50,948 nucleotides of DNA from the NCBI GenBank assembly GCA_003280495.1, contig QCET01000005.1, forward strand, positions 1 to 50,948, read 5' to 3'. A program made the position numbers and the translations under genes. This DNA comes from Pelagibacteraceae bacterium AG-359-E06 (GTDB taxonomy: Bacteria > Pseudomonadota > Alphaproteobacteria > Pelagibacterales > Pelagibacteraceae). This document shows positions 1-50,948 of this stretch, one piece after another. The notes beneath the pieces are model-generated. The model was not told the origin of the DNA. It searched no databases and saw only the letters and a list, made by a program, of their open reading frames with translations. Within the stretch, counting starts at the first letter, position 1. Each line of letters starts with the position of its first letter.

Positions 1-1
1 T

Positions 2-136
2 CCTGTAATGCCAAAAAAATCAGAATATTTTTTAAATTTACTTGGATTAAAATCTTTTAGTATAAGCAATTTAAAAATAGATATTCCAGAGGGACAAAAA
101 TTATCTAAACCAAAGATTTTATTCAAAAAATATTAA
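2..136 (+). CDS. metG: methionyl-tRNA synthetase, C-terminal end (partial)
   Basis: Open frame from the window edge to a TAA at 134-136, giving a 44-residue tail that begins PVMPKKSEYFLNLLGL and ends with ILFKKY. The pattern P-(V/I)-M-P-x-x-x-x-x-(I/F)-L-x-x-L, followed by a hydrophobic stretch and a terminal LF segment, is typical of the end of bacterial MetG, which charges tRNA with methionine. The stop overlaps the tatD start by one base, and metG-tatD is a common bacterial gene pair. Only the tail is visible, so the call rests on that motif and the neighbour. Confidence 0.7.
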   Translation, partial: PVMPKKSEYFLNLLGLKSFSISNLKIDIPEGQKLSKPKILFKKY

Positions 137-906
137 TGGAACTAGTAGATTCACATTGTCATTTATATTATGAACCAATGCTTAACAATTATGAAGAGTT
201 AATAAAAAATTGTAGAAAAAAAGGAATAAATAAACTTTTAACTATTGGGGTAAATCTAGAAACATCAATTTTAAATTCAAAATTAAGCGTTAAATATAAA
301 GAAATTTATGCAACAGTTGGTCTTCATCCAAATAACTTAGATGAAATTTTTAATGATAAAGATTATCAAGGTTTAATAAATAAAAATAGAAAAATTATAG
401 GTATAGGCGAAACTGGTCTTGATTATTATAGAACTAAAACCAAACTTGATATACAAAGAAAAAATTTCATCAATCATATAAATTTGAGTAAAAAATGTAA
501 CTTACCCTTAATAGTTCATACTAGAGATGCAGAAAACGATACAATTCAATTATTGAAATTGCATATGAAAAATTCTGAACCTAAATTAATTATTCATTGT
601 TTTACTGGTACTAAAAATTTTGCTAAGAAGCTTTTAGATTTTGGTGCTTACATATCTTTCAGTGGAATTATTACATTTAAAAAAAATAACGAACTAAGAG
701 AGGTTGTAAAATATGTGCCTGAAGACAGAATATTAATAGAAACAGATTCGCCTTATTTATCTCCAGAACCATACAGAGGTAAAAAGAATACCCCTCAGAA
801 TTTAGATATTATTGCCTTCGAAGTGGCAAAAATTAAAAATATTAATGAAAAAATGGTATATAAAATTACAACAAATAATTTTAATAAAATATTCAAATTG
901 TTATGA
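136..906 (+). CDS. tatD: TatD family metal-dependent DNase/hydrolase
   Basis: A 256-residue cytoplasmic TIM-barrel hydrolase of the TatD family (usual length about 260), associated with 3'-5' DNase activity and DNA quality control. The metal-binding pattern is complete: the N-terminal HxH in DSHCHLY, the glutamate in IGETGLDYY, histidines in IVHTRDA and IIHCFTG, and the aspartate in ETDSPYL. The start overlaps the metG stop by one base, and the end overlaps the next gene by an ATGA, so the three genes are probably translated together. Nothing is missing or unusual. Confidence 0.93.
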   Translation: MELVDSHCHLYYEPMLNNYEELIKNCRKKGINKLLTIGVNLETSILNSKLSVKYKEIYATVGLHPNNLDEIFNDKDYQGLINKNRKIIGIGETGLDYYRTKTKLDIQRKNFINHINLSKKCNLPLIVHTRDAENDTIQLLKLHMKNSEPKLIIHCFTGTKNFAKKLLDFGAYISFSGIITFKKNNELREVVKYVPEDRILIETDSPYLSPEPYRGKKNTPQNLDIIAFEVAKIKNINEKMVYKITTNNFNKIFKLL

Positions 907-3002
907 GAAAAATAGCTGTAGTACTGCCTTTAACTGAAAATTATTCTATAAAATATTCTGGAGCTGTTTCTTTATTTACAAAAGAGTACACTCGTAAAAG
1001 CAAATTTAAATATAAAATTTATGGAAGCACAGAAAAGAAAGATATTGTTGATAGAAATTACAAAAATATTAAAATCGGAAAAATTAAGATAAGAAGTTCA
1101 AATGTTGAGTATGCTGAATTATTAGTTAAAGAAATCAAAAAGTTTAATCCTGATATTATAGAAATTCATAACAGACCGCAAATAGCAAATTTATTAAAAA
1201 ATGAAATGAAAAAAAAAATAATTCTTTATTTTCATAATGATCCAATTAATCTCAGAGGTTCAAAAACAGTAAAAGACAGAGAATTACTTTTGGAAAGTAT
1301 AGATAAAATACTATTTGTAAGTTCATATTTAAAAGATCAATTTTTTAAAGATATTAGCTTTAAAAACTCAGATAAAACCCAGGTTGTATACGCGGGAGTA
1401 AAAAAAGAAAATACTTTTCCATTAAAAAAAAATACAATAATATTTGCGGGCAAATTAAATACTTCCAAAGGTTACGATATTTTTGGCAAAGCTGCTTTAC
1501 GTATCTTAAAAATTCACAAAAAATGGTCTGTTGAGGTAGTGGGTGACGAACCAAGAGAGAAAATTGTTTTTTCACATGCAAGATTTAAAAATTTAGGATG
1601 GCTAAAATATGCAGATACAATCAAAAGAATTAGAAAAGCCTCAATAAGCGTAATTCCTTCTAGATGGGAAGAGCCCTTAGGTCGTGTAGCTATAGAGTCT
1701 GGTGCTGCAGGATGTGCAACAATAATTTCTGATAAGGGTGGGCTGCCGGAAACTTTAAAATACAAGATAACACTAGATAAACTTGATGAAAATTCACTTT
1801 TTGATGCAATTAATAATATTATTAAAAATAAAAAATTAAGAAAAGATTTGCAAAAAAAAGCATTTAAAAACCATGTACATGATATTAATAAAATAAGTAA
1901 AGAATTAGATAGCATCAGAAATAATCTTATAAATATTAAAATTAATATTAATTTAAATCGACCTATAAAAGTAATCCATATAGCTGATACTCATATCAGG
2001 CACAATGGAAGGTTATATTATTCAACATCCAAGAAAATTAACAATGGTTTTTTGTTAAATAATTATAATGTACTATCAATAAGCGATAGAGATATTTTAA
2101 GTACATCAAAAAATATTTATGATTTAGAGGGAAAAAAAAATTTATCTAAAATAGTATTATCATCAGTCAATAATTTTAAACCAGATATTATTATGTTGGG
2201 CCACGCTGATAATTTAATGCTAGAACCTTTATATAAAATTAAGAAAAATTTTTCGGGAATTAAAATTTCACAATGGTTTCTCGATCCATTAATTAAAACC
2301 GGTCCTGATTTTGTAAAAAATAAAACTAGAATATTATCCAAAAGTGACATTGTTGATACAAATTTTGTGACAACATCACCTGATCAAATATCATTCTTAA
2401 ATAAAAAAAATAGTTTTTTTATTCCCAATCCAGCAGATCCATCAATTGATGTTAATTGCTTTTTTAATTATAAAAAATCATTTGATATATTTATTGCTAT
2501 AAGTCACGGACAGCATAGAGGTACGTTGAAAAAAAATCATTCGGATCCGAGAGAAAAATTTATAAAAAAAATAGTTAACAATTGTGCAGATTTATCATTC
2601 AAAATTTATGGAATGAATAATAATCAGCCAGTATGGGGTGATGAGTTTTTTGAGAAATTGTCATCTTGTAGATTAGCGATAAATATTAGCAGGGGAGAAC
2701 CCATTAAATACTACTCAAGTGATAGAATCACATCAACCATGGCTAATGGTGTAGCAACTATATGTGATAGAAAATATCATTTTCAAGATTTCTTTAATAA
2801 AGACGAGCTTATAATTTACAGTAATGAAACTGATTTGATAGAAAAAATTAAATATTATAAAAATAACGAAAACGAACTTTCTAAAATAGGCAAAAAAGGT
2901 CGATACAAATATTTTAAGCTATTTAACAACAAATTAGTTACCAATTATATGATAGGTAAATCTTTAGATTTATCTTTTGATAAACGTGATTGGATGAAAT
3001 AG
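903..3002 (+). CDS. double-domain glycosyltransferase (GT4-like plus a second GT-B-like module)
   Basis: A 699-residue protein with two glycosyltransferase-like halves. Residues 1 to about 340 look like a GT4 enzyme: IIFAGKLNTSKGYD, a GWL motif, and the donor-site motif SRWEEPLGRVAIESGAAG with the expected E-x7-E spacing. Residues about 355-690 open a second GT-B-like module (KVIHIADTHIRHNGRL), with a C-terminal part (ISRGEPIKYYSSDRITSTMA, then GVATICDRKYHFQDFF) resembling the CgeB/Glyco_trans_1_2 group. It probably adds two sugars, or a repeating sugar, to a surface glycan. It overlaps tatD by 4 bases and the next glycosyltransferase by about 13, so the two GT genes form one unit. Acceptor and linkage cannot be read from sequence. 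Confidence 0.8.
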   Translation: MRKIAVVLPLTENYSIKYSGAVSLFTKEYTRKSKFKYKIYGSTEKKDIVDRNYKNIKIGKIKIRSSNVEYAELLVKEIKKFNPDIIEIHNRPQIANLLKNEMKKKIILYFHNDPINLRGSKTVKDRELLLESIDKILFVSSYLKDQFFKDISFKNSDKTQVVYAGVKKENTFPLKKNTIIFAGKLNTSKGYDIFGKAALRILKIHKKWSVEVVGDEPREKIVFSHARFKNLGWLKYADTIKRIRKASISVIPSRWEEPLGRVAIESGAAGCATIISDKGGLPETLKYKITLDKLDENSLFDAINNIIKNKKLRKDLQKKAFKNHVHDINKISKELDSIRNNLINIKININLNRPIKVIHIADTHIRHNGRLYYSTSKKINNGFLLNNYNVLSISDRDILSTSKNIYDLEGKKNLSKIVLSSVNNFKPDIIMLGHADNLMLEPLYKIKKNFSGIKISQWFLDPLIKTGPDFVKNKTRILSKSDIVDTNFVTTSPDQISFLNKKNSFFIPNPADPSIDVNCFFNYKKSFDIFIAISHGQHRGTLKKNHSDPREKFIKKIVNNCADLSFKIYGMNNNQPVWGDEFFEKLSSCRLAINISRGEPIKYYSSDRITSTMANGVATICDRKYHFQDFFNKDELIIYSNETDLIEKIKYYKNNENELSKIGKKGRYKYFKLFNNKLVTNYMIGKSLDLSFDKRDWMK

Positions 3003-3880
3003 TGATTTATTCAATCATTATTCCAACATTTAATAATTTTCATTACCTCAAATTAACTATTGATAGTATTAAAAAAAACTCTAATTATAATCACGAAATT
3101 ATAGTACATGTTAATGAAGGATTAGACGATACACTTAGTTTTTTAAAGAAAAATAATATTGTTCATACATTTTCACCAAAAAATTTAGGACTCTGTTCTT
3201 CAACTAATATTGCCTCGAAAAAAGCTACTACAGATTTTATTTTATATTCACACGATGATATGTATTATTGTCCAGGTTGGGATCTTGCATTAGAAAAAGA
3301 AGTTAATAATTTGCAGCATAATTTATATTACTTTTCATCTACTATGATTGAACAAAATTCTGGTCATATTGCATTTGATTGTGGGTCAACTTATAAAAAT
3401 TTTAATGAAAGTAAATTATTGGATAATTACAATAAACTTAATTATTACGATTATCAAGGCTCACATTGGGCTCCACATTTGATTCATAGGACTCTTTGGG
3501 AACAAATCAATGGTTTTAGTCAAGAATTCGATCCAGGTATAGGTTCTGATCCAGATTTAAATATGAAGCTTTGGCAAGCAGGTGTAAGAATTTTTAAAGG
3601 TTTGAATAAATTTAAGGTTTACCACTTTGGGTCTATATCATTAAGAAAAAAACCTGAACTTAAAGTAAATAAAGGAACAAACACATTTTTAAAAAAATGG
3701 GGTATAACACCTGTTTTTTTTACTAAACATTATTTAAAAGGTGGTTTATTCTCCGATAATACAATTAGGACTATGCCATATAGTGGGCCATTAAAGGAAC
3801 CAAAAATAAATTTATCTTATGTGATGGGAAAAATAATCTGTGGGCTAAAATTTTTAAAATTAAAGATATTAAAAAAATAA
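2990..3880 (+). CDS. GT2 family glycosyltransferase
   Basis: A GT-A fold glycosyltransferase of 296 residues. It opens with YSIIIPTFNNFHYLKLTIDS, the classic GT2 nucleotide-binding start, has the acidic metal motif in LYSHDDMYY, and a later GSDPDLNMKLWQAGVRIFKG segment typical of GT2 enzymes. It probably works on the same surface polysaccharide as the preceding fused enzyme, whose 3' end it overlaps. The start is uncertain: TTG at 2990, or the GTG at 3002 that overlaps the upstream TAG stop and begins directly at the conserved strand. No transmembrane segment is obvious. Confidence 0.85.
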   Translation: MDEIVIYSIIIPTFNNFHYLKLTIDSIKKNSNYNHEIIVHVNEGLDDTLSFLKKNNIVHTFSPKNLGLCSSTNIASKKATTDFILYSHDDMYYCPGWDLALEKEVNNLQHNLYYFSSTMIEQNSGHIAFDCGSTYKNFNESKLLDNYNKLNYYDYQGSHWAPHLIHRTLWEQINGFSQEFDPGIGSDPDLNMKLWQAGVRIFKGLNKFKVYHFGSISLRKKPELKVNKGTNTFLKKWGITPVFFTKHYLKGGLFSDNTIRTMPYSGPLKEPKINLSYVMGKIICGLKFLKLKILKK

Positions 3881-3917
3881 CAGATTAATTTATCGAAACT
3901 AAGCTTTTTTTGTATGT

Positions 3918-4832
3918 CTACTCATTTGATATTTTATTTAAAGCATTATTTTTAAATAAATCAGCTTCTTTTATATATCTACGCACCATGTCTACAGATT
4001 TATGACCTGTCATTGCCATTATATTTCTTTCACTAGCTCCAAGCTCTGCTGTACTTGTTGCAAAGCCGGATCGCAAACTATGTCCAGCATATTTTTTATC
4101 ATCTAAGCCTGCGTTCGACGCGTGTTTTTTTATTATTAAAGCAACGTTTTTATCTGAAATAGGAAAAAGCAAGTCATTTTTGTTTATTTGCAGCCATTTT
4201 CTAAGATGATCAACTGGACAATATTCAAGACTTCTAAATGAGGGGATTGCTTTAATCATACCTTCTCCAGACTGATCTGATTTGGATTTTTTTACAAAAA
4301 TTTTTACACCCTCTTTGACAAATTCAATATCATCTTTAGTTATAGAAACCAGTTCTGACCTTCTAAATCCGCCTGAGAAACCTATTAAAATCAAAGATTT
4401 ATCTCTTAATTTTTTGAATTCACTTAACTCAGACTCATTAATTCCTTTAATTATTTCTTTTATATCGGCAAACATTAGTGGCTTTTTACTTTTTTGAAAA
4501 ACGCCTATTTGTCTTTTAATGCCTAATAAATTTTCAACGATTATTGGATGCTTAGTATCTAAATAATGACCTTTATACCTGTGCATGATGTTAATAGAAG
4601 CCAGACGTCTTTTTAATGTGCTGTATTTTGATTGTTTTGACAAATATGTTAGGTATAGAGAAACTATTTTAGGCTCAGTAGGCATGCTTTTCATAGAATG
4701 TTTAGAACAAAAAATAGCAAAGTCTTTAAAATCTGATTTGTATGCGCGAATTGTATTTTTTGCTTTCGACAGTTTTAAATTGTCTAAAGTTTTAATCTCT
4801 AAATTCTTAATATCAGATGTTAAATTATTCAT
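3918..4832 (-). CDS. tyrosine recombinase / phage-type integrase
   Basis: A 304-residue site-specific recombinase with an N-terminal SAM-like core-binding domain (LSKAKNTIRAYKSDFKDFAIF) and a complete catalytic domain: Arg I in GGFRRSEL, a KSKSDQ beta-hairpin lysine region, H-x-x-R in GHSLRSGFAT, the second histidine in TGHKSVDMVRRY, and the nucleophilic tyrosine in RRYIKEA. It stands alone between a glycan cluster and core genes, on the strand opposite its neighbours. XerC/XerD are alternatives, but the C-terminal motif fits mobile-element integrases better. It is the only recombinase in the window, although the tRNA-Pro elements about 19 kb away lack one. Confidence 0.88.
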   Translation of the reverse strand: MNNLTSDIKNLEIKTLDNLKLSKAKNTIRAYKSDFKDFAIFCSKHSMKSMPTEPKIVSLYLTYLSKQSKYSTLKRRLASINIMHRYKGHYLDTKHPIIVENLLGIKRQIGVFQKSKKPLMFADIKEIIKGINESELSEFKKLRDKSLILIGFSGGFRRSELVSITKDDIEFVKEGVKIFVKKSKSDQSGEGMIKAIPSFRSLEYCPVDHLRKWLQINKNDLLFPISDKNVALIIKKHASNAGLDDKKYAGHSLRSGFATSTAELGASERNIMAMTGHKSVDMVRRYIKEADLFKNNALNKISNE

Positions 4833-4837
4833 ATTTT

Positions 4838-4858
4838 CTGATAACCATTAATTATCGG
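4838..4858. promoter_or_regulatory. dyad just upstream of the integrase start (candidate operator)
   Basis: CTGATAA at 4838-4844 and TTATCGG at 4852-4858 form an imperfect 7-base inverted repeat (one mismatch) spaced by seven bases. It starts five bases upstream of the integrase ATG, so a bound protein would cover the ribosome-binding region. No regulator gene is adjacent. In DNA this AT-rich, a dyad of this size can arise by chance. Confidence 0.25.
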
Positions 4859-5043
4859 AATATATATACTAGGATTATTTTTTGTCAATACTTAATATTT
4901 AAATAAAATAAACAAATATAAAAATATTATTATTATTAAAATAATCAATAAATACAATGTTTTATATAAGATAGCTAATACATATATTAGAAATTAGGTA
5001 ATATATATTGACCTAGACAAATTAAATTAAATAAATTAATTAT

Positions 5044-5076
5044 TTATTCTTTTCCAGGAATCTTTGATTTAGCCAT
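5044..5076 (-). CDS. possible 10-residue leader-like peptide in a hairpin
   Basis: On the minus strand an AGGAG Shine-Dalgarno-like sequence stands before ATG at 5076, followed by ten codons (MAKSKIPGKE) and TAA. The ribosome-binding bases lie in one arm of a perfect 11-base inverted repeat, and codons 6 to 10 form the other arm. It lies just downstream of the DUF502 gene and could be translated from the same message. It may be a real small peptide, an attenuator-like element, or a terminator with a chance reading frame. No homologue is known to me. Confidence 0.3.
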   Translation of the reverse strand: MAKSKIPGKE

Positions 5077-5095
5077 CTCTGTTCTCCTGGAAAAG
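5049..5095 (-). terminator. perfect 11-bp inverted repeat downstream of the DUF502 gene
   Basis: CTTTTCCAGGA (5049-5059) pairs exactly with TCCTGGAAAAG (5085-5095) across a 25-base loop. It sits 10 bases past the stop of the DUF502 gene on the minus strand, the right place for a transcript end. No clear U-run follows directly and the loop is long, so a regulatory hairpin is equally possible. The rest of 4859-5043 is extremely AT-rich, with no gene or structure I could recognise. Confidence 0.45.
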
Positions 5096-5104
5096 CTAAA
5101 AAAA

Positions 5105-5734
5105 CTATTTTTCAGGGTTTATAGAACCTGCAGACATAATAAATTTAGAAGCATCCTCAAAATTCATATCTAAATAGATTAAATCCTCTTTAGGAACCAT
5201 TAAAAGAAAGCCACTTGTGGGATTCGGCGTTGTTGGGACAAAAACATTAACCAGTTTACGATTTAATTTATTACTGATCTCACCCTCATTTACATTAGTC
5301 GCGAAACCAATTGACCAGATACCTTTCCTTGGATATTCTAATAAAACAATTTTTTTGTTACTATTATCTTTGTTAGCAAAACTTTTGGTTAATTGACCCA
5401 ATCCATTATAAATTGTTCTTAATATAGGTATTTTATTAAGTATTTTCTGGTTAATTAGTAGTAATCTTTTACCCAAAAATGTTAGGGACAATAGTCCAAT
5501 TAAAGTTAAAATTATAAATGTTATAAATATTTCTAAGCCGGGTATATCAAAAGGTAAATATTGATTTGGATTTATGGATTTTGGGAGTATTTTCTCCGAG
5601 ATATTAATTATAAAAATTGTCAAATATGCGGTTGCAGCTATTGGAATCATCACAACTACACCAGCTAAAAAATAGTTTCGTATTTTAGTTATAAAAGATT
5701 TTTTTTCTGGTTTTTCTAGAGTTTTATTGTTCAT
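5105..5734 (-). CDS. DUF502 family membrane protein
   Basis: A 209-residue inner-membrane protein. After a short basic N-terminus come two hydrophobic segments (NYFLAGVVVMIPIAATAYLT at about residues 25-45, and a second around 70-92), then the soluble DUF502 core: KIPILRTIYNGLGQLTKSF, a central LLEYPRKGIWSIGFATN, and VFVPTTPNPTSGFLLMVPKED. These are hallmarks of the family (PF04367). Its biochemical function is not established, although the family is widespread in Proteobacteria and plants. It is divergent from the downstream M48 protease gene, with a short shared promoter region between them. Confidence 0.88.
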   Translation of the reverse strand: MNNKTLEKPEKKSFITKIRNYFLAGVVVMIPIAATAYLTIFIINISEKILPKSINPNQYLPFDIPGLEIFITFIILTLIGLLSLTFLGKRLLLINQKILNKIPILRTIYNGLGQLTKSFANKDNSNKKIVLLEYPRKGIWSIGFATNVNEGEISNKLNRKLVNVFVPTTPNPTSGFLLMVPKEDLIYLDMNFEDASKFIMSAGSINPEK

Positions 5735-5810
5735 ATTTATTATATTTGTAAATTCGTCTTGAATCGAGCTTGTAAATGTTTAATTTACACATTATTTTAT
5801 TAATTTAAAC

Positions 5811-6638
5811 ATGAAAAGACGTCAATTTTTAACATATTTAGGCTGTGGGTGTTGCGCTTTAGCTATTAATGCATGTGCAACAACCCCTATTACTGGTAGA
5901 AAACAGCTTAAAATATACCCAGAATCTATGATAAATGCTCAAGCCGCAAAGGCTTATAACCAGTTTAAGAAAAAAGCTAAATTAAGTAAAGATTTGGCAA
6001 CTTTGAATAGCATTAAAACTATCGGTAAGAAAATGGAGATTGCAATTGGTGAATATTTTAAGAAACAAGGAAAAATTGATCCTACCAAAAATTTTCAGTG
6101 GGAATATATATTGGTTGATGATGATAAAATGTTAAATGCTTGGTGCATGCCAGGCGGAAAAATAGCAGTATACTCTGGCATTTTAAAAGTTACAAAAAAC
6201 ACAGACGGATTAGCGAATGTGATGGGTCACGAGATAGCTCATGCTGTAGCAAAGCATTCTGTTGAAAGAGCAAGTGCTGCTACTGCTTTAAATGTGACAA
6301 CGGCTGTTGCAGATGCATTACTTGGCGGTGCTATAAGCAGAACAAGAAACACTGTTGGACAAACTACAGGTGTAGACATTTTAAAAGTAGGTATATTTAA
6401 CCCGTTTACAAGAAAACAAGAAACAGAGGCCGATTATTTAGGACTAGCGTTTTCCTCGCTAACTGGTTATGATTTATTAGAGGCTTCAGAGTTATGGGCA
6501 AGAATGGGAAAATTACAAAAAGGCAAGATCCCCCCTCAATTTCTTAGTACACACCCCTCACCCAGCAACAGAATAAGACAAATTAAACTTTGGATTCCGG
6601 AAATAAAAGCTAGGTTCCCCAGAATTAAGGGTATTTAG
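5811..6638 (+). CDS. M48 family zinc metalloprotease, probable lipoprotein
   Basis: A 275-residue periplasmic or outer-membrane-tethered protease of the YcaL/LoiP type. The N-terminus MKRRQFLTYLGCGCCALAINAC has a twin-arginine-like KRRQFL start and a plausible lipobox ending at Cys22 (INAC), followed by ATTPITGRKQL, usual in this family. The zinc site is present as HEIAHAVAKHS with the third ligand in ETEADYLGL, and the C-terminal STHPSPSNRI motif is also typical. Proteases of this group degrade misfolded envelope proteins. Its end overlaps the small zinc-ribbon gene on the opposite strand by 14 bases. Confidence 0.9.
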   Translation: MKRRQFLTYLGCGCCALAINACATTPITGRKQLKIYPESMINAQAAKAYNQFKKKAKLSKDLATLNSIKTIGKKMEIAIGEYFKKQGKIDPTKNFQWEYILVDDDKMLNAWCMPGGKIAVYSGILKVTKNTDGLANVMGHEIAHAVAKHSVERASAATALNVTTAVADALLGGAISRTRNTVGQTTGVDILKVGIFNPFTRKQETEADYLGLAFSSLTGYDLLEASELWARMGKLQKGKIPPQFLSTHPSPSNRIRQIKLWIPEIKARFPRIKGI

Positions 6639-6780
6639 TTTTTTTTTTAAATTTTTTAAAGGTTTTCGTCAAACAACTATCACAGGTTTGTTTCTGTTTT
6701 GATCTATAAACTTGAGGGGATATTTTTACTTCTTTCTTGCAATTTTTGCACTCAACGAAATAAAATTTATTATCACTCAT
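6625..6780 (-). CDS. small zinc-ribbon protein
   Basis: A 51-codon gene starting at ATG 6780, with one CxxC (VECKNCKKE) near residue 11 and a second (TCDSCLTK) near residue 33, then a lysine-rich tail. The paired cysteine knuckles indicate a small zinc-ribbon protein. Such proteins often bind nucleic acid or protein complexes, but no specific function can be named. It lies directly downstream of tRNA-Lys on the same strand and runs convergently into the M48 gene. The cysteine pattern argues against chance. Confidence 0.6.
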   Translation of the reverse strand: MSDNKFYFVECKNCKKEVKISPQVYRSKQKQTCDSCLTKTFKKFKKKTKYP

Positions 6781-6785
6781 TATAT

Positions 6786-6861
<76 letters not shown>

Positions 6862-6952
6862 ACGTTTCATTTATATTTCTTTAAAGCCTATATTCAATGC
6901 GTTAAAAAAACATGTTAATAATAAAATTTTGTTAAAATATCAAGTAATTTGC

Positions 6953-8059
6953 TCAATTATTCAATATTTTAAAATTTTTTTTATAAAAATTATCAAAATT
7001 CTTTATACTTATATTATATCTTATTTTGCTCATCAAATCTTGATAAAATGCGATATTGTGCCAAGTTAACAGCGTAGACGCAAGAATTTCATTTGTGTTT
7101 ACAAGATGGTTTAGGTAATTTTTGCTATAATTTCTTGATGCAGGACAATTTACATTCTCGTCTAAAACACTATCGTCATTAGCATATTTTGCGTTTCGCA
7201 AATTTATTTTTCCATTCCAAGTATAAGCTAAACCTGTTCTTCCAGACCTAGTTGGTAAAACACAATCAAACATGTCAATTCCTCGCATTACTGCTCCTAA
7301 TATATCACCTGGAGTCCCTGTACCCATTAAATAATGTGGTTTATTTTTAGGTAGATAATTTTTCAAACAATCTAATGTTTTAAACATTTCTAATTGACTT
7401 TCTCCGACTGCAAGACCCCCAATTGCGTAACCATCAAACGATATATCAAGTAATTTTTTTAGATTGTCTATTCTTAAATCATTAAATATTCCTCCTTGTA
7501 CAATACCAAATAAAAATTTATCATTATTGGTACCAAATTCTTTTTTTGATCTACAAGCCCATCTCAATGACAAATCAGTCGATTTTTGAATTAATTTTTT
7601 GTTCTTTGAATATTTTGGGCACTCATCAAAAACCATAACTATATCTGAATTAAGTTTTTTTTGAATATCAATGCTAATTTCTGGTGATAAAAAAATTTTT
7701 TTTCCATCTACATGTGAATTGAAATAGACGCCATCCTCAATGATTTTCGTATTTTTAGATAAAGACATTACCTGAAAACCTCCAGAGTCGGTTAGTATAG
7801 GTAAGTTACAATTCATAAATTTATGTAACCCACCCACTCTATGTATTCTCTCCACTCCGGGTCTGATACAAAGATGATAAGTATTACAAAGAATAATTTG
7901 AGATGAGGTATTTATGATTTGTTCGTTAGTAAGACCTTTTACAGTAGCCAAGGTCCCAACAGGCATAAAAGCCGGTGTATCTATTTCGCCTCTTTTTGTT
8001 TTTATTTTTCCTAATCTAGCATCGCCATCTTCTTTCATAAGATGAAAAGAGATTGACAT
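6953..8059 (-). CDS. tgt: tRNA-guanine transglycosylase, zinc site altered
   Basis: A 368-residue Tgt, which exchanges guanine-34 of GUN anticodon tRNAs for a queuosine precursor. Conserved parts are visible: DTPAFMPVGT, the base-pocket DSGGFQVMSL, GIVQGG, GGLAVGE, and the second aspartate region FDCVLPTRSGR. The usual CxCxxC zinc knuckle before RNFS is degenerate here: the aligned stretch reads VNCPASRNYS, so the first and third cysteines are replaced and only one Cys plus the later TWHNIAFYQ histidine remain. The reading frame is intact and full length. The ppi gene lies six bases upstream on the same strand, so they are probably co-transcribed. Confidence 0.93.
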   Translation of the reverse strand: MSISFHLMKEDGDARLGKIKTKRGEIDTPAFMPVGTLATVKGLTNEQIINTSSQIILCNTYHLCIRPGVERIHRVGGLHKFMNCNLPILTDSGGFQVMSLSKNTKIIEDGVYFNSHVDGKKIFLSPEISIDIQKKLNSDIVMVFDECPKYSKNKKLIQKSTDLSLRWACRSKKEFGTNNDKFLFGIVQGGIFNDLRIDNLKKLLDISFDGYAIGGLAVGESQLEMFKTLDCLKNYLPKNKPHYLMGTGTPGDILGAVMRGIDMFDCVLPTRSGRTGLAYTWNGKINLRNAKYANDDSVLDENVNCPASRNYSKNYLNHLVNTNEILASTLLTWHNIAFYQDLMSKIRYNISIKNFDNFYKKNFKILNN

Positions 8060-8065
8060 ATAAAA

Positions 8066-8617
8066 TTATTTTATTTCTATTTTTTCAATATAATCCGGTT
8101 TATCTACAGATCCAGTACCGGGCTCTCCTTTTTTTATTTGATCTACAAATTCCATACCAGATATAACTTTTCCAAAAACCGTGTACTGCCTATCTAAATG
8201 TGGCGCTGATTTAAAACAAATAAAAAACTGACTATTAGCGCTATCAGGATTGGCGGATCTTGCCATTGAAACTGTGCCTCTTTCATGTGGAATATTATTA
8301 AATTCTGCTTTTAGATTTGGTAAATCTGAACTACCTGTCCCAACCATTTGCTGATTAAATTCATTTATATTTCCAAATTTAACATCTCCAGTTTGCGCCA
8401 TAAAACCTTCTATAACACGATGGAAAGCAACACCATTATATTTTCCTTCTTTTACTAATTTTAAAACTCTTTTAACATGGTTCGGCGCATCTTCATGAAA
8501 TAATTCAATCTCGACTTGACCATATTTTAATTTCATAATTAATTTGTTTTCCATTGTGTCTCCTTTATCTGAGGTTAATACAATAATTATCAATAATAAT
8601 ATATGAAATATTTTCAT
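8066..8617 (-). CDS. cyclophilin-type peptidyl-prolyl isomerase
   Basis: A cyclophilin fold: FHRVIEGFMAQTGD with the catalytic arginine, GTVSMARSANPDSANSQFFI, and LDRQYTVFGKVISGMEFVD. It isomerises X-Pro bonds during protein folding. Two starts compete. The long form (183 residues) starts at 8617 in an ATGA overlap with coaD and begins with a weak signal-like stretch MKIFHILLLIIIVLTSDKGD. The short form (162 residues, MENKLIMKLKYG) starts at 8554 behind a strong AAAGGAG site. The overlap favours an exported form, the ribosome site a cytoplasmic PpiB-like form; both might be made. Confidence 0.9.
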   Translation of the reverse strand: MKIFHILLLIIIVLTSDKGDTMENKLIMKLKYGQVEIELFHEDAPNHVKRVLKLVKEGKYNGVAFHRVIEGFMAQTGDVKFGNINEFNQQMVGTGSSDLPNLKAEFNNIPHERGTVSMARSANPDSANSQFFICFKSAPHLDRQYTVFGKVISGMEFVDQIKKGEPGTGSVDKPDYIEKIEIK

Positions 8618-9117
8618 ATTTTTTTAAATTTTTTTTTTAAAAGTAATAATACAGGTTTGGGTACAAATTTAGCTACATCCCCACCCAAGTAAGCAATTTC
8701 TTTCACCATATTTGAAGATATTGCTTGATTTTGTATGTCAGCCATAAGAAAAATAGTTTGAACATTTTTATTTAAATTATTATTCATACCGGCTAATTGA
8801 AATTCATATTCGAAATCAGCAACTACTCTTAAACCTCTTATTAAAATATTTGAATTAATTTTCTTACAAAAATTTATAGTTAATCCACTAAAATTTACAG
8901 TTTTAATTTTCTTTCTTGACTGTTTTGGCAATAATTTTAGAGTTTTTATAATAATTTCTTCTCTCTCTTTAATGTTAAATAAAGTTTTTTTATTCTTATT
9001 ATGCGCAATACCAACATAAAGCGTGTCAACAATTTTAATTGCTCTTTTGATAATATCTAAATGACCGTATGTGAAAGGATCAAATGTGCCAGGATATAAA
9101 GCTATCTTTTTAGTCAT
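8614..9117 (-). CDS. coaD: pantetheine-phosphate adenylyltransferase
   Basis: A 167-residue enzyme for the penultimate step of coenzyme A synthesis, joining 4'-phosphopantetheine and ATP to form dephospho-CoA. It has the nucleotidyltransferase signature ALYPGTFDPFTYGHLDII (TFDPxTxGH), ILIRGLRVVADFEYE in the middle, and ISSNMVKEIAYLGGDV near the end, all typical of CoaD. Length is normal. The start overlaps the gyrA stop by 8 bases and the end overlaps the ppi gene, making a gyrA-coaD-ppi-tgt transcription unit likely. Confidence 0.96.
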   Translation of the reverse strand: MTKKIALYPGTFDPFTYGHLDIIKRAIKIVDTLYVGIAHNKNKKTLFNIKEREEIIIKTLKLLPKQSRKKIKTVNFSGLTINFCKKINSNILIRGLRVVADFEYEFQLAGMNNNLNKNVQTIFLMADIQNQAISSNMVKEIAYLGGDVAKFVPKPVLLLLKKKFKKI

Positions 9118-11710
9118 CTTTTATGTGCAAACATGCAGATACAACTTTTTCATCTTGAGCTGTATTCAAAACTTTTACACCGCGACTTACAACACCTGTT
9201 ACCCTAATTGTTTTTGCGCTGCAGCTTATTGTTTGTCCTTTATTAGTAATTAGCATTATACTATCAGCTTGATTTACTGGGAAGCATGCAACCAAATTAC
9301 CATTTTTTTTATCAATTATTATGCCTTTTCTTCCTTTGCCACCTCTTGCTTGATTGTTGTATTCAAATGACGAAGTTCTTTTACCATAACCATTTTCAGT
9401 AATAGATAGTATATATTGTTCTTTGTTTTTTAATTCCATTAATTTTGTGTTTTTTTTAATTTTGCTATCTTCTTTTTTTAAAATAATTTTTTTCTCATTT
9501 TCGCTACTTTCCACCTTGTTAATTATAGAAAGAGAGATCACTTCGTCATTATTTGATAATTTTATACCCTTTAAGCCTTTTGAAGATCTACCCTTAAAAA
9601 GTCTTATTTTATTTATATTTGTTCTCAGACATAACCCATTAAAAGTGCTGATTAAAACGTCTTGATCATCTCTTACTAATTTCACTGCAGCTATCTCATC
9701 ACCTTTATCTAACTTCATAGCTATGATTCCATTAGATTGAATATTTTGAAAGTCTTCTATATTATTCTTTCTTAATTTTCCTTTTTTTGTAATAAACAAG
9801 ATTTTTAATAACTTTTGATTTTCATTTTGATCAGGTAACAACATGATTGATGTCACTTTATTATCATTATTTAACGAAGCAAATAAATTTGATATTGGCT
9901 TACCTTTTGATTGATTTGACCCTTCTGGAATTTTCCAGCCTTTAATTTTAAACACCTTTCCTTTATTAGAGAAAAATAAAACAGTTGATGTAGTATTTCC
10001 AGTAAATATTTCAGTAACAAAATCTTCTTCACGAGTTTTTATTCCTACCTTGCCTTTTCCGCCACGTCTTTGTAATCTCACTGAAGTTAATGGAGATCTT
10101 TTTATATAGCCTTGGTTAGTTAGCGTTACTACAATATCCTCGTGTTGAATAACATCTTCAATTTCTAGATTTGAAACTTGGTCACTAAATTGTGTAATTC
10201 GTTCTTTCCCGTATTTATTTTTAATATCGATTAACTCTTCTTCGATATATTCTAATAACAAACTTCTTTTATTCAAAATATTTTTTAATTTTTCAATTGT
10301 ATTGTAAAGTATTTTTAGTTCTTCATCTATTTCATCAAAACCAATTGCGGTTAATCTTTGTAGCTTTAAATCTAATATTGATTTAACTTGTGTATCAGAT
10401 AAATAATTTAGTTTTTTTTTATCTATATCAGAGATTTGAAGTATTTTATCTTCAATTTTTGACTTATTAAAATCCCATTTTTTTTTAAGTAAAAAAGTTT
10501 TAGCTTCTTCTGGATTTTTTGATTTTCTAATAATAGAAATAACTTCATCAATGTTTTCAATTGCAATAAATAATCCAATTAATACCAAAACTCTATCTTT
10601 AGCTTTTTTTAAGTCGAATAAAGACCTTCTTATTATAGTTTTTTCTCTAAATTTTAAAAAAGTATCTATAAAGTCTATTAAAGATAAATTTTGTGGTCGA
10701 TTATCTTTTATAGCCAATGTATTAAATCCAAATGAACTTTCTAATGGGGAAAATTTATAAAGTTGATTTAGAATTATTTCATGATTAGTATTCCTTTTTA
10801 TTTCTATTACAATTCTTACTCCGTCTTTGTTGGACTCGTCTCGTAAATCTGATATTCCTTCAATTTTTTTATCTCTAATTAAGGTAGCAATTTTTTCTAT
10901 AAGAACAGTTTTATTAACTTGGTAAGGTATAGATGTAATAACAAGGAATGTTTTTTCATTTTTTTGTTTTTCAATGTCTACTTCGCCTCGTATTTTAATT
11001 GATCCTCTTCCATCTTTATATCCTTTATATATCTGTTCTGTCCCCAATATTACTCCTCCTGTTGGAAAATCTGGACCAGGAATTATTTTCATTAGATCTT
11101 TTAGTGTTATATTTTGATTTTTGATGTAAGCTAATGTACCGTCTATAACTTCTTTTAAATTATGGGGCGGAATGTTCGTAGCCATGCCCACAGCAATACC
11201 ACCTGCTCCGTTAACAAGTAAGTTTGGGAATTGTGATGGTAAAACTTTTGGTTCTAATTCAGTCTCATCATAATTATTTTGAAAGTCTACGGTATTCTTT
11301 TGAATATCAGCAACTAAATGTTCAGCAATCTTTGCCAATTTTATTTCTGTGTATCTCATTGCTGCAGCGTTATCTCCGTCGATAGATCCAAAATTTCCTT
11401 GACCATCTAGCAATTTTACTTTCATCGAAAAATCCTGAGCTAATCTGACCATTGCGTCATATACAGCTTGGTCTCCATGTGGATGATATTTACCAATAAC
11501 ATCACCAACTATCCTTGCAGATTTACGATATTGCTTGTTCCAATCGTAACCACCTTTGTACATGGCGTATATTATTCTTCTATGCACAGGTTTTAAACCA
11601 TCTCTAGCATCCGGTAATGCTCTACTTACTATTACACTCATCGCGTAAGATAGATATGATGATTTCATTTCATCACGTATATTACGAATAGCGGTTTTTT
11701 TTTCTTTCAT
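9110..11710 (-). CDS. gyrA: DNA gyrase subunit A
   Basis: An 866-residue GyrA, the DNA-breaking and rejoining subunit of gyrase. The N-terminal winged-helix domain starts near SYAMSVIVSRALPDARDGLKP. The catalytic tyrosine lies in AAMRYTEIKL (about residue 123), and the GyrA box QRRGGKG stands near residue 545 before the C-terminal beta-pinwheel, so it is GyrA rather than ParC. At the position of E. coli Ser83 the sequence GDQAVYD has glutamine. The gene follows ssb closely on the same strand with a 9-base gap. Length and domains are complete. Confidence 0.97.
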   Translation of the reverse strand: MKEKKTAIRNIRDEMKSSYLSYAMSVIVSRALPDARDGLKPVHRRIIYAMYKGGYDWNKQYRKSARIVGDVIGKYHPHGDQAVYDAMVRLAQDFSMKVKLLDGQGNFGSIDGDNAAAMRYTEIKLAKIAEHLVADIQKNTVDFQNNYDETELEPKVLPSQFPNLLVNGAGGIAVGMATNIPPHNLKEVIDGTLAYIKNQNITLKDLMKIIPGPDFPTGGVILGTEQIYKGYKDGRGSIKIRGEVDIEKQKNEKTFLVITSIPYQVNKTVLIEKIATLIRDKKIEGISDLRDESNKDGVRIVIEIKRNTNHEIILNQLYKFSPLESSFGFNTLAIKDNRPQNLSLIDFIDTFLKFREKTIIRRSLFDLKKAKDRVLVLIGLFIAIENIDEVISIIRKSKNPEEAKTFLLKKKWDFNKSKIEDKILQISDIDKKKLNYLSDTQVKSILDLKLQRLTAIGFDEIDEELKILYNTIEKLKNILNKRSLLLEYIEEELIDIKNKYGKERITQFSDQVSNLEIEDVIQHEDIVVTLTNQGYIKRSPLTSVRLQRRGGKGKVGIKTREEDFVTEIFTGNTTSTVLFFSNKGKVFKIKGWKIPEGSNQSKGKPISNLFASLNNDNKVTSIMLLPDQNENQKLLKILFITKKGKLRKNNIEDFQNIQSNGIIAMKLDKGDEIAAVKLVRDDQDVLISTFNGLCLRTNINKIRLFKGRSSKGLKGIKLSNNDEVISLSIINKVESSENEKKIILKKEDSKIKKNTKLMELKNKEQYILSITENGYGKRTSSFEYNNQARGGKGRKGIIIDKKNGNLVACFPVNQADSIMLITNKGQTISCSAKTIRVTGVVSRGVKVLNTAQDEKVVSACLHIKDD

Positions 11711-11719
11711 TTAAAAAGT

Positions 11720-12172
11720 CTAAAATGGAACTTCGTCGTCTATTTTTGTTTTAGAAACATTTTCATCTGATGGTAAATTACTTGAAGTATCTTGATCGAT
11801 ACCACTTTCTATAGATTTATTTGAGCCTCCTAGCATTGTAAGAGTCGAATTGTATCCCTGTAACACAATCTGGGTACTAAATTTTTCTTGACCATTATTA
11901 TCTGTATATTTTGTAGTGCTAATTTGACCTTCAACATATACTTGTGCGCCTTTTTTTAAATATTTTTGAACTACGTTAACAAGTCCTTCGTTAAATATAA
12001 CTACACGATGCCACTCTGTTTTTTCTTTTTTTTCACCTGTGTTTTTATCTTTCCAACTTTCACTTGTAGCCAAACTAAGAATCGCAACACTTTTGCCATT
12101 CTGAGTAGATTTTATGTCTGGGTCGTTACCCAATCTGCCTATTAAGAATACTTTATTTAGACTTCCTGCCAT
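11720..12172 (-). CDS. ssb: single-stranded DNA-binding protein
   Basis: A 150-residue SSB with an N-terminal OB fold (LNKVFLIGRLGNDPDIK, then TEWHRVVIFN and KKGAQVYVEGQI), a short glycine- and serine-rich linker and the acidic C-terminal tip DDEVPF, a slight variant of the usual DDDIPF that recruits repair and replication partners. It is divergently transcribed from uvrA across 88 bases, a classic repair-gene arrangement. I found no convincing LexA box in that gap. Confidence 0.96.
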   Translation of the reverse strand: MAGSLNKVFLIGRLGNDPDIKSTQNGKSVAILSLATSESWKDKNTGEKKEKTEWHRVVIFNEGLVNVVQKYLKKGAQVYVEGQISTTKYTDNNGQEKFSTQIVLQGYNSTLTMLGGSNKSIESGIDQDTSSNLPSDENVSKTKIDDEVPF

Positions 12173-12260
12173 TTTTTCGTTATTTTATTGGTTTATATAA
12201 TGCTATTTATACCATATATCGCATATAAATAGAACAAATTAACATTTAAACCGATTAAGT

Positions 12261-15137
12261 ATGTTGAAAAATATTGTTGTAAAAGGCGCAAAAGAACACA
12301 ACTTAAAAAATATATCACTAGAAATACCACGAGACAAACTAGTAGTGGTAACAGGCCTATCTGGATCGGGTAAATCTTCATTAGCATTCGACACAATTTA
12401 TGCTGAGGGACAAAGAAGGTATGTTGAAAGTTTATCAGCCTATGCAAGGCAATTTCTTGATAAAATGAAAAAACCCAATGTAGATCTAATTGAAGGTCTT
12501 TCGCCTGCAATATCTATTGAGCAAAAAACTACTTCAAAAAACCCAAGGTCAATTGTTGCCACAGTAACAGAAATTTACGATTATATGAGAGTTTTATATT
12601 CACGTGTTGGCACCCCCTATTCTCCATTTACAGGAAAACCTATTAAATCTCAAACTGTTAGTGAAATGGTTGATAAAATTTTAGATTTACCAAAGCCATC
12701 AAAAGTAGAATTATTTTCACCAATTGTCCGCGGTAGAAAAGGAGAATACCGTAAAGAGATTTTAAATTTTAAAAAACAAGGTTTCGAAAAAATTAGAATA
12801 GATGGTAAAATATATGACATTGATAATGCTCCAAATCTTAATAAAAAAATTAAACATAATATTGAATTATTGATAGACAAATTTATTAATAAAAAAGAAG
12901 ATGAAAAAAGGATTTCTGAAAGCGTTGAATTATCATTAAAACTTTCTGATGGACTTTTGTATACAGAATATTTAGATAATAACGTTCCAAAAGAACATCA
13001 AAAAACGAATAAAATAATTTTTTCTTCTAAATTTGCATGCCCAGAGTCAGGTTTTACAATAGAAGAAATTGAACCTAGACTTTTTTCTTTTAACTCACCT
13101 TTTGGCGCTTGCACGGAATGTGATGGACTAGGTGTTGATCTATATGTTGATCCAAAATTAGTTATTCCAGATGAACGAAAGTCAATTGCTGATGGCTGCA
13201 TTAAACCTTGGGCAAATTCTACAAGCCATTATTATGCTCAGACACTTTCGTCTTTAGCAAAACATTATAAGTTCTCTTTAACCGAGCCATGGAAAAAATT
13301 ACCAAAAAAAATTCAAGATATAATTTTCTACGGATCTGATGAAGATGAGATAAAGTTTACATATGATGACGGTTACGAAACCTATAGCAATAAAAAAACT
13401 TTTGAGGGAGTAATTAATAATTTAGAGAGAAAATATCTTGAAACTGAGAGTGATTGGAAACGTGAAGAAATATCAAACTACCAGAGTGAAAAAGACTGCG
13501 AAAATTGTAAAGGAAATAGATTAAAAGAAGAGGCGCTATGTATAAAAATAAACTCTAAAAACATTAGTGAAGTAACAAAATTATCAATAAAAGACGCTTA
13601 TAAATGGTTTAATGAATTACCAAACTATTTAAATGAAAGAGAAAATAAAATTGCAGTTCATGTGTTAAAAGAAATAAATGAACGTTTATCGTTTCTAGTA
13701 AATGTTGGGCTAGATTATTTAAATTTATCTAGAGGATCTGGTACCCTGTCAGGTGGGGAGTCTCAGAGAATAAGATTAGCTTCACAAATTGGTTCAGGGC
13801 TTCAAGGTGTATTATATGTATTAGATGAACCATCAATTGGATTACACCAAAAAGATAACATAAAATTACTTAAAGCTTTAAAAAGATTAAGAGATTTAGG
13901 TAATACGGTAATAGTTGTGGAACATGATGAAGAAGCCATGCTGAACTCTGATCATATTATAGATATTGGACCTGGTGCTGGAGTAAATGGTGGGAAAGTT
14001 ATAGCCGAGGGTAATTTTAATAAAATTTGTTCTAATGAAAAAAGTATTACTGGTGATTACCTGTCAAAAAGAAAATTTATAGCAACCCCTAAAATAAGAA
14101 AAAGTGCAAAAAACGGTAGATATCTGAAAATTATTGGATCTACTGGCAATAATTTGAAAAATGTGGATTTGCAAATTCCACTAGGTGCTTTCTCATGTGT
14201 AACGGGTGTCTCTGGAAGCGGTAAATCCACATTAATATTACACACACTCTATAGAGCTTTAAACTTAATGATAAATAAACAAATCTCGAGAAAAATGCCA
14301 AAACCATTCAAAAATATAAAAGGATTTGAATATTTAGATAAAATTATTGATATAGATCAATCGCCGATAGGCAGAACACCAAGGTCAAATCCAGCGACTT
14401 ATTCTGGAGCCTTTACTCCTATTAGAGATTGGTTCGCAAATCTTCCGGAATCAAAAAGCAGGGGTTATAAAACTGGCAGATTCTCCTTTAATGTTAAAGG
14501 CGGAAGATGTGAAGCGTGCGAAGGTGATGGAGTGATTACATACGAAATGCATTTTTTACCTGACGTATTTGTCGAGTGTGACGCTTGTAAAGGCAAAAGA
14601 TACAATAGAGAAACATTGAGTGTAACGTTTAAAGGGAAAAATATTTCTGATGTTTTGAATATGAGTGTTGATGAGAGTGTTGATTTCTTTTCAAATATAC
14701 CAACTATAAAAGATAAGCTATTAACATTACAAAAGGTTGGACTGGGTTATATGAAGATAGGTCAACAAGCAACTACACTTTCTGGCGGAGAGGCTCAAAG
14801 AATTAAGTTAGCGAAAGAACTTTCAAAAAGATCAACGGGTAGAACTATATATATACTTGACGAACCAACTACTGGATTGCATGTGCATGACGTAAAAAAA
14901 CTTTTAGATGTTTTGCAAACTTTTGTAAATAAGGGAAATACAGTAATTGTCATAGAACATAATATGGAAGTTATTAAAACTGCTGATTGGATAGTTGATA
15001 TGGGTCCGGATGGTGGTGATAGTGGTGGTCAAATTATTTTCCAAGGGACGCCTGAGAATTTAGCTAAAATTAACAATAGTTATACAGGACAATTTCTGAA
15101 TAAAATATTGATAAATAAAGTAAAAAAAATAGCTTAA
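12261..15137 (+). CDS. uvrA: excinuclease ABC subunit A
   Basis: A 958-residue UvrA, the damage-recognition ATPase of nucleotide excision repair. Both ABC modules are complete: Walker [15 protein letters not shown] near the start and [11 protein letters not shown] near residue 655, signature motifs [12 protein letters not shown] and [12 protein letters not shown], and Walker B regions VLDEPSIGL and ILDEPTTGL. Zinc-finger cysteines appear as [24 protein letters not shown] and CDACKGKR. It is divergent from ssb, and its end overlaps the secF end by four bases on the opposite strand. Confidence 0.98.
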
Positions 15138-16039
15138 GGAGTATTGTCGATTTTCTCGCTCCAATCTCTTTTTAAATTGATATAAAGTAATATTGGAGTA
15201 GCTATAAAGATAGAAGAATAAGTTCCTATTATAACGCCCCATATTAAAGCAAATGAAAATCCTTTTAAAATTTCACCACCAAAAAAATATATTGAAATTA
15301 AAGCCAATAATGTAGTGACTGAAGTTTTTATAGTTCTTGGTAATGTTTCATTAATAGAGTCATTTAACAATATAGACAAATCTTTTTTATCAAATTTCTT
15401 TAAATTTTCTCTTATTCTATCATAGATAACTACAGTGTCATTCATTGAGTACCCAATAATTGTCAGAACTGCAGCTACAATTGATAAATTAAATTCATAC
15501 TCCAATAAACTAAAAACACCAATTGTTATAAATACATCATGAGTTAATGCAAATATTGCTCCAACACTAAATTGCCATTCAAATCTGAACCAAATGTAAA
15601 TTAACATGCAAATTAATGCTAGTGATACGGCAATTAGACCCTTTTCACTTAATTCCTGACTAATTTTTGGACCAACAATTTCAACACGTCTAAAATCTGC
15701 ATTAGAGTTTAAATTATTATTTAAATGTGATTTTATATTAGAAATAAAGTCATTCTTTTTCCCTTTTTTTTCAATAATTGCTAAATGATTGTTAGACTTA
15801 CCAAATTCCTTAACTTTAACATCACCCAAGTTTAATTTTAGAAGTTCTTTTCTTATCTGTTCAGATTTAATTTGTTTATCAAATTGCATTTCAATAACTG
15901 TCCCACCCTTAAAATCTATTCCGAGATTTAAACCTTTAAAAAAAAATAAAAAAATAGACAAAACAAATAATAAAGCAGAAAATATTATTAAATATCGATG
16001 CTTGTTAATAAATTCAAATTTATTTTGATATATATTCAT
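15134..16039 (-). CDS. secF: protein translocase subunit SecF
   Basis: A 301-residue inner-membrane protein that with SecD uses the proton gradient to pull proteins across the membrane after SecYEG/SecA. It has an N-terminal membrane helix, the motif [18 protein letters not shown], a periplasmic P4-type region, and five C-terminal helices with [12 protein letters not shown], the SecF/RND signature. It follows secD after one base, and yajC precedes both, giving the standard yajC-secD-secF operon. Confidence 0.96.
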
Positions 16040-16040
16040 A

Positions 16041-17585
16041 TTAAAATATATTTTCTGCTCCTTTATTCTTTTTCAAATATAGAACCACTAAAAAACGTCC
16101 AAATACAAATGTTGTAAAGAAAGAGGTTAAAATTCCTATTGCTAATGTAATTGAGAATCCTTTTATTGGTCCACTTCCAATAGAGTAGAGTATAATAGCA
16201 GCGATAAATGTTGTTATATTTGCATCTAAAATTGTAGTAAGTGCCCTTCTATATGCCGAGTCAAATACTATCATATTATTATTTTCATATTTTTTTTCTT
16301 CTCTAATTCTTTCATAAATTAAAACATTTGAATCAACAGCCATCCCTACAGTAAGGATAATGCCTGCAATACCAGGAAGGGTTAAAGTGGCTTCAAATAT
16401 TGATAGAACTGCAATTAATAAAATTAAATTAATAGTTAGAGAAATATTTGCAAATACGCCAAATACTTTGTAATTAAATATCATATAGATAATTACTAAA
16501 ACAAAACCGAGCACCAATGAAAAAAATCCTTTTTGTATACTTTCCTTACCTAAATCAGGCCCTACTGTTCTTTCTTCTATGATTTTAATAGGTGCGGGTA
16601 ATGCTCCTGATCTAAGTAAAATTGATAAGTCATTAGCTTCTTGGACAGTAAAATTTCCTGATATTTGTCCATTCCCTGTAGTTATTGCATCTCTAATAAC
16701 TGGTGCACTAACTACTTCATTATCGATTACAATGGCCAAATTTCTTCCAATATTTTTTTTCGTAATGAAACCAAATTTTTTAGCGCCAAAGGTATCTAAC
16801 TTAAAATTTACTACAGATGAGTTGTTAATTTGATCAAATCCAGGCTGTGCATCGATTAAATTTTCGCCAGAAATAATTATTTTTTTTTCTACTTTGTAAG
16901 TTCTACTTGGATCTATATTTGATTTTAAAATATCAACACCAAATTGTTCTTTTTCATTAATGGCTAAAAATCTAAATGTTAATTTAGCAGTTTTTCCTAA
17001 AAGTGATTTAATATATGCAGGATCTTTTAATCCAGGTAATTCAACTAATATTCTGTCGCTTCCTTGTGCAATAATTGTAGGTTCTTTAGTTCCAAGTTCA
17101 TCTATACGATTTCTGACTATCTCAAGTGATTGCTCGAGTGCATTTTTTTTAATCAAATCAAAAAATTCTTTTGTAAATTCTAACTTAATTTGATTTTGCT
17201 CAGCAGAAACAGAAAATTCTTTACTGCCATTGGATAGTAAATTAATATCTTTTTCATTTAGTAAACTTTTAATTTTACTTTCTTCTGATTTGTAATTAAA
17301 AACTAAATTACCTTTTTTTATTTTAAAACCAGAATAAACAATATTGTTTTTTCTCAATTTTTTTTTAATTTCGATTATTTTCGATTGAAACGTTTGCTCT
17401 AAAATAGGCTTTGTATCTATTTCTAATAATAAATATGAACCACCTTGCAGATCTAAGCCCAAGGTAAACCTTTTTGGTTCAAATGAAATAAGTTTTTTGC
17501 TTATAAAATTTGGAACAAAAAAAAACAAACCAAGTACAATAACAAGAAATATTGAGAAAACTTTAAATTTCGAAAATTGTAACAC
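16041..17585 (-). CDS. secD: protein translocase subunit SecD
   Basis: A 514-residue SecD with six membrane helices and a large periplasmic part. It shows the signature RFTLGLDLQGGSYLLLEID after the first helix, RIDELGTKEPTIIAQGSDRILVELPG in the P1 domain, and GMAVDSNVLIYERIREE in the fourth helix region, the proton-pathway motif shared with SecF. The stop is one base before secF and the start one base after yajC, so the three are translated together. Confidence 0.97.
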   Translation of the reverse strand: MLQFSKFKVFSIFLVIVLGLFFFVPNFISKKLISFEPKRFTLGLDLQGGSYLLLEIDTKPILEQTFQSKIIEIKKKLRKNNIVYSGFKIKKGNLVFNYKSEESKIKSLLNEKDINLLSNGSKEFSVSAEQNQIKLEFTKEFFDLIKKNALEQSLEIVRNRIDELGTKEPTIIAQGSDRILVELPGLKDPAYIKSLLGKTAKLTFRFLAINEKEQFGVDILKSNIDPSRTYKVEKKIIISGENLIDAQPGFDQINNSSVVNFKLDTFGAKKFGFITKKNIGRNLAIVIDNEVVSAPVIRDAITTGNGQISGNFTVQEANDLSILLRSGALPAPIKIIEERTVGPDLGKESIQKGFFSLVLGFVLVIIYMIFNYKVFGVFANISLTINLILLIAVLSIFEATLTLPGIAGIILTVGMAVDSNVLIYERIREEKKYENNNMIVFDSAYRRALTTILDANITTFIAAIILYSIGSGPIKGFSITLAIGILTSFFTTFVFGRFLVVLYLKKNKGAENIF

Positions 17586-17586
17586 T

Positions 17587-17871
17587 CTACTTTTTGGTAT
17601 CTGTTTTACTTAACACTTGTGAGATGGTTGATTTGACTATCTTTACATTGACATTTTCTGCGATTTGAACTTCTACTTTCTCATCATCTAATAAACGTTC
17701 AATTTTTCCAACTAACCCTCCTGCCGTGATAACCTGGTCTCCTCTATTCAGTGCATTTACCATTGCCTTATGTTCCTTAATTCTTTTTTGCTGAGGTCGA
17801 ATAAGTAGAAAATAAAAAATAACAAAAATTAAAATTAGAGGTATGAATTGTCCCAATGCTTTAGCGTCCAT
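17587..17871 (-). CDS. yajC: preprotein translocase subunit YajC
   Basis: A 94-residue single-span membrane protein that associates with SecDF. One N-terminal helix (FIPLILIFVIFYFLLIRPQQ, about residues 8-27) is followed by the hallmark RPQQKRIKEHKAMVNALNRGDQVITAGG and a small beta-rich cytoplasmic tail. It is first in the yajC-secD-secF operon; the likely promoter lies in 17872-17924, where I see no distinctive motif. Confidence 0.95.
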   Translation of the reverse strand: MDAKALGQFIPLILIFVIFYFLLIRPQQKRIKEHKAMVNALNRGDQVITAGGLVGKIERLLDDEKVEVQIAENVNVKIVKSTISQVLSKTDTKK

Positions 17872-17924
17872 AAATCAGCTATTTAAACTAAATTTACGAA
17901 ATTAACAACTAATATTAGAATATA

Positions 17925-18182
17925 TTATTTTATAACATGTAGTTTTAGTTTTTTAGATAAGGCTATTGCATCAATATCATCGTTCTTTTTGTTAAATACA
18001 AGCCAATCATTAATATTTTTATCTGAAAAATTCAAAATTTGCTCAAATTCTTTAAGTTCGTCGTCTTTAAGCGTGGTTATATTTTCTTTTAAAAAACCAC
18101 CTAAAAATAGATCCATTTCTTTTGTGCCTCTGTGAGTAGATCTAAAAAGTAATTTTTTTAAAAAATAGTCTCTATTTTTCAT
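17925..18182 (-). CDS. sdhE: succinate dehydrogenase assembly factor SdhE family protein
   Basis: An 85-residue protein of the SdhE/YgfY family that promotes covalent attachment of FAD to the flavoprotein subunit of succinate dehydrogenase. The diagnostic RSTHRGTKEMDLFLGGFL contains the conserved RGxxE turn, followed by acidic helices (FEQILNFSDKNINDWL). It is divergent from recG with 23 bases between starts; sdhE near recG is common in alphaproteobacteria. The sdh genes themselves are not in this window. Confidence 0.85.
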   Translation of the reverse strand: MKNRDYFLKKLLFRSTHRGTKEMDLFLGGFLKENITTLKDDELKEFEQILNFSDKNINDWLVFNKKNDDIDAIALSKKLKLHVIK

Positions 18183-18205
18183 ATATTTAAATATTATATA
18201 ACCAT

Positions 18206-20248
18206 ATGAATAATAAATTATTTGATTCTATTATTAAAGCAAAAGGAGTAGGTCAAATAATCTCAAAAAAACTTAATGAAAAAAACATATACACTAAAAT
18301 TGATTTGCTTTTGCGATTGCCAATTGGCACGATAGATAGAAGATTTTGCCCAACCTTAGATCAATTAGAAATAGGAAAAATTAGCACAATATTTGTTAGG
18401 CCAATTAAATATAATTTTCCAAGAATTAGAAATTTACCTTTTAGAGTCACTTGTGAAGATAACTTTGGAAAGATTGATATAGTTTTTTTTAATGTTAGAG
18501 AAAATTATATCAGGCAACAACTACCTTTGAATACTGAAATTATAATAAGCGGAAAAATAACAATTTATAAAAATAAATTTCAAATGACTAATCCAGATTA
18601 TATCCAAACAATAGATAAAGAAATGAGTATTAAAAAAATAATGTCTAAATATTTAAATATAAGCGGCATATCTCCAAAAACTATTCAGAAGATTTATTTT
18701 GAAGAAAGTAAAGATATTAGTGAAATTGAAGAATGGCACGACAAAAATTTTATCAATGAAAGGGGTTGGTCATCTTGGTCATCCTCAATTAAAAAATTGC
18801 ATAATCCTGAAACTAATGACGATATTAACAAAAATTCTAATTACTATGAAAGACTTGCGTTCGATGAAATTTTATCAAACTTGTTATTATTTAAAAAAAT
18901 CAGAAAAAGAATAATTAGAAAAACAAAAATTAACAAAGAGATCTCCAAAGAATATTTAAATACTATTCAACAGAAGTTACCTTTTAAGTTAACTAAAGAC
19001 CAAATAAAAGTAATAAACGAGATTAGTATTGATCTAGGCTCGTCAAAAAAAATGATGAGATTATTACAGGGAGATGTCGGCTGTGGAAAAACTATAGTAG
19101 CTTTTATAACTGCAGCTTGTGTTATAAAAAATGATTATCAAGTTGCAATTATGGTACCAACAGAAATATTAGCAATGCAACATTACAAACTATTTAAAAA
19201 TTTATTTAAAGATGAAAATATTAATGTTGAGCTAATATCTAGTTCTATTAAAAAAGAAAAGCAAAAAACTATTTTAAATGAATTGCTCAGTGGGAAAATT
19301 GATCTAATTATAGGAACACACTCATTATTTCAAAATAGAATTAAATTTAAAAAACTTGGATACATTATAATTGATGAACAACACAAATTTGGTGTAAAGC
19401 AAAGAATAGAATTGGCATCTAAGGGTGATACCAATACTGATGTATTATTGATGACAGCAACACCGATACCAAGAACATTAATTATAACAAATTATGGTGA
19501 TTTAGACTTGTCCACTATAAAAGAAAAGCCATTTAACAATAATATAACTACTTTCTTAAAACCTAATAGTAAAATTGATGATGTTTTGAATTTTATTGAA
19601 AAAAGAATTAATAGTTCAGATCAGGTATATTGGGTTTGTCCTATTATTGATGAAAGTGAAAAATTAAATGTTAAGGCAGTTAATGAAAGATTAAAATTTT
19701 TAAAAAACAAAACGTCATATAAAATGGAATGTATTCATGGAAATCTAAAGGAACAAGAACGTGACAAAATAATGATTAATTTTTTAGAAAAAAAATTAGA
19801 TTTAATTGTCTGTACAACTATAGTCGAAGTTGGTTTAGACAATCCAAACGTAAACACTATAGTAATTGAAAATTCTGAAAGGTTTGGACTTTCTCAATTG
19901 CATCAACTAAGAGGAAGGGTTGGTAGAAGCGGTAATGAGGCTTGTTGTTTATTGGTATATCATAAGAACTTATCGGAATTATCAAAAAAAAGACTTAAAA
20001 TCATTAAAGATAATTTGAACGGATTTTTAATAGCTGAAGAAGATTTAAAATTGCGAGGTTATGGTGATATTTTAGGTTTTAAACAAAGTGGTGAGAAAGA
20101 TTTTTTAATAGCCGATCCTATATATCACTCTCACCTTTTTGATTTAGCAAAAGAATATGTTGATAAAATCGATGATACTAAAAAATTTGAAATACTATTA
20201 AAGATTTTTAACAAACAAAAAATATATAATATTATTGACGCTGGTTAA
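18206..20248 (+). CDS. recG: ATP-dependent DNA helicase RecG
   Basis: A 680-residue RecG, the branch-migration helicase that regresses stalled forks. The N-terminal wedge/OB region spans roughly residues 50-150. Helicase motifs follow: Walker A LLQGDVGCGKT, IIDEQHKFGVKQR (DEQH box), LLMTATPIPRTL, IVCTTIVEVGLDNPN, and QLHQLRGRVGRSG. The C-terminal segment GDILGFKQSGEKDF resembles the TRG region. The end overlaps the convergent sbmA gene by four bases. Confidence 0.96.
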   Translation: MNNKLFDSIIKAKGVGQIISKKLNEKNIYTKIDLLLRLPIGTIDRRFCPTLDQLEIGKISTIFVRPIKYNFPRIRNLPFRVTCEDNFGKIDIVFFNVRENYIRQQLPLNTEIIISGKITIYKNKFQMTNPDYIQTIDKEMSIKKIMSKYLNISGISPKTIQKIYFEESKDISEIEEWHDKNFINERGWSSWSSSIKKLHNPETNDDINKNSNYYERLAFDEILSNLLLFKKIRKRIIRKTKINKEISKEYLNTIQQKLPFKLTKDQIKVINEISIDLGSSKKMMRLLQGDVGCGKTIVAFITAACVIKNDYQVAIMVPTEILAMQHYKLFKNLFKDENINVELISSSIKKEKQKTILNELLSGKIDLIIGTHSLFQNRIKFKKLGYIIIDEQHKFGVKQRIELASKGDTNTDVLLMTATPIPRTLIITNYGDLDLSTIKEKPFNNNITTFLKPNSKIDDVLNFIEKRINSSDQVYWVCPIIDESEKLNVKAVNERLKFLKNKTSYKMECIHGNLKEQERDKIMINFLEKKLDLIVCTTIVEVGLDNPNVNTIVIENSERFGLSQLHQLRGRVGRSGNEACCLLVYHKNLSELSKKRLKIIKDNLNGFLIAEEDLKLRGYGDILGFKQSGEKDFLIADPIYHSHLFDLAKEYVDKIDDTKKFEILLKIFNKQKIYNIIDAG

Positions 20249-21243
20249 GCTTTAATAAAATCTTTTTCGTTTTTGTTTAATTCAAGTCTTCTTTCAAACT
20301 CTCTTAATCTTCTATGTACAGATATTAATTCAACTATAATTGGCCAACTTCTTACTAAATATTGTAAAGAGGTTTCTACTCTAGAAAATGCCCTAATTAT
20401 TTGTTGGACAAAACCTAATGTTACAACGCCAGAGACAATTGTAGGAGCTAAAGCAATATAGGGAACTATTACCATTCCTTGAAGATAACTCCATTTTACA
20501 GCATTAAAATATAAATAATGAAAATATTGTTTATAATGAATCTTTCTTACTCCTCCATAAAGATCTAAAACTGTTTTTGGTTTAGCTCTTTCAGATGAAT
20601 CCTCTCCTAAGACTAGCTCTTTTCTATAAGCCGCCTCCTCTTTCTGTATATCATATTCAATACCGGGTAATTTGATACCAACACTTGCCAATAAAATTGT
20701 ACCACCTAACGCAGCAATAATAGCAACCCACACCATTGCATGATCAACTTGTCCTATCCAAGGTAACTCAGTAATTTTTTTTGATAATCCCCATAATATG
20801 GGTGTGAATGCAATAAGTGTCATAATGCTTCTTAATAACTCTGCGCCCAAGCCTTCCATGATCCTTGCGAATTTTAATGTATCTTCCTGGACCCTTTGCG
20901 AAGCTCCCTCTATTGAGGATGCGTATGTCCATTTATCATGATAAAATTCAGCCATAGCTGTCCGCCATCGAAAAGTCCAATGACTTGTAAAATAGTCTGC
21001 AAAAACAATTACTAGAATATATATCGCAGCTAATTTTAGGAATGTATAAAGATAAGAAAGAAATTCACCTAATGTTACAGAATTTGGGGATGTAAGTGCT
21101 TTTTGTAATGCGTCGTAGAATTCCCCAAACCATTTATTAATTTGGACATCAATCTGAACTAATGACCATGTAGCAATTAAAATTAATAAGGTTCCCCCAA
21201 TGCTCCAAGTAAACCATTTTTTTTGTGTAAAAAATTTAAACAT
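20245..21243 (-). CDS. sbmA: SbmA/BacA-like membrane transporter
   Basis: A 332-residue inner-membrane protein resembling the SbmA/BacA peptide-uptake family. It has several hydrophobic segments (WSIGGTLLILIATWSLVQID, YILVIVFADYFTSHWTFRWR and others), FRWRTAMAEFYHDKW, the RVQEDTLKFA segment between membrane helices, and FSRVETSLQYLVRSWPIIVE near the end. It is shorter than E. coli SbmA (about 400). Family members import peptides and other hydrophilic compounds by proton drive. It overlaps the NDUFS4-like gene by one base, so the two are likely co-expressed. Confidence 0.82.
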   Translation of the reverse strand: MFKFFTQKKWFTWSIGGTLLILIATWSLVQIDVQINKWFGEFYDALQKALTSPNSVTLGEFLSYLYTFLKLAAIYILVIVFADYFTSHWTFRWRTAMAEFYHDKWTYASSIEGASQRVQEDTLKFARIMEGLGAELLRSIMTLIAFTPILWGLSKKITELPWIGQVDHAMVWVAIIAALGGTILLASVGIKLPGIEYDIQKEEAAYRKELVLGEDSSERAKPKTVLDLYGGVRKIHYKQYFHYLYFNAVKWSYLQGMVIVPYIALAPTIVSGVVTLGFVQQIIRAFSRVETSLQYLVRSWPIIVELISVHRRLREFERRLELNKNEKDFIKA

Positions 21244-21521
21244 TATTTAAAATTATCAGCATAAGATTTTATAACAATTCTTCTCCTTTTTGGTTCAATC
21301 AATCTAAATTCTATTTTATTCCTATTAGCGTAATTAATAGCTTCATTTTTACTCTTAAAAAAAATTTTTACTTGTTTTTTTGTATTTTCAGTAGAATTCC
21401 AATTCATAAGATAATCTTTAGAATTCGAAATCCCAGGATATTCAAGGACCCATCTGTTATTATTTTTGTTCCCAGATTGCATAGCTGTTTTGGTTGGTAT
21501 ATAAATTCTTGCTATCTTCAT
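21243..21521 (-). CDS. NDUFS4-like NADH dehydrogenase accessory subunit
   Basis: A 92-residue protein matching the alphaproteobacterial homologue of complex I accessory subunit NDUFS4 (ETC_C1 family): MKIARIYIPTKTAMQSG at the start, RWVLEYPG, MNWNSTENTKKQVKIFF, then a K/R-rich end (EPKRRRIVIKSYADNF). It probably stabilises the NADH-binding arm of respiratory complex I on the cytoplasmic side. The chosen ATG at 21521 follows the previous stop by one base; an earlier in-frame start would overlap that gene. No nuo genes are nearby. Confidence 0.85.
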   Translation of the reverse strand: MKIARIYIPTKTAMQSGNKNNNRWVLEYPGISNSKDYLMNWNSTENTKKQVKIFFKSKNEAINYANRNKIEFRLIEPKRRRIVIKSYADNFK

Positions 21522-21522
21522 A

Positions 21523-22269
21523 TTATTTAACAAAAAGTTTGTTATATTTTTTTATAAAATTAATTCTATTTTTTCTACGCATGCCAGCTAAGTGTATAAT
21601 AATTGGATCGAAATAAAAATTCGACAACTCGGTATCATCCGGTTTTAAATAATTTTTTTTTGGCATACTATTCCAGGTTCCTGGTAAAAATTCAAATTTG
21701 CTCAAAATGCTTTTAGATGGCTTATTATCAGATAATTTATTAATTTCAGCTTTAAATCCTATCACGTCTAAAAATGCCGCATTATCTGGCCAATAATGAT
21801 CTAGGTATTTTGTTTTATTCCAAACTTTTTGAAAAAAATCTAACGACCACTTAGTATTTTTTACTAAAATAACACCAACGTTAGGACCCCAAGTTAAATA
21901 ATTAGTATTTTTATAATTCGTCTTATGAACAGACTTGACTAGATGGTTCACTATATGAATATGTTTTTTTTTATCTATATGTTTTAAAATATTTTCATAT
22001 TTACAAAAGAAAGCATCAGCATCAATCCAAAAAATATATTCGTATTTTTTTGATTTTAAATTGTCAATAATTGCTTTGATTTTTAACCAATAAAAGTGTC
22101 TTTCAAATTTAATATTTTTTATAATTTCATAATCAAATTTGAAATAATTAGCATATTTAATAATAGTTTTTTCAGAGTGCTTTCCAACATTCCTATATCT
22201 AAAATTGTAGCCAGAAATAATTTTTAATTTTGATTTACTTAATTTATCTGATTTTAAAAAATTAAACAT
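21523..22269 (-). CDS. GT34-like glycosyltransferase (GMA12/MNN10 family)
   Basis: A 248-residue protein with ERHFYWLKIKAIIDNL followed by YEYIFWIDADAFFCK, where DADA is the metal-binding motif of the galactosyl/mannosyltransferase GMA12/MNN10 group. LTWGPNVGVILVKNTKWSLDFF, YWPDNAAFLDV and the terminal IIHLAGMRRKNRI also fit, since these enzymes end with a conserved H-x-x-G. No signal or membrane anchor is visible, so it is probably cytoplasmic and adds a hexose to a glycan or lipid. It heads the short operon with the NDUFS4-like gene and sbmA. Confidence 0.72.
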   Translation of the reverse strand: MFNFLKSDKLSKSKLKIISGYNFRYRNVGKHSEKTIIKYANYFKFDYEIIKNIKFERHFYWLKIKAIIDNLKSKKYEYIFWIDADAFFCKYENILKHIDKKKHIHIVNHLVKSVHKTNYKNTNYLTWGPNVGVILVKNTKWSLDFFQKVWNKTKYLDHYWPDNAAFLDVIGFKAEINKLSDNKPSKSILSKFEFLPGTWNSMPKKNYLKPDDTELSNFYFDPIIIHLAGMRRKNRINFIKKYNKLFVK

Positions 22270-22318
22270 CGATACATTTAATACGTTTTTATACCATTTA
22301 CAATTAGATCATTAATAT

Positions 22319-23455
22319 TTAAGCAACTATTTTCTTAAGTATAAATGGAATATTTCTTTTAAAATTAAAGTAACCTTTATTACAAAATTGATAAGATACT
22401 AAATCTATCGTTCTATATATAAATTTAATTTGAATGTTATTTTTAATAAGATAATCCAAATTCTCTCCAACATTAGGATACAATGAAATTGACATTGATA
22501 TATCAATTTTTTTTAATTCTGAAATATCAATTATTTGAACAGGCTTGATATTCTCAATTCTTGACAACTGATCCTCAATTAACTTTGTTTTAAAATCCAT
22601 AACTTTTTTGTCATAATCTAATTTTCTATGATTTACGTTTTTTACAATGAATATATTTTTAAAATCTAAAAATAAATCAAAATTCTCAGCTGATAAATTA
22701 TTTTCAAATATTACAAAATTTTCATATTGCTTAACATCAATGTTTTGAAAATCTAAAAAAGCCTCTTTATAAATCTGATTTTCATTCATTGGTAATGGGT
22801 TTTCCACTAATTTAATATTACTGTACTTATTATTAGTAAATTTTTGTATATTCCATGACTGAGCAACATAATGCTTTCCTTTTGTTTGTAGACCTGCAAC
22901 CCATCTCCAGGATAACGTATTGGATGCATAATCACCATCGTATAGATATTTCATAAATATTTCAGCTCCAAGTTCCCAAGGTAATTTTAAAGTGAATATC
23001 CATATACTAGCAAACCACATTCTTGTATGATTATGAAGATATCCATATTTCTTTAATTCATGTATCCAGTCATTAAAGCAAGGAATGTCGGTATTACCAT
23101 TAATTGCGTTAGTATAGTTTTGGTCACAATTTAACTCTTTTTTTAATTTATTTAAATTTTTTAAATAATCACTCCATACAGCTGATCTTTTTTCTAACCA
23201 ACCCTTCCAGTATATTCTCCATAAAATTTCTTGAATAAATTTTTCTATTACTTCATACTTAAATTTTGCCAATGAGTGTTTTATAATTTCTTTCTCAGTC
23301 AAAATTCCATGAGTAATAAATTTGGATAAATTCGAGGTATTTTTTCGATTATTTGGACCATAATCGTAATTTCTTTTACTTGAGTATTCTTTTAAATCAG
23401 AGTTAATAAACTCTGTTAAAGAATGTAAAGCATATTGACGTATGTTTTTATTCAT
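22319..23455 (-). CDS. photolyase/cryptochrome FAD-binding-domain protein without antenna domain
   Basis: The first two thirds of this 378-residue protein match the helical FAD-binding domain of DNA photolyases: FIQEILWRIYWKGWLEKRS, LHNHTRMWFASIWIFTLKLP, and YDGDYASNTLSWRWVAGLQT. The usual N-terminal alpha/beta antenna domain is absent, and an unassigned region of about 130 residues follows at the C-terminus. It could be a repair enzyme, a light sensor or a degenerate paralogue. The frame stays open into the tRNA-Pro copy upstream, but those codons translate tRNA sequence; the ATG at 23455, six bases from the attachment copy, is the believable start. Confidence 0.8.
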   Translation of the reverse strand: MNKNIRQYALHSLTEFINSDLKEYSSKRNYDYGPNNRKNTSNLSKFITHGILTEKEIIKHSLAKFKYEVIEKFIQEILWRIYWKGWLEKRSAVWSDYLKNLNKLKKELNCDQNYTNAINGNTDIPCFNDWIHELKKYGYLHNHTRMWFASIWIFTLKLPWELGAEIFMKYLYDGDYASNTLSWRWVAGLQTKGKHYVAQSWNIQKFTNNKYSNIKLVENPLPMNENQIYKEAFLDFQNIDVKQYENFVIFENNLSAENFDLFLDFKNIFIVKNVNHRKLDYDKKVMDFKTKLIEDQLSRIENIKPVQIIDISELKKIDISMSISLYPNVGENLDYLIKNNIQIKFIYRTIDLVSYQFCNKGYFNFKRNIPFILKKIVA

Positions 23456-23460
23456 AAAAT

Positions 23461-23509
23461 TGGTCGGGGCAGCAAGATTTGAACTTGCGACCCTCTGGTC
23501 CCAAACCAG
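23461..23509 (-). repeat. attachment copy A: displaced 3' part of tRNA-Pro
   Basis: These 49 bases are identical to the 3' part of the intact tRNA-Pro at 46337-46385, from the encoded CCA through the T arm and the anticodon loop. After 23509 the sequence changes from tRNA to element DNA. It lacks the 5' half, so it cannot make a tRNA. It is the outermost left junction of the array, six bases from the photolyase-like start codon. Confidence 0.93.
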
Positions 23510-23626
23510 GTAAACCAATATTCTCAATGGCCTATTTGGTTTGGAAACATTAGCATATATTAGACTCCGTGTGAATCCACAAAATAATTGTCACGACATT
23601 GCACTTACAAAATAAATAACCTTCAA
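23510..23626. repeat. left element end (copy 1)
   Basis: The sequence after attachment copy A matches that after copy B (25848 onward) for about 110 bases, with long identical blocks such as AGCATATATTAGACTCC and CCACAAAATAATTGTCACGA, separated by short divergent patches. It ends with TTGCACTTACAAA, a version of the motif repeated at the right end. No gene is visible. It looks like the integrase-binding arm of an attachment site. Confidence 0.8.
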
Positions 23627-23656
23627 AAACTTAATGATTTCATATCTTGAATCTGA

Positions 23657-24595
23657 TTATAGTTTAGAACCATAATCAATAGAATTTTTCTCAAATAGAA
23701 ATGTCTCAATTTTTATTGGAATTTTTGGATCAACAATATTTCTCAGATAATTTAAATTTATTAATTTCCTTTTTATCAGACTTTTATTATTTATTTTATA
23801 TTTATAATTACAAAAATTAGGATTTTTTAAAACATTATTTATGTAATCATATGAATAATCACTGTTAACGAAAGGTTGGTTTACAGAATGTTTATAAAAA
23901 TCTTCATCTCTATAAAAATTAAGATCTTGTATATCAATTTCTTTCAGCTTATTTAAATTTTTAATAAAATTTTTCAAAAAATCCAATTTTATATTCAGTA
24001 AATCAACTGGGACTATTAGTTTATTACGTTTATCTGAGTAGTGGTTAAAAGACATTGCTACACAATTCAATCTATTAAACCTTAAATAATGACCAAATTT
24101 TTGTGTTGTTTCTAATTTCTCAATTTCATCATTATTTGGATAAGTATAACTTAACTCTAAATTAAAATATTTTATTTTATTCTTTCTAATCTCAAATAGT
24201 TTTTTATTTTTTTTTATTAAAAACAATAAATCATTTGAAGAATCTACACTTTTTCTAAGAAACAAATCACCACACTCAGCTTCTGCATATATTCTATCAC
24301 TTTTTTTGTTTTTTAAATCATGATCAATAAATGGTTTCTTTATATTTTTTGTATAATATCTACCATCGAACATCCAGTCATCATGTTCAAAAGAAATATC
24401 TGATACGTTTGAATATAATTTTTTAAAATCTGATTTTTTTTTTGATAATTTTCCTACTTTAATTATTTCGTCGACTCTGCTTAATAATTCTTTTAAAAAA
24501 ATTGCATCTGGAAAAAACTTAAGATTAAAGATAATTTCTTTTTTAGTTTTTTTTGATAAATAATTAAATCTTTTTTTAAAATCAGTTTTCATCAA
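23657..24595 (-). CDS. hypothetical protein, element 1 cargo
   Basis: A 312-residue soluble protein that I do not recognise. It is lysine-, asparagine- and phenylalanine-rich, with no signal peptide or membrane helix. Noticeable stretches are SFEHDDWMFDGRYYTKN (about 70-87), AEAECGDLFLRKSVDSS (about 104-120) and QKFGHYLRFNRLNCVAMSFN (about 165-185). The frame is intact. It lies between the left element end and the decayed tRNA-Pro fragment, so it is accessory cargo. A second ATG one codon in (MKTDF) is an equally good start. Confidence 0.6.
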   Translation of the reverse strand: MMKTDFKKRFNYLSKKTKKEIIFNLKFFPDAIFLKELLSRVDEIIKVGKLSKKKSDFKKLYSNVSDISFEHDDWMFDGRYYTKNIKKPFIDHDLKNKKSDRIYAEAECGDLFLRKSVDSSNDLLFLIKKNKKLFEIRKNKIKYFNLELSYTYPNNDEIEKLETTQKFGHYLRFNRLNCVAMSFNHYSDKRNKLIVPVDLLNIKLDFLKNFIKNLNKLKEIDIQDLNFYRDEDFYKHSVNQPFVNSDYSYDYINNVLKNPNFCNYKYKINNKSLIKRKLINLNYLRNIVDPKIPIKIETFLFEKNSIDYGSKL

Positions 24596-24626
24596 AATAG
24601 CTTAACACAAATTTTAATACTTTTGA

Positions 24627-24649
24627 TGGTGGGGCAGTAAGATTTGAAG
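24627..24649 (-). repeat. decayed fourth copy of the tRNA-Pro 3' end
   Basis: TGGTGGGGCAGTAAGATTTG plus a few bases aligns to the start of the attachment copies (TGGTCGGGGCAGCAAGATTT) with one deleted base and one C-to-T change. It covers the CCA end, the acceptor strand and the T arm only. Both flanks are coding-poor and lack recognisable element ends. It is most simply an old junction that has decayed. Confidence 0.6.
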
Positions 24650-24663
24650 ATGATTTAATTAGG

Positions 24664-25194
24664 CTAATTTTTAAATTCATGGGATTCCTGAACATATTGT
24701 ATTATATCGAGACAATTATAGATTTCACCAAAATATAAACTTGAAATATAATAAACGATTAAGTCATAAAGCCAAACTACTAAAATTAAATATATTAATC
24801 CAAAAATATTCCATTTTACTGGGCTTGTATCATATTTATCATAATCATCTTCAGATGTTTTCAATTTAGTGCAATATTTATTTAAAAATCTAATGCCTAT
24901 TATATAATATAATGGAAATGCAAAAGCTAAAGTTATCCATGAGTAAAAAGCTTTTAGTCCAAACAATTTTAACCAGCTTACATAACCTCCATAGTGAATA
25001 TCCTTATAAGTATGATCAGTAATTACCCTACAATCATCAAGGGGTTTTGTGTAAAAATGTTCATGCAATAAACCAAACCCGATACTATCTTCGTATCCAA
25101 CCACTAAATCTAAAATCAAAAGTACTAAAAAGGAGCACGCAGTAAATACTAATAATTCTGTATAATCGTAAAGTGTCAATTTCTGTTTCACCAT
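24664..25194 (-). CDS. hypothetical membrane protein, element 1 cargo
   Basis: A 176-residue protein with about three hydrophobic segments: near residues 12-34 (TELLVFTACSFLVLLILDLV), 85-103 (SWITLAFAFPLYYIIGIRFL) and 130-152 (IFGLIYLILVVWLYDLIVYY). The loop between the first two (HYGGYVSWLKLFGLKAFYSW) has no motif I know. It sits just upstream of the decayed tRNA-Pro fragment and eight bases after the 127-residue gene on the same strand, so the two are probably one transcript. Function unknown. Confidence 0.6.
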   Translation of the reverse strand: MVKQKLTLYDYTELLVFTACSFLVLLILDLVVGYEDSIGFGLLHEHFYTKPLDDCRVITDHTYKDIHYGGYVSWLKLFGLKAFYSWITLAFAFPLYYIIGIRFLNKYCTKLKTSEDDYDKYDTSPVKWNIFGLIYLILVVWLYDLIVYYISSLYFGEIYNCLDIIQYVQESHEFKN

Positions 25195-25202
25195 TAAGCG
25201 AG

Positions 25203-25586
25203 CTAGTCTATTACTCTAAATTTATTTTTAAACTTTTTCTTAGCCTCTTCTTTTGTAAAATCATCTAAGGCAAACTTACATTTAGCAAATCTTAGTATAA
25301 GCATCATTTCTTCAAATTTCGTTAGATCCTTCTTTCTTGACGGCAATTTATGCCAATAATCCAATGTATGTAATTTTTTAGTGCCTGTCCTATGATTAAT
25401 CCTGCTGAGTAATGTTTTATCTATTTTTTTGATGATATTAAATTTAACTTTATATGGAGTGTTTTTAAATAATTCTAAAATATTATCTCTGTAATATTGA
25501 AAATTCTTAGACTCAAAAATTGACTGATCTTCGTTCTTTAATTGCTCTTCAGTCATTATAAAATTTTTTAAATCATCATCCCGCAT
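25203..25586 (-). CDS. hypothetical charged protein, element 1 cargo
   Basis: A 127-residue soluble protein rich in lysine, aspartate and phenylalanine, with predicted helices and no known motif. A central KLHTLDYWHKLPSRKKDLTKFEEMMLILRFAK and a basic C-terminus could suit nucleic-acid or protein binding, but this is only composition. It is the first gene inside the right end of element 1 and lies eight bases upstream of the membrane-protein gene, suggesting joint expression. Confidence 0.55.
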   Translation of the reverse strand: MRDDDLKNFIMTEEQLKNEDQSIFESKNFQYYRDNILELFKNTPYKVKFNIIKKIDKTLLSRINHRTGTKKLHTLDYWHKLPSRKKDLTKFEEMMLILRFAKCKFALDDFTKEEAKKKFKNKFRVID

Positions 25587-25672
25587 AAAGAAATTATTTT
25601 AAAATATACATTATGAACCATAGAACTTACAGTTTTAATGTAAAAAATTTGCCCACATAGAACAACATCACG

Positions 25673-25798
25673 GAAACTATATTTCTGCACCTACATTGCA
25701 CCTACAAATAATCTCCAAAAGGTTTAAAAGGTAACTAAAATATAACTTTCTAAATTCTTCCAAAAGTTATAGAGCATGCGGAGAACCGCGTTGAAATA
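25673..25798. repeat. right element end (copy 1)
   Basis: These 126 bases match 46211-46336 almost throughout, differing at scattered positions. They contain TGCACCTACATTGCACCTAC, two direct TGCACCTACA motifs 11 bases apart (one helical turn), and the small hairpin GCGGAGAACCGC just before the tRNA copy. Paired motifs spaced by a helical turn are typical of integrase arm sites; that reading is inference. Confidence 0.8.
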
Positions 25799-25847
25799 TG
25801 GTCGGGGCAGCAAGATTTGAACTTGCGACCCTCTGGTCCCAAACCAG
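25799..25847 (-). repeat. attachment copy B: displaced 3' part of tRNA-Pro
   Basis: Identical over 49 bases to copy A and to the 3' part of tRNA-Pro. It is preceded by a right element end and followed by a left element end, so it is the junction between two tandem elements sharing one attachment family. It cannot encode a tRNA. Confidence 0.93.
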
Positions 25848-25955
25848 GTAAACCAATATTCTCAGTTGCTCATTTGGTACGTAAACTTTAGCATATATTA
25901 GACTCCTTGTGAATCCACAAAATAATTGTCACGACATAGCACCGACAAAATAGAA
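25848..25955. repeat. left element end (copy 2)
   Basis: Matches 23510-23626 directly after the attachment copy, sharing GTAAACCAATATTCTCA, AGCATATATTAGACTCC and CCACAAAATAATTGTCACGA. It ends with TAGCACCGACAAAA, a diverged version of the arm-like motif. No gene lies in 25587-26412; the stretch holds the right end, attachment copy B, this left end, the 20-base repeat and the 215-base repeat described separately. Confidence 0.8.
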
Positions 25956-26041
25956 TCTTTGTGAATAAAAACTAAACATTTGCTTACATTGGCTGCATCA
26001 ATTGCAGTGCAAAAAATAAAATAAAAACTTACGTAAAATAA

Positions 26042-26061
26042 CAATTCTAGAGTCTAAAAAA
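26042..26061. repeat. 20-bp direct repeat, left copy
   Basis: CAATTCTAGAGTCTAAAAAA occurs exactly here and at 30631-30650, flanking the nested unit with the MscS fusion and lyase genes. It could be a duplicated target or a recombination core. Confidence 0.7.
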
Positions 26062-26276
26062 TTTTCATAAAAGATTAATAAACTTTATATAAAATCTTAA
26101 TAATGTTTATTTAAGTAATTGTCATATGAAACTTTCAAACTTTAGATTTGTCCCCTGGGATCAAGATGAGCTTGACACAAGGCTAAGGCCTCTTGAGCCA
26201 GCAGCTTGATTTCATATAATTTAGGCTGACATGTGTTTTACTCCCTGTTAGAAAATATTTTGTCAGCCTAACCAAA
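26062..26276 (-). repeat. 215-bp repeat R1 with hairpin (copy of the lyase leader)
   Basis: Nearly identical to 30408-30622. Read on the minus strand it is the leader of the lyase gene, including its start codon, but here the frame is MKIF followed at once by TAG, so this copy leads to no gene. It contains TTAGGCTGACA (26221) pairing with TGTCAGCCTAA (26261-26271). The last 74 bases are tandemly repeated in degenerate form at 26276-26342. This hairpin lies downstream of the MscS-fusion stop and might end that transcript. Confidence 0.7.
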
Positions 26277-26412
26277 GCTTGATTTCATATAAGCTAGGCT
26301 GACATGTGTTTATCCACTGTTAGCAAATATCTTGTCAACATTTTGTTTTATCAAATAAATATTAATCTTTTAAGACATTAGTTGAATATAAAGTAATAAT
26401 CTCATAATTAAT

Positions 26413-29145
26413 TTAAATATTTTGGTATTTATAAATTGGCACTGCAAAGTTTAAATTGCAAGCTTTCATGCTTTCTGTCACAAAATTTGTTACCGCTGTA
26501 TAAGCTGCATCATCTGAATGATTATTAATATTAAACCACATTTGCGCTTCTACTTGTATACCAGAGCTCAAAACTTCATTGGTAATTATTTTAGATCCTT
26601 TTTCTTTAAGAATAATATTATCATCAGGTTTTTGTTTTAATTCAGAAATTAGTTTTTCTAAATCTTTGCTATCAAAAGTTTCTACAGTAAATTTTACAGT
26701 AATTCTTGTAATGGGTGATGGAGAGGAAAAGTTGGTAATCGACTGAGTTGAAACAACGCTATTAGGTATCGTTACTTCATTTCCATCTCGAGTAAGAATT
26801 GTCGCTGATCTCCAATTTGTGTTTGTTACTTTACCATATATAACAGCTGCGGTTGCAGCTCGTGAGGCTCTAATTTCAATCCAATCACCAATTTTAAATG
26901 GTTTCTCAACATTTATCATCAAGCCAGCAAAAAAATCTAAAATTAAAGTTTGCAATGCAAAACCTAAAATAAAAACAATAATACCAGAAGTCGCCAAAAC
27001 CTGTGTAAGATTTACTTCTAAAATCACAAAAACTACTGCTGAAATTATTAATAACGAAATACCTATATTTGATGAAGTTTTTACAATTCCAGGAACTGGT
27101 AGTTTAGTTTCAATCTCAATTTTTCTGAAATATTTATTTAAATTTTCAATTAATATATTACCTAATGCAAAAACTATACCTGCATTAATGGTTTTATCGA
27201 CAACTACCGTAGAAAAATCTGTATCAAAATGTATCCACCCTGCAAAAAAAATAAATTTTGCTAATAATAAATTTGTGAGTAGTAATAAAGTTCCAATCGT
27301 TGCGGATTTTTCACCAAGATAATTTCTTCCTTTTTCTAATACCCCAAAAAATATTGATAAACCCGAAAGAATTATTCCGATCATAAAAGAAAAAAGGATT
27401 AGAATTTTTGATGAATTTTCGGTAGCCGATCTCCATTCAGGAGAAATATTAAAAACAAATCCTAACTGTGAAAATTGTCTTTTATCAAAGCCCTGGGATT
27501 TGGATGAAAAACCCGTAATTACTAAAAAATTGTGAGACTTTTGGCTAGTTTCTAGCAACTTTGCGTCTTTGCCTGATCTAATCATTCTTGATGGATTTGG
27601 AAGTTTGCTTGGGACCAAAACTAACTCGTCTACATCCATAAAAGAATGTCTGATATCAATTTGCAATTTATCCATGCCAGACTTTTCATCAGTTGCACCT
27701 GATATCCTTTTTGCATCAATCTCAACTTCACCAGCTAAAGTGCTCCAGCCATTGGCCTGGCTGAACTTGAAATTTTTTTTCTTGTTTTCTATTAAAACAT
27801 TTCCAACTTTTATTTCATCAAAAATTTCTGCTTTAGACTTTGTTGCAAAATCAATAGAGATATTGACTTTAGACCGGTCAAGATCATCATCGACTTTTAG
27901 TACTTCGATAATATCAGTATTGACAAAAATAACATCAACAGGTGATAACAAACCCGTATCTGAATTAATTAAAACCTGTTCACTTGATACGGTCAAGTAA
28001 TCAGCTTCGTTCGTCAATGTGAAAATTGATGTAAAAGCATTTCCATCAGGATCAAAATATATAGGACCAATTGATGTCTTTATAGAGGATGAAATTGATA
28101 TTGCATTTGACCATTTTTCTAAAATTTTTTCCCTTGCAAAACTAACTCTCTTATTCTTATCTATAGATAGGATTTCATTAATCTTATTATTCAAACCATT
28201 TGATATGACTTCTATAGCTGCTCGACCATAAAAATAACCCCACGTTGGCGGTTTTTTGTTATTTTTTAAAAATGACTGATATTGTAATCTCGCTTTCTGA
28301 TTAGCTAAATCAAAAGCAAATGGACTAAACACATAAAATGTAGCAACAGGTTCACTAGTTTTTAATATTTTTTGTACTTGGGGAATGAAATCCTCAATTG
28401 CTAGAATTTTAGTGTCATACTTGATTAGTTGATTTGCGATTTCTGTATTAAATTTATTGCTTCCAGATAACAAAATTGCTGAAGTATTTGTTTTTATAAT
28501 CTTGCTTAATGATGATTTAACGTCACCTTCTAACAGTACTCTATTAGGAATCTTTTGATTAATAAAATTTGCAAAGGCTGGACTAAGTCCAGATCCATCA
28601 GTCACAACATAAAAATTTTCGATATCTCCAAGTTTTTTTAAAAAAGCAGTAATAAAATCTGATAATAATTCTTCGTTATAAATTAGTCTATGAGCCCAAG
28701 GATTAAATTGTGTAAGGTTAAAATGTTTTTCTTGTATTGATATAAAAGGTGTTTTTGTAACTAAATAATTATCTGCAGATGTTTTTGAATTACGATATCC
28801 TGAGTGACCAACTACAGAAACATATTTACCAGAATTCCCAATTTCAAGAGAAAGATCATCGGCATCTTCTTGATCTTCTTTGGATTGGTAAATATCCAGG
28901 CCAATTTTAAAATTTTTATTTTTCTTGTTAGTTTCGTATAGTTGATCTTTTATACCCTGAAGAGCCATAAAGTCTTCTTCTGACTTTTTATTAATAACTA
29001 CTGCGATTTTAAATTCTGGTTTAAATGATAACTGAGGTAAAGACTTTAAAATTTCAAAATCATCAGATTGTTTGACAATTCCCAATACAGAGAAAAATAT
29101 CAAAATTATTGCTAACAGAAAACGTGATAATCTTGTAAATCTCAT
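26413..29145 (-). CDS. periplasmic-binding-domain / MscS mechanosensitive channel fusion
   Basis: A 910-residue membrane protein. After an N-terminal hydrophobic signal/anchor, residues about 45-375 resemble a type I periplasmic-binding (Leu/Ile/Val-like) fold: FKIAVVINKKSEEDFMALQG, YVSVVGHSGYRNSKTSA, PPTWGYFYGRAAIEVISNGL. A beta-rich stretch precedes several helices from about 580, then the MscS pore and beta domain: GIIVFILGFALQTLILDFFAG, KPFKIGDWIEI, VTIPNSVVSTQSITNFS. It would put a sensing domain outside a channel that opens under turgor or ligand. It is accessory cargo on element 2; the ligand is unknown. Confidence 0.82.
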   Translation of the reverse strand: MRFTRLSRFLLAIILIFFSVLGIVKQSDDFEILKSLPQLSFKPEFKIAVVINKKSEEDFMALQGIKDQLYETNKKNKNFKIGLDIYQSKEDQEDADDLSLEIGNSGKYVSVVGHSGYRNSKTSADNYLVTKTPFISIQEKHFNLTQFNPWAHRLIYNEELLSDFITAFLKKLGDIENFYVVTDGSGLSPAFANFINQKIPNRVLLEGDVKSSLSKIIKTNTSAILLSGSNKFNTEIANQLIKYDTKILAIEDFIPQVQKILKTSEPVATFYVFSPFAFDLANQKARLQYQSFLKNNKKPPTWGYFYGRAAIEVISNGLNNKINEILSIDKNKRVSFAREKILEKWSNAISISSSIKTSIGPIYFDPDGNAFTSIFTLTNEADYLTVSSEQVLINSDTGLLSPVDVIFVNTDIIEVLKVDDDLDRSKVNISIDFATKSKAEIFDEIKVGNVLIENKKKNFKFSQANGWSTLAGEVEIDAKRISGATDEKSGMDKLQIDIRHSFMDVDELVLVPSKLPNPSRMIRSGKDAKLLETSQKSHNFLVITGFSSKSQGFDKRQFSQLGFVFNISPEWRSATENSSKILILFSFMIGIILSGLSIFFGVLEKGRNYLGEKSATIGTLLLLTNLLLAKFIFFAGWIHFDTDFSTVVVDKTINAGIVFALGNILIENLNKYFRKIEIETKLPVPGIVKTSSNIGISLLIISAVVFVILEVNLTQVLATSGIIVFILGFALQTLILDFFAGLMINVEKPFKIGDWIEIRASRAATAAVIYGKVTNTNWRSATILTRDGNEVTIPNSVVSTQSITNFSSPSPITRITVKFTVETFDSKDLEKLISELKQKPDDNIILKEKGSKIITNEVLSSGIQVEAQMWFNINNHSDDAAYTAVTNFVTESMKACNLNFAVPIYKYQNI

Positions 29146-29192
29146 TGATTAAAATTATCATAAATAATTTTATAAATATATTACAATTTTTT

Positions 29193-29378
29193 TTAATTCA
29201 AAACTCTTATAGGTTGACCATCTAAAAAAGCTTGCAAACCTTCTGCCATTTGGTTGTACCACTTGGCATAATTGTCCAATGTTACATATCCAATATGAGG
29301 GGTTAACAAAACATTTGGTAAAAATCGTAATTTATGATTTTCTGGTAATGGTTCTATTGCATAAACATCCAGACCAGC
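29193..29378 (-). pseudogene. remnant of a D-2-hydroxyacid dehydrogenase (C-terminal end only)
   Basis: Reads AGLDVYAIEPLPENHKLRFL and then PNVLLTPHIGYVTLDNYAKW, ending PIRVLN. This is the unmistakable C-terminus of NAD-dependent D-2-hydroxyacid dehydrogenases, including the conserved catalytic-histidine region LTPHIGY. About 250 residues that should precede it are missing; the upstream frame (SYVRFINRLNFLSQTS) does not belong to the family. It is a gene tail left by deletion or insertion next to the lyase gene. Confidence 0.8.
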
Positions 29379-29505
29379 ACTTGTTTGTGATAAGAAATTA
29401 AGTCTATTTATAAACCTTACGTATGACAATGCATTGAGGGTGTGATGATTTTGGTTGAATACTTAAATAACTGGGTAGAAATAAATAATTTGGTAATTAT
29501 TCCAG

Positions 29506-30414
29506 CTATTCTAAAATGCTACTTGGAAATCTCCTTATTGCATTTATTTCAAGTTTTTTAGCTCCACTATATCTAAAAAATTCATATTCATTTACTGTTT
29601 GGGATACTAGTTTTTGACATTGATATGATCCTACGAGTTTTTCACAACTATTCTCCTCTTTAACTCCGTCAAAAAAAATAATCCTTTGAGGCATAGTTTG
29701 TGTTTCAAATGCAGATTTATATCGAGAAATAAAAGAAGAATACAAACCATATCTTAAACTTAATTCTGTCCCCCTTTTAGTATTAGAGATACCTTTAAAA
29801 TCTATTTTTAATTTTCCATCAATCCAAACTTTCATAAAACCTTTTTCCGATTTTGGATGCCAATTCGTATTAAAAATAATTTCTGTCCAATTTCCTATTA
29901 ATTCTTCATTACGCTTTAGTACGATGTATGAGTTTTTAAAAGAATCTCCATTTCTATTAAAAGTTAATCCAGCGTGCATATGCTGAAACATCACTAATAC
30001 TTTTGATGGATTATGTCTTTTCCATTGTATTAATGACATTTTTGCAGGTGCTACAGAATTATAGTCTTTTGGAAAATATATATAAAATCGATACCAACGT
30101 TCTTTTTTCCAAAGTTTTTTGTGATAATATAACTCTGTACGCTCTCTATCATTTGTACAATCATTCCAATTTGGTTCCTTTCCACATTCGCCATTATTAG
30201 ACTCAAATCTAATTGATTTTTTTCCAACAATTGAAAAATCACTTACAGACACAGGATTGACTGCTTTAGGTGAATTTAAAATATGAAAACTTTTTGGAAT
30301 TGCCTTTCCATATCCATCTTCTTTTAAAGCTTTTTCTACGTCAGAAAATTTTGTTTTAGCAAAGGTATGATTGCTACACATGAAACCAAATAAAAGTATA
30401 AAAAAAATTTTCAT
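29506..30414 (-). CDS. secreted polysaccharide-lyase-like protein (heparin-lyase-I fold)
   Basis: A 302-residue protein with signal peptide MKIFFILLFGFMCSNHTFAK, probably cleaved after FAK. The body has NDRERTELYYHKKLWKKERW, WYRFYIYFPKDYNS, SLIQWKRHN, GNWTEIIFNTNWHP and GFMKVWIDGKL, the jelly-roll pattern of the Polysacc_lyase (PF14099) group. It probably binds or cleaves an acidic polysaccharide in the periplasm or outside the cell. The catalytic residues cannot be fixed by eye. It is preceded by the 215-base leader repeat and is part of the nested unit. Confidence 0.75.
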   Translation of the reverse strand: MKIFFILLFGFMCSNHTFAKTKFSDVEKALKEDGYGKAIPKSFHILNSPKAVNPVSVSDFSIVGKKSIRFESNNGECGKEPNWNDCTNDRERTELYYHKKLWKKERWYRFYIYFPKDYNSVAPAKMSLIQWKRHNPSKVLVMFQHMHAGLTFNRNGDSFKNSYIVLKRNEELIGNWTEIIFNTNWHPKSEKGFMKVWIDGKLKIDFKGISNTKRGTELSLRYGLYSSFISRYKSAFETQTMPQRIIFFDGVKEENSCEKLVGSYQCQKLVSQTVNEYEFFRYSGAKKLEINAIRRFPSSILE

Positions 30415-30622
30415 AAAAGATTCATAAAATTTATATGTAATCTTAATAATATTTATTTAAATCGCTGTCATATGAAATTTTCAAACTTTAGATTTGTCCC
30501 CTGGGATCAAGATGAGCTTGACACAAGGCCAAGGCCTCTTGAGCCAGCAGCTTGATTTCATATAAGTTAGGCTGACATGTGTTTTACTCCCTGTTAGAAA
30601 ATATTTTGTCAGCCTAACCAAA
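30408..30622 (-). repeat. 215-bp repeat R2, leader of the lyase gene, with 12-bp inverted repeat
   Basis: Matches R1 (26062-26276) with only scattered differences and begins at the lyase start codon. It includes a perfect inverted repeat, GTTAGGCTGACA (30566) with TGTCAGCCTAAC (30607-30618), around a 29-base loop, which should fold strongly in RNA or single-stranded DNA. It may be a structured 5' leader, a promoter region or a terminal repeat of the nested unit. Confidence 0.7.
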
Positions 30623-30630
30623 TACAAACT

Positions 30631-30650
30631 CAATTCTAGAGTCTAAAAAA
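30631..30650. repeat. 20-bp direct repeat, right copy
   Basis: Identical to 26042-26061. It stands just outside R2, as the left copy stands just outside R1, so both frame the unit 26062-30630. The GC-rich block begins immediately after it. Confidence 0.7.
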
Positions 30651-30870
30651 TCGCGATTAGAGTCGTCCTGGACGGACTCCACAAGGCCCGCTATGTGTTG
30701 CGCTAGGTCGCGCAACGGCTCGCTAGGCCGCTCGCCGCGGGCGGTGTTTAATGGACTCTATAAGCCCGTGTACGCGTTGCGATCTTGCCAGGGGTCTTTG
30801 GGTCCCCGTAGAGGTCCCATGGACTCTTAAACGTTTCTGAGTCCGTTTAATGCATGTCCTGGTGGAGACA
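30651..30870. ncRNA. GC-rich, hairpin-dense block of unknown nature
   Basis: About 220 bases that are GC-rich in an otherwise AT-rich genome and contain no convincing gene. GTTGCGC-(6)-GCGCAAC is a perfect stem; GAGTCGTCC with GGACGGACTC, CGCC-GCG-GGCG, and GGACTC-(12)-GAGTCC are others. GGACTC occurs three times, and GGACTCCACAAGGCCCG is echoed by GGACTCTATAAGCCCG, so the block is partly built of diverged repeats. It could be a structured RNA, a recombination or replication site, or foreign DNA. RNA is one option only; strand is unknown. Confidence 0.3.
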
Positions 30871-30917
30871 TAAGAGGTATCATATACATGTATATATATT
30901 GGACTTTTGCAGATAGT

Positions 30918-30956
30918 TAACCTTCAAAAACTTAACGGCTTCATATCTTAAACCTG
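30918..30956. repeat. short match to the DNA next to the left element end
   Basis: AACCTTCAAAAACTTAACGG followed by CTTCATATCTTAAACCTGA matches 23618-23656, the segment just inside the left end of element 1, with about five differences in 39. No tRNA-Pro copy accompanies it. It may be a relic of another element boundary inside element 2. The rest of 30871-31002 shows nothing recognisable. Confidence 0.45.
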
Positions 30957-31002
30957 AAAAAAATATTATAAAAATTATTCCATATGTCCTATAATCTCCT
31001 AG

Positions 31003-31233
31003 ATGAAAAAACTCATAATGTTTTTACCAAGTGCTTTATTAATAATTTTTACGTCCCAAGCAAATTCATTTGATGCTACAAAATATGCAATTTGCTATGA
31101 TGAAATGACAAAGGCCCATAAAGCAAGAGGTTTTCACCAACGCAATAGAATGGCCTCCATAAAAGTTAAAGAAACTGTATGCAAAGCTTATGCGGAGGGT
31201 GAAGATCTAAATTATGAAGGCAAGGGTCAGTAA
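31003..31233 (+). CDS. small secreted hypothetical protein
   Basis: A 76-residue protein with an N-terminal signal peptide (MKKLIMFLPSALLIIFTSQA, cleavage likely near QANS) and a short mature part with two cysteines (YAICYDEM and ETVCKAYAEG) that could form a disulphide. It heads a run of small secreted and membrane genes on the plus strand. I know no homologue. Function unknown. Confidence 0.55.
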   Translation: MKKLIMFLPSALLIIFTSQANSFDATKYAICYDEMTKAHKARGFHQRNRMASIKVKETVCKAYAEGEDLNYEGKGQ

Positions 31234-31257
31234 CAAATAATGTCTACCTCATAACTT

Positions 31258-31833
31258 ATGAAAAAGCTTTTAACAATCATGGTTCTGGGTTTGTTATCGA
31301 GCGGGAATGCTTACGCAGAAAACAAATGGAAATTTACTAGTAACGATAACGCTGTAAGAGCTGAAATTAATGGTGAAAAAAGTTTTGGTGATAAGTTTAT
31401 CTATGCGCTTCTCAAAGAAAAAAATAAATGCGAAAAAATGATTATTTTATTTTCAATTATAAGTAACGGAAAACATGATTTAAATAAAATATTAGGTCAA
31501 AAGATACCTATAAAAATAAATGGAATGGGTCCTCTAAGTGCATTGATTGTTAGAGTGACATCAGCATTCGAAAATGTAGAAAATGCTCCGTTAGACTTAA
31601 CACAAGAACAAATTGACAGAGCAAAAAAAACTCAAATAGTGATAATCCAAATAGGCGGGGAAAGATCAATTGATGGATATAATTTTAAAAGAGTTGCTAT
31701 GAAGACCACTATTGATTTAGTTAAAGTTGATGAATTCGATCCATCTGAATATTTTCTTAATTTATCTAATACCTGGGACTTGACAAAAAATCGTTCTGCT
31801 ATTGATGTTGGATTAGGAATGTGTAAATTATAA
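31258..31833 (+). CDS. secreted hypothetical protein with the shared signal-peptide cassette
   Basis: A 191-residue exported protein with signal peptide MKKLLTIMVLGLLSSGNAYA and probable cleavage after AYA. The mature part has a beta-rich look (WKFTSNDNAVRAEINGEKSF, ending IDVGLGMCKL) and two cysteines, but no recognised domain. The DNA of the first dozen codons is nearly identical to that at 32191, while the rest is unrelated, so the signal sequence behaves like a swappable cassette. It ends exactly where a decayed cassette copy begins. Confidence 0.6.
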   Translation: MKKLLTIMVLGLLSSGNAYAENKWKFTSNDNAVRAEINGEKSFGDKFIYALLKEKNKCEKMIILFSIISNGKHDLNKILGQKIPIKINGMGPLSALIVRVTSAFENVENAPLDLTQEQIDRAKKTQIVIIQIGGERSIDGYNFKRVAMKTTIDLVKVDEFDPSEYFLNLSNTWDLTKNRSAIDVGLGMCKL

Positions 31834-31858
31834 AAAACTTTAACAATACTGGTATTGA
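31833..31858 (+). repeat. decayed copy of the signal-peptide cassette
   Basis: AAAAACTTTAACAATACTGG resembles the cassette AAAAAGCTTTTAACAATCATGG at 31261 but has lost the start codon and quickly runs into a stop (KTLTILVLI then TAA). It begins at the stop codon of the preceding gene. Confidence 0.5.
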
Positions 31859-31866
31859 TTTAAACT

Positions 31867-32190
31867 ATGTTTAAATGGTTAAGAGATAAAATAAATACAG
31901 GTTCAGAAAATGAGTATAAGAATGGCCTTGCAAGAAATGCAAACTTCCTTAATTTCCTAATGAACGAATTGCCTACTAGGCCAGAATTTAATCATTTAAA
32001 TCATGCCCGAATTTTAGGTGATATTGATATCACGAAATTGTTAAAGGAAAATAATGAACTTCTAAAATTAGGATATAGCAAAGAAAATATGGCACGCCTA
32101 CTTGATTTAGATATGAATTGTAGAAGATGTTGGGGAAACGTTTTGAGTCAAAGTGATTTAAAATATAATAAAACATTTGATCCTAAATAA
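31867..32190 (+). CDS. hypothetical soluble protein
   Basis: A 107-residue protein without a signal peptide: MFKWLRDKINTGSENEYKNG, FLMNELPTRPEFNHLNHARI, and a C-terminal LLDLDMNCRRCWGNVLSQS with a CxxC. The CRRC motif is single, so a zinc site is not assured. Its TAA directly abuts the ATG of the next secreted-protein gene, suggesting coupled translation or an insertion boundary. No family is recognised. Confidence 0.55.
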   Translation: MFKWLRDKINTGSENEYKNGLARNANFLNFLMNELPTRPEFNHLNHARILGDIDITKLLKENNELLKLGYSKENMARLLDLDMNCRRCWGNVLSQSDLKYNKTFDPK

Positions 32191-32817
32191 ATGAAAAAGC
32201 TTTTAGGGATCATGGTTCTGGGCTTGTTTGTTCTTGAATTAAATGTTGGAGCGAGAGAAGTATTAGAAAGCAAAAAATTAGATGCTTGGAAAGTTGATGG
32301 TAAATTTATCATTCCAGAGTGTTTGGTGTATGAATGGTATTCTGGAGATAATTATGAAGAATTTTATGAAAAATATTTTAATAAAAAAGGAGATCATGCA
32401 GATCCAAAATTTAAAAATTTTATAAAAAATATAGGTTTGTTTTTAAATAAGGAGGTTCCTTTAAAAAACACGATTAAAACAGGTTGGAGTTCTCCAAATG
32501 AGGAAATATCTTTAACCAAAAATGTATCTGATTGTTTAAGCAAAAATCCTGAAACATATGTCACTGGTCCTTTTATAGGTACATACGATGGCTATAAAGT
32601 TATAAAAACAATAGATATTCAGAGAGGTTTAAAATTAGCTCCAAATATAAGCCAAAAATTTTTATCAATTAAACTTATTGAGCGGATCAATAGACCTGGG
32701 AGAATGGGTTCGAGATATCATTATAATATTTATGGAATAATTAATTTAAATGGCGAAAAGGTAATTGTACCTTTAAAAAATGAGCAAAATGATAAGTCTG
32801 TTAGAAAAAAATTTTAA
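32191..32817 (+). CDS. secreted hypothetical protein with the shared signal-peptide cassette
   Basis: A 208-residue exported protein. The signal MKKLLGIMVLGLFVLELNVG is nearly identical at the DNA level to that at 31258, but the mature part is different (ARE-VLESKKLDAWKVDGKFII, SRYHYNIYGIINLNGEKVIV). Cysteines occur in IPECLVYEW and SDCLSKNP. No domain is recognised. Like its neighbour, it ends where a decayed cassette copy starts. It is probably periplasmic. Confidence 0.6.
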   Translation: MKKLLGIMVLGLFVLELNVGAREVLESKKLDAWKVDGKFIIPECLVYEWYSGDNYEEFYEKYFNKKGDHADPKFKNFIKNIGLFLNKEVPLKNTIKTGWSSPNEEISLTKNVSDCLSKNPETYVTGPFIGTYDGYKVIKTIDIQRGLKLAPNISQKFLSIKLIERINRPGRMGSRYHYNIYGIINLNGEKVIVPLKNEQNDKSVRKKF

Positions 32818-32900
32818 CAATCCTGGTTGTGGGTTTGTTGTTTACAAACAATCTGCCTGCAGAAAATTTAGGTATAGACAAAACAGTTAATGATTATTGA
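32805..32900 (+). pseudogene. start-less remnant of a signal-peptide-cassette gene
   Basis: A 31-codon frame reads KKILTILVVGLLFTNNLPAE and ends NDY. It is a good signal peptide in the pattern of the two intact cassettes but is preceded by a TAG and has no start codon. It overlaps the end of the 208-residue gene in another frame and the start of the next membrane-protein gene. Confidence 0.5.
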
Positions 32901-33351
32901 TAATTTAATTCTAGGTATTGGGATATTGATGTTATTGTTTTTAGCCTATTGCGCAATAGCTATACCTTACTACTACTTTAAAAAAATTTTTCTAAAAACT
33001 AAAGGGATAAAAAAATCCGAAAAAAACATACATAATGAATTTAAACACACGGAAATATATAAGATCTTAGGACCATTTTCTTATTTAATGGTTATATGGG
33101 GTGCTCTTACAGCTTTTGAACTTTCATCAAATCTTTTAGGTTATGATTTTTATACAATAGGAAAGGTTTATGCATACGTATTACCTGACCCGGTATTTGA
33201 ACAAGGTACAAATATTCTTCTACCAAGAGCCATTAATTATAATTTTATGCATTATATATTTACGTTTTTTTATTTAATAATATCATATTGTTCATTGGGA
33301 TATTTTTTGATTTATACTTTTTGTGTTTATGCAGTTTGGCGAAGTAATTGA
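32890..33351 (+). CDS. hypothetical membrane protein
   Basis: A 153-residue protein with about three membrane helices: residues 5-28 (NLILGIGILMLLFLAYCAIA), 58-78 (ILGPFSYLMVIWGALTAFEL) and 118-146 (IFTFFYLIISYCSLGYFLIY). A basic loop of about 30 residues follows the first helix. The next gene starts one base after its stop. No family is recognised. It forms a small cluster of three membrane proteins at 32890-34046. Confidence 0.6.
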   Translation: MIIDNLILGIGILMLLFLAYCAIAIPYYYFKKIFLKTKGIKKSEKNIHNEFKHTEIYKILGPFSYLMVIWGALTAFELSSNLLGYDFYTIGKVYAYVLPDPVFEQGTNILLPRAINYNFMHYIFTFFYLIISYCSLGYFLIYTFCVYAVWRSN

Positions 33352-33352
33352 G

Positions 33353-33658
33353 ATGACTAAAAAGTTAGAGCAGTACGAATTAAATCAAAAGTTTACAGAA
33401 GCATATTGTAACGACAATAAATTATTTGGATTAACTTACGATAAAGGTTGGTTTATCTCAGGAGTAATTCTCGGTGTTTTTGTTGGTGTGTTAGGACTAG
33501 TGATTGATGAAAGAACTGGCATAACACTTAGTTATGTTGGTTTTGCAGTAGGAGCCGCAGCGGATTACTTCATGAGAAAAGAATACGAAAAGGAATTAAA
33601 AAAATTTAAAGAAGGTAGAAGCACTTGGAACACTATAATTCACAATGAAGATCATTAA
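33353..33658 (+). CDS. hypothetical membrane protein
   Basis: A 101-residue protein. The ATG at 33353 (MTKKLEQYELNQKF) lies one base after the preceding stop and is preferred over an upstream in-frame ATG that would overlap it. Two helices form a hairpin, WFISGVILGVFVGVLGLVID and TLSYVGFAVGAAADYFM, between charged ends (KKFKEGRSTW). The end overlaps the next gene by 14 bases. Function unknown. Confidence 0.6.
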   Translation: MTKKLEQYELNQKFTEAYCNDNKLFGLTYDKGWFISGVILGVFVGVLGLVIDERTGITLSYVGFAVGAAADYFMRKEYEKELKKFKEGRSTWNTIIHNEDH

Positions 33659-34046
33659 GGAAATTAACAAAAAACTTATAACACAAGCATCGTTCATTGG
33701 CCCTCTCTGGTTTCGGTGGTTAATGATGTTTCCTGGTTTCTTTTTTTGGTTTATTGAGCCGCTTAGCCAATCAATTTTTGACTTTAAGTTAGCCTGGCAT
33801 TTTTTAAGTTTTGGTGAAGTATGGTTTGATAATAAACAGCATTTATTATTTTTTTTCTTTGCTTGTTTTATGTCTTTTTGTGTTTTGTCGTTCTGTGTTT
33901 TCTTTCCTAGTTTTTGGATAATGTTAACCGGGATTATTTTTAAAGGGATACTAAGTACAAAATCTGTTTTGTTTTTAACCTTCCCACTTTTAGGCGCTAT
34001 ATTTTTTTATGATTTATTTAGGCGAGTGATTGATTGGATTAGATAA
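33645..34046 (+). CDS. hypothetical membrane protein
   Basis: A 133-residue hydrophobic protein with about three helices (WFRWLMMFPGFFFWFIEPL; LFFFFACFMSFCVLSFCVFF; SVLFLTFPLLGAIFFYDLF). It is rich in phenylalanine and tryptophan and has no recognised domain. Its end overlaps the end of the SEL1-repeat gene on the other strand by 33 bases, so this is where the plus-strand small-gene cluster meets the six-gene operon. Confidence 0.55.
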   Translation: MKIIKEINKKLITQASFIGPLWFRWLMMFPGFFFWFIEPLSQSIFDFKLAWHFLSFGEVWFDNKQHLLFFFFACFMSFCVLSFCVFFPSFWIMLTGIIFKGILSTKSVLFLTFPLLGAIFFYDLFRRVIDWIR

Positions 34047-35978
34047 TTTATTATCTTTTTTTCTTTTATAGAATTTTTCTTCATTTAAAATGCTCTTATT
34101 GTCTTTAAGCCATTTATCCGCATAATTATTTGCAAGTTCTTTTTGATATGAGCTCATCTTACTCATATTTTCTGACACACGATCAGCTGTTTTAGAATTA
34201 TATTTAATTTTATTTGCAATAATAAAGTGCTTTGTGGATTGTACCAAATTTCGTGGAATGACGGAACGTTCACCCCACAAATAATATAATCCTAACATTT
34301 CGTGAGACTTATCATCACCCAAATTTGATCCTTCTACTGCTACATCAATCGCTTTTTTGTACTGTTTTTGCTTTAAATAAAGTATAGATAATCTTAAATA
34401 ACTGTCTTTAACTTTATATTTTTTTGTTTCTTCTAAAATGCTGATTGCTTTAGAAATATCTTTGTCAGGATTGTCATCATAAGCATACGTTCTTCCGATC
34501 CAATAACGTGCCTCATAATCTCCTTGCTCTGAAGCAAGCTTTAAATATTTGAGTGCCTCTTTATAATTTTTTTTTGCACCCATGTCATCACCTAACAAAG
34601 CTATTCCAGCTAAAAATTGAGCATCTATAACTCCCTTGTCAGCAGCAATTTTAGTGTAATAAAAAGATTTTTCATCGTTTTTTCCTGAATAATCCTTTTT
34701 AGCTAGAAGAATTGCCAACGCGTAAGTTCCTTGAATAATGCCTTTTTTATGAGATATTACAAAATATTTTTCAGCTAATGATAAATCTAAAGTTAAACCA
34801 TCACCATTAAAATAGGCTATACCAACATTGTATGCAGCTCTTCCATGACCCTTGTTTGCAGCTTTTAGGAACCAAGAATTAGCTTTTTGAAGATCTTTAC
34901 CCAATCTGTCATCTCTTTGGTAAAGCAAACCCATTCCATACATACAATTACTGTTACCTTTATTGGCACATTCTAACCAAACGATTTTCGCTTTATTAAA
35001 CTTTTTCTTATTAAATAAATCCTTACCTTTTTTAAATTTATCAAATAAAGCAAAAGAAGGTTTTTCCTTTTTAATAGTATATTGATCTTTTACTTCAACC
35101 TTATCAACAGATGAATAAAGACCTAATACCATAAAACAAAAAACAGCAGCTCCAAATGAAGCATATATTGAAGTCTGATTAGTTTTTTTCGATTTTTTAA
35201 TTAATTCTGGATCAGGACTGTAATTAAAGTCATCTATAATTTTTTTTTCTTTTATAGAAGCAGGTTGATTTTCATCATAAATTTCCTCATCATATCTTTC
35301 TGAATTATCGTTTAACGATCTTGAGCCTACACTAACAAGTCCATAAGCAATTGCTCCAATAATTAAAGGAGAGACTTTTGATATAGGTCCAGGAAGAAAA
35401 GGTGTAATATTAATGCCAACCCAAGATAATGCAAAATCGGCAAAAGCAAAAATACCCAATGCATACCCCAGCATCAATGATAATTTTTCTAATGGCGTAT
35501 GATTTTCACCACTATAACCTTCAACTACTTTGCTTTGATTTTGAATGCTATTTTCCAAAACAGCTACCTGAGTCTCTACTTCGTCAACAATCTCTTCATT
35601 TATAATTTTATCTTCTTCCACCTTTTTTTCTTTTTTAGTAACTCGTTTTTTTTTAGTCTTAGTTTTAGATTTTGGTCTTGAGAAGATTTCTTTATCTACT
35701 TGTTCATCTACATTTTCTTCAACAACTTTATTCACCTCTTCCAAAGTTGTTTTTTCAACAATATTCTCGTCTAATATTTCTTTCACATTTTCTTTTTCTG
35801 TTTGTGAAAATAATGTTTTAAGTTCTTCGATTTCTGTTACTGATTGCCATTTCCCTCTTAAACCTTTTTTAACTTGAGTAGTTTTTTTTATGATACCGTC
35901 CTTTATTAATGATTTTACGGAGTCTATTGAGTTTACTTTTAATTGTTCACCATTTTCTTTTTTGAAAATATAAATCAT
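34014..35978 (-). CDS. GYF_2-like / SEL1-repeat membrane protein (operon gene 6)
   Basis: A 654-residue protein ending the operon. The N-terminus (MIYIFKKENGEQLKVNSIDS, then LIKDGIIKKTTQVKKG) resembles the GYF_2 or DUF4339 adaptor fold. A long acidic and lysine-rich linker follows, then helices near 165-215 and 275-295. From about residue 310 on come SEL1-like repeats: KGNSNCMYGMGLLYQRDDRL, GHGRAAYNVGIAYFNGDGL, GVIDAQFLAGIALLGDDMG, GDYEARYWIGRTYAYDDNP. SEL1 repeats bind partner proteins. It starts three bases after the coiled-coil gene and may link the complex to a target. Confidence 0.78.
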   Translation of the reverse strand: MIYIFKKENGEQLKVNSIDSVKSLIKDGIIKKTTQVKKGLRGKWQSVTEIEELKTLFSQTEKENVKEILDENIVEKTTLEEVNKVVEENVDEQVDKEIFSRPKSKTKTKKKRVTKKEKKVEEDKIINEEIVDEVETQVAVLENSIQNQSKVVEGYSGENHTPLEKLSLMLGYALGIFAFADFALSWVGINITPFLPGPISKVSPLIIGAIAYGLVSVGSRSLNDNSERYDEEIYDENQPASIKEKKIIDDFNYSPDPELIKKSKKTNQTSIYASFGAAVFCFMVLGLYSSVDKVEVKDQYTIKKEKPSFALFDKFKKGKDLFNKKKFNKAKIVWLECANKGNSNCMYGMGLLYQRDDRLGKDLQKANSWFLKAANKGHGRAAYNVGIAYFNGDGLTLDLSLAEKYFVISHKKGIIQGTYALAILLAKKDYSGKNDEKSFYYTKIAADKGVIDAQFLAGIALLGDDMGAKKNYKEALKYLKLASEQGDYEARYWIGRTYAYDDNPDKDISKAISILEETKKYKVKDSYLRLSILYLKQKQYKKAIDVAVEGSNLGDDKSHEMLGLYYLWGERSVIPRNLVQSTKHFIIANKIKYNSKTADRVSENMSKMSSYQKELANNYADKWLKDNKSILNEEKFYKRKKDNKLSNPINHSPK

Positions 35979-35981
35979 TAT

Positions 35982-37646
35982 TTAACCTGGAAATTCTATT
36001 TTACCTTTTTGTGAAACAACATATGTTGGGCCAATTTTCTGTAGTTTGGCATTCATTCTACAGGTAAATATTGAACCTGATGCTACATCAAATATTCCTC
36101 TGAAATCTCTTTGGGCTTTCTCAAAATCAAGATTCATGTAGGTCGACATATTTTGTTTAACTGCTATTCCTGGCAATGCAATTGATTGATCCTGAAGATC
36201 AACAACCCAAATTTCAGCCTTTTCAAATGACCTTTGGGAAGGAACAATAATTGTTTTTCCTCCATCCTGTCTTTCCTTTCTAGAAAAACCTTTAGCTTTC
36301 CACTTTGATAAAAAAGACGCTACTAATTCAAAATTATCTAAAGTATTTAAATAATCAGATATAACTTCTTCATAAGGATTTGTTTTAACTGACTCTGATT
36401 TTTTTGAGTCTCTAGATAAACTAGATGCTCTCCTTTGTGACACATTTGACCGACTTAAATTTGAAGCTAAATTTGAGAATTGTTGGCTTGAGGATTTTTT
36501 TAAATCATCAATCTGATCAAGTAATTTATCTTGGAAATCCTTTAATTCTTTAACTTTTTTTGAAGTTGATAAATACATAATTAAAAAAACAACAAACAAA
36601 ATAAAGAAAATAAAAGAAAGAACAGAAACTAAATAACTTCCATAACTTTCAAAAAAACCCTTTTCTTCAACTACGGTATACTTTATCTGATCATCTGAAT
36701 CTTTGTCTAATTCACTGATATTTAATAAGTATTTTTCAAGATTACTTTCCAATTCTTTAGACGCTTTTTCAATATCATTTAAATCTTTTTCTTGTCGTGA
36801 ATAGTCCGCAATTTTTTTTCTATTCTTTTTTGAATTATCTAAAGATGTTTTCTTTTCTTCAATTTCATCAATAAGCTTATTATATCTATCTATATTTTTG
36901 GCTAATTTTTTCTCAAATAATTTTAAATCATCATATTTCTTTTTGTAGTTTTGAAGAAACTTTTCTACAAAATCTTTTTTTACAGCATAGTCTTTTGGTG
37001 CAGGGTTTGGCATAGATGATACGAAATTATTTAAATTAAGAATTTTGGCATCAAACTCTTTTGTAAAAATCATTAATTTATCATTGTAATCATTAAATTT
37101 TTTTTCATATTCTTCTTTTTTATTGTTAATTTTTACAATAAAATTTGTTAATTCTTCAGTCAGCTTTTGAGTAACTTGTATATCTGTAGCATTTAATATT
37201 TGTATTTTTTTTTTATCCGCAAGTTCAAAATCTATATAATCAGTTGGTATTTTATATTTAATACTTTTTTCAAATTTCAAAAGAAAGGTATCATCAAAAT
37301 TAAGTTTTTTATCGTTTAAAGTTTTTTTCTTATTTTCAAAAGCTTTTTTAAATAATTTTGTATTATCTTTATCTAAACAAAAATATTTACTCAGGTTTTT
37401 GGATTTTGATCTAATTTCTTTGTCAATTTTTTTATAAATAGTAATTGATCCACTAGTTCGGGTACCGCTCGTTAAATTTTCGCAATAATTTTTACTTTTT
37501 AAATTCTTTAAACTAATTTTTGTGTCATTTTTTTTTTCTTTATTTTCTATTTTTTTATCATCTTTAGATTTAGTTTCACCTTGAGAATATGAAACTATTG
37601 AAAGACTAATAAAAATAATAAAGATAGTGAATAAAATTTTTCTCAT
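35982..37646 (-). CDS. membrane-anchored coiled-coil protein (operon gene 5)
   Basis: A 554-residue protein with a signal peptide (MRKILFTIFIIFISLSIVSY), a long lysine- and glutamate-rich, probably coiled-coil periplasmic part (about 30-330), one strong membrane helix near 335-362 (YLVSVLSFIFFILFVVFLIM), another short coil (KVKELKDFQDKLLDQIDDL), and a compact C-terminal domain (from about 420, ending GPTYVVSQKGKIEFPG). The layout could carry a signal between periplasm and cytoplasm. It overlaps the ATPase gene by one base. No family is recognised. Confidence 0.7.
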   Translation of the reverse strand: MRKILFTIFIIFISLSIVSYSQGETKSKDDKKIENKEKKNDTKISLKNLKSKNYCENLTSGTRTSGSITIYKKIDKEIRSKSKNLSKYFCLDKDNTKLFKKAFENKKKTLNDKKLNFDDTFLLKFEKSIKYKIPTDYIDFELADKKKIQILNATDIQVTQKLTEELTNFIVKINNKKEEYEKKFNDYNDKLMIFTKEFDAKILNLNNFVSSMPNPAPKDYAVKKDFVEKFLQNYKKKYDDLKLFEKKLAKNIDRYNKLIDEIEEKKTSLDNSKKNRKKIADYSRQEKDLNDIEKASKELESNLEKYLLNISELDKDSDDQIKYTVVEEKGFFESYGSYLVSVLSFIFFILFVVFLIMYLSTSKKVKELKDFQDKLLDQIDDLKKSSSQQFSNLASNLSRSNVSQRRASSLSRDSKKSESVKTNPYEEVISDYLNTLDNFELVASFLSKWKAKGFSRKERQDGGKTIIVPSQRSFEKAEIWVVDLQDQSIALPGIAVKQNMSTYMNLDFEKAQRDFRGIFDVASGSIFTCRMNAKLQKIGPTYVVSQKGKIEFPG

Positions 37647-40600
37647 TATATTTTAATTTTATTTTCTATAATTTTATAAATAAGTTCTTTAATCGAAATT
37701 ATAAATAATGGTTCAGTAACTGCAGAATTTTTCATTAATTCATCTGTAGAAACTTCACCACCGCCCGCTTTGCTATCATCAATTAATTTTTGTAATCTAG
37801 ATTTTGTATTTACAAGTTCAGCATTCATTGATCCAATCATATCATTTTTAAACTTTGTGGTAACATTCGGTTTTATCTTGCATGTAGCTTGTAGTAATTC
37901 TAAATAACTTTCTAACTCTGAAAGTTTACTTATTCTCCAAGTTTTTTCAGCAGGATCGAGCTCAGATAACAAGGAAGACGATTTTCCACCAATTGTAATT
38001 TGTTCACCAAGAACAACTTCGTTGGATTTTTCTTTTACATTTAAATCTGTTGCGCCTTCAGTATTAACTAAAAGTCCATGAGAAACTTCATGTTTTGGAA
38101 ATTTTGTAAATTCAAATGAAATTGATTTAAATACCCCTTTAGTAGCTTTTTGAACTAACTTTGCAATACCTGCTTGCTCTTCTTCATCTTGAAAAATAAT
38201 TTTATACAAAGAGCTAGCTTTTCCACCTAAACAAATTTTTAAACCTGAAGATAAAGATTTTTCGAAATTTCTAGCTTCAACAAGATGGTTAATAACATTG
38301 GAAATATAATAAAGGATGCCTGAAAGAGCTATTTCGCTTACATCTCTTAATTTTTTTCCTGTATCAGAACCGCTTACAATCTCAAATCTACTAGAAAAAG
38401 CCTTTGAAAATTCTGGACTATTCACTAATAATTCAATACCATTTTTAATTTTTTCTTCATCGCTCTTAATCGTTTCTAAATCATCAAATGTTGATTGTAA
38501 TAACTCATCATTTCCTGAAATTTCTTGGACTAGAGGTAAATTGTTACTTAAAAATTTAATCAAAACATCTCTACCAGCAAGTTGAAAAGAGTTTCTCCAT
38601 ATTAAATTTAAATTTTGCCATATTGATACATCTGAAGTTCCACCACCAATATCAATAGTCACAACATTTTCTGTAAAAGAAGTTTTTTGACCTGAGGCAA
38701 AGTACAGTGCGCTAGATAAACTTTCAGGACGATATTTTGCAACAGAATTCACTGCTTCTTCATTTAAAAAAGCAATATTAATTGATCGTTTAGATATACT
38801 CTTGAATGCTCTGTACTGATCATTTGAAAAGGCTTCTGGATATGAAAAATTAAAGCTTAAATTTTCTTTACGAATACCTTTTGCAGCAGCTTCAGCAGCT
38901 GCTTGAAGAACTACTTGGGATAAGAAATACTGAACTTTAACCCTATCTTGCTCAGCTTGAGACCATTTTAAATTAAATTTTAATGGTCTTTGATTGTCTG
39001 GCAAATCCTGAATAGCAAACAAGACCTGGTCGACGTAATAAATAAAGTTACTTCTAAATGGATAATTTTCCAAAGTTGTCTCTTTGTTAACTCTTTCTCT
39101 AAGAATAGTCATAAAGGGAATATCTACTTTTTGTGCAGGAACAAACTCTTTATGAGCTTGTACTATCTCGTCAATATCATCCTGGGTATTACCTGGAATG
39201 TAAGGAATATTAATATGTTCATCAAAATTTAAAACTTTAGGATCGTTTGCATTCTCTTTAAAATAAACACATGAATTTGAAGTACCAAAATCAATTCCAA
39301 TAGCCCATTGATTAGAATTTTCATTAACTTTTTTAGGTTTAGGAAAAATGATCAAACCAACATCAAGGCTTTTCTGTTGAGTTACAACTGAGCACATAAC
39401 TGCTTCAGGTGAAGATTTTAATACTTTTAATTCAGTCACAGTAGATGATTCTTCAATTGGAACGTCAATACCTACTGTAACGTGGTTATCTCCTAGATCT
39501 TTACAGAATTTTACTTTATCTGCACCATTTAGTTTAAGAAGTCGATCTCTAATATCAGAAACAGCAAAAATATTATTTGGAACAATGTTAACTTGATTGT
39601 TTCCATCGTAAAACAAATAATACTGATCCCAACTATCGCTTGCAAAATCAGGCCAAGAACTAAAGGCATTAGGAACAGTTCTATTTTTTACTATATCTTT
39701 TGCTTTATAAGATTTTTCTAAATTGTAACGAATAGTATTTCCGTTACCACTTACCAGCTCAAGAATGATACTAGCCTTATAGTTTTCTCCATCCTCAATT
39801 AATGAAAAATTGTTAATAATTTTTGATGGCTCATAAAAAAGCATAAAATTTGATTTGATTGGATATGCATACTGGTAATTATTTAATTTTCTGTGTTCCT
39901 TTAACGAGCTGACGTCAGATGGAAAAATACATAATTTTTCAGTAAAAATATCCTCAGGCTGCAAATATAAAAAACCTTTGTCTGCGCATGACGTTCTAAT
40001 TTCATCGTGAAGTTTAGGTTGTTGTTTGATTGAGTTTAACGAATAATTATCCCATACTATAAGTTCAGATAATGATTTACCAGTCGATTGAGAAATTTTA
40101 AAATCAGCAAAAATAGCTCCTTTAATTTCATTGGCAAACTCTGGTCTTGGCGTTAATCCTAGATCAAAACTATCTTTTCCACCTGTTTCTCCAATAAAGA
40201 CGTCGGTTACTCGATCATAAATTGGCTGTGGAGGAAGGTTTAAATTTAAATTTTGTCTGGAATACCCTGATACTCGAGATGCACTTGCTAAACTTTGACA
40301 ATCATTTTTAAAATTCTTTAGTTGTAACATAACGGCATTTAAAACTTGCGTATTTTGTGCTGTTACACCTGAAATACTATTGATTAAATTTTCCAAGTAA
40401 TGACCTAAAATTGCATAATGCTCGTTTGTTATATTTTTGCACTTACATGGATTTTGCAAATAACCATCAATATACCAAGGTAAGTTTTGTAAATTTTTTA
40501 CTCCTGTATAATCTTTAGATGCTGCAAGTATTGTATAGGGATTAAATATTGCAATAGGATCGTTGTTAAATTCCAGCAAACCTAATGTTGACCAATCCTG

Positions 40601-41026
40601 TCCTTGAACCATTGTATCTTGTGGAAGTACATCAACTAAAATTTTTGCAAAATCCCTATAATCATTTTGACCTTGTGCAGCAACTGAAAAAGGATTATTT
40701 TTTAACTCATTCAAATTAATGATCTTTGAAGAAAGTTTATAAACATGACTGTAATATGGAGCTAATCCAACAAGCGCTAAAGTGCCTCTCCATTCATTAA
40801 TGGTGGTTTTAACTTCGTTTAATAATCCATTCCTTACAATTAATAATCTTGCCCAAACATCAGGTACAGAATTTAAATCGGTATGAATATTGTCAGATTT
40901 TGGAATTTTTAATCCATTCGCTAATTGAGCTAAAAAATTATAATCTTCAACTTTCCATTCGCCTGATGAGGATAAGTTTGGTACTTGGTTAGCTTCGTGA
41001 AGCGGCGGAAGTAATTTTTTAACCAT
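37646..41026 (-). CDS. large Hsp70/actin-fold ATPase (operon gene 4)
   Basis: A protein of about 1126 residues. The first half is unassigned (KFKNDCQSL and NIFAVSDIRDRLLKLNGADK are examples). The second half has the actin/Hsp70 nucleotide motifs: phosphate-1 AIGIDFGTSNSCVYF near 580, phosphate-2 VVTIDIGGGTSDVSIW near 790, and an adenosine-type CLGGKASSLYK near 935. It should bind and hydrolyse ATP in the cytoplasm. Its size and layout recall SrfB-type proteins, but this was not tested. ATG at 41026 lies two bases after the tubulin-like stop and is preferred over a TTG 12 bases upstream. Confidence 0.8.
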   Translation of the reverse strand: MVKKLLPPLHEANQVPNLSSSGEWKVEDYNFLAQLANGLKIPKSDNIHTDLNSVPDVWARLLIVRNGLLNEVKTTINEWRGTLALVGLAPYYSHVYKLSSKIINLNELKNNPFSVAAQGQNDYRDFAKILVDVLPQDTMVQGQDWSTLGLLEFNNDPIAIFNPYTILAASKDYTGVKNLQNLPWYIDGYLQNPCKCKNITNEHYAILGHYLENLINSISGVTAQNTQVLNAVMLQLKNFKNDCQSLASASRVSGYSRQNLNLNLPPQPIYDRVTDVFIGETGGKDSFDLGLTPRPEFANEIKGAIFADFKISQSTGKSLSELIVWDNYSLNSIKQQPKLHDEIRTSCADKGFLYLQPEDIFTEKLCIFPSDVSSLKEHRKLNNYQYAYPIKSNFMLFYEPSKIINNFSLIEDGENYKASIILELVSGNGNTIRYNLEKSYKAKDIVKNRTVPNAFSSWPDFASDSWDQYYLFYDGNNQVNIVPNNIFAVSDIRDRLLKLNGADKVKFCKDLGDNHVTVGIDVPIEESSTVTELKVLKSSPEAVMCSVVTQQKSLDVGLIIFPKPKKVNENSNQWAIGIDFGTSNSCVYFKENANDPKVLNFDEHINIPYIPGNTQDDIDEIVQAHKEFVPAQKVDIPFMTILRERVNKETTLENYPFRSNFIYYVDQVLFAIQDLPDNQRPLKFNLKWSQAEQDRVKVQYFLSQVVLQAAAEAAAKGIRKENLSFNFSYPEAFSNDQYRAFKSISKRSINIAFLNEEAVNSVAKYRPESLSSALYFASGQKTSFTENVVTIDIGGGTSDVSIWQNLNLIWRNSFQLAGRDVLIKFLSNNLPLVQEISGNDELLQSTFDDLETIKSDEEKIKNGIELLVNSPEFSKAFSSRFEIVSGSDTGKKLRDVSEIALSGILYYISNVINHLVEARNFEKSLSSGLKICLGGKASSLYKIIFQDEEEQAGIAKLVQKATKGVFKSISFEFTKFPKHEVSHGLLVNTEGATDLNVKEKSNEVVLGEQITIGGKSSSLLSELDPAEKTWRISKLSELESYLELLQATCKIKPNVTTKFKNDMIGSMNAELVNTKSRLQKLIDDSKAGGGEVSTDELMKNSAVTEPLFIISIKELIYKIIENKIKI

Positions 41027-41028
41027 AA

Positions 41029-42540
41029 TTAAATACAAGATCTAAATAGCGTATCAACAAAACTACCTAAACCACTTTGCTCCTTAACTTTTTTTAAATA
41101 ACTTAAATTTGCCATCACATCTCTTAATGAACTATTGTAACTGTCATAAAATAAGTCCGTAAACTGCTTCTTTTGTTCATTCGTTAAGTTTTCACTTAAT
41201 TTAATCCTATCGCTAAATTGCTTTGGATCATAATTAACAATTGAACGAGCATCTGTAAGATTAAACTTTTGACCTGATCCTCTCTCTGAAGATAAATTCA
41301 AGTCAGATAACCATTTAATGACATCTATAGATAGCTCTTTTAAATCACTCAATAATGCTTGCTTTTCTTCAGTACCTAGATTTACATCACTACGATTTAA
41401 ATGTCTTTTAAACCAATTTTCATTTGTAAATTTTTTCCAATTACGCTTTGTTAAAGATGGAGCAAATAACCAATGATATGAATAGGCAAATTTAAAGAGT
41501 TGAACAATTTTCTCTTTTGCATCAATTTTAGATGAGATATTGGGAAGATCAGACCATCTAAATTCATTATCCTCACTTTTTCCTATATGTAAGATTTGTT
41601 GATTGCCTAACATCTTGTTTTCTTCGTCAAAAAATCTTAGTGCTCCTAATGCTCCATATAATTCTGGAATTAGTGGAGGGTTGTTTTGTAAGTTTCCACC
41701 AATTTTGAAATTATCTAATTTCATTAAAGGCTCCCATCCTACAACATAAACCTGATCAAAAATCTTTTGATGCTGAAATAACTTTGAATAATATTCCAAT
41801 GCACCGCGTGTTTGATCTAAAAATTCATCAGGTGAGGCATGTATTTCATTAAAATCATCTGGAACTTTGTAATTAAAGTAAGGTAACAAAAGAGCTCCAC
41901 CGATATGAACATTACCAGTTACATTCATATCATTTTGGATATTTTTAATTTTTCTTGCAATATTTGGAAAACCAGATGCCCCTGTTCCTCCAAAGATAGA
42001 GCTAATTAAAAATATTCTAACCTCTTCTCCGCCTCTTGCCTTTTCAAGTGCTGAATAAATATTTTGCCAAAAAGACTCATCTTGTTCATTAACTGACGCG
42101 AGCATTGCAGCAGCCCCTATATTCGGTCTTGCTCTAAAGCCTTCTGATAGATTTTGCTCTCTTTCCTGAGTATCGTATAAACAATCAACCAAACCTTTAA
42201 GTTCAGGTTTTAATAGTGCATAATTAATAACTTCGGATAACTTAGGATCGGCATCTTTTAATGGTAACCACAAAGCATCATTTTTATTTACTGTTATTTG
42301 AGTTTTAAAAATATCGCTTTCAATACTAACATCATCTTTTCCCGTTGTTCTTAAGCGCTCTCTTAAATCAATATATTTATTTAATAAAATTTTAGATTTA
42401 CTGACATTTCCATTTGCTTGGTCTTGATCTACCATACCAACCCAAAGATGTTCAGGACCAAGTCCAGCAATACAAGAATGCAAAATACCTTCTAAACATT
42501 TAGCTCCAGTACCACCAATAGAAATTAAAAAATTTTTCAT
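41029..42540 (-). CDS. tubulin/FtsZ-like GTPase (operon gene 3)
   Basis: A 503-residue protein with the tubulin-superfamily N-terminus: FLISIGGTGAKCLEGILHSC, an aspartate in WVGMVDQDQA, and the glycine-rich phosphate loop SSIFGGTGASGFPNIARKI, equivalent to GGGTGSG. It belongs with the divergent tubulin_2/FtsZ-like families rather than cell-division FtsZ. Makarova and Koonin (2010) described such families, one with a vWA partner, as candidate membrane-remodelling machines. It should polymerise or switch with GTP in the cytoplasm. It overlaps the upstream membrane-protein gene by one base. The T7-loop residues were not assigned by eye. Confidence 0.82.
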   Translation of the reverse strand: MKNFLISIGGTGAKCLEGILHSCIAGLGPEHLWVGMVDQDQANGNVSKSKILLNKYIDLRERLRTTGKDDVSIESDIFKTQITVNKNDALWLPLKDADPKLSEVINYALLKPELKGLVDCLYDTQEREQNLSEGFRARPNIGAAAMLASVNEQDESFWQNIYSALEKARGGEEVRIFLISSIFGGTGASGFPNIARKIKNIQNDMNVTGNVHIGGALLLPYFNYKVPDDFNEIHASPDEFLDQTRGALEYYSKLFQHQKIFDQVYVVGWEPLMKLDNFKIGGNLQNNPPLIPELYGALGALRFFDEENKMLGNQQILHIGKSEDNEFRWSDLPNISSKIDAKEKIVQLFKFAYSYHWLFAPSLTKRNWKKFTNENWFKRHLNRSDVNLGTEEKQALLSDLKELSIDVIKWLSDLNLSSERGSGQKFNLTDARSIVNYDPKQFSDRIKLSENLTNEQKKQFTDLFYDSYNSSLRDVMANLSYLKKVKEQSGLGSFVDTLFRSCI

Positions 42541-43106
42541 TACAAGTTACCTGGAAGTTTAAAAGCTAAAAAGACTGAGCTTCTGTTATGTCTAGCAGTG
42601 CCTAACAAAACAATTAAATAATACATTAATACATAAAAAACTGACAAGCCAATTGTTAATGTAAATGCTCCTTCACCAGATATATATTGAGAACCTAAAA
42701 AAGAGTCTCCACTAAAAAAAACGAATGTACATAAAATAATTAATATGGCAGTAAATACAGCTGAATTAATAATCCAGTATATACTGTAAATTTTTGATTT
42801 GCCTGGCCCGTCAACATTTAAAAAATGTGAAATCACTACCCATCCAAAACCAAATATTAAAGTAGTAGCTAAACTAGTTACAATTGAATAACCAAATACA
42901 TTGCAAACGGGCCCAGCCGCATCTGCAAGTGGGGTCCCTTGAGACTCTATCTCATCAGTAATTATATGATTACCTAAAAAATTAATTGTCCCACCTTCCA
43001 CGGGATTGCTGAACAATAGAGTTGAAAAAGAAATACTTATAAACCCAAAAACTGCAGCTATAATTCCAGGATAAATTAGTGATTTGATTAAATATTTTAT
43101 TTTCAT
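42540..43106 (-). CDS. small multi-span membrane protein (operon gene 2)
   Basis: A 188-residue inner-membrane protein with about four helices: LIYPGIIAAVFGFISISFST, VTSLATTLIFGFGWVVISHF, VFTAILIILCTFVFFSGDSF and TLTIGLSVFYVLMYYLIVLL. The first loop contains NFLGNHIITDEIESQGTPLA and PVCNVFG. No family is recognised. It overlaps vWA by 4 bases and the tubulin-like gene by 1, so it is probably the membrane base of the machine. Confidence 0.72.
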   Translation of the reverse strand: MKIKYLIKSLIYPGIIAAVFGFISISFSTLLFSNPVEGGTINFLGNHIITDEIESQGTPLADAAGPVCNVFGYSIVTSLATTLIFGFGWVVISHFLNVDGPGKSKIYSIYWIINSAVFTAILIILCTFVFFSGDSFLGSQYISGEGAFTLTIGLSVFYVLMYYLIVLLGTARHNRSSVFLAFKLPGNL

Positions 43107-44470
43107 TTTTCCAAATCGAATTGTAAATTTAATGCAGCTATCAAAGTGGGTTTAAATTCTTCCTCTGCTACACTGTTTAGTACTCTTAAAATTTTTTTTA
43201 AATTCAATGTTTTGAAATCAGCAGGTTCTGTATTTTTAAAATCTTCAATAGCCTGCTCTTCAATATCCCATTCTAAAAATACGTTCTCATTATTATTACC
43301 TATTTTATTTGCTATAACTGAGACTTGTACAAAATATTGCCTACCATAGAACATTTTATCCAAATTTTTTGTTCCAAAGATTTTTACACTTAAATTTTCA
43401 TTTGATGCTGAAACATCACTATATTGAATTTCTTTGAACTTGCTCCATGATTTATTACAATTTTTTGTAGACCATATATTTTCAATAATTTTATATTCAG
43501 AAATTCCATTTGAGTCTTGAATTAAAAATTTTGATAAAGGCACATCAAACGTAAGTCTTTTTTTTTTTCTTGATATGCTAAAATTATATGTTGGCAAATT
43601 ACTATAATTGGCAACTTTTACATCTGTGTTTTGTAATATTGAAAAAGTATTATTATTGAAAAATTTTTGATTATTTAAATTATAAGAAATTAAATTACTG
43701 GTAATAATTGAAAATTTATAATTTTTTTCATCATAATCAACGAGCGTTTGTTTAATAATTTTATTTTTTATATCCACGATTTCTCTATCATTCCCAATAA
43801 TTAAAATATAAAAAGGTCTTCTCTTCGCCCCAGAGTAAGTTGCCTCAGTTCCGTCTTTTTTTGGGATATCGTATATAGTTCCTTTAAATGAAGACATCAC
43901 ACCTAACAAACCAATTGATTTCCCATTTTGCAAAATATCTTTAAGCGGTCTAACTAATGTGGCCCTTCTTGAACCCACTAAATGTTTAGATGATACAAAT
44001 AAATCTGTAATAACAATCACAGTTGAGTCCTTTTCTTTTTGTGCGGCCTTAAAAACTAAATCTAATCTTGTTTCCTGATTGTCCAAAGCGCAATCACTTG
44101 CAGCAACTTGGCAATTATAAAAAGTTGGCTTAGTAACTTTCACTACTTGATTTTCATCAATGGGTGTAATTCCTTTACCGAAACGATGATATTTAGTTGG
44201 ACCTGCAATTTCAGCAATTTGAGTAAGATCGTCAATTAAATCTATAAATATATTTTTTTCACCTGGCTGATTTTTTACATATCCATCCATACTTTGAGAT
44301 CCGTCAAAAAATACAAAAACATTTTTTTTTGAATTTGTGACTTTATTTTTTAGACTGTTAGTGCTAACTTTTGTATAATTGGGAGGTTTGCAAAAATCTG
44401 CATAAGACGGACTTATGAAAATTAATAGAAATAATACCACTAAAGGTAACCCGTTTTTTCGTGCTTTCAT
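43103..44470 (-). CDS. exported von Willebrand A-domain protein (operon gene 1)
   Basis: A 455-residue protein. ATG 44470 follows a GGGGAAG ribosome site and opens a clear signal peptide (MKARKNGLPLVVLFLLIFIS, cleavage near SYA), so the longer open frame upstream is not used. The vWA domain has a complete MIDAS: FVFFDGSQSMDGY (DxSxS), a threonine near NQETRLDLVF, and an aspartate in VIVITDLFVS. The C-terminal part is beta-rich and periplasmic. A metal-dependent adhesion domain here would bind a periplasmic partner. It is first in the six-gene operon, and its 5' end overlaps the divergent protease gene. Confidence 0.82.
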   Translation of the reverse strand: MKARKNGLPLVVLFLLIFISPSYADFCKPPNYTKVSTNSLKNKVTNSKKNVFVFFDGSQSMDGYVKNQPGEKNIFIDLIDDLTQIAEIAGPTKYHRFGKGITPIDENQVVKVTKPTFYNCQVAASDCALDNQETRLDLVFKAAQKEKDSTVIVITDLFVSSKHLVGSRRATLVRPLKDILQNGKSIGLLGVMSSFKGTIYDIPKKDGTEATYSGAKRRPFYILIIGNDREIVDIKNKIIKQTLVDYDEKNYKFSIITSNLISYNLNNQKFFNNNTFSILQNTDVKVANYSNLPTYNFSISRKKKRLTFDVPLSKFLIQDSNGISEYKIIENIWSTKNCNKSWSKFKEIQYSDVSASNENLSVKIFGTKNLDKMFYGRQYFVQVSVIANKIGNNNENVFLEWDIEEQAIEDFKNTEPADFKTLNLKKILRVLNSVAEEEFKPTLIAALNLQFDLEK

Positions 44471-45407
44471 TTTACTTCCCCTAATGGGTATACTACTAAA
44501 TTCTTGTTCGGAAAGTCCAGATAAAATTTCTAAGGGCCATCTTGAATCTATGTCATTTGAATGCAAAAATGATACTGATAAAAAGCTCTGTATCAACGAA
44601 TTAAAGACCAAATTCTTTAAAGATGGTAATAATTATATAACATTTGAGGACCTAAATAAATCACAGGCGCGTAGAGTCAAATTAAATTGTCTTAATTATA
44701 AAAAAAGGGGTCTTGTCACCTATAACAACTGTCTAGCTGAGCAAAAAGAATTTGCTCTTACTGGAAAACTTACCGATCAAAAAAGAAAGGAGATTTCAAA
44801 AAGTAATATAGAAGAGCTTTTCAAAAGTTTTTTTTATATATTAGTATTTGACTCAAATAAAAAACCAATTGGACAGGGCTCTGGAATAGCAGTAACAAAA
44901 AATATAATTGCATCTAATTGCCATGTAGTTGGTTCACCAGTAATAAAATATATAAATATTTATTCTGTTTCTGCTAGTAGAAAAAAATCAATCAAACCTC
45001 TCTATAGTGCTAAGTTAATCAATTCAAATTATAATGCCGACACCTGTTTAGTCAAAATTAAAAAAAATAATCTAAAACCTGTTAAAAGAAGATCTTTTAA
45101 AACATTAAAATTTGGTGAATTTGTTCGAGCTATTGGAAACCCAATTGGAATTGTTGGTCACACCTCTACAGGCGAAATTAATAAAATTGATGAAAATTTT
45201 ATAAATGACGAAAAGTTTAAAAATAATAAAGTGATTATTCATGATGCAACGATTGGAAGCGGGAGCTCTGGTGGTCCATTATTTGATTTTAAAGGAAATT
45301 TAATTGGACTTAATACTTTTGGATTTACCACATCCAAAGGTGGTCTAGTTGGTGGAGCTATAAATGTAGCGGTATCAGCAGATTATATAGATGAACTTTT
45401 AGATTAA
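44415..45407 (+). CDS. trypsin-like serine protease, probable lipoprotein
   Basis: A 330-residue protein with a lipoprotein-type signal (FFRAFILLPLMGILLNSC, lipid Cys about residue 31) and a C-terminal trypsin_2/DegP-like domain. The triad is complete: IASNCHVVGS (His), YNADTCLVKI (Asp), GSGSSGGPLFDFKGNLIGL (Ser). There is no PDZ domain. It is divergent from vWA, and the two coding starts overlap head-to-head by 56 bases, which is rare. It may process or guard the operon products in the envelope; that link is by position only. Confidence 0.82.
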   Translation: MKINRNNTTKGNPFFRAFILLPLMGILLNSCSESPDKISKGHLESMSFECKNDTDKKLCINELKTKFFKDGNNYITFEDLNKSQARRVKLNCLNYKKRGLVTYNNCLAEQKEFALTGKLTDQKRKEISKSNIEELFKSFFYILVFDSNKKPIGQGSGIAVTKNIIASNCHVVGSPVIKYINIYSVSASRKKSIKPLYSAKLINSNYNADTCLVKIKKNNLKPVKRRSFKTLKFGEFVRAIGNPIGIVGHTSTGEINKIDENFINDEKFKNNKVIIHDATIGSGSSGGPLFDFKGNLIGLNTFGFTTSKGGLVGGAINVAVSADYIDELLD

Positions 45408-46141
45408 TTTTTAACTTTTATATCAAAGGTTAGATTTTGTATTTTAGTAGTATTATTAAATGCAACAACTCTAACTTGAAGACCTTTTTTTGGAACATTT
45501 AATGTAGTGCTAAAAGAGTTATCACTTTCTATAATTGCTTCTTCATTATTAATCGTAACTTTATTAATTCCATTTTTTTTATTTACAGCTCCTGTTATGG
45601 ATACAAAACCATCACTTTTTACTTGAATTAAATTTGCAGATGTCCATTGGGGGTCTGTAATTACTATATTTTGATTTTCTGATAAATTAATCTTTGCAGA
45701 GCCAAGATTTATTAATTTTGCTACAGAAGATTCTTTTACATAACCTTGTTCACACTTCTTATTATAAACTAAATACCACTCAGGAAGATTTTGAAGCCTG
45801 CTAATAATTGCAATTTTATCATCTTTTGTAATTTTTGAGATAACTTCCGCTTTGTCTTTTGGTGATATTAATAAATTCGTATCTTTAGAAATTTTTGCAT
45901 TTGGAGATAAATAGCTACACTCAGGTGTTTTTCTTGCTAATTTTTTCCACTCACTTACTTCTGCTTGTGATTTATCAAATGTCTTCTTAGTAATTAAACC
46001 AAAATTTTTTAGAAAATCATCTACCACCTTACGTGAATTCTCTTTAAAAGAAGGTTTGCCTTGTTGTTTTGATCCAGACGTGGTCTGGTTAGGACAGCCA
46101 TACAACAATAATAGAGCTAAAATTAGTGTTATAATTTTCAT
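45404..46141 (-). CDS. SH3-type lipoprotein
   Basis: A 245-residue lipoprotein: MKIITLILALLLLYGCPNQT has the lipobox LLYGC. ATG 46141 is chosen over a start five codons upstream, which lengthens the n-region without need. Residues about 90-155 look like a bacterial SH3 domain (AKISKDTNLLISPKDKAEVI, WYLVYNKKCEQGYVKESS), followed by a beta-sandwich-like region (SITGAVNKKNGINKVTINN). Such domains bind cell-wall or protein ligands. It is convergent with the protease gene (4-base overlap) and is the last gene before the right element end. Confidence 0.72.
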   Translation of the reverse strand: MKIITLILALLLLYGCPNQTTSGSKQQGKPSFKENSRKVVDDFLKNFGLITKKTFDKSQAEVSEWKKLARKTPECSYLSPNAKISKDTNLLISPKDKAEVISKITKDDKIAIISRLQNLPEWYLVYNKKCEQGYVKESSVAKLINLGSAKINLSENQNIVITDPQWTSANLIQVKSDGFVSITGAVNKKNGINKVTINNEEAIIESDNSFSTTLNVPKKGLQVRVVAFNNTTKIQNLTFDIKVKN

Positions 46142-46210
46142 AGTTAATTTTAACAAAATAATATTGTATTACAATTTATTTCAAGCAAGAATACCTTAAA
46201 AAAAATCTCA

Positions 46211-46336
46211 GAAACTATATTTCTGCACCTACATTGCACCTACAATTAATCTCCAATAGGTTTAAAAAGTAACTAAAATATAACTTTCTAAATTCATCCA
46301 AAAAGTAGAGAACATGCGGAGAACCGCGTTGAAAAT
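46211..46336. repeat. right element end (copy 2)
   Basis: Matches 25673-25798 and carries the same two TGCACCTACA motifs and the GCGGAGAACCGC hairpin. It directly abuts the CCA end of the intact tRNA-Pro. The gap 46142-46508 contains only this end, the tRNA and about 95 AT-rich bases before nhaA. Confidence 0.8.
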
Positions 46337-46413
<77 letters not shown>

Positions 46414-46508
46414 AATATTTTTAGATTTTAAAAGTATATACATTAATTTATAATCATATTAAAGAATTAAGAATTTAATTTTTTCTAATAAGATGCTAAA
46501 TAAATGAA

Positions 46509-47696
46509 ATGATCGCTAAAACAACCTCCTTTTTTAAATGGTTCATAAAACAAGAAACGTCAGCTGGTATTGTGTTAGTCTTTATGACAGTAATTGCGCT
46601 AATAGTCAGCAATTCAGTTCTTTCAGATACTTATTTTTCAATTTTAAAAACTTATATCCCCCTAGGGTTTAGTGAATTTAAATTAAAACTTTCTGTATTT
46701 CACTGGATTAATGATGCATTAATGGCAATATTTTTTTTAGTAGTAGGTCTGGAAATTAAGAGAGAATTTGTTGAAGGTGAATTGTCTAGACCAAAACAAG
46801 CTGCCTTACCTATCTTGGGTGCGGTTGGCGGAATGCTTGTACCTGCGCTTGTTTATGTTGCATTTAATTATGAAACACCAGAAACTTTAAGAGGTTGGGC
46901 AATTCCATCGGCTACCGACATTGCTTTTTCGATTGGTATTTTGTCTTTATTGGGATCCAGAGTCCCACTGTCATTAAAAGTTTTTTTAGTAGCCCTTGCT
47001 ATTATAGATGATATGGGCGCCGTTATAATTATAGCTATATTTTATTCTACAAAATTAAATATTTTTTATTTAACTTTGGTCCTGGTGAGCTTTTTAATTT
47101 TAATGGGATTAAACAAATTTAAGATCAAAAGTTTTTTTCCCTTTGCAATGGTAGGAACCTTTATGTGGTTTTTTACTCATGAGTCTGGAATTCATGCAAC
47201 AATTGCAGGGGTCTTGTTGGCCATTACAATTCCACATGAAAAAGAAATTCATGGTCATACACATTCAATGTTAAAAAAAGTGGAACACTCTCTTGCTCCG
47301 TATGTATCATTTATAATAATGCCAGTTTTTGCATTAGCAAATGCAGGAGTTAATTTAGAAGGTGTGTCATTTATTGACCTTCTAAGTCCTGTTCCATTAG
47401 GTATATGTTTAGGATTATTTATAGGTAAACAAGTGGGTGTATTTGTATTTTCAATAGCTGCAATAAAATTTGGTTGGGCCGAAAAACCAGACAATTGTAA
47501 CTGGGTAAGCTTTTACGGTGTAGGTATATTAACTGGAATTGGTTTTACAATGAGTTTATTTGTAGGAAATTTAGCTTTCCCTAACTCTGATATTATTGAT
47601 GGTGTTAAGATCGGAGTCTTACTAGGATCTTTATTTTCAACTGTAATGGGTTATATAATTTTACTTCTTTCAACGAAAAAAAATGCGAATATTTAA
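46509..47696 (+). CDS. nhaA: Na+/H+ antiporter NhaA
   Basis: A 395-residue inner-membrane antiporter exchanging sodium for protons, for pH and salt homeostasis. It shows the family's opening (ASFFKWFIKQETSAGIVLV pattern), WAIPSATDIAFSIGILSLLG, and the ion-binding aspartate pair in LAIIDDMGAVIIIAIFY. About 12 helices are present. Its end overlaps the gpx start by 14 bases, so the two are translated together. The frame is complete. Confidence 0.95.
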   Translation: MIAKTTSFFKWFIKQETSAGIVLVFMTVIALIVSNSVLSDTYFSILKTYIPLGFSEFKLKLSVFHWINDALMAIFFLVVGLEIKREFVEGELSRPKQAALPILGAVGGMLVPALVYVAFNYETPETLRGWAIPSATDIAFSIGILSLLGSRVPLSLKVFLVALAIIDDMGAVIIIAIFYSTKLNIFYLTLVLVSFLILMGLNKFKIKSFFPFAMVGTFMWFFTHESGIHATIAGVLLAITIPHEKEIHGHTHSMLKKVEHSLAPYVSFIIMPVFALANAGVNLEGVSFIDLLSPVPLGICLGLFIGKQVGVFVFSIAAIKFGWAEKPDNCNWVSFYGVGILTGIGFTMSLFVGNLAFPNSDIIDGVKIGVLLGSLFSTVMGYIILLLSTKKNANI

Positions 47697-48222
47697 ATTC
47701 TTTTGTTTAATTTTAAGTTTGATAATATCTGGGAATTCAATTTCTATGGAAAAAAATTTATATGATATAACATTTAAAGATTTGTCAGATAATTCAATTA
47801 AAATAAGCGATTATAAAGATAAAGTCATATTAGTGGTAAACGTTGCAAGCCGATGCGGATTTACAAAACAATATGAGGGTTTGCAATCTACTTGGGATAA
47901 ATACAAAGATGAAGGTTTAGTAGTCATTGGAATTTCATCTAATAGCTTTAATCAAGAATTAGATACCTCAAAAGAAGTAAAAGACTTCTGCGAAAGTAAA
48001 TTTGGAATAACTTTTCCAATGACAGAAACTGTAGATGTAAAAGGGGAAAATGCCCATGAATTTTATAAATGGGCGCTTAAATCTTACGGTAAATCTACGA
48101 TCCCCAAATGGAACTTTTATAAAATATTGATTAATAGAGATGGAAAAATCGTTGAAACTTTCTCATCAATGACAAGGCCTACAAGCAACAATTTATTAAA
48201 AAAAATTGAAGAACTGCTTTAA
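47683..48222 (+). CDS. glutathione peroxidase family protein, exported
   Basis: A 179-residue thiol peroxidase of the GPx family with an N-terminal signal-like stretch (MRIFKFFCLILSLIISGNSI). Catalytic positions are visible: cysteine in VNVASRCGFTKQYEGLQ, a glutamine region in SSNSFNQELD, and the tryptophan in IPKWNFYKILI. It is a cysteine, not selenocysteine, enzyme that reduces peroxides, probably in the periplasm and perhaps with thioredoxin-like donors. It overlaps nhaA by 14 bases. Confidence 0.9.
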   Translation: MRIFKFFCLILSLIISGNSISMEKNLYDITFKDLSDNSIKISDYKDKVILVVNVASRCGFTKQYEGLQSTWDKYKDEGLVVIGISSNSFNQELDTSKEVKDFCESKFGITFPMTETVDVKGENAHEFYKWALKSYGKSTIPKWNFYKILINRDGKIVETFSSMTRPTSNNLLKKIEELL

Positions 48223-48399
48223 TTAAGCGTGATTACAAATATCTTTAATCACAGGTGTATTCGCACAATCTGTACATTTAGTAATTTGAACTAAACAACC
48301 GCCGCTTAACTGTTTAACATCAACAACCCTGTCGCATTTCGAACAGGTGCTTGTTAAACTCATTCCGCATTTTTTACAACTGTATGTATTTTTTTCCAT
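48223..48399 (-). CDS. small zinc-ribbon protein
   Basis: A 58-residue protein from ATG 48399: MEKNTYSCKKCGMSLTSTCS, with CxxC pairs at CKKC, CSKC and CTDC and two further cysteines. This is a dense cysteine pattern typical of small rubredoxin/zinc-ribbon proteins. The function is unknown. It lies immediately 3' of gpx on the opposite strand, next to tRNA-Glu. Confidence 0.62.
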   Translation of the reverse strand: MEKNTYSCKKCGMSLTSTCSKCDRVVDVKQLSGGCLVQITKCTDCANTPVIKDICNHA

Positions 48400-48472
48400 A
48401 ATAACTAAATAAGAAGATTATTTTTTTTTTCAATAAATTTTTTTGAGATTGATAATAGTTATCATTCTGATT

Positions 48473-48547
48473 TGGCGGTCCCTAGGGGAATCGAACCCCT
48501 CTTTCGAGGATGAAAACCACGTGTCCTAACCGATAGACGAAGGGACC
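48473..48547 (-). tRNA. tRNA-Glu (anticodon TTC)
   Basis: Acceptor GGTCCCT with AGGGACC, a T arm AGGGG/CCCCT around TTCGATT, an anticodon loop TTTTCAT (TTC), and an encoded CCA. The anticodon stem CGTGG/CCTCG has a T-T mismatch at the third pair, while the other four pairs hold. The gene is otherwise complete. Confidence 0.93.
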
Positions 48548-48561
48548 ATTTATATATCTTA

Positions 48562-50304
48562 TTAATTCAATACTTTTAAATCTAACAAAATCAACTGTAA
48601 ATTTTGTCTATTATTCCAATAATTAAGTGATGCTTTACAAACAACGTCAAATCTAGATTTTTTTGCATTTAATAAATATTCTCCTATAGGTTTACCTACT
48701 GAATTGAAAGACATAACATCAATGTATCTGTCAATTGTTTTAAAAAAACATTTTATATGACTTTTTTTTACTATATTAGCTTTGATAACTTCTATATTGT
48801 TTAACATCAAAACTGGCTCTTTATTACTTGATCCAAATGGTTCCAACATTTCAATATATTTTATGAAATTATCATCCAAAGCTTGGGGCGATAAAGCAAG
48901 ATCAATCAAAAGATCATTATTTAATTTAGTATCAATTTTATTAAATAAATGATTGATTTGAAATTTAAATATATCAATATTTTTTACCTCTATTGAAAAT
49001 CCTCCAGCCATTGTATGGCCACCTCCCTTGATGATTAAATTTTTTTGCTTTGCTTTAATAATGGCCAAACCTATATCAAAACCTTGAACAGATCTTGCTG
49101 AGCCTTTAGCTATATCTTTTTGTGTACTTATAACAATGCATGGTTTATTGTATAAATCAACAATTCTACTTGCTATTATTCCTATAATTCCTTCGTGCCA
49201 ATCATTACTATGCAAAACAATTATATTATTTTTTTTTTCTTTATCTGCTTTGTCAATGGCATCTAATAATACTTTATTTTCGATATCTCTTCTTTTTAAA
49301 TTAAGATCATGTAGTTGCTTAGAAATTAAGTAAGCCTTCTCTGGTTCGCTAGATAATAGTAAATTAACACCTAAGTCTGATTGACCAATTCTACCACCAG
49401 CATTAATTTTAGGACCAATTTTAAAACCTACGTCTTTACTAGTGGGCATATATGATATTTCAGACATGTCAGATAAAGTTTTAAGACCTAAATTTTTTCT
49501 TTTAGACATAATTTTAAGTCCTTGTTTAACGAATGCTCTGTTTAATTCGATTAATGGCACAACATCACAAACTGTACCCAGCATTACAATATCCAAAAAA
49601 TCTAATAAATCTGGAATAATTAAATTATTTTTTGTAAAGTATTTTTCATTTATAAGATGCCTATTTAAAGCAACTAAAAAAATAAATACTAAACCTGCTG
49701 CGCACAGGTATCCATAAGCGCCATCTTCGTCAAATCTATTAGGATTAATTACTGCGTGCGCCTTTGGAATAATTTCAATAGATTTATGATGATCAATTAC
49801 AATAGTATCAACTTCTTTTTGATTGGCATAGGCAATTGAGTCAAACGATTGGGTTCCGCAATCTAGCATAATTATTAGTTTTGATTGATTATTAATAATT
49901 TTTTCAAAAGCCTTAATATTAGGACCATAACCATCTTTTACTCTATCAGGTATGTATATGTCATGATCAACACCTAAGTTTTTTAAATATTTTGACAAAA
50001 TTGCGCATGCAGATGCACCATCTACATCGTAATCACCGTATAGTGTTATTTTGTTTTTGCCGATAATATGGAAATATATTTTTCTTATAGCCTCTTCCAT
50101 ATCTTTAAATATAAAAGGATTTGGTAAAAAATTTTTAATTTTAGGATCGATATAATTGTCATAATTACTTTCTGAAATGCCTTTTGAAGTTAAGATCTTA
50201 GAAAAAAGGTGATTTAAATTTTTTTTTTGACATAAACTTTCAATGCTTGCTTGATTTGCTTGTTTAATAACCCATCTCCTATCTAAGACAGATAGATTGC
50301 TCAT
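48562..50304 (-). CDS. recJ: single-stranded-DNA-specific exonuclease RecJ
   Basis: A 580-residue DHH-family 5'-3' exonuclease for recombination and mismatch repair. The manganese-binding motifs are YGDYDVDGASACAIL, IMLDCGT and TIVIDHHKS; the DHHA1 part has GGGHTMAGGFSIE. The length matches the family. The gene starts in an ATGA overlap with glpX on the same strand, so the two are likely co-transcribed. Confidence 0.96.
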   Translation of the reverse strand: MSNLSVLDRRWVIKQANQASIESLCQKKNLNHLFSKILTSKGISESNYDNYIDPKIKNFLPNPFIFKDMEEAIRKIYFHIIGKNKITLYGDYDVDGASACAILSKYLKNLGVDHDIYIPDRVKDGYGPNIKAFEKIINNQSKLIIMLDCGTQSFDSIAYANQKEVDTIVIDHHKSIEIIPKAHAVINPNRFDEDGAYGYLCAAGLVFIFLVALNRHLINEKYFTKNNLIIPDLLDFLDIVMLGTVCDVVPLIELNRAFVKQGLKIMSKRKNLGLKTLSDMSEISYMPTSKDVGFKIGPKINAGGRIGQSDLGVNLLLSSEPEKAYLISKQLHDLNLKRRDIENKVLLDAIDKADKEKKNNIIVLHSNDWHEGIIGIIASRIVDLYNKPCIVISTQKDIAKGSARSVQGFDIGLAIIKAKQKNLIIKGGGHTMAGGFSIEVKNIDIFKFQINHLFNKIDTKLNNDLLIDLALSPQALDDNFIKYIEMLEPFGSSNKEPVLMLNNIEVIKANIVKKSHIKCFFKTIDRYIDVMSFNSVGKPIGEYLLNAKKSRFDVVCKASLNYWNNRQNLQLILLDLKVLN

Positions 50305-50948
50305 ATAACATATTCTTTTTTAATTTTTTTTATGGTTTTAGACTGAAAATGCATACTAAAAGTTTCTGTGGTAAATCTGTTTTTAACTTTTTTTATACCT
50401 TCTACTAGATCACCATTTGTAACGCCTGTACAAGAAAATATTACATCATCTTTAACTAAATCGTTTATTGAGTAAATTTTTTCAAAGTTTTGAATTCCCA
50501 TTTTTGAAGCTTTTACCTCCTCATCCTTGCTGTTAAATACTAATCTACCTTGAAATTGACCACCTAAACATTTTATTGCAGCGGCAGCTAAAACTCCCTC
50601 AGGGGCGCCTCCAGTTCCTAAATACATATCAACGTCAGAGCCATTAAGCGAGGCTTGCATAGCTCCAACGACATCCCCGTCTGAAATTAATTTTAATTTG
50701 CAATTCATATTTTTTAAAATATCAATTTGTTTTTTATGCCTGGGTCTGTCTAATAGACAAACTTTAATATTTATAATATCTTTTTTTTTTGCCTTCGCTA
50801 ATCTTTCAATATTCTTCGTAAGAGGATCCTCTAAATTTATGATATTATTAGGCAGCTCAGGTCCTACAGAGATTTTTTCCATATACATATCTGGTGCTCT
50901 TAAAAAACAATTACTATTTGATATTGCTATAACAGAGACCGCATTGGG
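50301..50948 (-). CDS. glpX: class II fructose-1,6-bisphosphatase GlpX (5' end beyond the window)
   Basis: An open frame from the window edge to 50301 (about 215 residues of a roughly 320-residue enzyme). It reads PNAVSVIAI, then SNCFLRAPDMYMEKISVGP, then SDGDVVGAMQAS and LGTGGAPEGVLAAAAIKCL, the GlpX motifs. It removes the 1-phosphate of fructose-1,6-bisphosphate in gluconeogenesis. The internal methionine at 50888 is not the true start, because coding continues to the edge. Confidence 0.93.
   Translation of the reverse strand, partial: PNAVSVIAISNSNCFLRAPDMYMEKISVGPELPNNIINLEDPLTKNIERLAKAKKKDIINIKVCLLDRPRHKKQIDILKNMNCKLKLISDGDVVGAMQASLNGSDVDMYLGTGGAPEGVLAAAAIKCLGGQFQGRLVFNSKDEEVKASKMGIQNFEKIYSINDLVKDDVIFSCTGVTNGDLVEGIKKVKNRFTTETFSMHFQSKTIKKIKKEYVI

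Follow-up and report, generated by a model that had tools for sequence, protein, structure and literature searches.

A dispersed signal peptide-encoding DNA cassette that probably anchors gene exchange in the variable islands of SAR11

How does one stretch of leader DNA come to stand in front of unrelated genes? The question is raised by a locus in the window (the whole stretch of DNA analyzed here, 50,948 nucleotides of contig QCET01000005.1 from Pelagibacteraceae bacterium AG-359-E06), in which two genes begin almost identically and then have nothing recognizable in common. SAR11 bacteria are the commonest bacteria of the ocean and dominate its surface. Their genomes are very small, yet retain hypervariable regions where unknown genes for surface and secreted proteins are plentiful. 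Dozens of unrelated exported SAR11 proteins start with nearly one DNA stretch of approximately 40 letters; no earlier report of this cassette was found in the open-licence literature.

In the window, the first intact gene (31258..31833, plus strand; an open reading frame of 191 aa) combines a unique mature part with a leader cassette at 31258..31295 (plus strand), identified as a direct repeat, by a codon-pattern match with 0 mismatches and by a PWM score of 54. Homology of this copy wanes toward 31320, and its cleavage-site region reads NAYAE. The second intact gene (32191..32817, plus strand; an open reading frame of 208 aa) likewise joins a unique mature part to a cassette (32191..32228, plus strand; direct repeat, codon-pattern match, PWM score 55). 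Over the first 36 bases the two genes agree at 32 positions; beyond this start they are dissimilar (the mature DNA scores within the range of shuffles, and the protein comparison gives an E-value of 1.6), as the original prediction of near-identical starts and unrelated mature parts had it. For the mature part of the first gene, remote relatives exist in another genus (G018; 30-34% identity) with quite different leaders; for that of the second, matches among 294 family genomes are marginal at most.

A third, orphan copy is located at 32802..32864 on the plus strand (84-89% identity to the first copy, PWM score 21, recognized in the sequence). Its ATG has become TAG, but the leader is still open as far as a signal-peptidase-like site, after which the frame ends in a short stub with a stop. 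This copy contains the stop codon of the 32191 gene, in agreement with the predicted decayed copy near 32805 that overlaps the 3' end of the preceding gene. Four copies had been proposed, of which those at 31258, 32191 and 32802 stand. The fourth, a possible but weak decayed fragment at the stop codon of the first gene (31832..31854, plus strand; direct repeat family D2), does not: its 23-nt gapped match has a score of 14, within the 13-17 reached by random windows matched in dinucleotide content, so that the sequence by itself does not establish the copy and only its position at a gene end favors it. All window copies are in direct orientation. An open reading frame of 107 aa without a leader (31867..32190, plus strand; from the ORF list and the sequence), which has no match in Pfam and directly abuts the second cassette (TAA/ATG), lies between both intact genes, so the window locus is not a pure array. 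Within its own draft genome (842 kb, approximately 80% complete) the repeat is confined to this locus; in the window, a codon-degenerate pattern matches two sites, those of both intact genes, against 0 expected. A Rfam search at the locus returned no RNA family, and a known RNA element was rejected on this ground. Between a minus-strand gene and the cassette locus, a G+C-rich non-coding block with repeated GAGTC/GACTC motifs (30481-30900) is present, also without a Rfam match. Neither a DNA search nor the flanking 910-aa protein identified a matching locus in the genus of the window, and hence no empty site there either; with no relative found to carry the locus, exchange in the window cannot be dated.

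Across Pelagibacteraceae, the cassette DNA ATGAAAAARCTTTTAGGGATC[GTA]TGGTTCTGGGTTTGTT is dispersed, occurring at up to 16 places per genome. The codon-degenerate pattern, in which every synonym is allowed at the informative codons, matches 151 of 297 family genomes with at most 3 mismatches; the reversed control pattern matches none of the 297. Among the 61 zero-mismatch matches listed, the glycine codon is GGG in 43 of 45, the isoleucine codon ATC in 60 of 61 and the tenth codon CTG in 52 of 61; as a part of each amino acid's use in the surrounding genes, these codons account for 6.4, 9.1 and 2.0%, respectively. Had one peptide arisen several times independently, such codons would not result; judged from codon choice in a codon-degenerate search, the repeat is one of DNA sequence and not of the peptide only. 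An independent origin of the leaders had been named as the counter-case to be read from silent sites; these instead follow one common DNA sequence built from the rarest codons, and the leaders are thus not convergent.

In an alignment of 193 unique copies, whose identity is partly ascertained as the loci were gathered by DNA pattern, information upstream of the ATG is approximately 0. From the A of the ATG on, conservation is immediate (first codon 97-99%), remains strong to about +45, rises more weakly at the cleavage site near +60-62, and is absent past it. The search pattern began at base 7 and excluded the ATG, so the search itself did not produce the sharp left edge. In 52 of 72 cases (130 of 420 for other genes) a cassette gene abuts or overlaps the gene before it, and a second cassette copy follows in 34 of 108 (73 of 822 for other open reading frames). 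A model in which all cassette genes lie between two copies and are excised as units was rejected, since only 34 of 108 are placed in this way. Arrays outside the window also run in one direction.

A scan of genome contigs yielded at least 118 stretches, nearly all labelled Pelagibacteraceae. One contig labelled Methylococcales (L130, JAGLDH010000181.1) contains an orphan cassette within DNA that matches a Pelagibacteraceae contig (L077) at 98-99% identity, and is probably misbinned. Most genomes used are single-cell or metagenome assemblies. Against an artefact of single-cell amplification stand junctions that recur in independent genomes (f0-f15 twice, f0-f34 twice, f3-f17 three times), and exact cassette copies in single-contig genomes. 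Carriage by phages found no support in the viral contig collection scanned, in which two pattern scans and one protein scan gave no match.

Of 198 copies, 137 lead an open frame that is at least 60 aa long or leaves the edge of the locus, and 60 are orphans with a stop within 40 codons, in which the left edge is still sharp and the right edge ragged. The 135 intact proteins (80 to 734 aa) fall into at least 79 mature families, including 54 singletons (blastp, E 1e-3). Few of these families match Pfam; the matches comprise an autotransporter, a polysaccharide lyase, alpha/beta hydrolases, an M16 peptidase, a trypsin-like protease, MORN repeats and AlgH. The leaders have a basic start, the hydrophobic core MKKLLGIVVLGLL and AxA-like or lipobox ends, 13 of those on intact proteins being of the lipoprotein/lipobox type. 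From these features the cassette is predicted to encode a Sec-type signal peptide and may serve as an export tag. A defence-system library gave few, scattered matches to the 79 mature families, which leaves a defence role for the whole mature set unsupported.

Evidence for exchange comes from DNA on either side of cassette starts, with other gene starts of these loci for comparison. Where a pair of cassette sites matched upstream, up to the ATG, the downstream DNA was unrelated in 33 of 37 pairs (other genes: 76 of 494); when they matched downstream, the upstream DNA was unrelated in 36 of 46 (other genes: 17 of 361). These pairs are not independent of one another and represent 8 and 6 independent groups, respectively, so Fisher values overstate the certainty, but the direction is clear. 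The gene for a 279-aa hydrolase (f0), for instance, has its last 400 bases 97-100% identical in several species-level genomes, and directly behind it are different cassette genes or an orphan. Behind a DUF3764 gene (f3), several different cassette genes are found at the same TAA/ATG, and in one case each a pilin gene or neither.

Crossovers are also located inside the cassette, which exists in few haplotypes. Behind f0, the cassette of f17 carries the variable codons TTT-GGG-GTA-CTG, and behind f3 it carries CTT-GCG-GTG-CTA. Other genes and an orphan behind f0 share the first haplotype, which indicates that its 5' part belongs to the upstream site. At the f0 sites, one haplotype switch lies before base 9, one between bases 11 and 16, and others after base 29. 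Across all groups, agreement between upstream-matched pairs drops toward the 3' end, to 0.52 at bases 39-45 (0.42 for unrelated pairs), and is 0.98 over the same bases for downstream-matched pairs. Such scattered breakpoints fit homologous recombination at short identity better than a site-specific enzyme.

Leaders themselves are replaced. Equal divergence of signal and mature regions, raised with the original prediction as evidence to the contrary, was not observed; the divergence is very unequal. On comparison before and after the cleavage site, the mature DNA of two loci (L068 and L096) is 92% identical over 300 bases and the leaders are unalike, one of them being the cassette; in two further pairs (L132/L147 and L076/L147) the mature DNA is 78-80% identical with leaders likewise unalike. 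For the AlgH-like protein, we rejected the idea of a cytosolic protein newly exported, as its SAR11 relatives already carry other leaders; this case shows leader replacement, not new export. SAR11 AlgH/YqgE-like proteins (PF02622; L092:1236-1868, L216, L217, L218) have signal peptides, with unrelated leaders in different genera, and the more distant relatives L219 and L220 are without one. The prediction that an export cassette is joined to variable downstream DNA thus gains support as a re-pairing of leaders, neighbours and mature regions, since in relatives the same upstream DNA and cassette are followed by many unrelated genes, one mature gene is found behind differing upstream DNA, and haplotypes break within the cassette.

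Together, these data are best read, with a probability of roughly three in four, as a dispersed leader whose short homology anchors the exchange of genes in the variable islands of SAR11. The element is a dispersed cassette of approximately 38-60 bp that starts exactly at the start codon and is predicted to encode a Sec-type signal peptide; as protein it would be an export tag, and as DNA the near-identical stretch at which exchange between SAR11 strains resolves. A crossover inside the cassette would leave the upstream gene and the cassette's 5' part in place at the site and attach to them the 3' part and mature gene of the incoming DNA, so that secreted-protein genes are swapped at the site and an older leader can be replaced. 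Orphans would be copies whose downstream gene was lost, or severed at ragged points. The exchange probably depends on homologous recombination of the RecA type, some of it one-sided and closed by an illegitimate second junction; a second copy that could account for the 3' junction lies behind a minority of cassette genes only (the 34 of 108 above), and no recombination gene was linked to cassette exchange. Repeated exchange may also keep the cassette uniform, and the window locus itself was presumably formed in this way.

A close parallel to such an anchor is found in the vmp genes of relapsing-fever Borrelia and in Anaplasma, where in anchored gene conversion a short 5' homology guides replacement of the rest of a surface-protein gene, a common stretch of 20 nt being enough in one vmp case (PMC4534519). 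This conversion is confined to a single genome, in which the silent and the expressed copies belong to one family (PMC4534519). The SAR11 cassette similarly offers a short 5' homology as anchor, but the families that it precedes are unrelated and spread over many loci, and a silent archive was not seen.

Among the alternatives, the one that survives best, although we consider it unlikely, is that whole small genes are the cargo of mini-islands targeted to tRNA or tmRNA genes, so that the islands move and the leader is only common cargo. Many cassette loci indeed adjoin genes for tRNA-Thr, tRNA-Leu, tRNA-Met or tmRNA and have partial tRNA copies and short tandem repeats close by; partial tRNA-Thr and tmRNA-linked repeats also adjoin gene starts. 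The loci contain 115 tRNAs where approximately 22 are expected, an excess that counts a few hot spots repeatedly. Movement of islands, however, neither creates breaks inside the leader nor re-pairs a mature gene with different upstream haplotypes, and no tRNA is near the window copies, the nearest being more than 13 kb away; with no related locus found in the genus either, the history of the window is deduced from its relatives. Many related loci do resemble the tRNA-associated additive islands, or tycheposons, in lying beside tRNA or tmRNA genes with partial tRNA repeats, in contrast to the window locus. For these elements of streamlined aquatic bacteria, island insertion has been described and, in the part of that source available, a signal-peptide sequence as exchange point is not mentioned (PMC10872708). 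Island movement and cassette exchange probably both operate.

Less probable still is a cassette that functions as a regulatory element, such as a small-RNA target or a translation control, with exchange occurring nearby for unrelated reasons. Retention of rare codons in nearly all copies and conservation that begins exactly at the start codon would suit such a function, but the approximately 60 of 198 copies without a gene behind them do not, and the haplotype breaks within the element make exchange real there even if regulation takes place too.

We regard as very improbable a site-specific recombination or inversion system that uses the cassette as its target, as in mycoplasma vsa/vsp/vpma or shufflons, despite the constant leader, variable body and junctions at the leader. 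In the mycoplasma systems, a near-constant 5' coding region that includes the signal peptide is joined to different mature proteins at the gene start; the recombination site lies in the 5' untranslated region (-1 to -72 in vpma), a tyrosine recombinase is encoded nearby, and inversion at one locus switches expression (PMC2268961). The SAR11 cassettes share the constant leader and variable mature part (79 families). In contrast to vsa/vsp/vpma, they have no conserved sequence upstream of the start codon (193 copies) and no recombinase adjoins the window locus; the copies are not inverted but run in one direction in the window and in other arrays, and the crossovers are ragged, and fall in at least three different cassette intervals; exchange takes place between strains and genera. 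The sole PF00589 tyrosine recombinase match in the approximately 80% complete draft genome (window 3963-4469, minus strand) is on the same contig, 27 kb from the cassettes. Integron gene cassettes are comparable in that single, tightly packed genes are exchanged at a repeated DNA element, but the SAR11 repeat is a 5' coding leader rather than a 3' attC hairpin and breaks in several leader intervals instead of at one fixed attC base; no integron integrase was seen in the incomplete genome, where the one candidate is this generic PF00589 protein, and an earlier SAR11 study found no attC sites (PMC2217521).

That a single secreted gene was duplicated into an ordinary paralogous family, its mature parts diverging past recognition while export selection kept the leader, is scarcely credible: all copies do encode the same kind of leader and some neighbours among them are related (e.g., a pair of similar lipoproteins at L157), but selection on the peptide does not explain leader silent sites nearly frozen on rare codons, the mature regions (79 families) are not homologous and include unrelated folds (autotransporter, M16 peptidase, trypsin-like, AlgH, polysaccharide lyase, alpha/beta hydrolase), and near-identical mature genes are found with other leaders.

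If the leader does act as a homology anchor, the cassette would be a natural case in which a protein-targeting signal is a recombination anchor as well. As a short coding repeat placed at the exchange point, it would provide a concrete and searchable signature for the turnover of SAR11 variable genes, predict where new exported proteins appear, and tie many unannotated proteins to one export route. More tentatively, and with a chance somewhat short of even, the cassette might be a SAR11 "signal-peptide exon", kept near-identical across genera by recombining, behind which any open reading frame that lands becomes exported. This would amount to a self-sustaining, recombinase-free engine that diversifies the secretome of streamlined genomes.

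Several minor observations concern the related loci. Just upstream of gene starts, very small variable elements of 1-3 genes are bounded by a partial 3' copy of tRNA-Thr(TGT) on one side and by the intact tRNA on the other (L064, L084, L107, L112, L134, L137, L146 and L171-L175), and similar small blocks are present at tmRNA (L065, L121 and L056); these blocks look like integrase-targeted mini-islands without an integrase of their own. Tandem direct repeats of approximately 11 bp, the sequence of which differs by locus (e.g., CTGTCCACAAT, CTGTCCGCACT and ATGTCCGCACT), are found near tRNA genes, next to the tRNA-linked ends, and at array ends (L043, L048, L058, L096, L129, L137, L149 and L175), and are possible arm sites of different recombinases. 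Finally, at L178, L128, L084 and L173, Type IV prepilin genes are found at sites otherwise used by cassette genes; their 5' DNA, around TTCACACTTATAGAACTTCTAGTCGT, also looks conserved and is possibly a second leader cassette.

Follow-up and report, generated by a model that had tools for sequence, protein, structure and literature searches.

Known relatives and the six-gene operon

Work on NTPases of the tubulin and actin folds mostly treats the two as cytoskeletal engines independent of each other. The closest described relatives of the locus reported here are the FtsZl1/vWA operons, which have been proposed to encode membrane-remodelling, surface-assembly or export machines, and whose FtsZl1 protein, at about 1000 aa, carries an extended coiled coil and an alpha-helical C-terminal domain (Makarova and Koonin 2010, PMC2875224). 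DO-GTPase/GAP1 systems also employ tubulins and vWA proteins; HSP70 belongs to a different theme of these systems, described as not overlapping with the tubulin theme. In that work, a constant core combined with variable parts serves as an argument for conflict systems (Kaur et al. 2020, PMC7159879).

The window analysed here is a stretch of 50,948 nucleotides from Pelagibacteraceae bacterium AG-359-E06. Its minus strand holds six ORFs at 34014-44470, all intact and located where the initial annotation had placed them. Successive genes are separated by -4, -1, +2, -1 and +3 bases; the 4- and 1-base overlaps and the 2- and 3-base gaps had been described before, but a second 1-base overlap had been overlooked. 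The motifs read earlier as vWA MIDAS (FFDGSQS), tubulin loop (FGGTGASG) and actin/Hsp70 signatures (DFGTSNS, DIGGGTSD) are all found in the sequence. Two further genes adjoin the operon: a trypsin-like (HtrA-type) lipoprotein is encoded divergently from the vWA gene (44415..45407, plus strand; 37% identity to its L011 orthologue), followed by an exported SH3-type protein (45404..46156, minus strand; weak SH3_3 match; L011 orthologue at E = 2e-20). In L011, a SAR11 relative, both belong to the same operon, where the lipoprotein gene comes first and the SH3-type gene second.

The paired NTPases and their membrane partners

The tubulin-like call for the 503-aa protein (41029..42540, minus strand) is confirmed by Pfam, where Tubulin_2 (PF13809) reaches 34.1 bits against a gathering cut-off of 27, and T1 (GGTGAK) and T4 (FGGTGASG) loops are present. 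A fold search with the N-terminal domain returned tubulin, FtsZ and TubZ as best matches (probability 0.99-1.0), with a best E value of just 0.004 and a model pLDDT of 54. A T7-type catalytic loop was not recognisable in the alignment of homologues. The protein belongs to a short, divergent clade that lacks the extended coiled coil and the alpha-helical C-terminal domain of FtsZl1 proper.

The adjacent 1126-aa protein (37646..41026, minus strand, counted from ATG) consists of an N-terminal region of ~565 aa, followed in the C-terminal half by an ATPase domain of the actin/Hsp70 (ASKHA) fold. Phosphate-1 (DFGTSN from aa 579), phosphate-2 (DIGGGTSD from aa 792) and adenosine-type (GGKAS near aa 934) motifs are kept in an alignment of 15 homologues. 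Searched against the PDB, the model gave 255 matches with E <= 0.001, of which DnaK and MreB/Mbl ranked first at E ~ 2e-7; this result covers the ATPase half, the N-terminal half not being reliably predicted. Motifs and fold search together bear out the actin/Hsp70-like assignment made from the sequence. The Pfam families EutA, MreB and HSP70 all remained below their cut-offs. An Hsp70 chaperone proper was rejected on two grounds: HSP70 scored 12.9 bits against a cut-off of 20.6, and the ATPase domain is C-terminal rather than an N-terminal NBD followed by an SBD.

The first core gene (43103..44470, minus strand) encodes an exported protein of 455 aa from ATG, with a signal/anchor helix at aa 8-26, a MIDAS-type FFDGSQSM and a conserved VITD. 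It had been called a vWA protein, and the MIDAS-type motif agrees with this, but a Pfam search of the protein gave no match and profile-profile comparison with 24 real VWA_2 domains yielded a weak match (E = 1.2e-4 for one comparison, probability 55). The vWA identity is therefore a weak assignment, made from motif and profile match. Orthologues occur at L011, L020, L027, L003, L004, L016 and L112-L115; motif and gene position are kept across loci, as are signal- or lipobox-type N-termini, and the MIDAS aspartate is substituted at L016, L112, L113 and L115. The second gene (42540..43106, minus strand) encodes a small membrane protein of 188 aa with 4 predicted TM helices; it shares 33% identity with its L011 counterpart, and the proteins encoded at the homologous positions of other loci have 3-4 TM helices.

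A conserved, co-varying core on mobile DNA

These four genes form a core of constant order: vWA-like protein, small membrane protein, tubulin of ~500 aa and ASKHA ATPase of ~1100 aa. Besides SAR11 relatives, two further alphaproteobacteria and Prevotella carry the core, as do plasmids of cyanobacteria and five contigs of a viral collection. It thus spans Pseudomonadota, Cyanobacteriota and Bacteroidota, together with contigs whose host is undetermined. Its order is the same at all loci, the vWA gene being divergent in Gloeothece only. The viral contigs were reached through a tubulin scan, which gave five useful loci; an ATPase scan of the same collection returned mostly DnaK-like proteins and served solely for building a detector. 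Phage records contained no relatives of the ATPase or the tubulin. Within the SAR11 family, the operon is present in 3 of 297 genomes; the candidates G082 and G207 proved to be DnaK and were dismissed. The genome searches covered Pseudomonadota; G646, a candidate at phylum level, looks like a weak match of the same kind.

All 14 short-clade loci whose flanks could be read, among them the nearly identical L115 and L116, have the tubulin and ASKHA genes side by side; of the long, FtsZl1-type Tubulin_2 loci, one in ten does. This single long-type locus (L029, with the order vWA, small gene, tubulin, ASKHA) rules out that long loci never have an ASKHA neighbour. Distances correlate at 0.88 between tubulin and ASKHA protein, 0.73 between vWA-like protein and tubulin and 0.45 between membrane protein and tubulin (permutation p 0.0002-0.001). 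Recurrence of the core in cyanobacteria, Bacteroidota and other bacteria therefore points to a real machine. The initial proposal of one conserved tubulin/actin system has also held, and it is not refuted by rare co-occurrence or by membership of unrelated families: the two genes adjoin, and their order is kept across distant phyla. The operon also resides on an island. The evidence supports one conserved system of tubulin-like, actin-like, vWA-like and membrane genes. Accidental local adjacency without common function is refuted by the same survey, since gene order persists in distant lineages and distances co-vary, and its probability is negligible.

Genes 3' of the core differ between loci and include coiled-coil, GYF/Sel1, DUF805, TM2 and Zorya-like ZorAB genes. 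In the window, the first is a coiled-coil protein of 554 aa (35982..37646, minus strand), comprising a signal-type helix, a segment of ~315 aa, a TM helix (aa 339-357) and a C-terminal domain common to SAR11 and G947 relatives. A small database had suggested that this domain is shared by all lineages, a notion removed by adding 1464 decoys; with these, the sharing is confined to three separate sets, namely SAR11 together with G947, the cyanobacteria, and G691. The last operon gene (34014..35978, minus strand) encodes a 654-aa protein with a GYF-type N-terminus, about 3 TM helices and Sel1 repeats. Of its earlier GYF_2/SEL1 designation, the Sel1 part is secure (71 bits against a cut-off of 30.7), but GYF_2 reaches just E = 0.055. 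The N-terminus has clear homology in L011, and in L011 and L010 DUF805 replaces Sel1. The protein had also been counted as a core part, which was not borne out: just the GYF-type N-terminus is common to SAR11 loci. At L115/L116, ZorA- and ZorB-like genes follow the ASKHA gene directly, a modest match (E 1.9e-7 and 6e-5) from one lineage. TerD-like genes, guessed by eye at L114, were dropped, as Pfam gave no support.

The operon lies inside a 22.9-kb island at tRNA-Pro(TGG) (46337..46413, minus strand), which is the integration site and right border. The leftmost copy of the tRNA-Pro 3' end (23461..23509, minus strand) marks the left border, and an internal att-like repeat, a 49-nt copy of the same end (25799..25847, minus strand), belongs to a 187-nt repeat that shares 93% identity with 46199-46385. 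The site is unoccupied in G007 and G021, an empty site thus being seen in a genome of the same genus. Repeats and empty site substantiate the earlier view that the operon is carried on a mobile element. Scans with Pfam and PHROGs found no integrase among the island genes. Elsewhere, a relaxase and an integrase (L114) or a terminase and a resolvase (L112) adjoin the operon, and several core copies reside on cyanobacterial plasmids. The short-clade core is thus one conserved, co-varying gene set with variable genes 3', here on a tRNA-Pro island.

Known plasmid partition systems are driven by proteins of the tubulin and actin folds, and with several copies plasmid-borne, the set might maintain its mobile element by TubZ- or ParM-like partition of plasmid or island. 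This is highly improbable: the exported vWA-like protein and the membrane partners are conserved, the Pfam matches of the operon genes include no recognisable DNA-binding adaptor, the window copy is integrated in the chromosome, and ParM has about a third of the size of the ATPase.

Possible function and comparison with described systems

The gene set possibly serves in envelope sensing, in defence or stress. Our tentatively preferred reading, held at somewhat less than even confidence, is an NTPase machine that spans the membrane, spreads horizontally and combines a constant core with exchangeable outputs, and whose likeliest use would be the sensing of envelope damage or invasion. Outside the inner membrane, the MIDAS-type site of the vWA-like protein would bind a ligand. 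This state would be relayed inwards by the small membrane protein and by the coiled-coil protein, the latter with segments predicted on both membrane sides. The tubulin, by binding GTP, and the ASKHA protein, by cycling ATP, might set a threshold or build a membrane-associated complex or filament, and variable genes (coiled coil, GYF/Sel1, TM2, Hsp70, ZorAB-like motor or protease) would provide the response. That the two proteins hydrolyse GTP and ATP and form filaments is assumed. Adjacency, covariation, order, TM and exported parts, patchiness with mobility and variable outputs, ZorA/ZorB-like genes among them, were counted for this explanation, as was the core-plus-variable-parts pattern from which Kaur et al. 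2020 argue for conflict systems.

A role in envelope housekeeping is a plausible, if less probable, alternative. Beneath the inner membrane, the tubulin and ASKHA proteins would polymerise or cycle, and the vWA and coiled-coil proteins would convey their action to the periplasm, in membrane remodelling, surface assembly or export and with no part in conflict. Every partner is a membrane or exported protein, SAR11 loci pair with protease and SH3-type exported proteins, OmpA/MotB-like genes lie close to some Tubulin_2 loci, and the same role was proposed for FtsZl1/vWA operons (Makarova and Koonin 2010, PMC2875224). Yet, a set that is rare and mobile in a streamlined lineage fits an accessory role better than a housekeeping one, and neither a secretion channel nor a substrate is recognisable.

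It is less likely than not, though conceivable, that the set represents a new mobile immune or envelope-stress class, in which an obligate tubulin-ASKHA pair would act under an exported vWA-type sensor and drive swappable outputs, including a Zorya-like proton motor. The window operon encodes no nuclease or recognised toxin, which counts against defence. Also counted against sensing or defence were the single-lineage ZorAB-like match, the vWA call, the substituted aspartates, the missing T7-type loop and the PADLOC result given below.

In either case, a tubulin-fold and an actin-fold protein form a constant, co-varying pair in a gene set common to distant phyla; whether both folds co-assemble or regulate each other at the membrane is therefore testable, and plasmid copies of the core are suited to laboratory expression.

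SrfB is a large protein with actin-like ATPase motifs, and the initial annotation had considered it for comparison. The likeness to SrfB/SrfABC ends with size and motifs: nine ATPase homologues lack a match to the Pfam SrfB family at E <= 1, so that membership is not supported. The likeness to Zorya concerns the ZorA/ZorB-like genes at L115/L116 only, whereas the window operon is devoid of this motor pair; its coiled-coil gene matches ZorB1 at E = 0.005, confined to the area of the TM segment. No PADLOC 2023 defence model was matched by the window tubulin, ATPase, membrane or vWA protein. The sole strong PADLOC match in the window was the trypsin domain, which RT-Protease_XI also has, and it was judged a generic protease match.

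DO-GTPase/GAP1-N2 systems resemble the window set in combining tubulin, Hsp70-fold, vWA and membrane parts, and a constant core with variable outputs. Membership in these conflict systems is nevertheless improbable, as Pfam found no P-loop GTPase (DO-GTPase) among the eight window proteins, including those of the operon, and as the tubulin and HSP70 themes are kept apart there (Kaur et al. 2020, PMC7159879).

With the FtsZl1/vWA operons, the locus shares a Tubulin_2 domain, a neighbouring exported protein of putative vWA type and membrane partners, so that the kinship initially suggested stands in outline, but the window tubulin belongs to the short clade and the operon contains neither protein kinase nor GTPase. 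ASKHA is constant in the window clade and missing from 9 of 10 long-type loci, and an actin/Hsp70-like partner is not known to be reported by Makarova and Koonin 2010 (PMC2875224). The window set is a new variant of the Tubulin_2/vWA kind, and the long-standing question of what these operons do is narrowed by delimiting a compact clade whose four core genes are fixed.

Components of the operon

The six genes are intact, located on the minus strand (44470 to 34014) and closely packed, with junctions of -4, -1, +2, -1 and +3 nt, and the motifs quoted in the initial annotation are all present in the encoded proteins. The contig (G000:C5) belongs to a genome of 842 kb, which is 79.6% complete. The nearest named relative of the ATPase stems from a Candidatus Pelagibacter single-cell genome, and therefore, the host is taken as SAR11-like.

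The 503-aa tubulin scores above the Pfam cut-off for Tubulin_2. Its structure model is modest (pLDDT 54, the core being higher), and the fold matches are headed by tubulin, FtsZ and TubZ, with a best E value of only 0.004. The 1126-aa actin/Hsp70-fold (ASKHA) ATPase matches actin-fold families of Pfam only below threshold. A profile of nine homologues picks up Hsp70 and MreB at both phosphate motifs, which are kept in 15 homologues, and the structure model, of fair confidence for the C-terminal half only, resembles DnaK and MreB/Mbl (E ~ 2e-7). The libraries searched contain no relative of the first ~565 residues.

The first gene product harbours a signal-type helix as well as DxSxSM and TD motifs, as in a vWA domain. 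Pfam vWA models match none of 13 homologues; in a profile-profile comparison against 24 genuine VWA_2 domains, the alignment spans 139 columns and keeps the motifs in register (probability 55, E = 1.2e-4), and the ATPase and tubulin profiles yield 0.54 and 0.045 in the same comparison. Judged by sequence, the protein is probably vWA-like. The 188-aa protein has four predicted transmembrane helices (three or four in positional equivalents), and in the coiled-coil protein a signal-type helix and a long segment precede a single transmembrane helix and a C-terminal domain. The last gene product has a GYF-type N-terminus, followed by transmembrane helices and Sel1 repeats. In the SAR11 relative L011 the set further includes a trypsin-like lipoprotein and an SH3-type protein that is exported; both adjoin the operon in the window.

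Core order and variable downstream genes

A neighbourhood survey of gene order, as suggested in the initial annotation, revealed that tubulin and ASKHA genes co-occur and that one gene order (vWA-like, small membrane protein, tubulin, ASKHA) is shared across lineages. It is found in L011, in two further SAR11 relatives (L010 and L002, cut by contig ends), in the alphaproteobacterial loci L020 and L027, on Picosynechococcus plasmids (L003, L014, L015), on a Gloeothece plasmid (L004, with the vWA gene divergently placed), in Prevotella (L016) and on viral-collection contigs (L112-L116). Tubulin scans of plasmids and viral contigs were run independently of the ATPase, and every fetched match has the ATPase as a neighbour. 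In contrast, ten long, FtsZl1-type Tubulin_2 loci from Pseudomonadota were searched ORF by ORF, using the motif pair and two profiles, that of the ATPase and a DnaK-type one; nine of them have no ASKHA gene in the ~18-19 kb read. The exception, L029 (4277-12598), encodes in the window's order a vWA-motif protein, a small protein, a ~1050-1092-aa tubulin and a ~1013-1044-aa ASKHA protein that Pfam matches to HSP70 (E = 2.2e-7), which suggests that the architecture extends past the short (~500-aa) clade. Thus, the pairing holds throughout the short clade and in at least one locus beyond it. Pairwise distances across 12 loci correlate at 0.88 for tubulin and ASKHA, 0.73 for vWA and tubulin and 0.45 for membrane protein and tubulin (permutation p 0.0002-0.001), a correlation which partly reflects shared ancestry and alone is no proof of contact.

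Downstream, the genes vary. A transmembrane/coiled-coil gene usually sits 3' of the ASKHA gene, yet homology of its C-terminal domain is demonstrable only within SAR11 plus G947 (E 3.5e-7, 1464 decoys), with hints elsewhere. In genome G691 (L020, 6715-7701 and 15216-16937) the coiled-coil and GYF-like genes have one C-terminal domain in common (E = 2.6e-58, iterated search). The two genes after ASKHA in L115 and L116 are similar to ZorA and ZorB, which form an ion-driven motor in the Zorya defence system (PMC11890865); the two genes lie directly 3' of the tubulin-ASKHA pair (L115, 14535-16905) and precede a DUF4357 protein. L112 encodes a true Hsp70 further downstream (E = 2e-30). Directly after the L114 ASKHA gene (14980-17622) lies a gene for a TPR protein of 880 aa, which matches an Hsp70-type profile weakly and is possibly a second ASKHA.

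A mobile island

That the operon is carried on a mobile element, as initially proposed, is borne out by tRNA-Pro repeats and an empty site. The 3' end of tRNA-Pro (46337-46413) recurs at 23461 and at 25799-25847, the latter within a 187-nt repeat (93% identical), and these copies read as two tandem insertions. The 22.9-kb insertion (23461-46336) accordingly has two parts, 23461-25799 and 25799-46337; no integrase was recognised in it. In G007, a genome of the same genus, photolyase gene, tRNA-Pro and nhaA lie side by side, a clean empty site, where in the window 22.9 kb separate photolyase from tRNA-Pro; G021 and G009 likewise are without insert. The system is rare, being present in three of 297 SAR11-family genomes (two DnaK matches left out), and the tubulin profile matches two of 385 alphaproteobacterial genomes, the window genome being counted in both. 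L114 adjoins a relaxase and a tyrosine integrase, and L112 a phage terminase and a resolvase.

Also on the island are genes for an MscS-type channel of 910 aa and for a polysaccharide lyase (26413-29145 and 29506-30414), bracketed by a direct repeat of 221 nt (26056-26276 and 30402-30622, 95%), and small genes at 31258-32839 with near-identical starts (38-nt repeat family D4), which likely are paralogues.

Possible function and relation to known systems

What the data show are the components, their gene order and co-variation, the predicted topologies and the mobility. In the mechanism we propose, the exported protein would act as a sensor, linked to the cytoplasm by a transmembrane relay, where two nucleotide-driven switches would assemble or set a threshold, and the outputs would be exchangeable. 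Sequence cannot decide between conflict or stress and envelope work; mobility, rarity and changing outputs tip the balance slightly towards conflict or stress.

Kaur et al. 2020 (PMC7159879) reported that DO-GTPase systems can include tubulin and, in separate cases, HSP70. No description of a tubulin-ASKHA pair was found in the open literature searched, the coverage of which is incomplete. Makarova and Koonin 2010 (PMC2875224) reported Tubulin_2 proteins with vWA neighbours, mostly bearing long coiled-coil extensions; in the window set, Tubulin_2 has a neighbour that is probably vWA-like. We file the operon with this Tubulin_2/vWA kind, as a variant.
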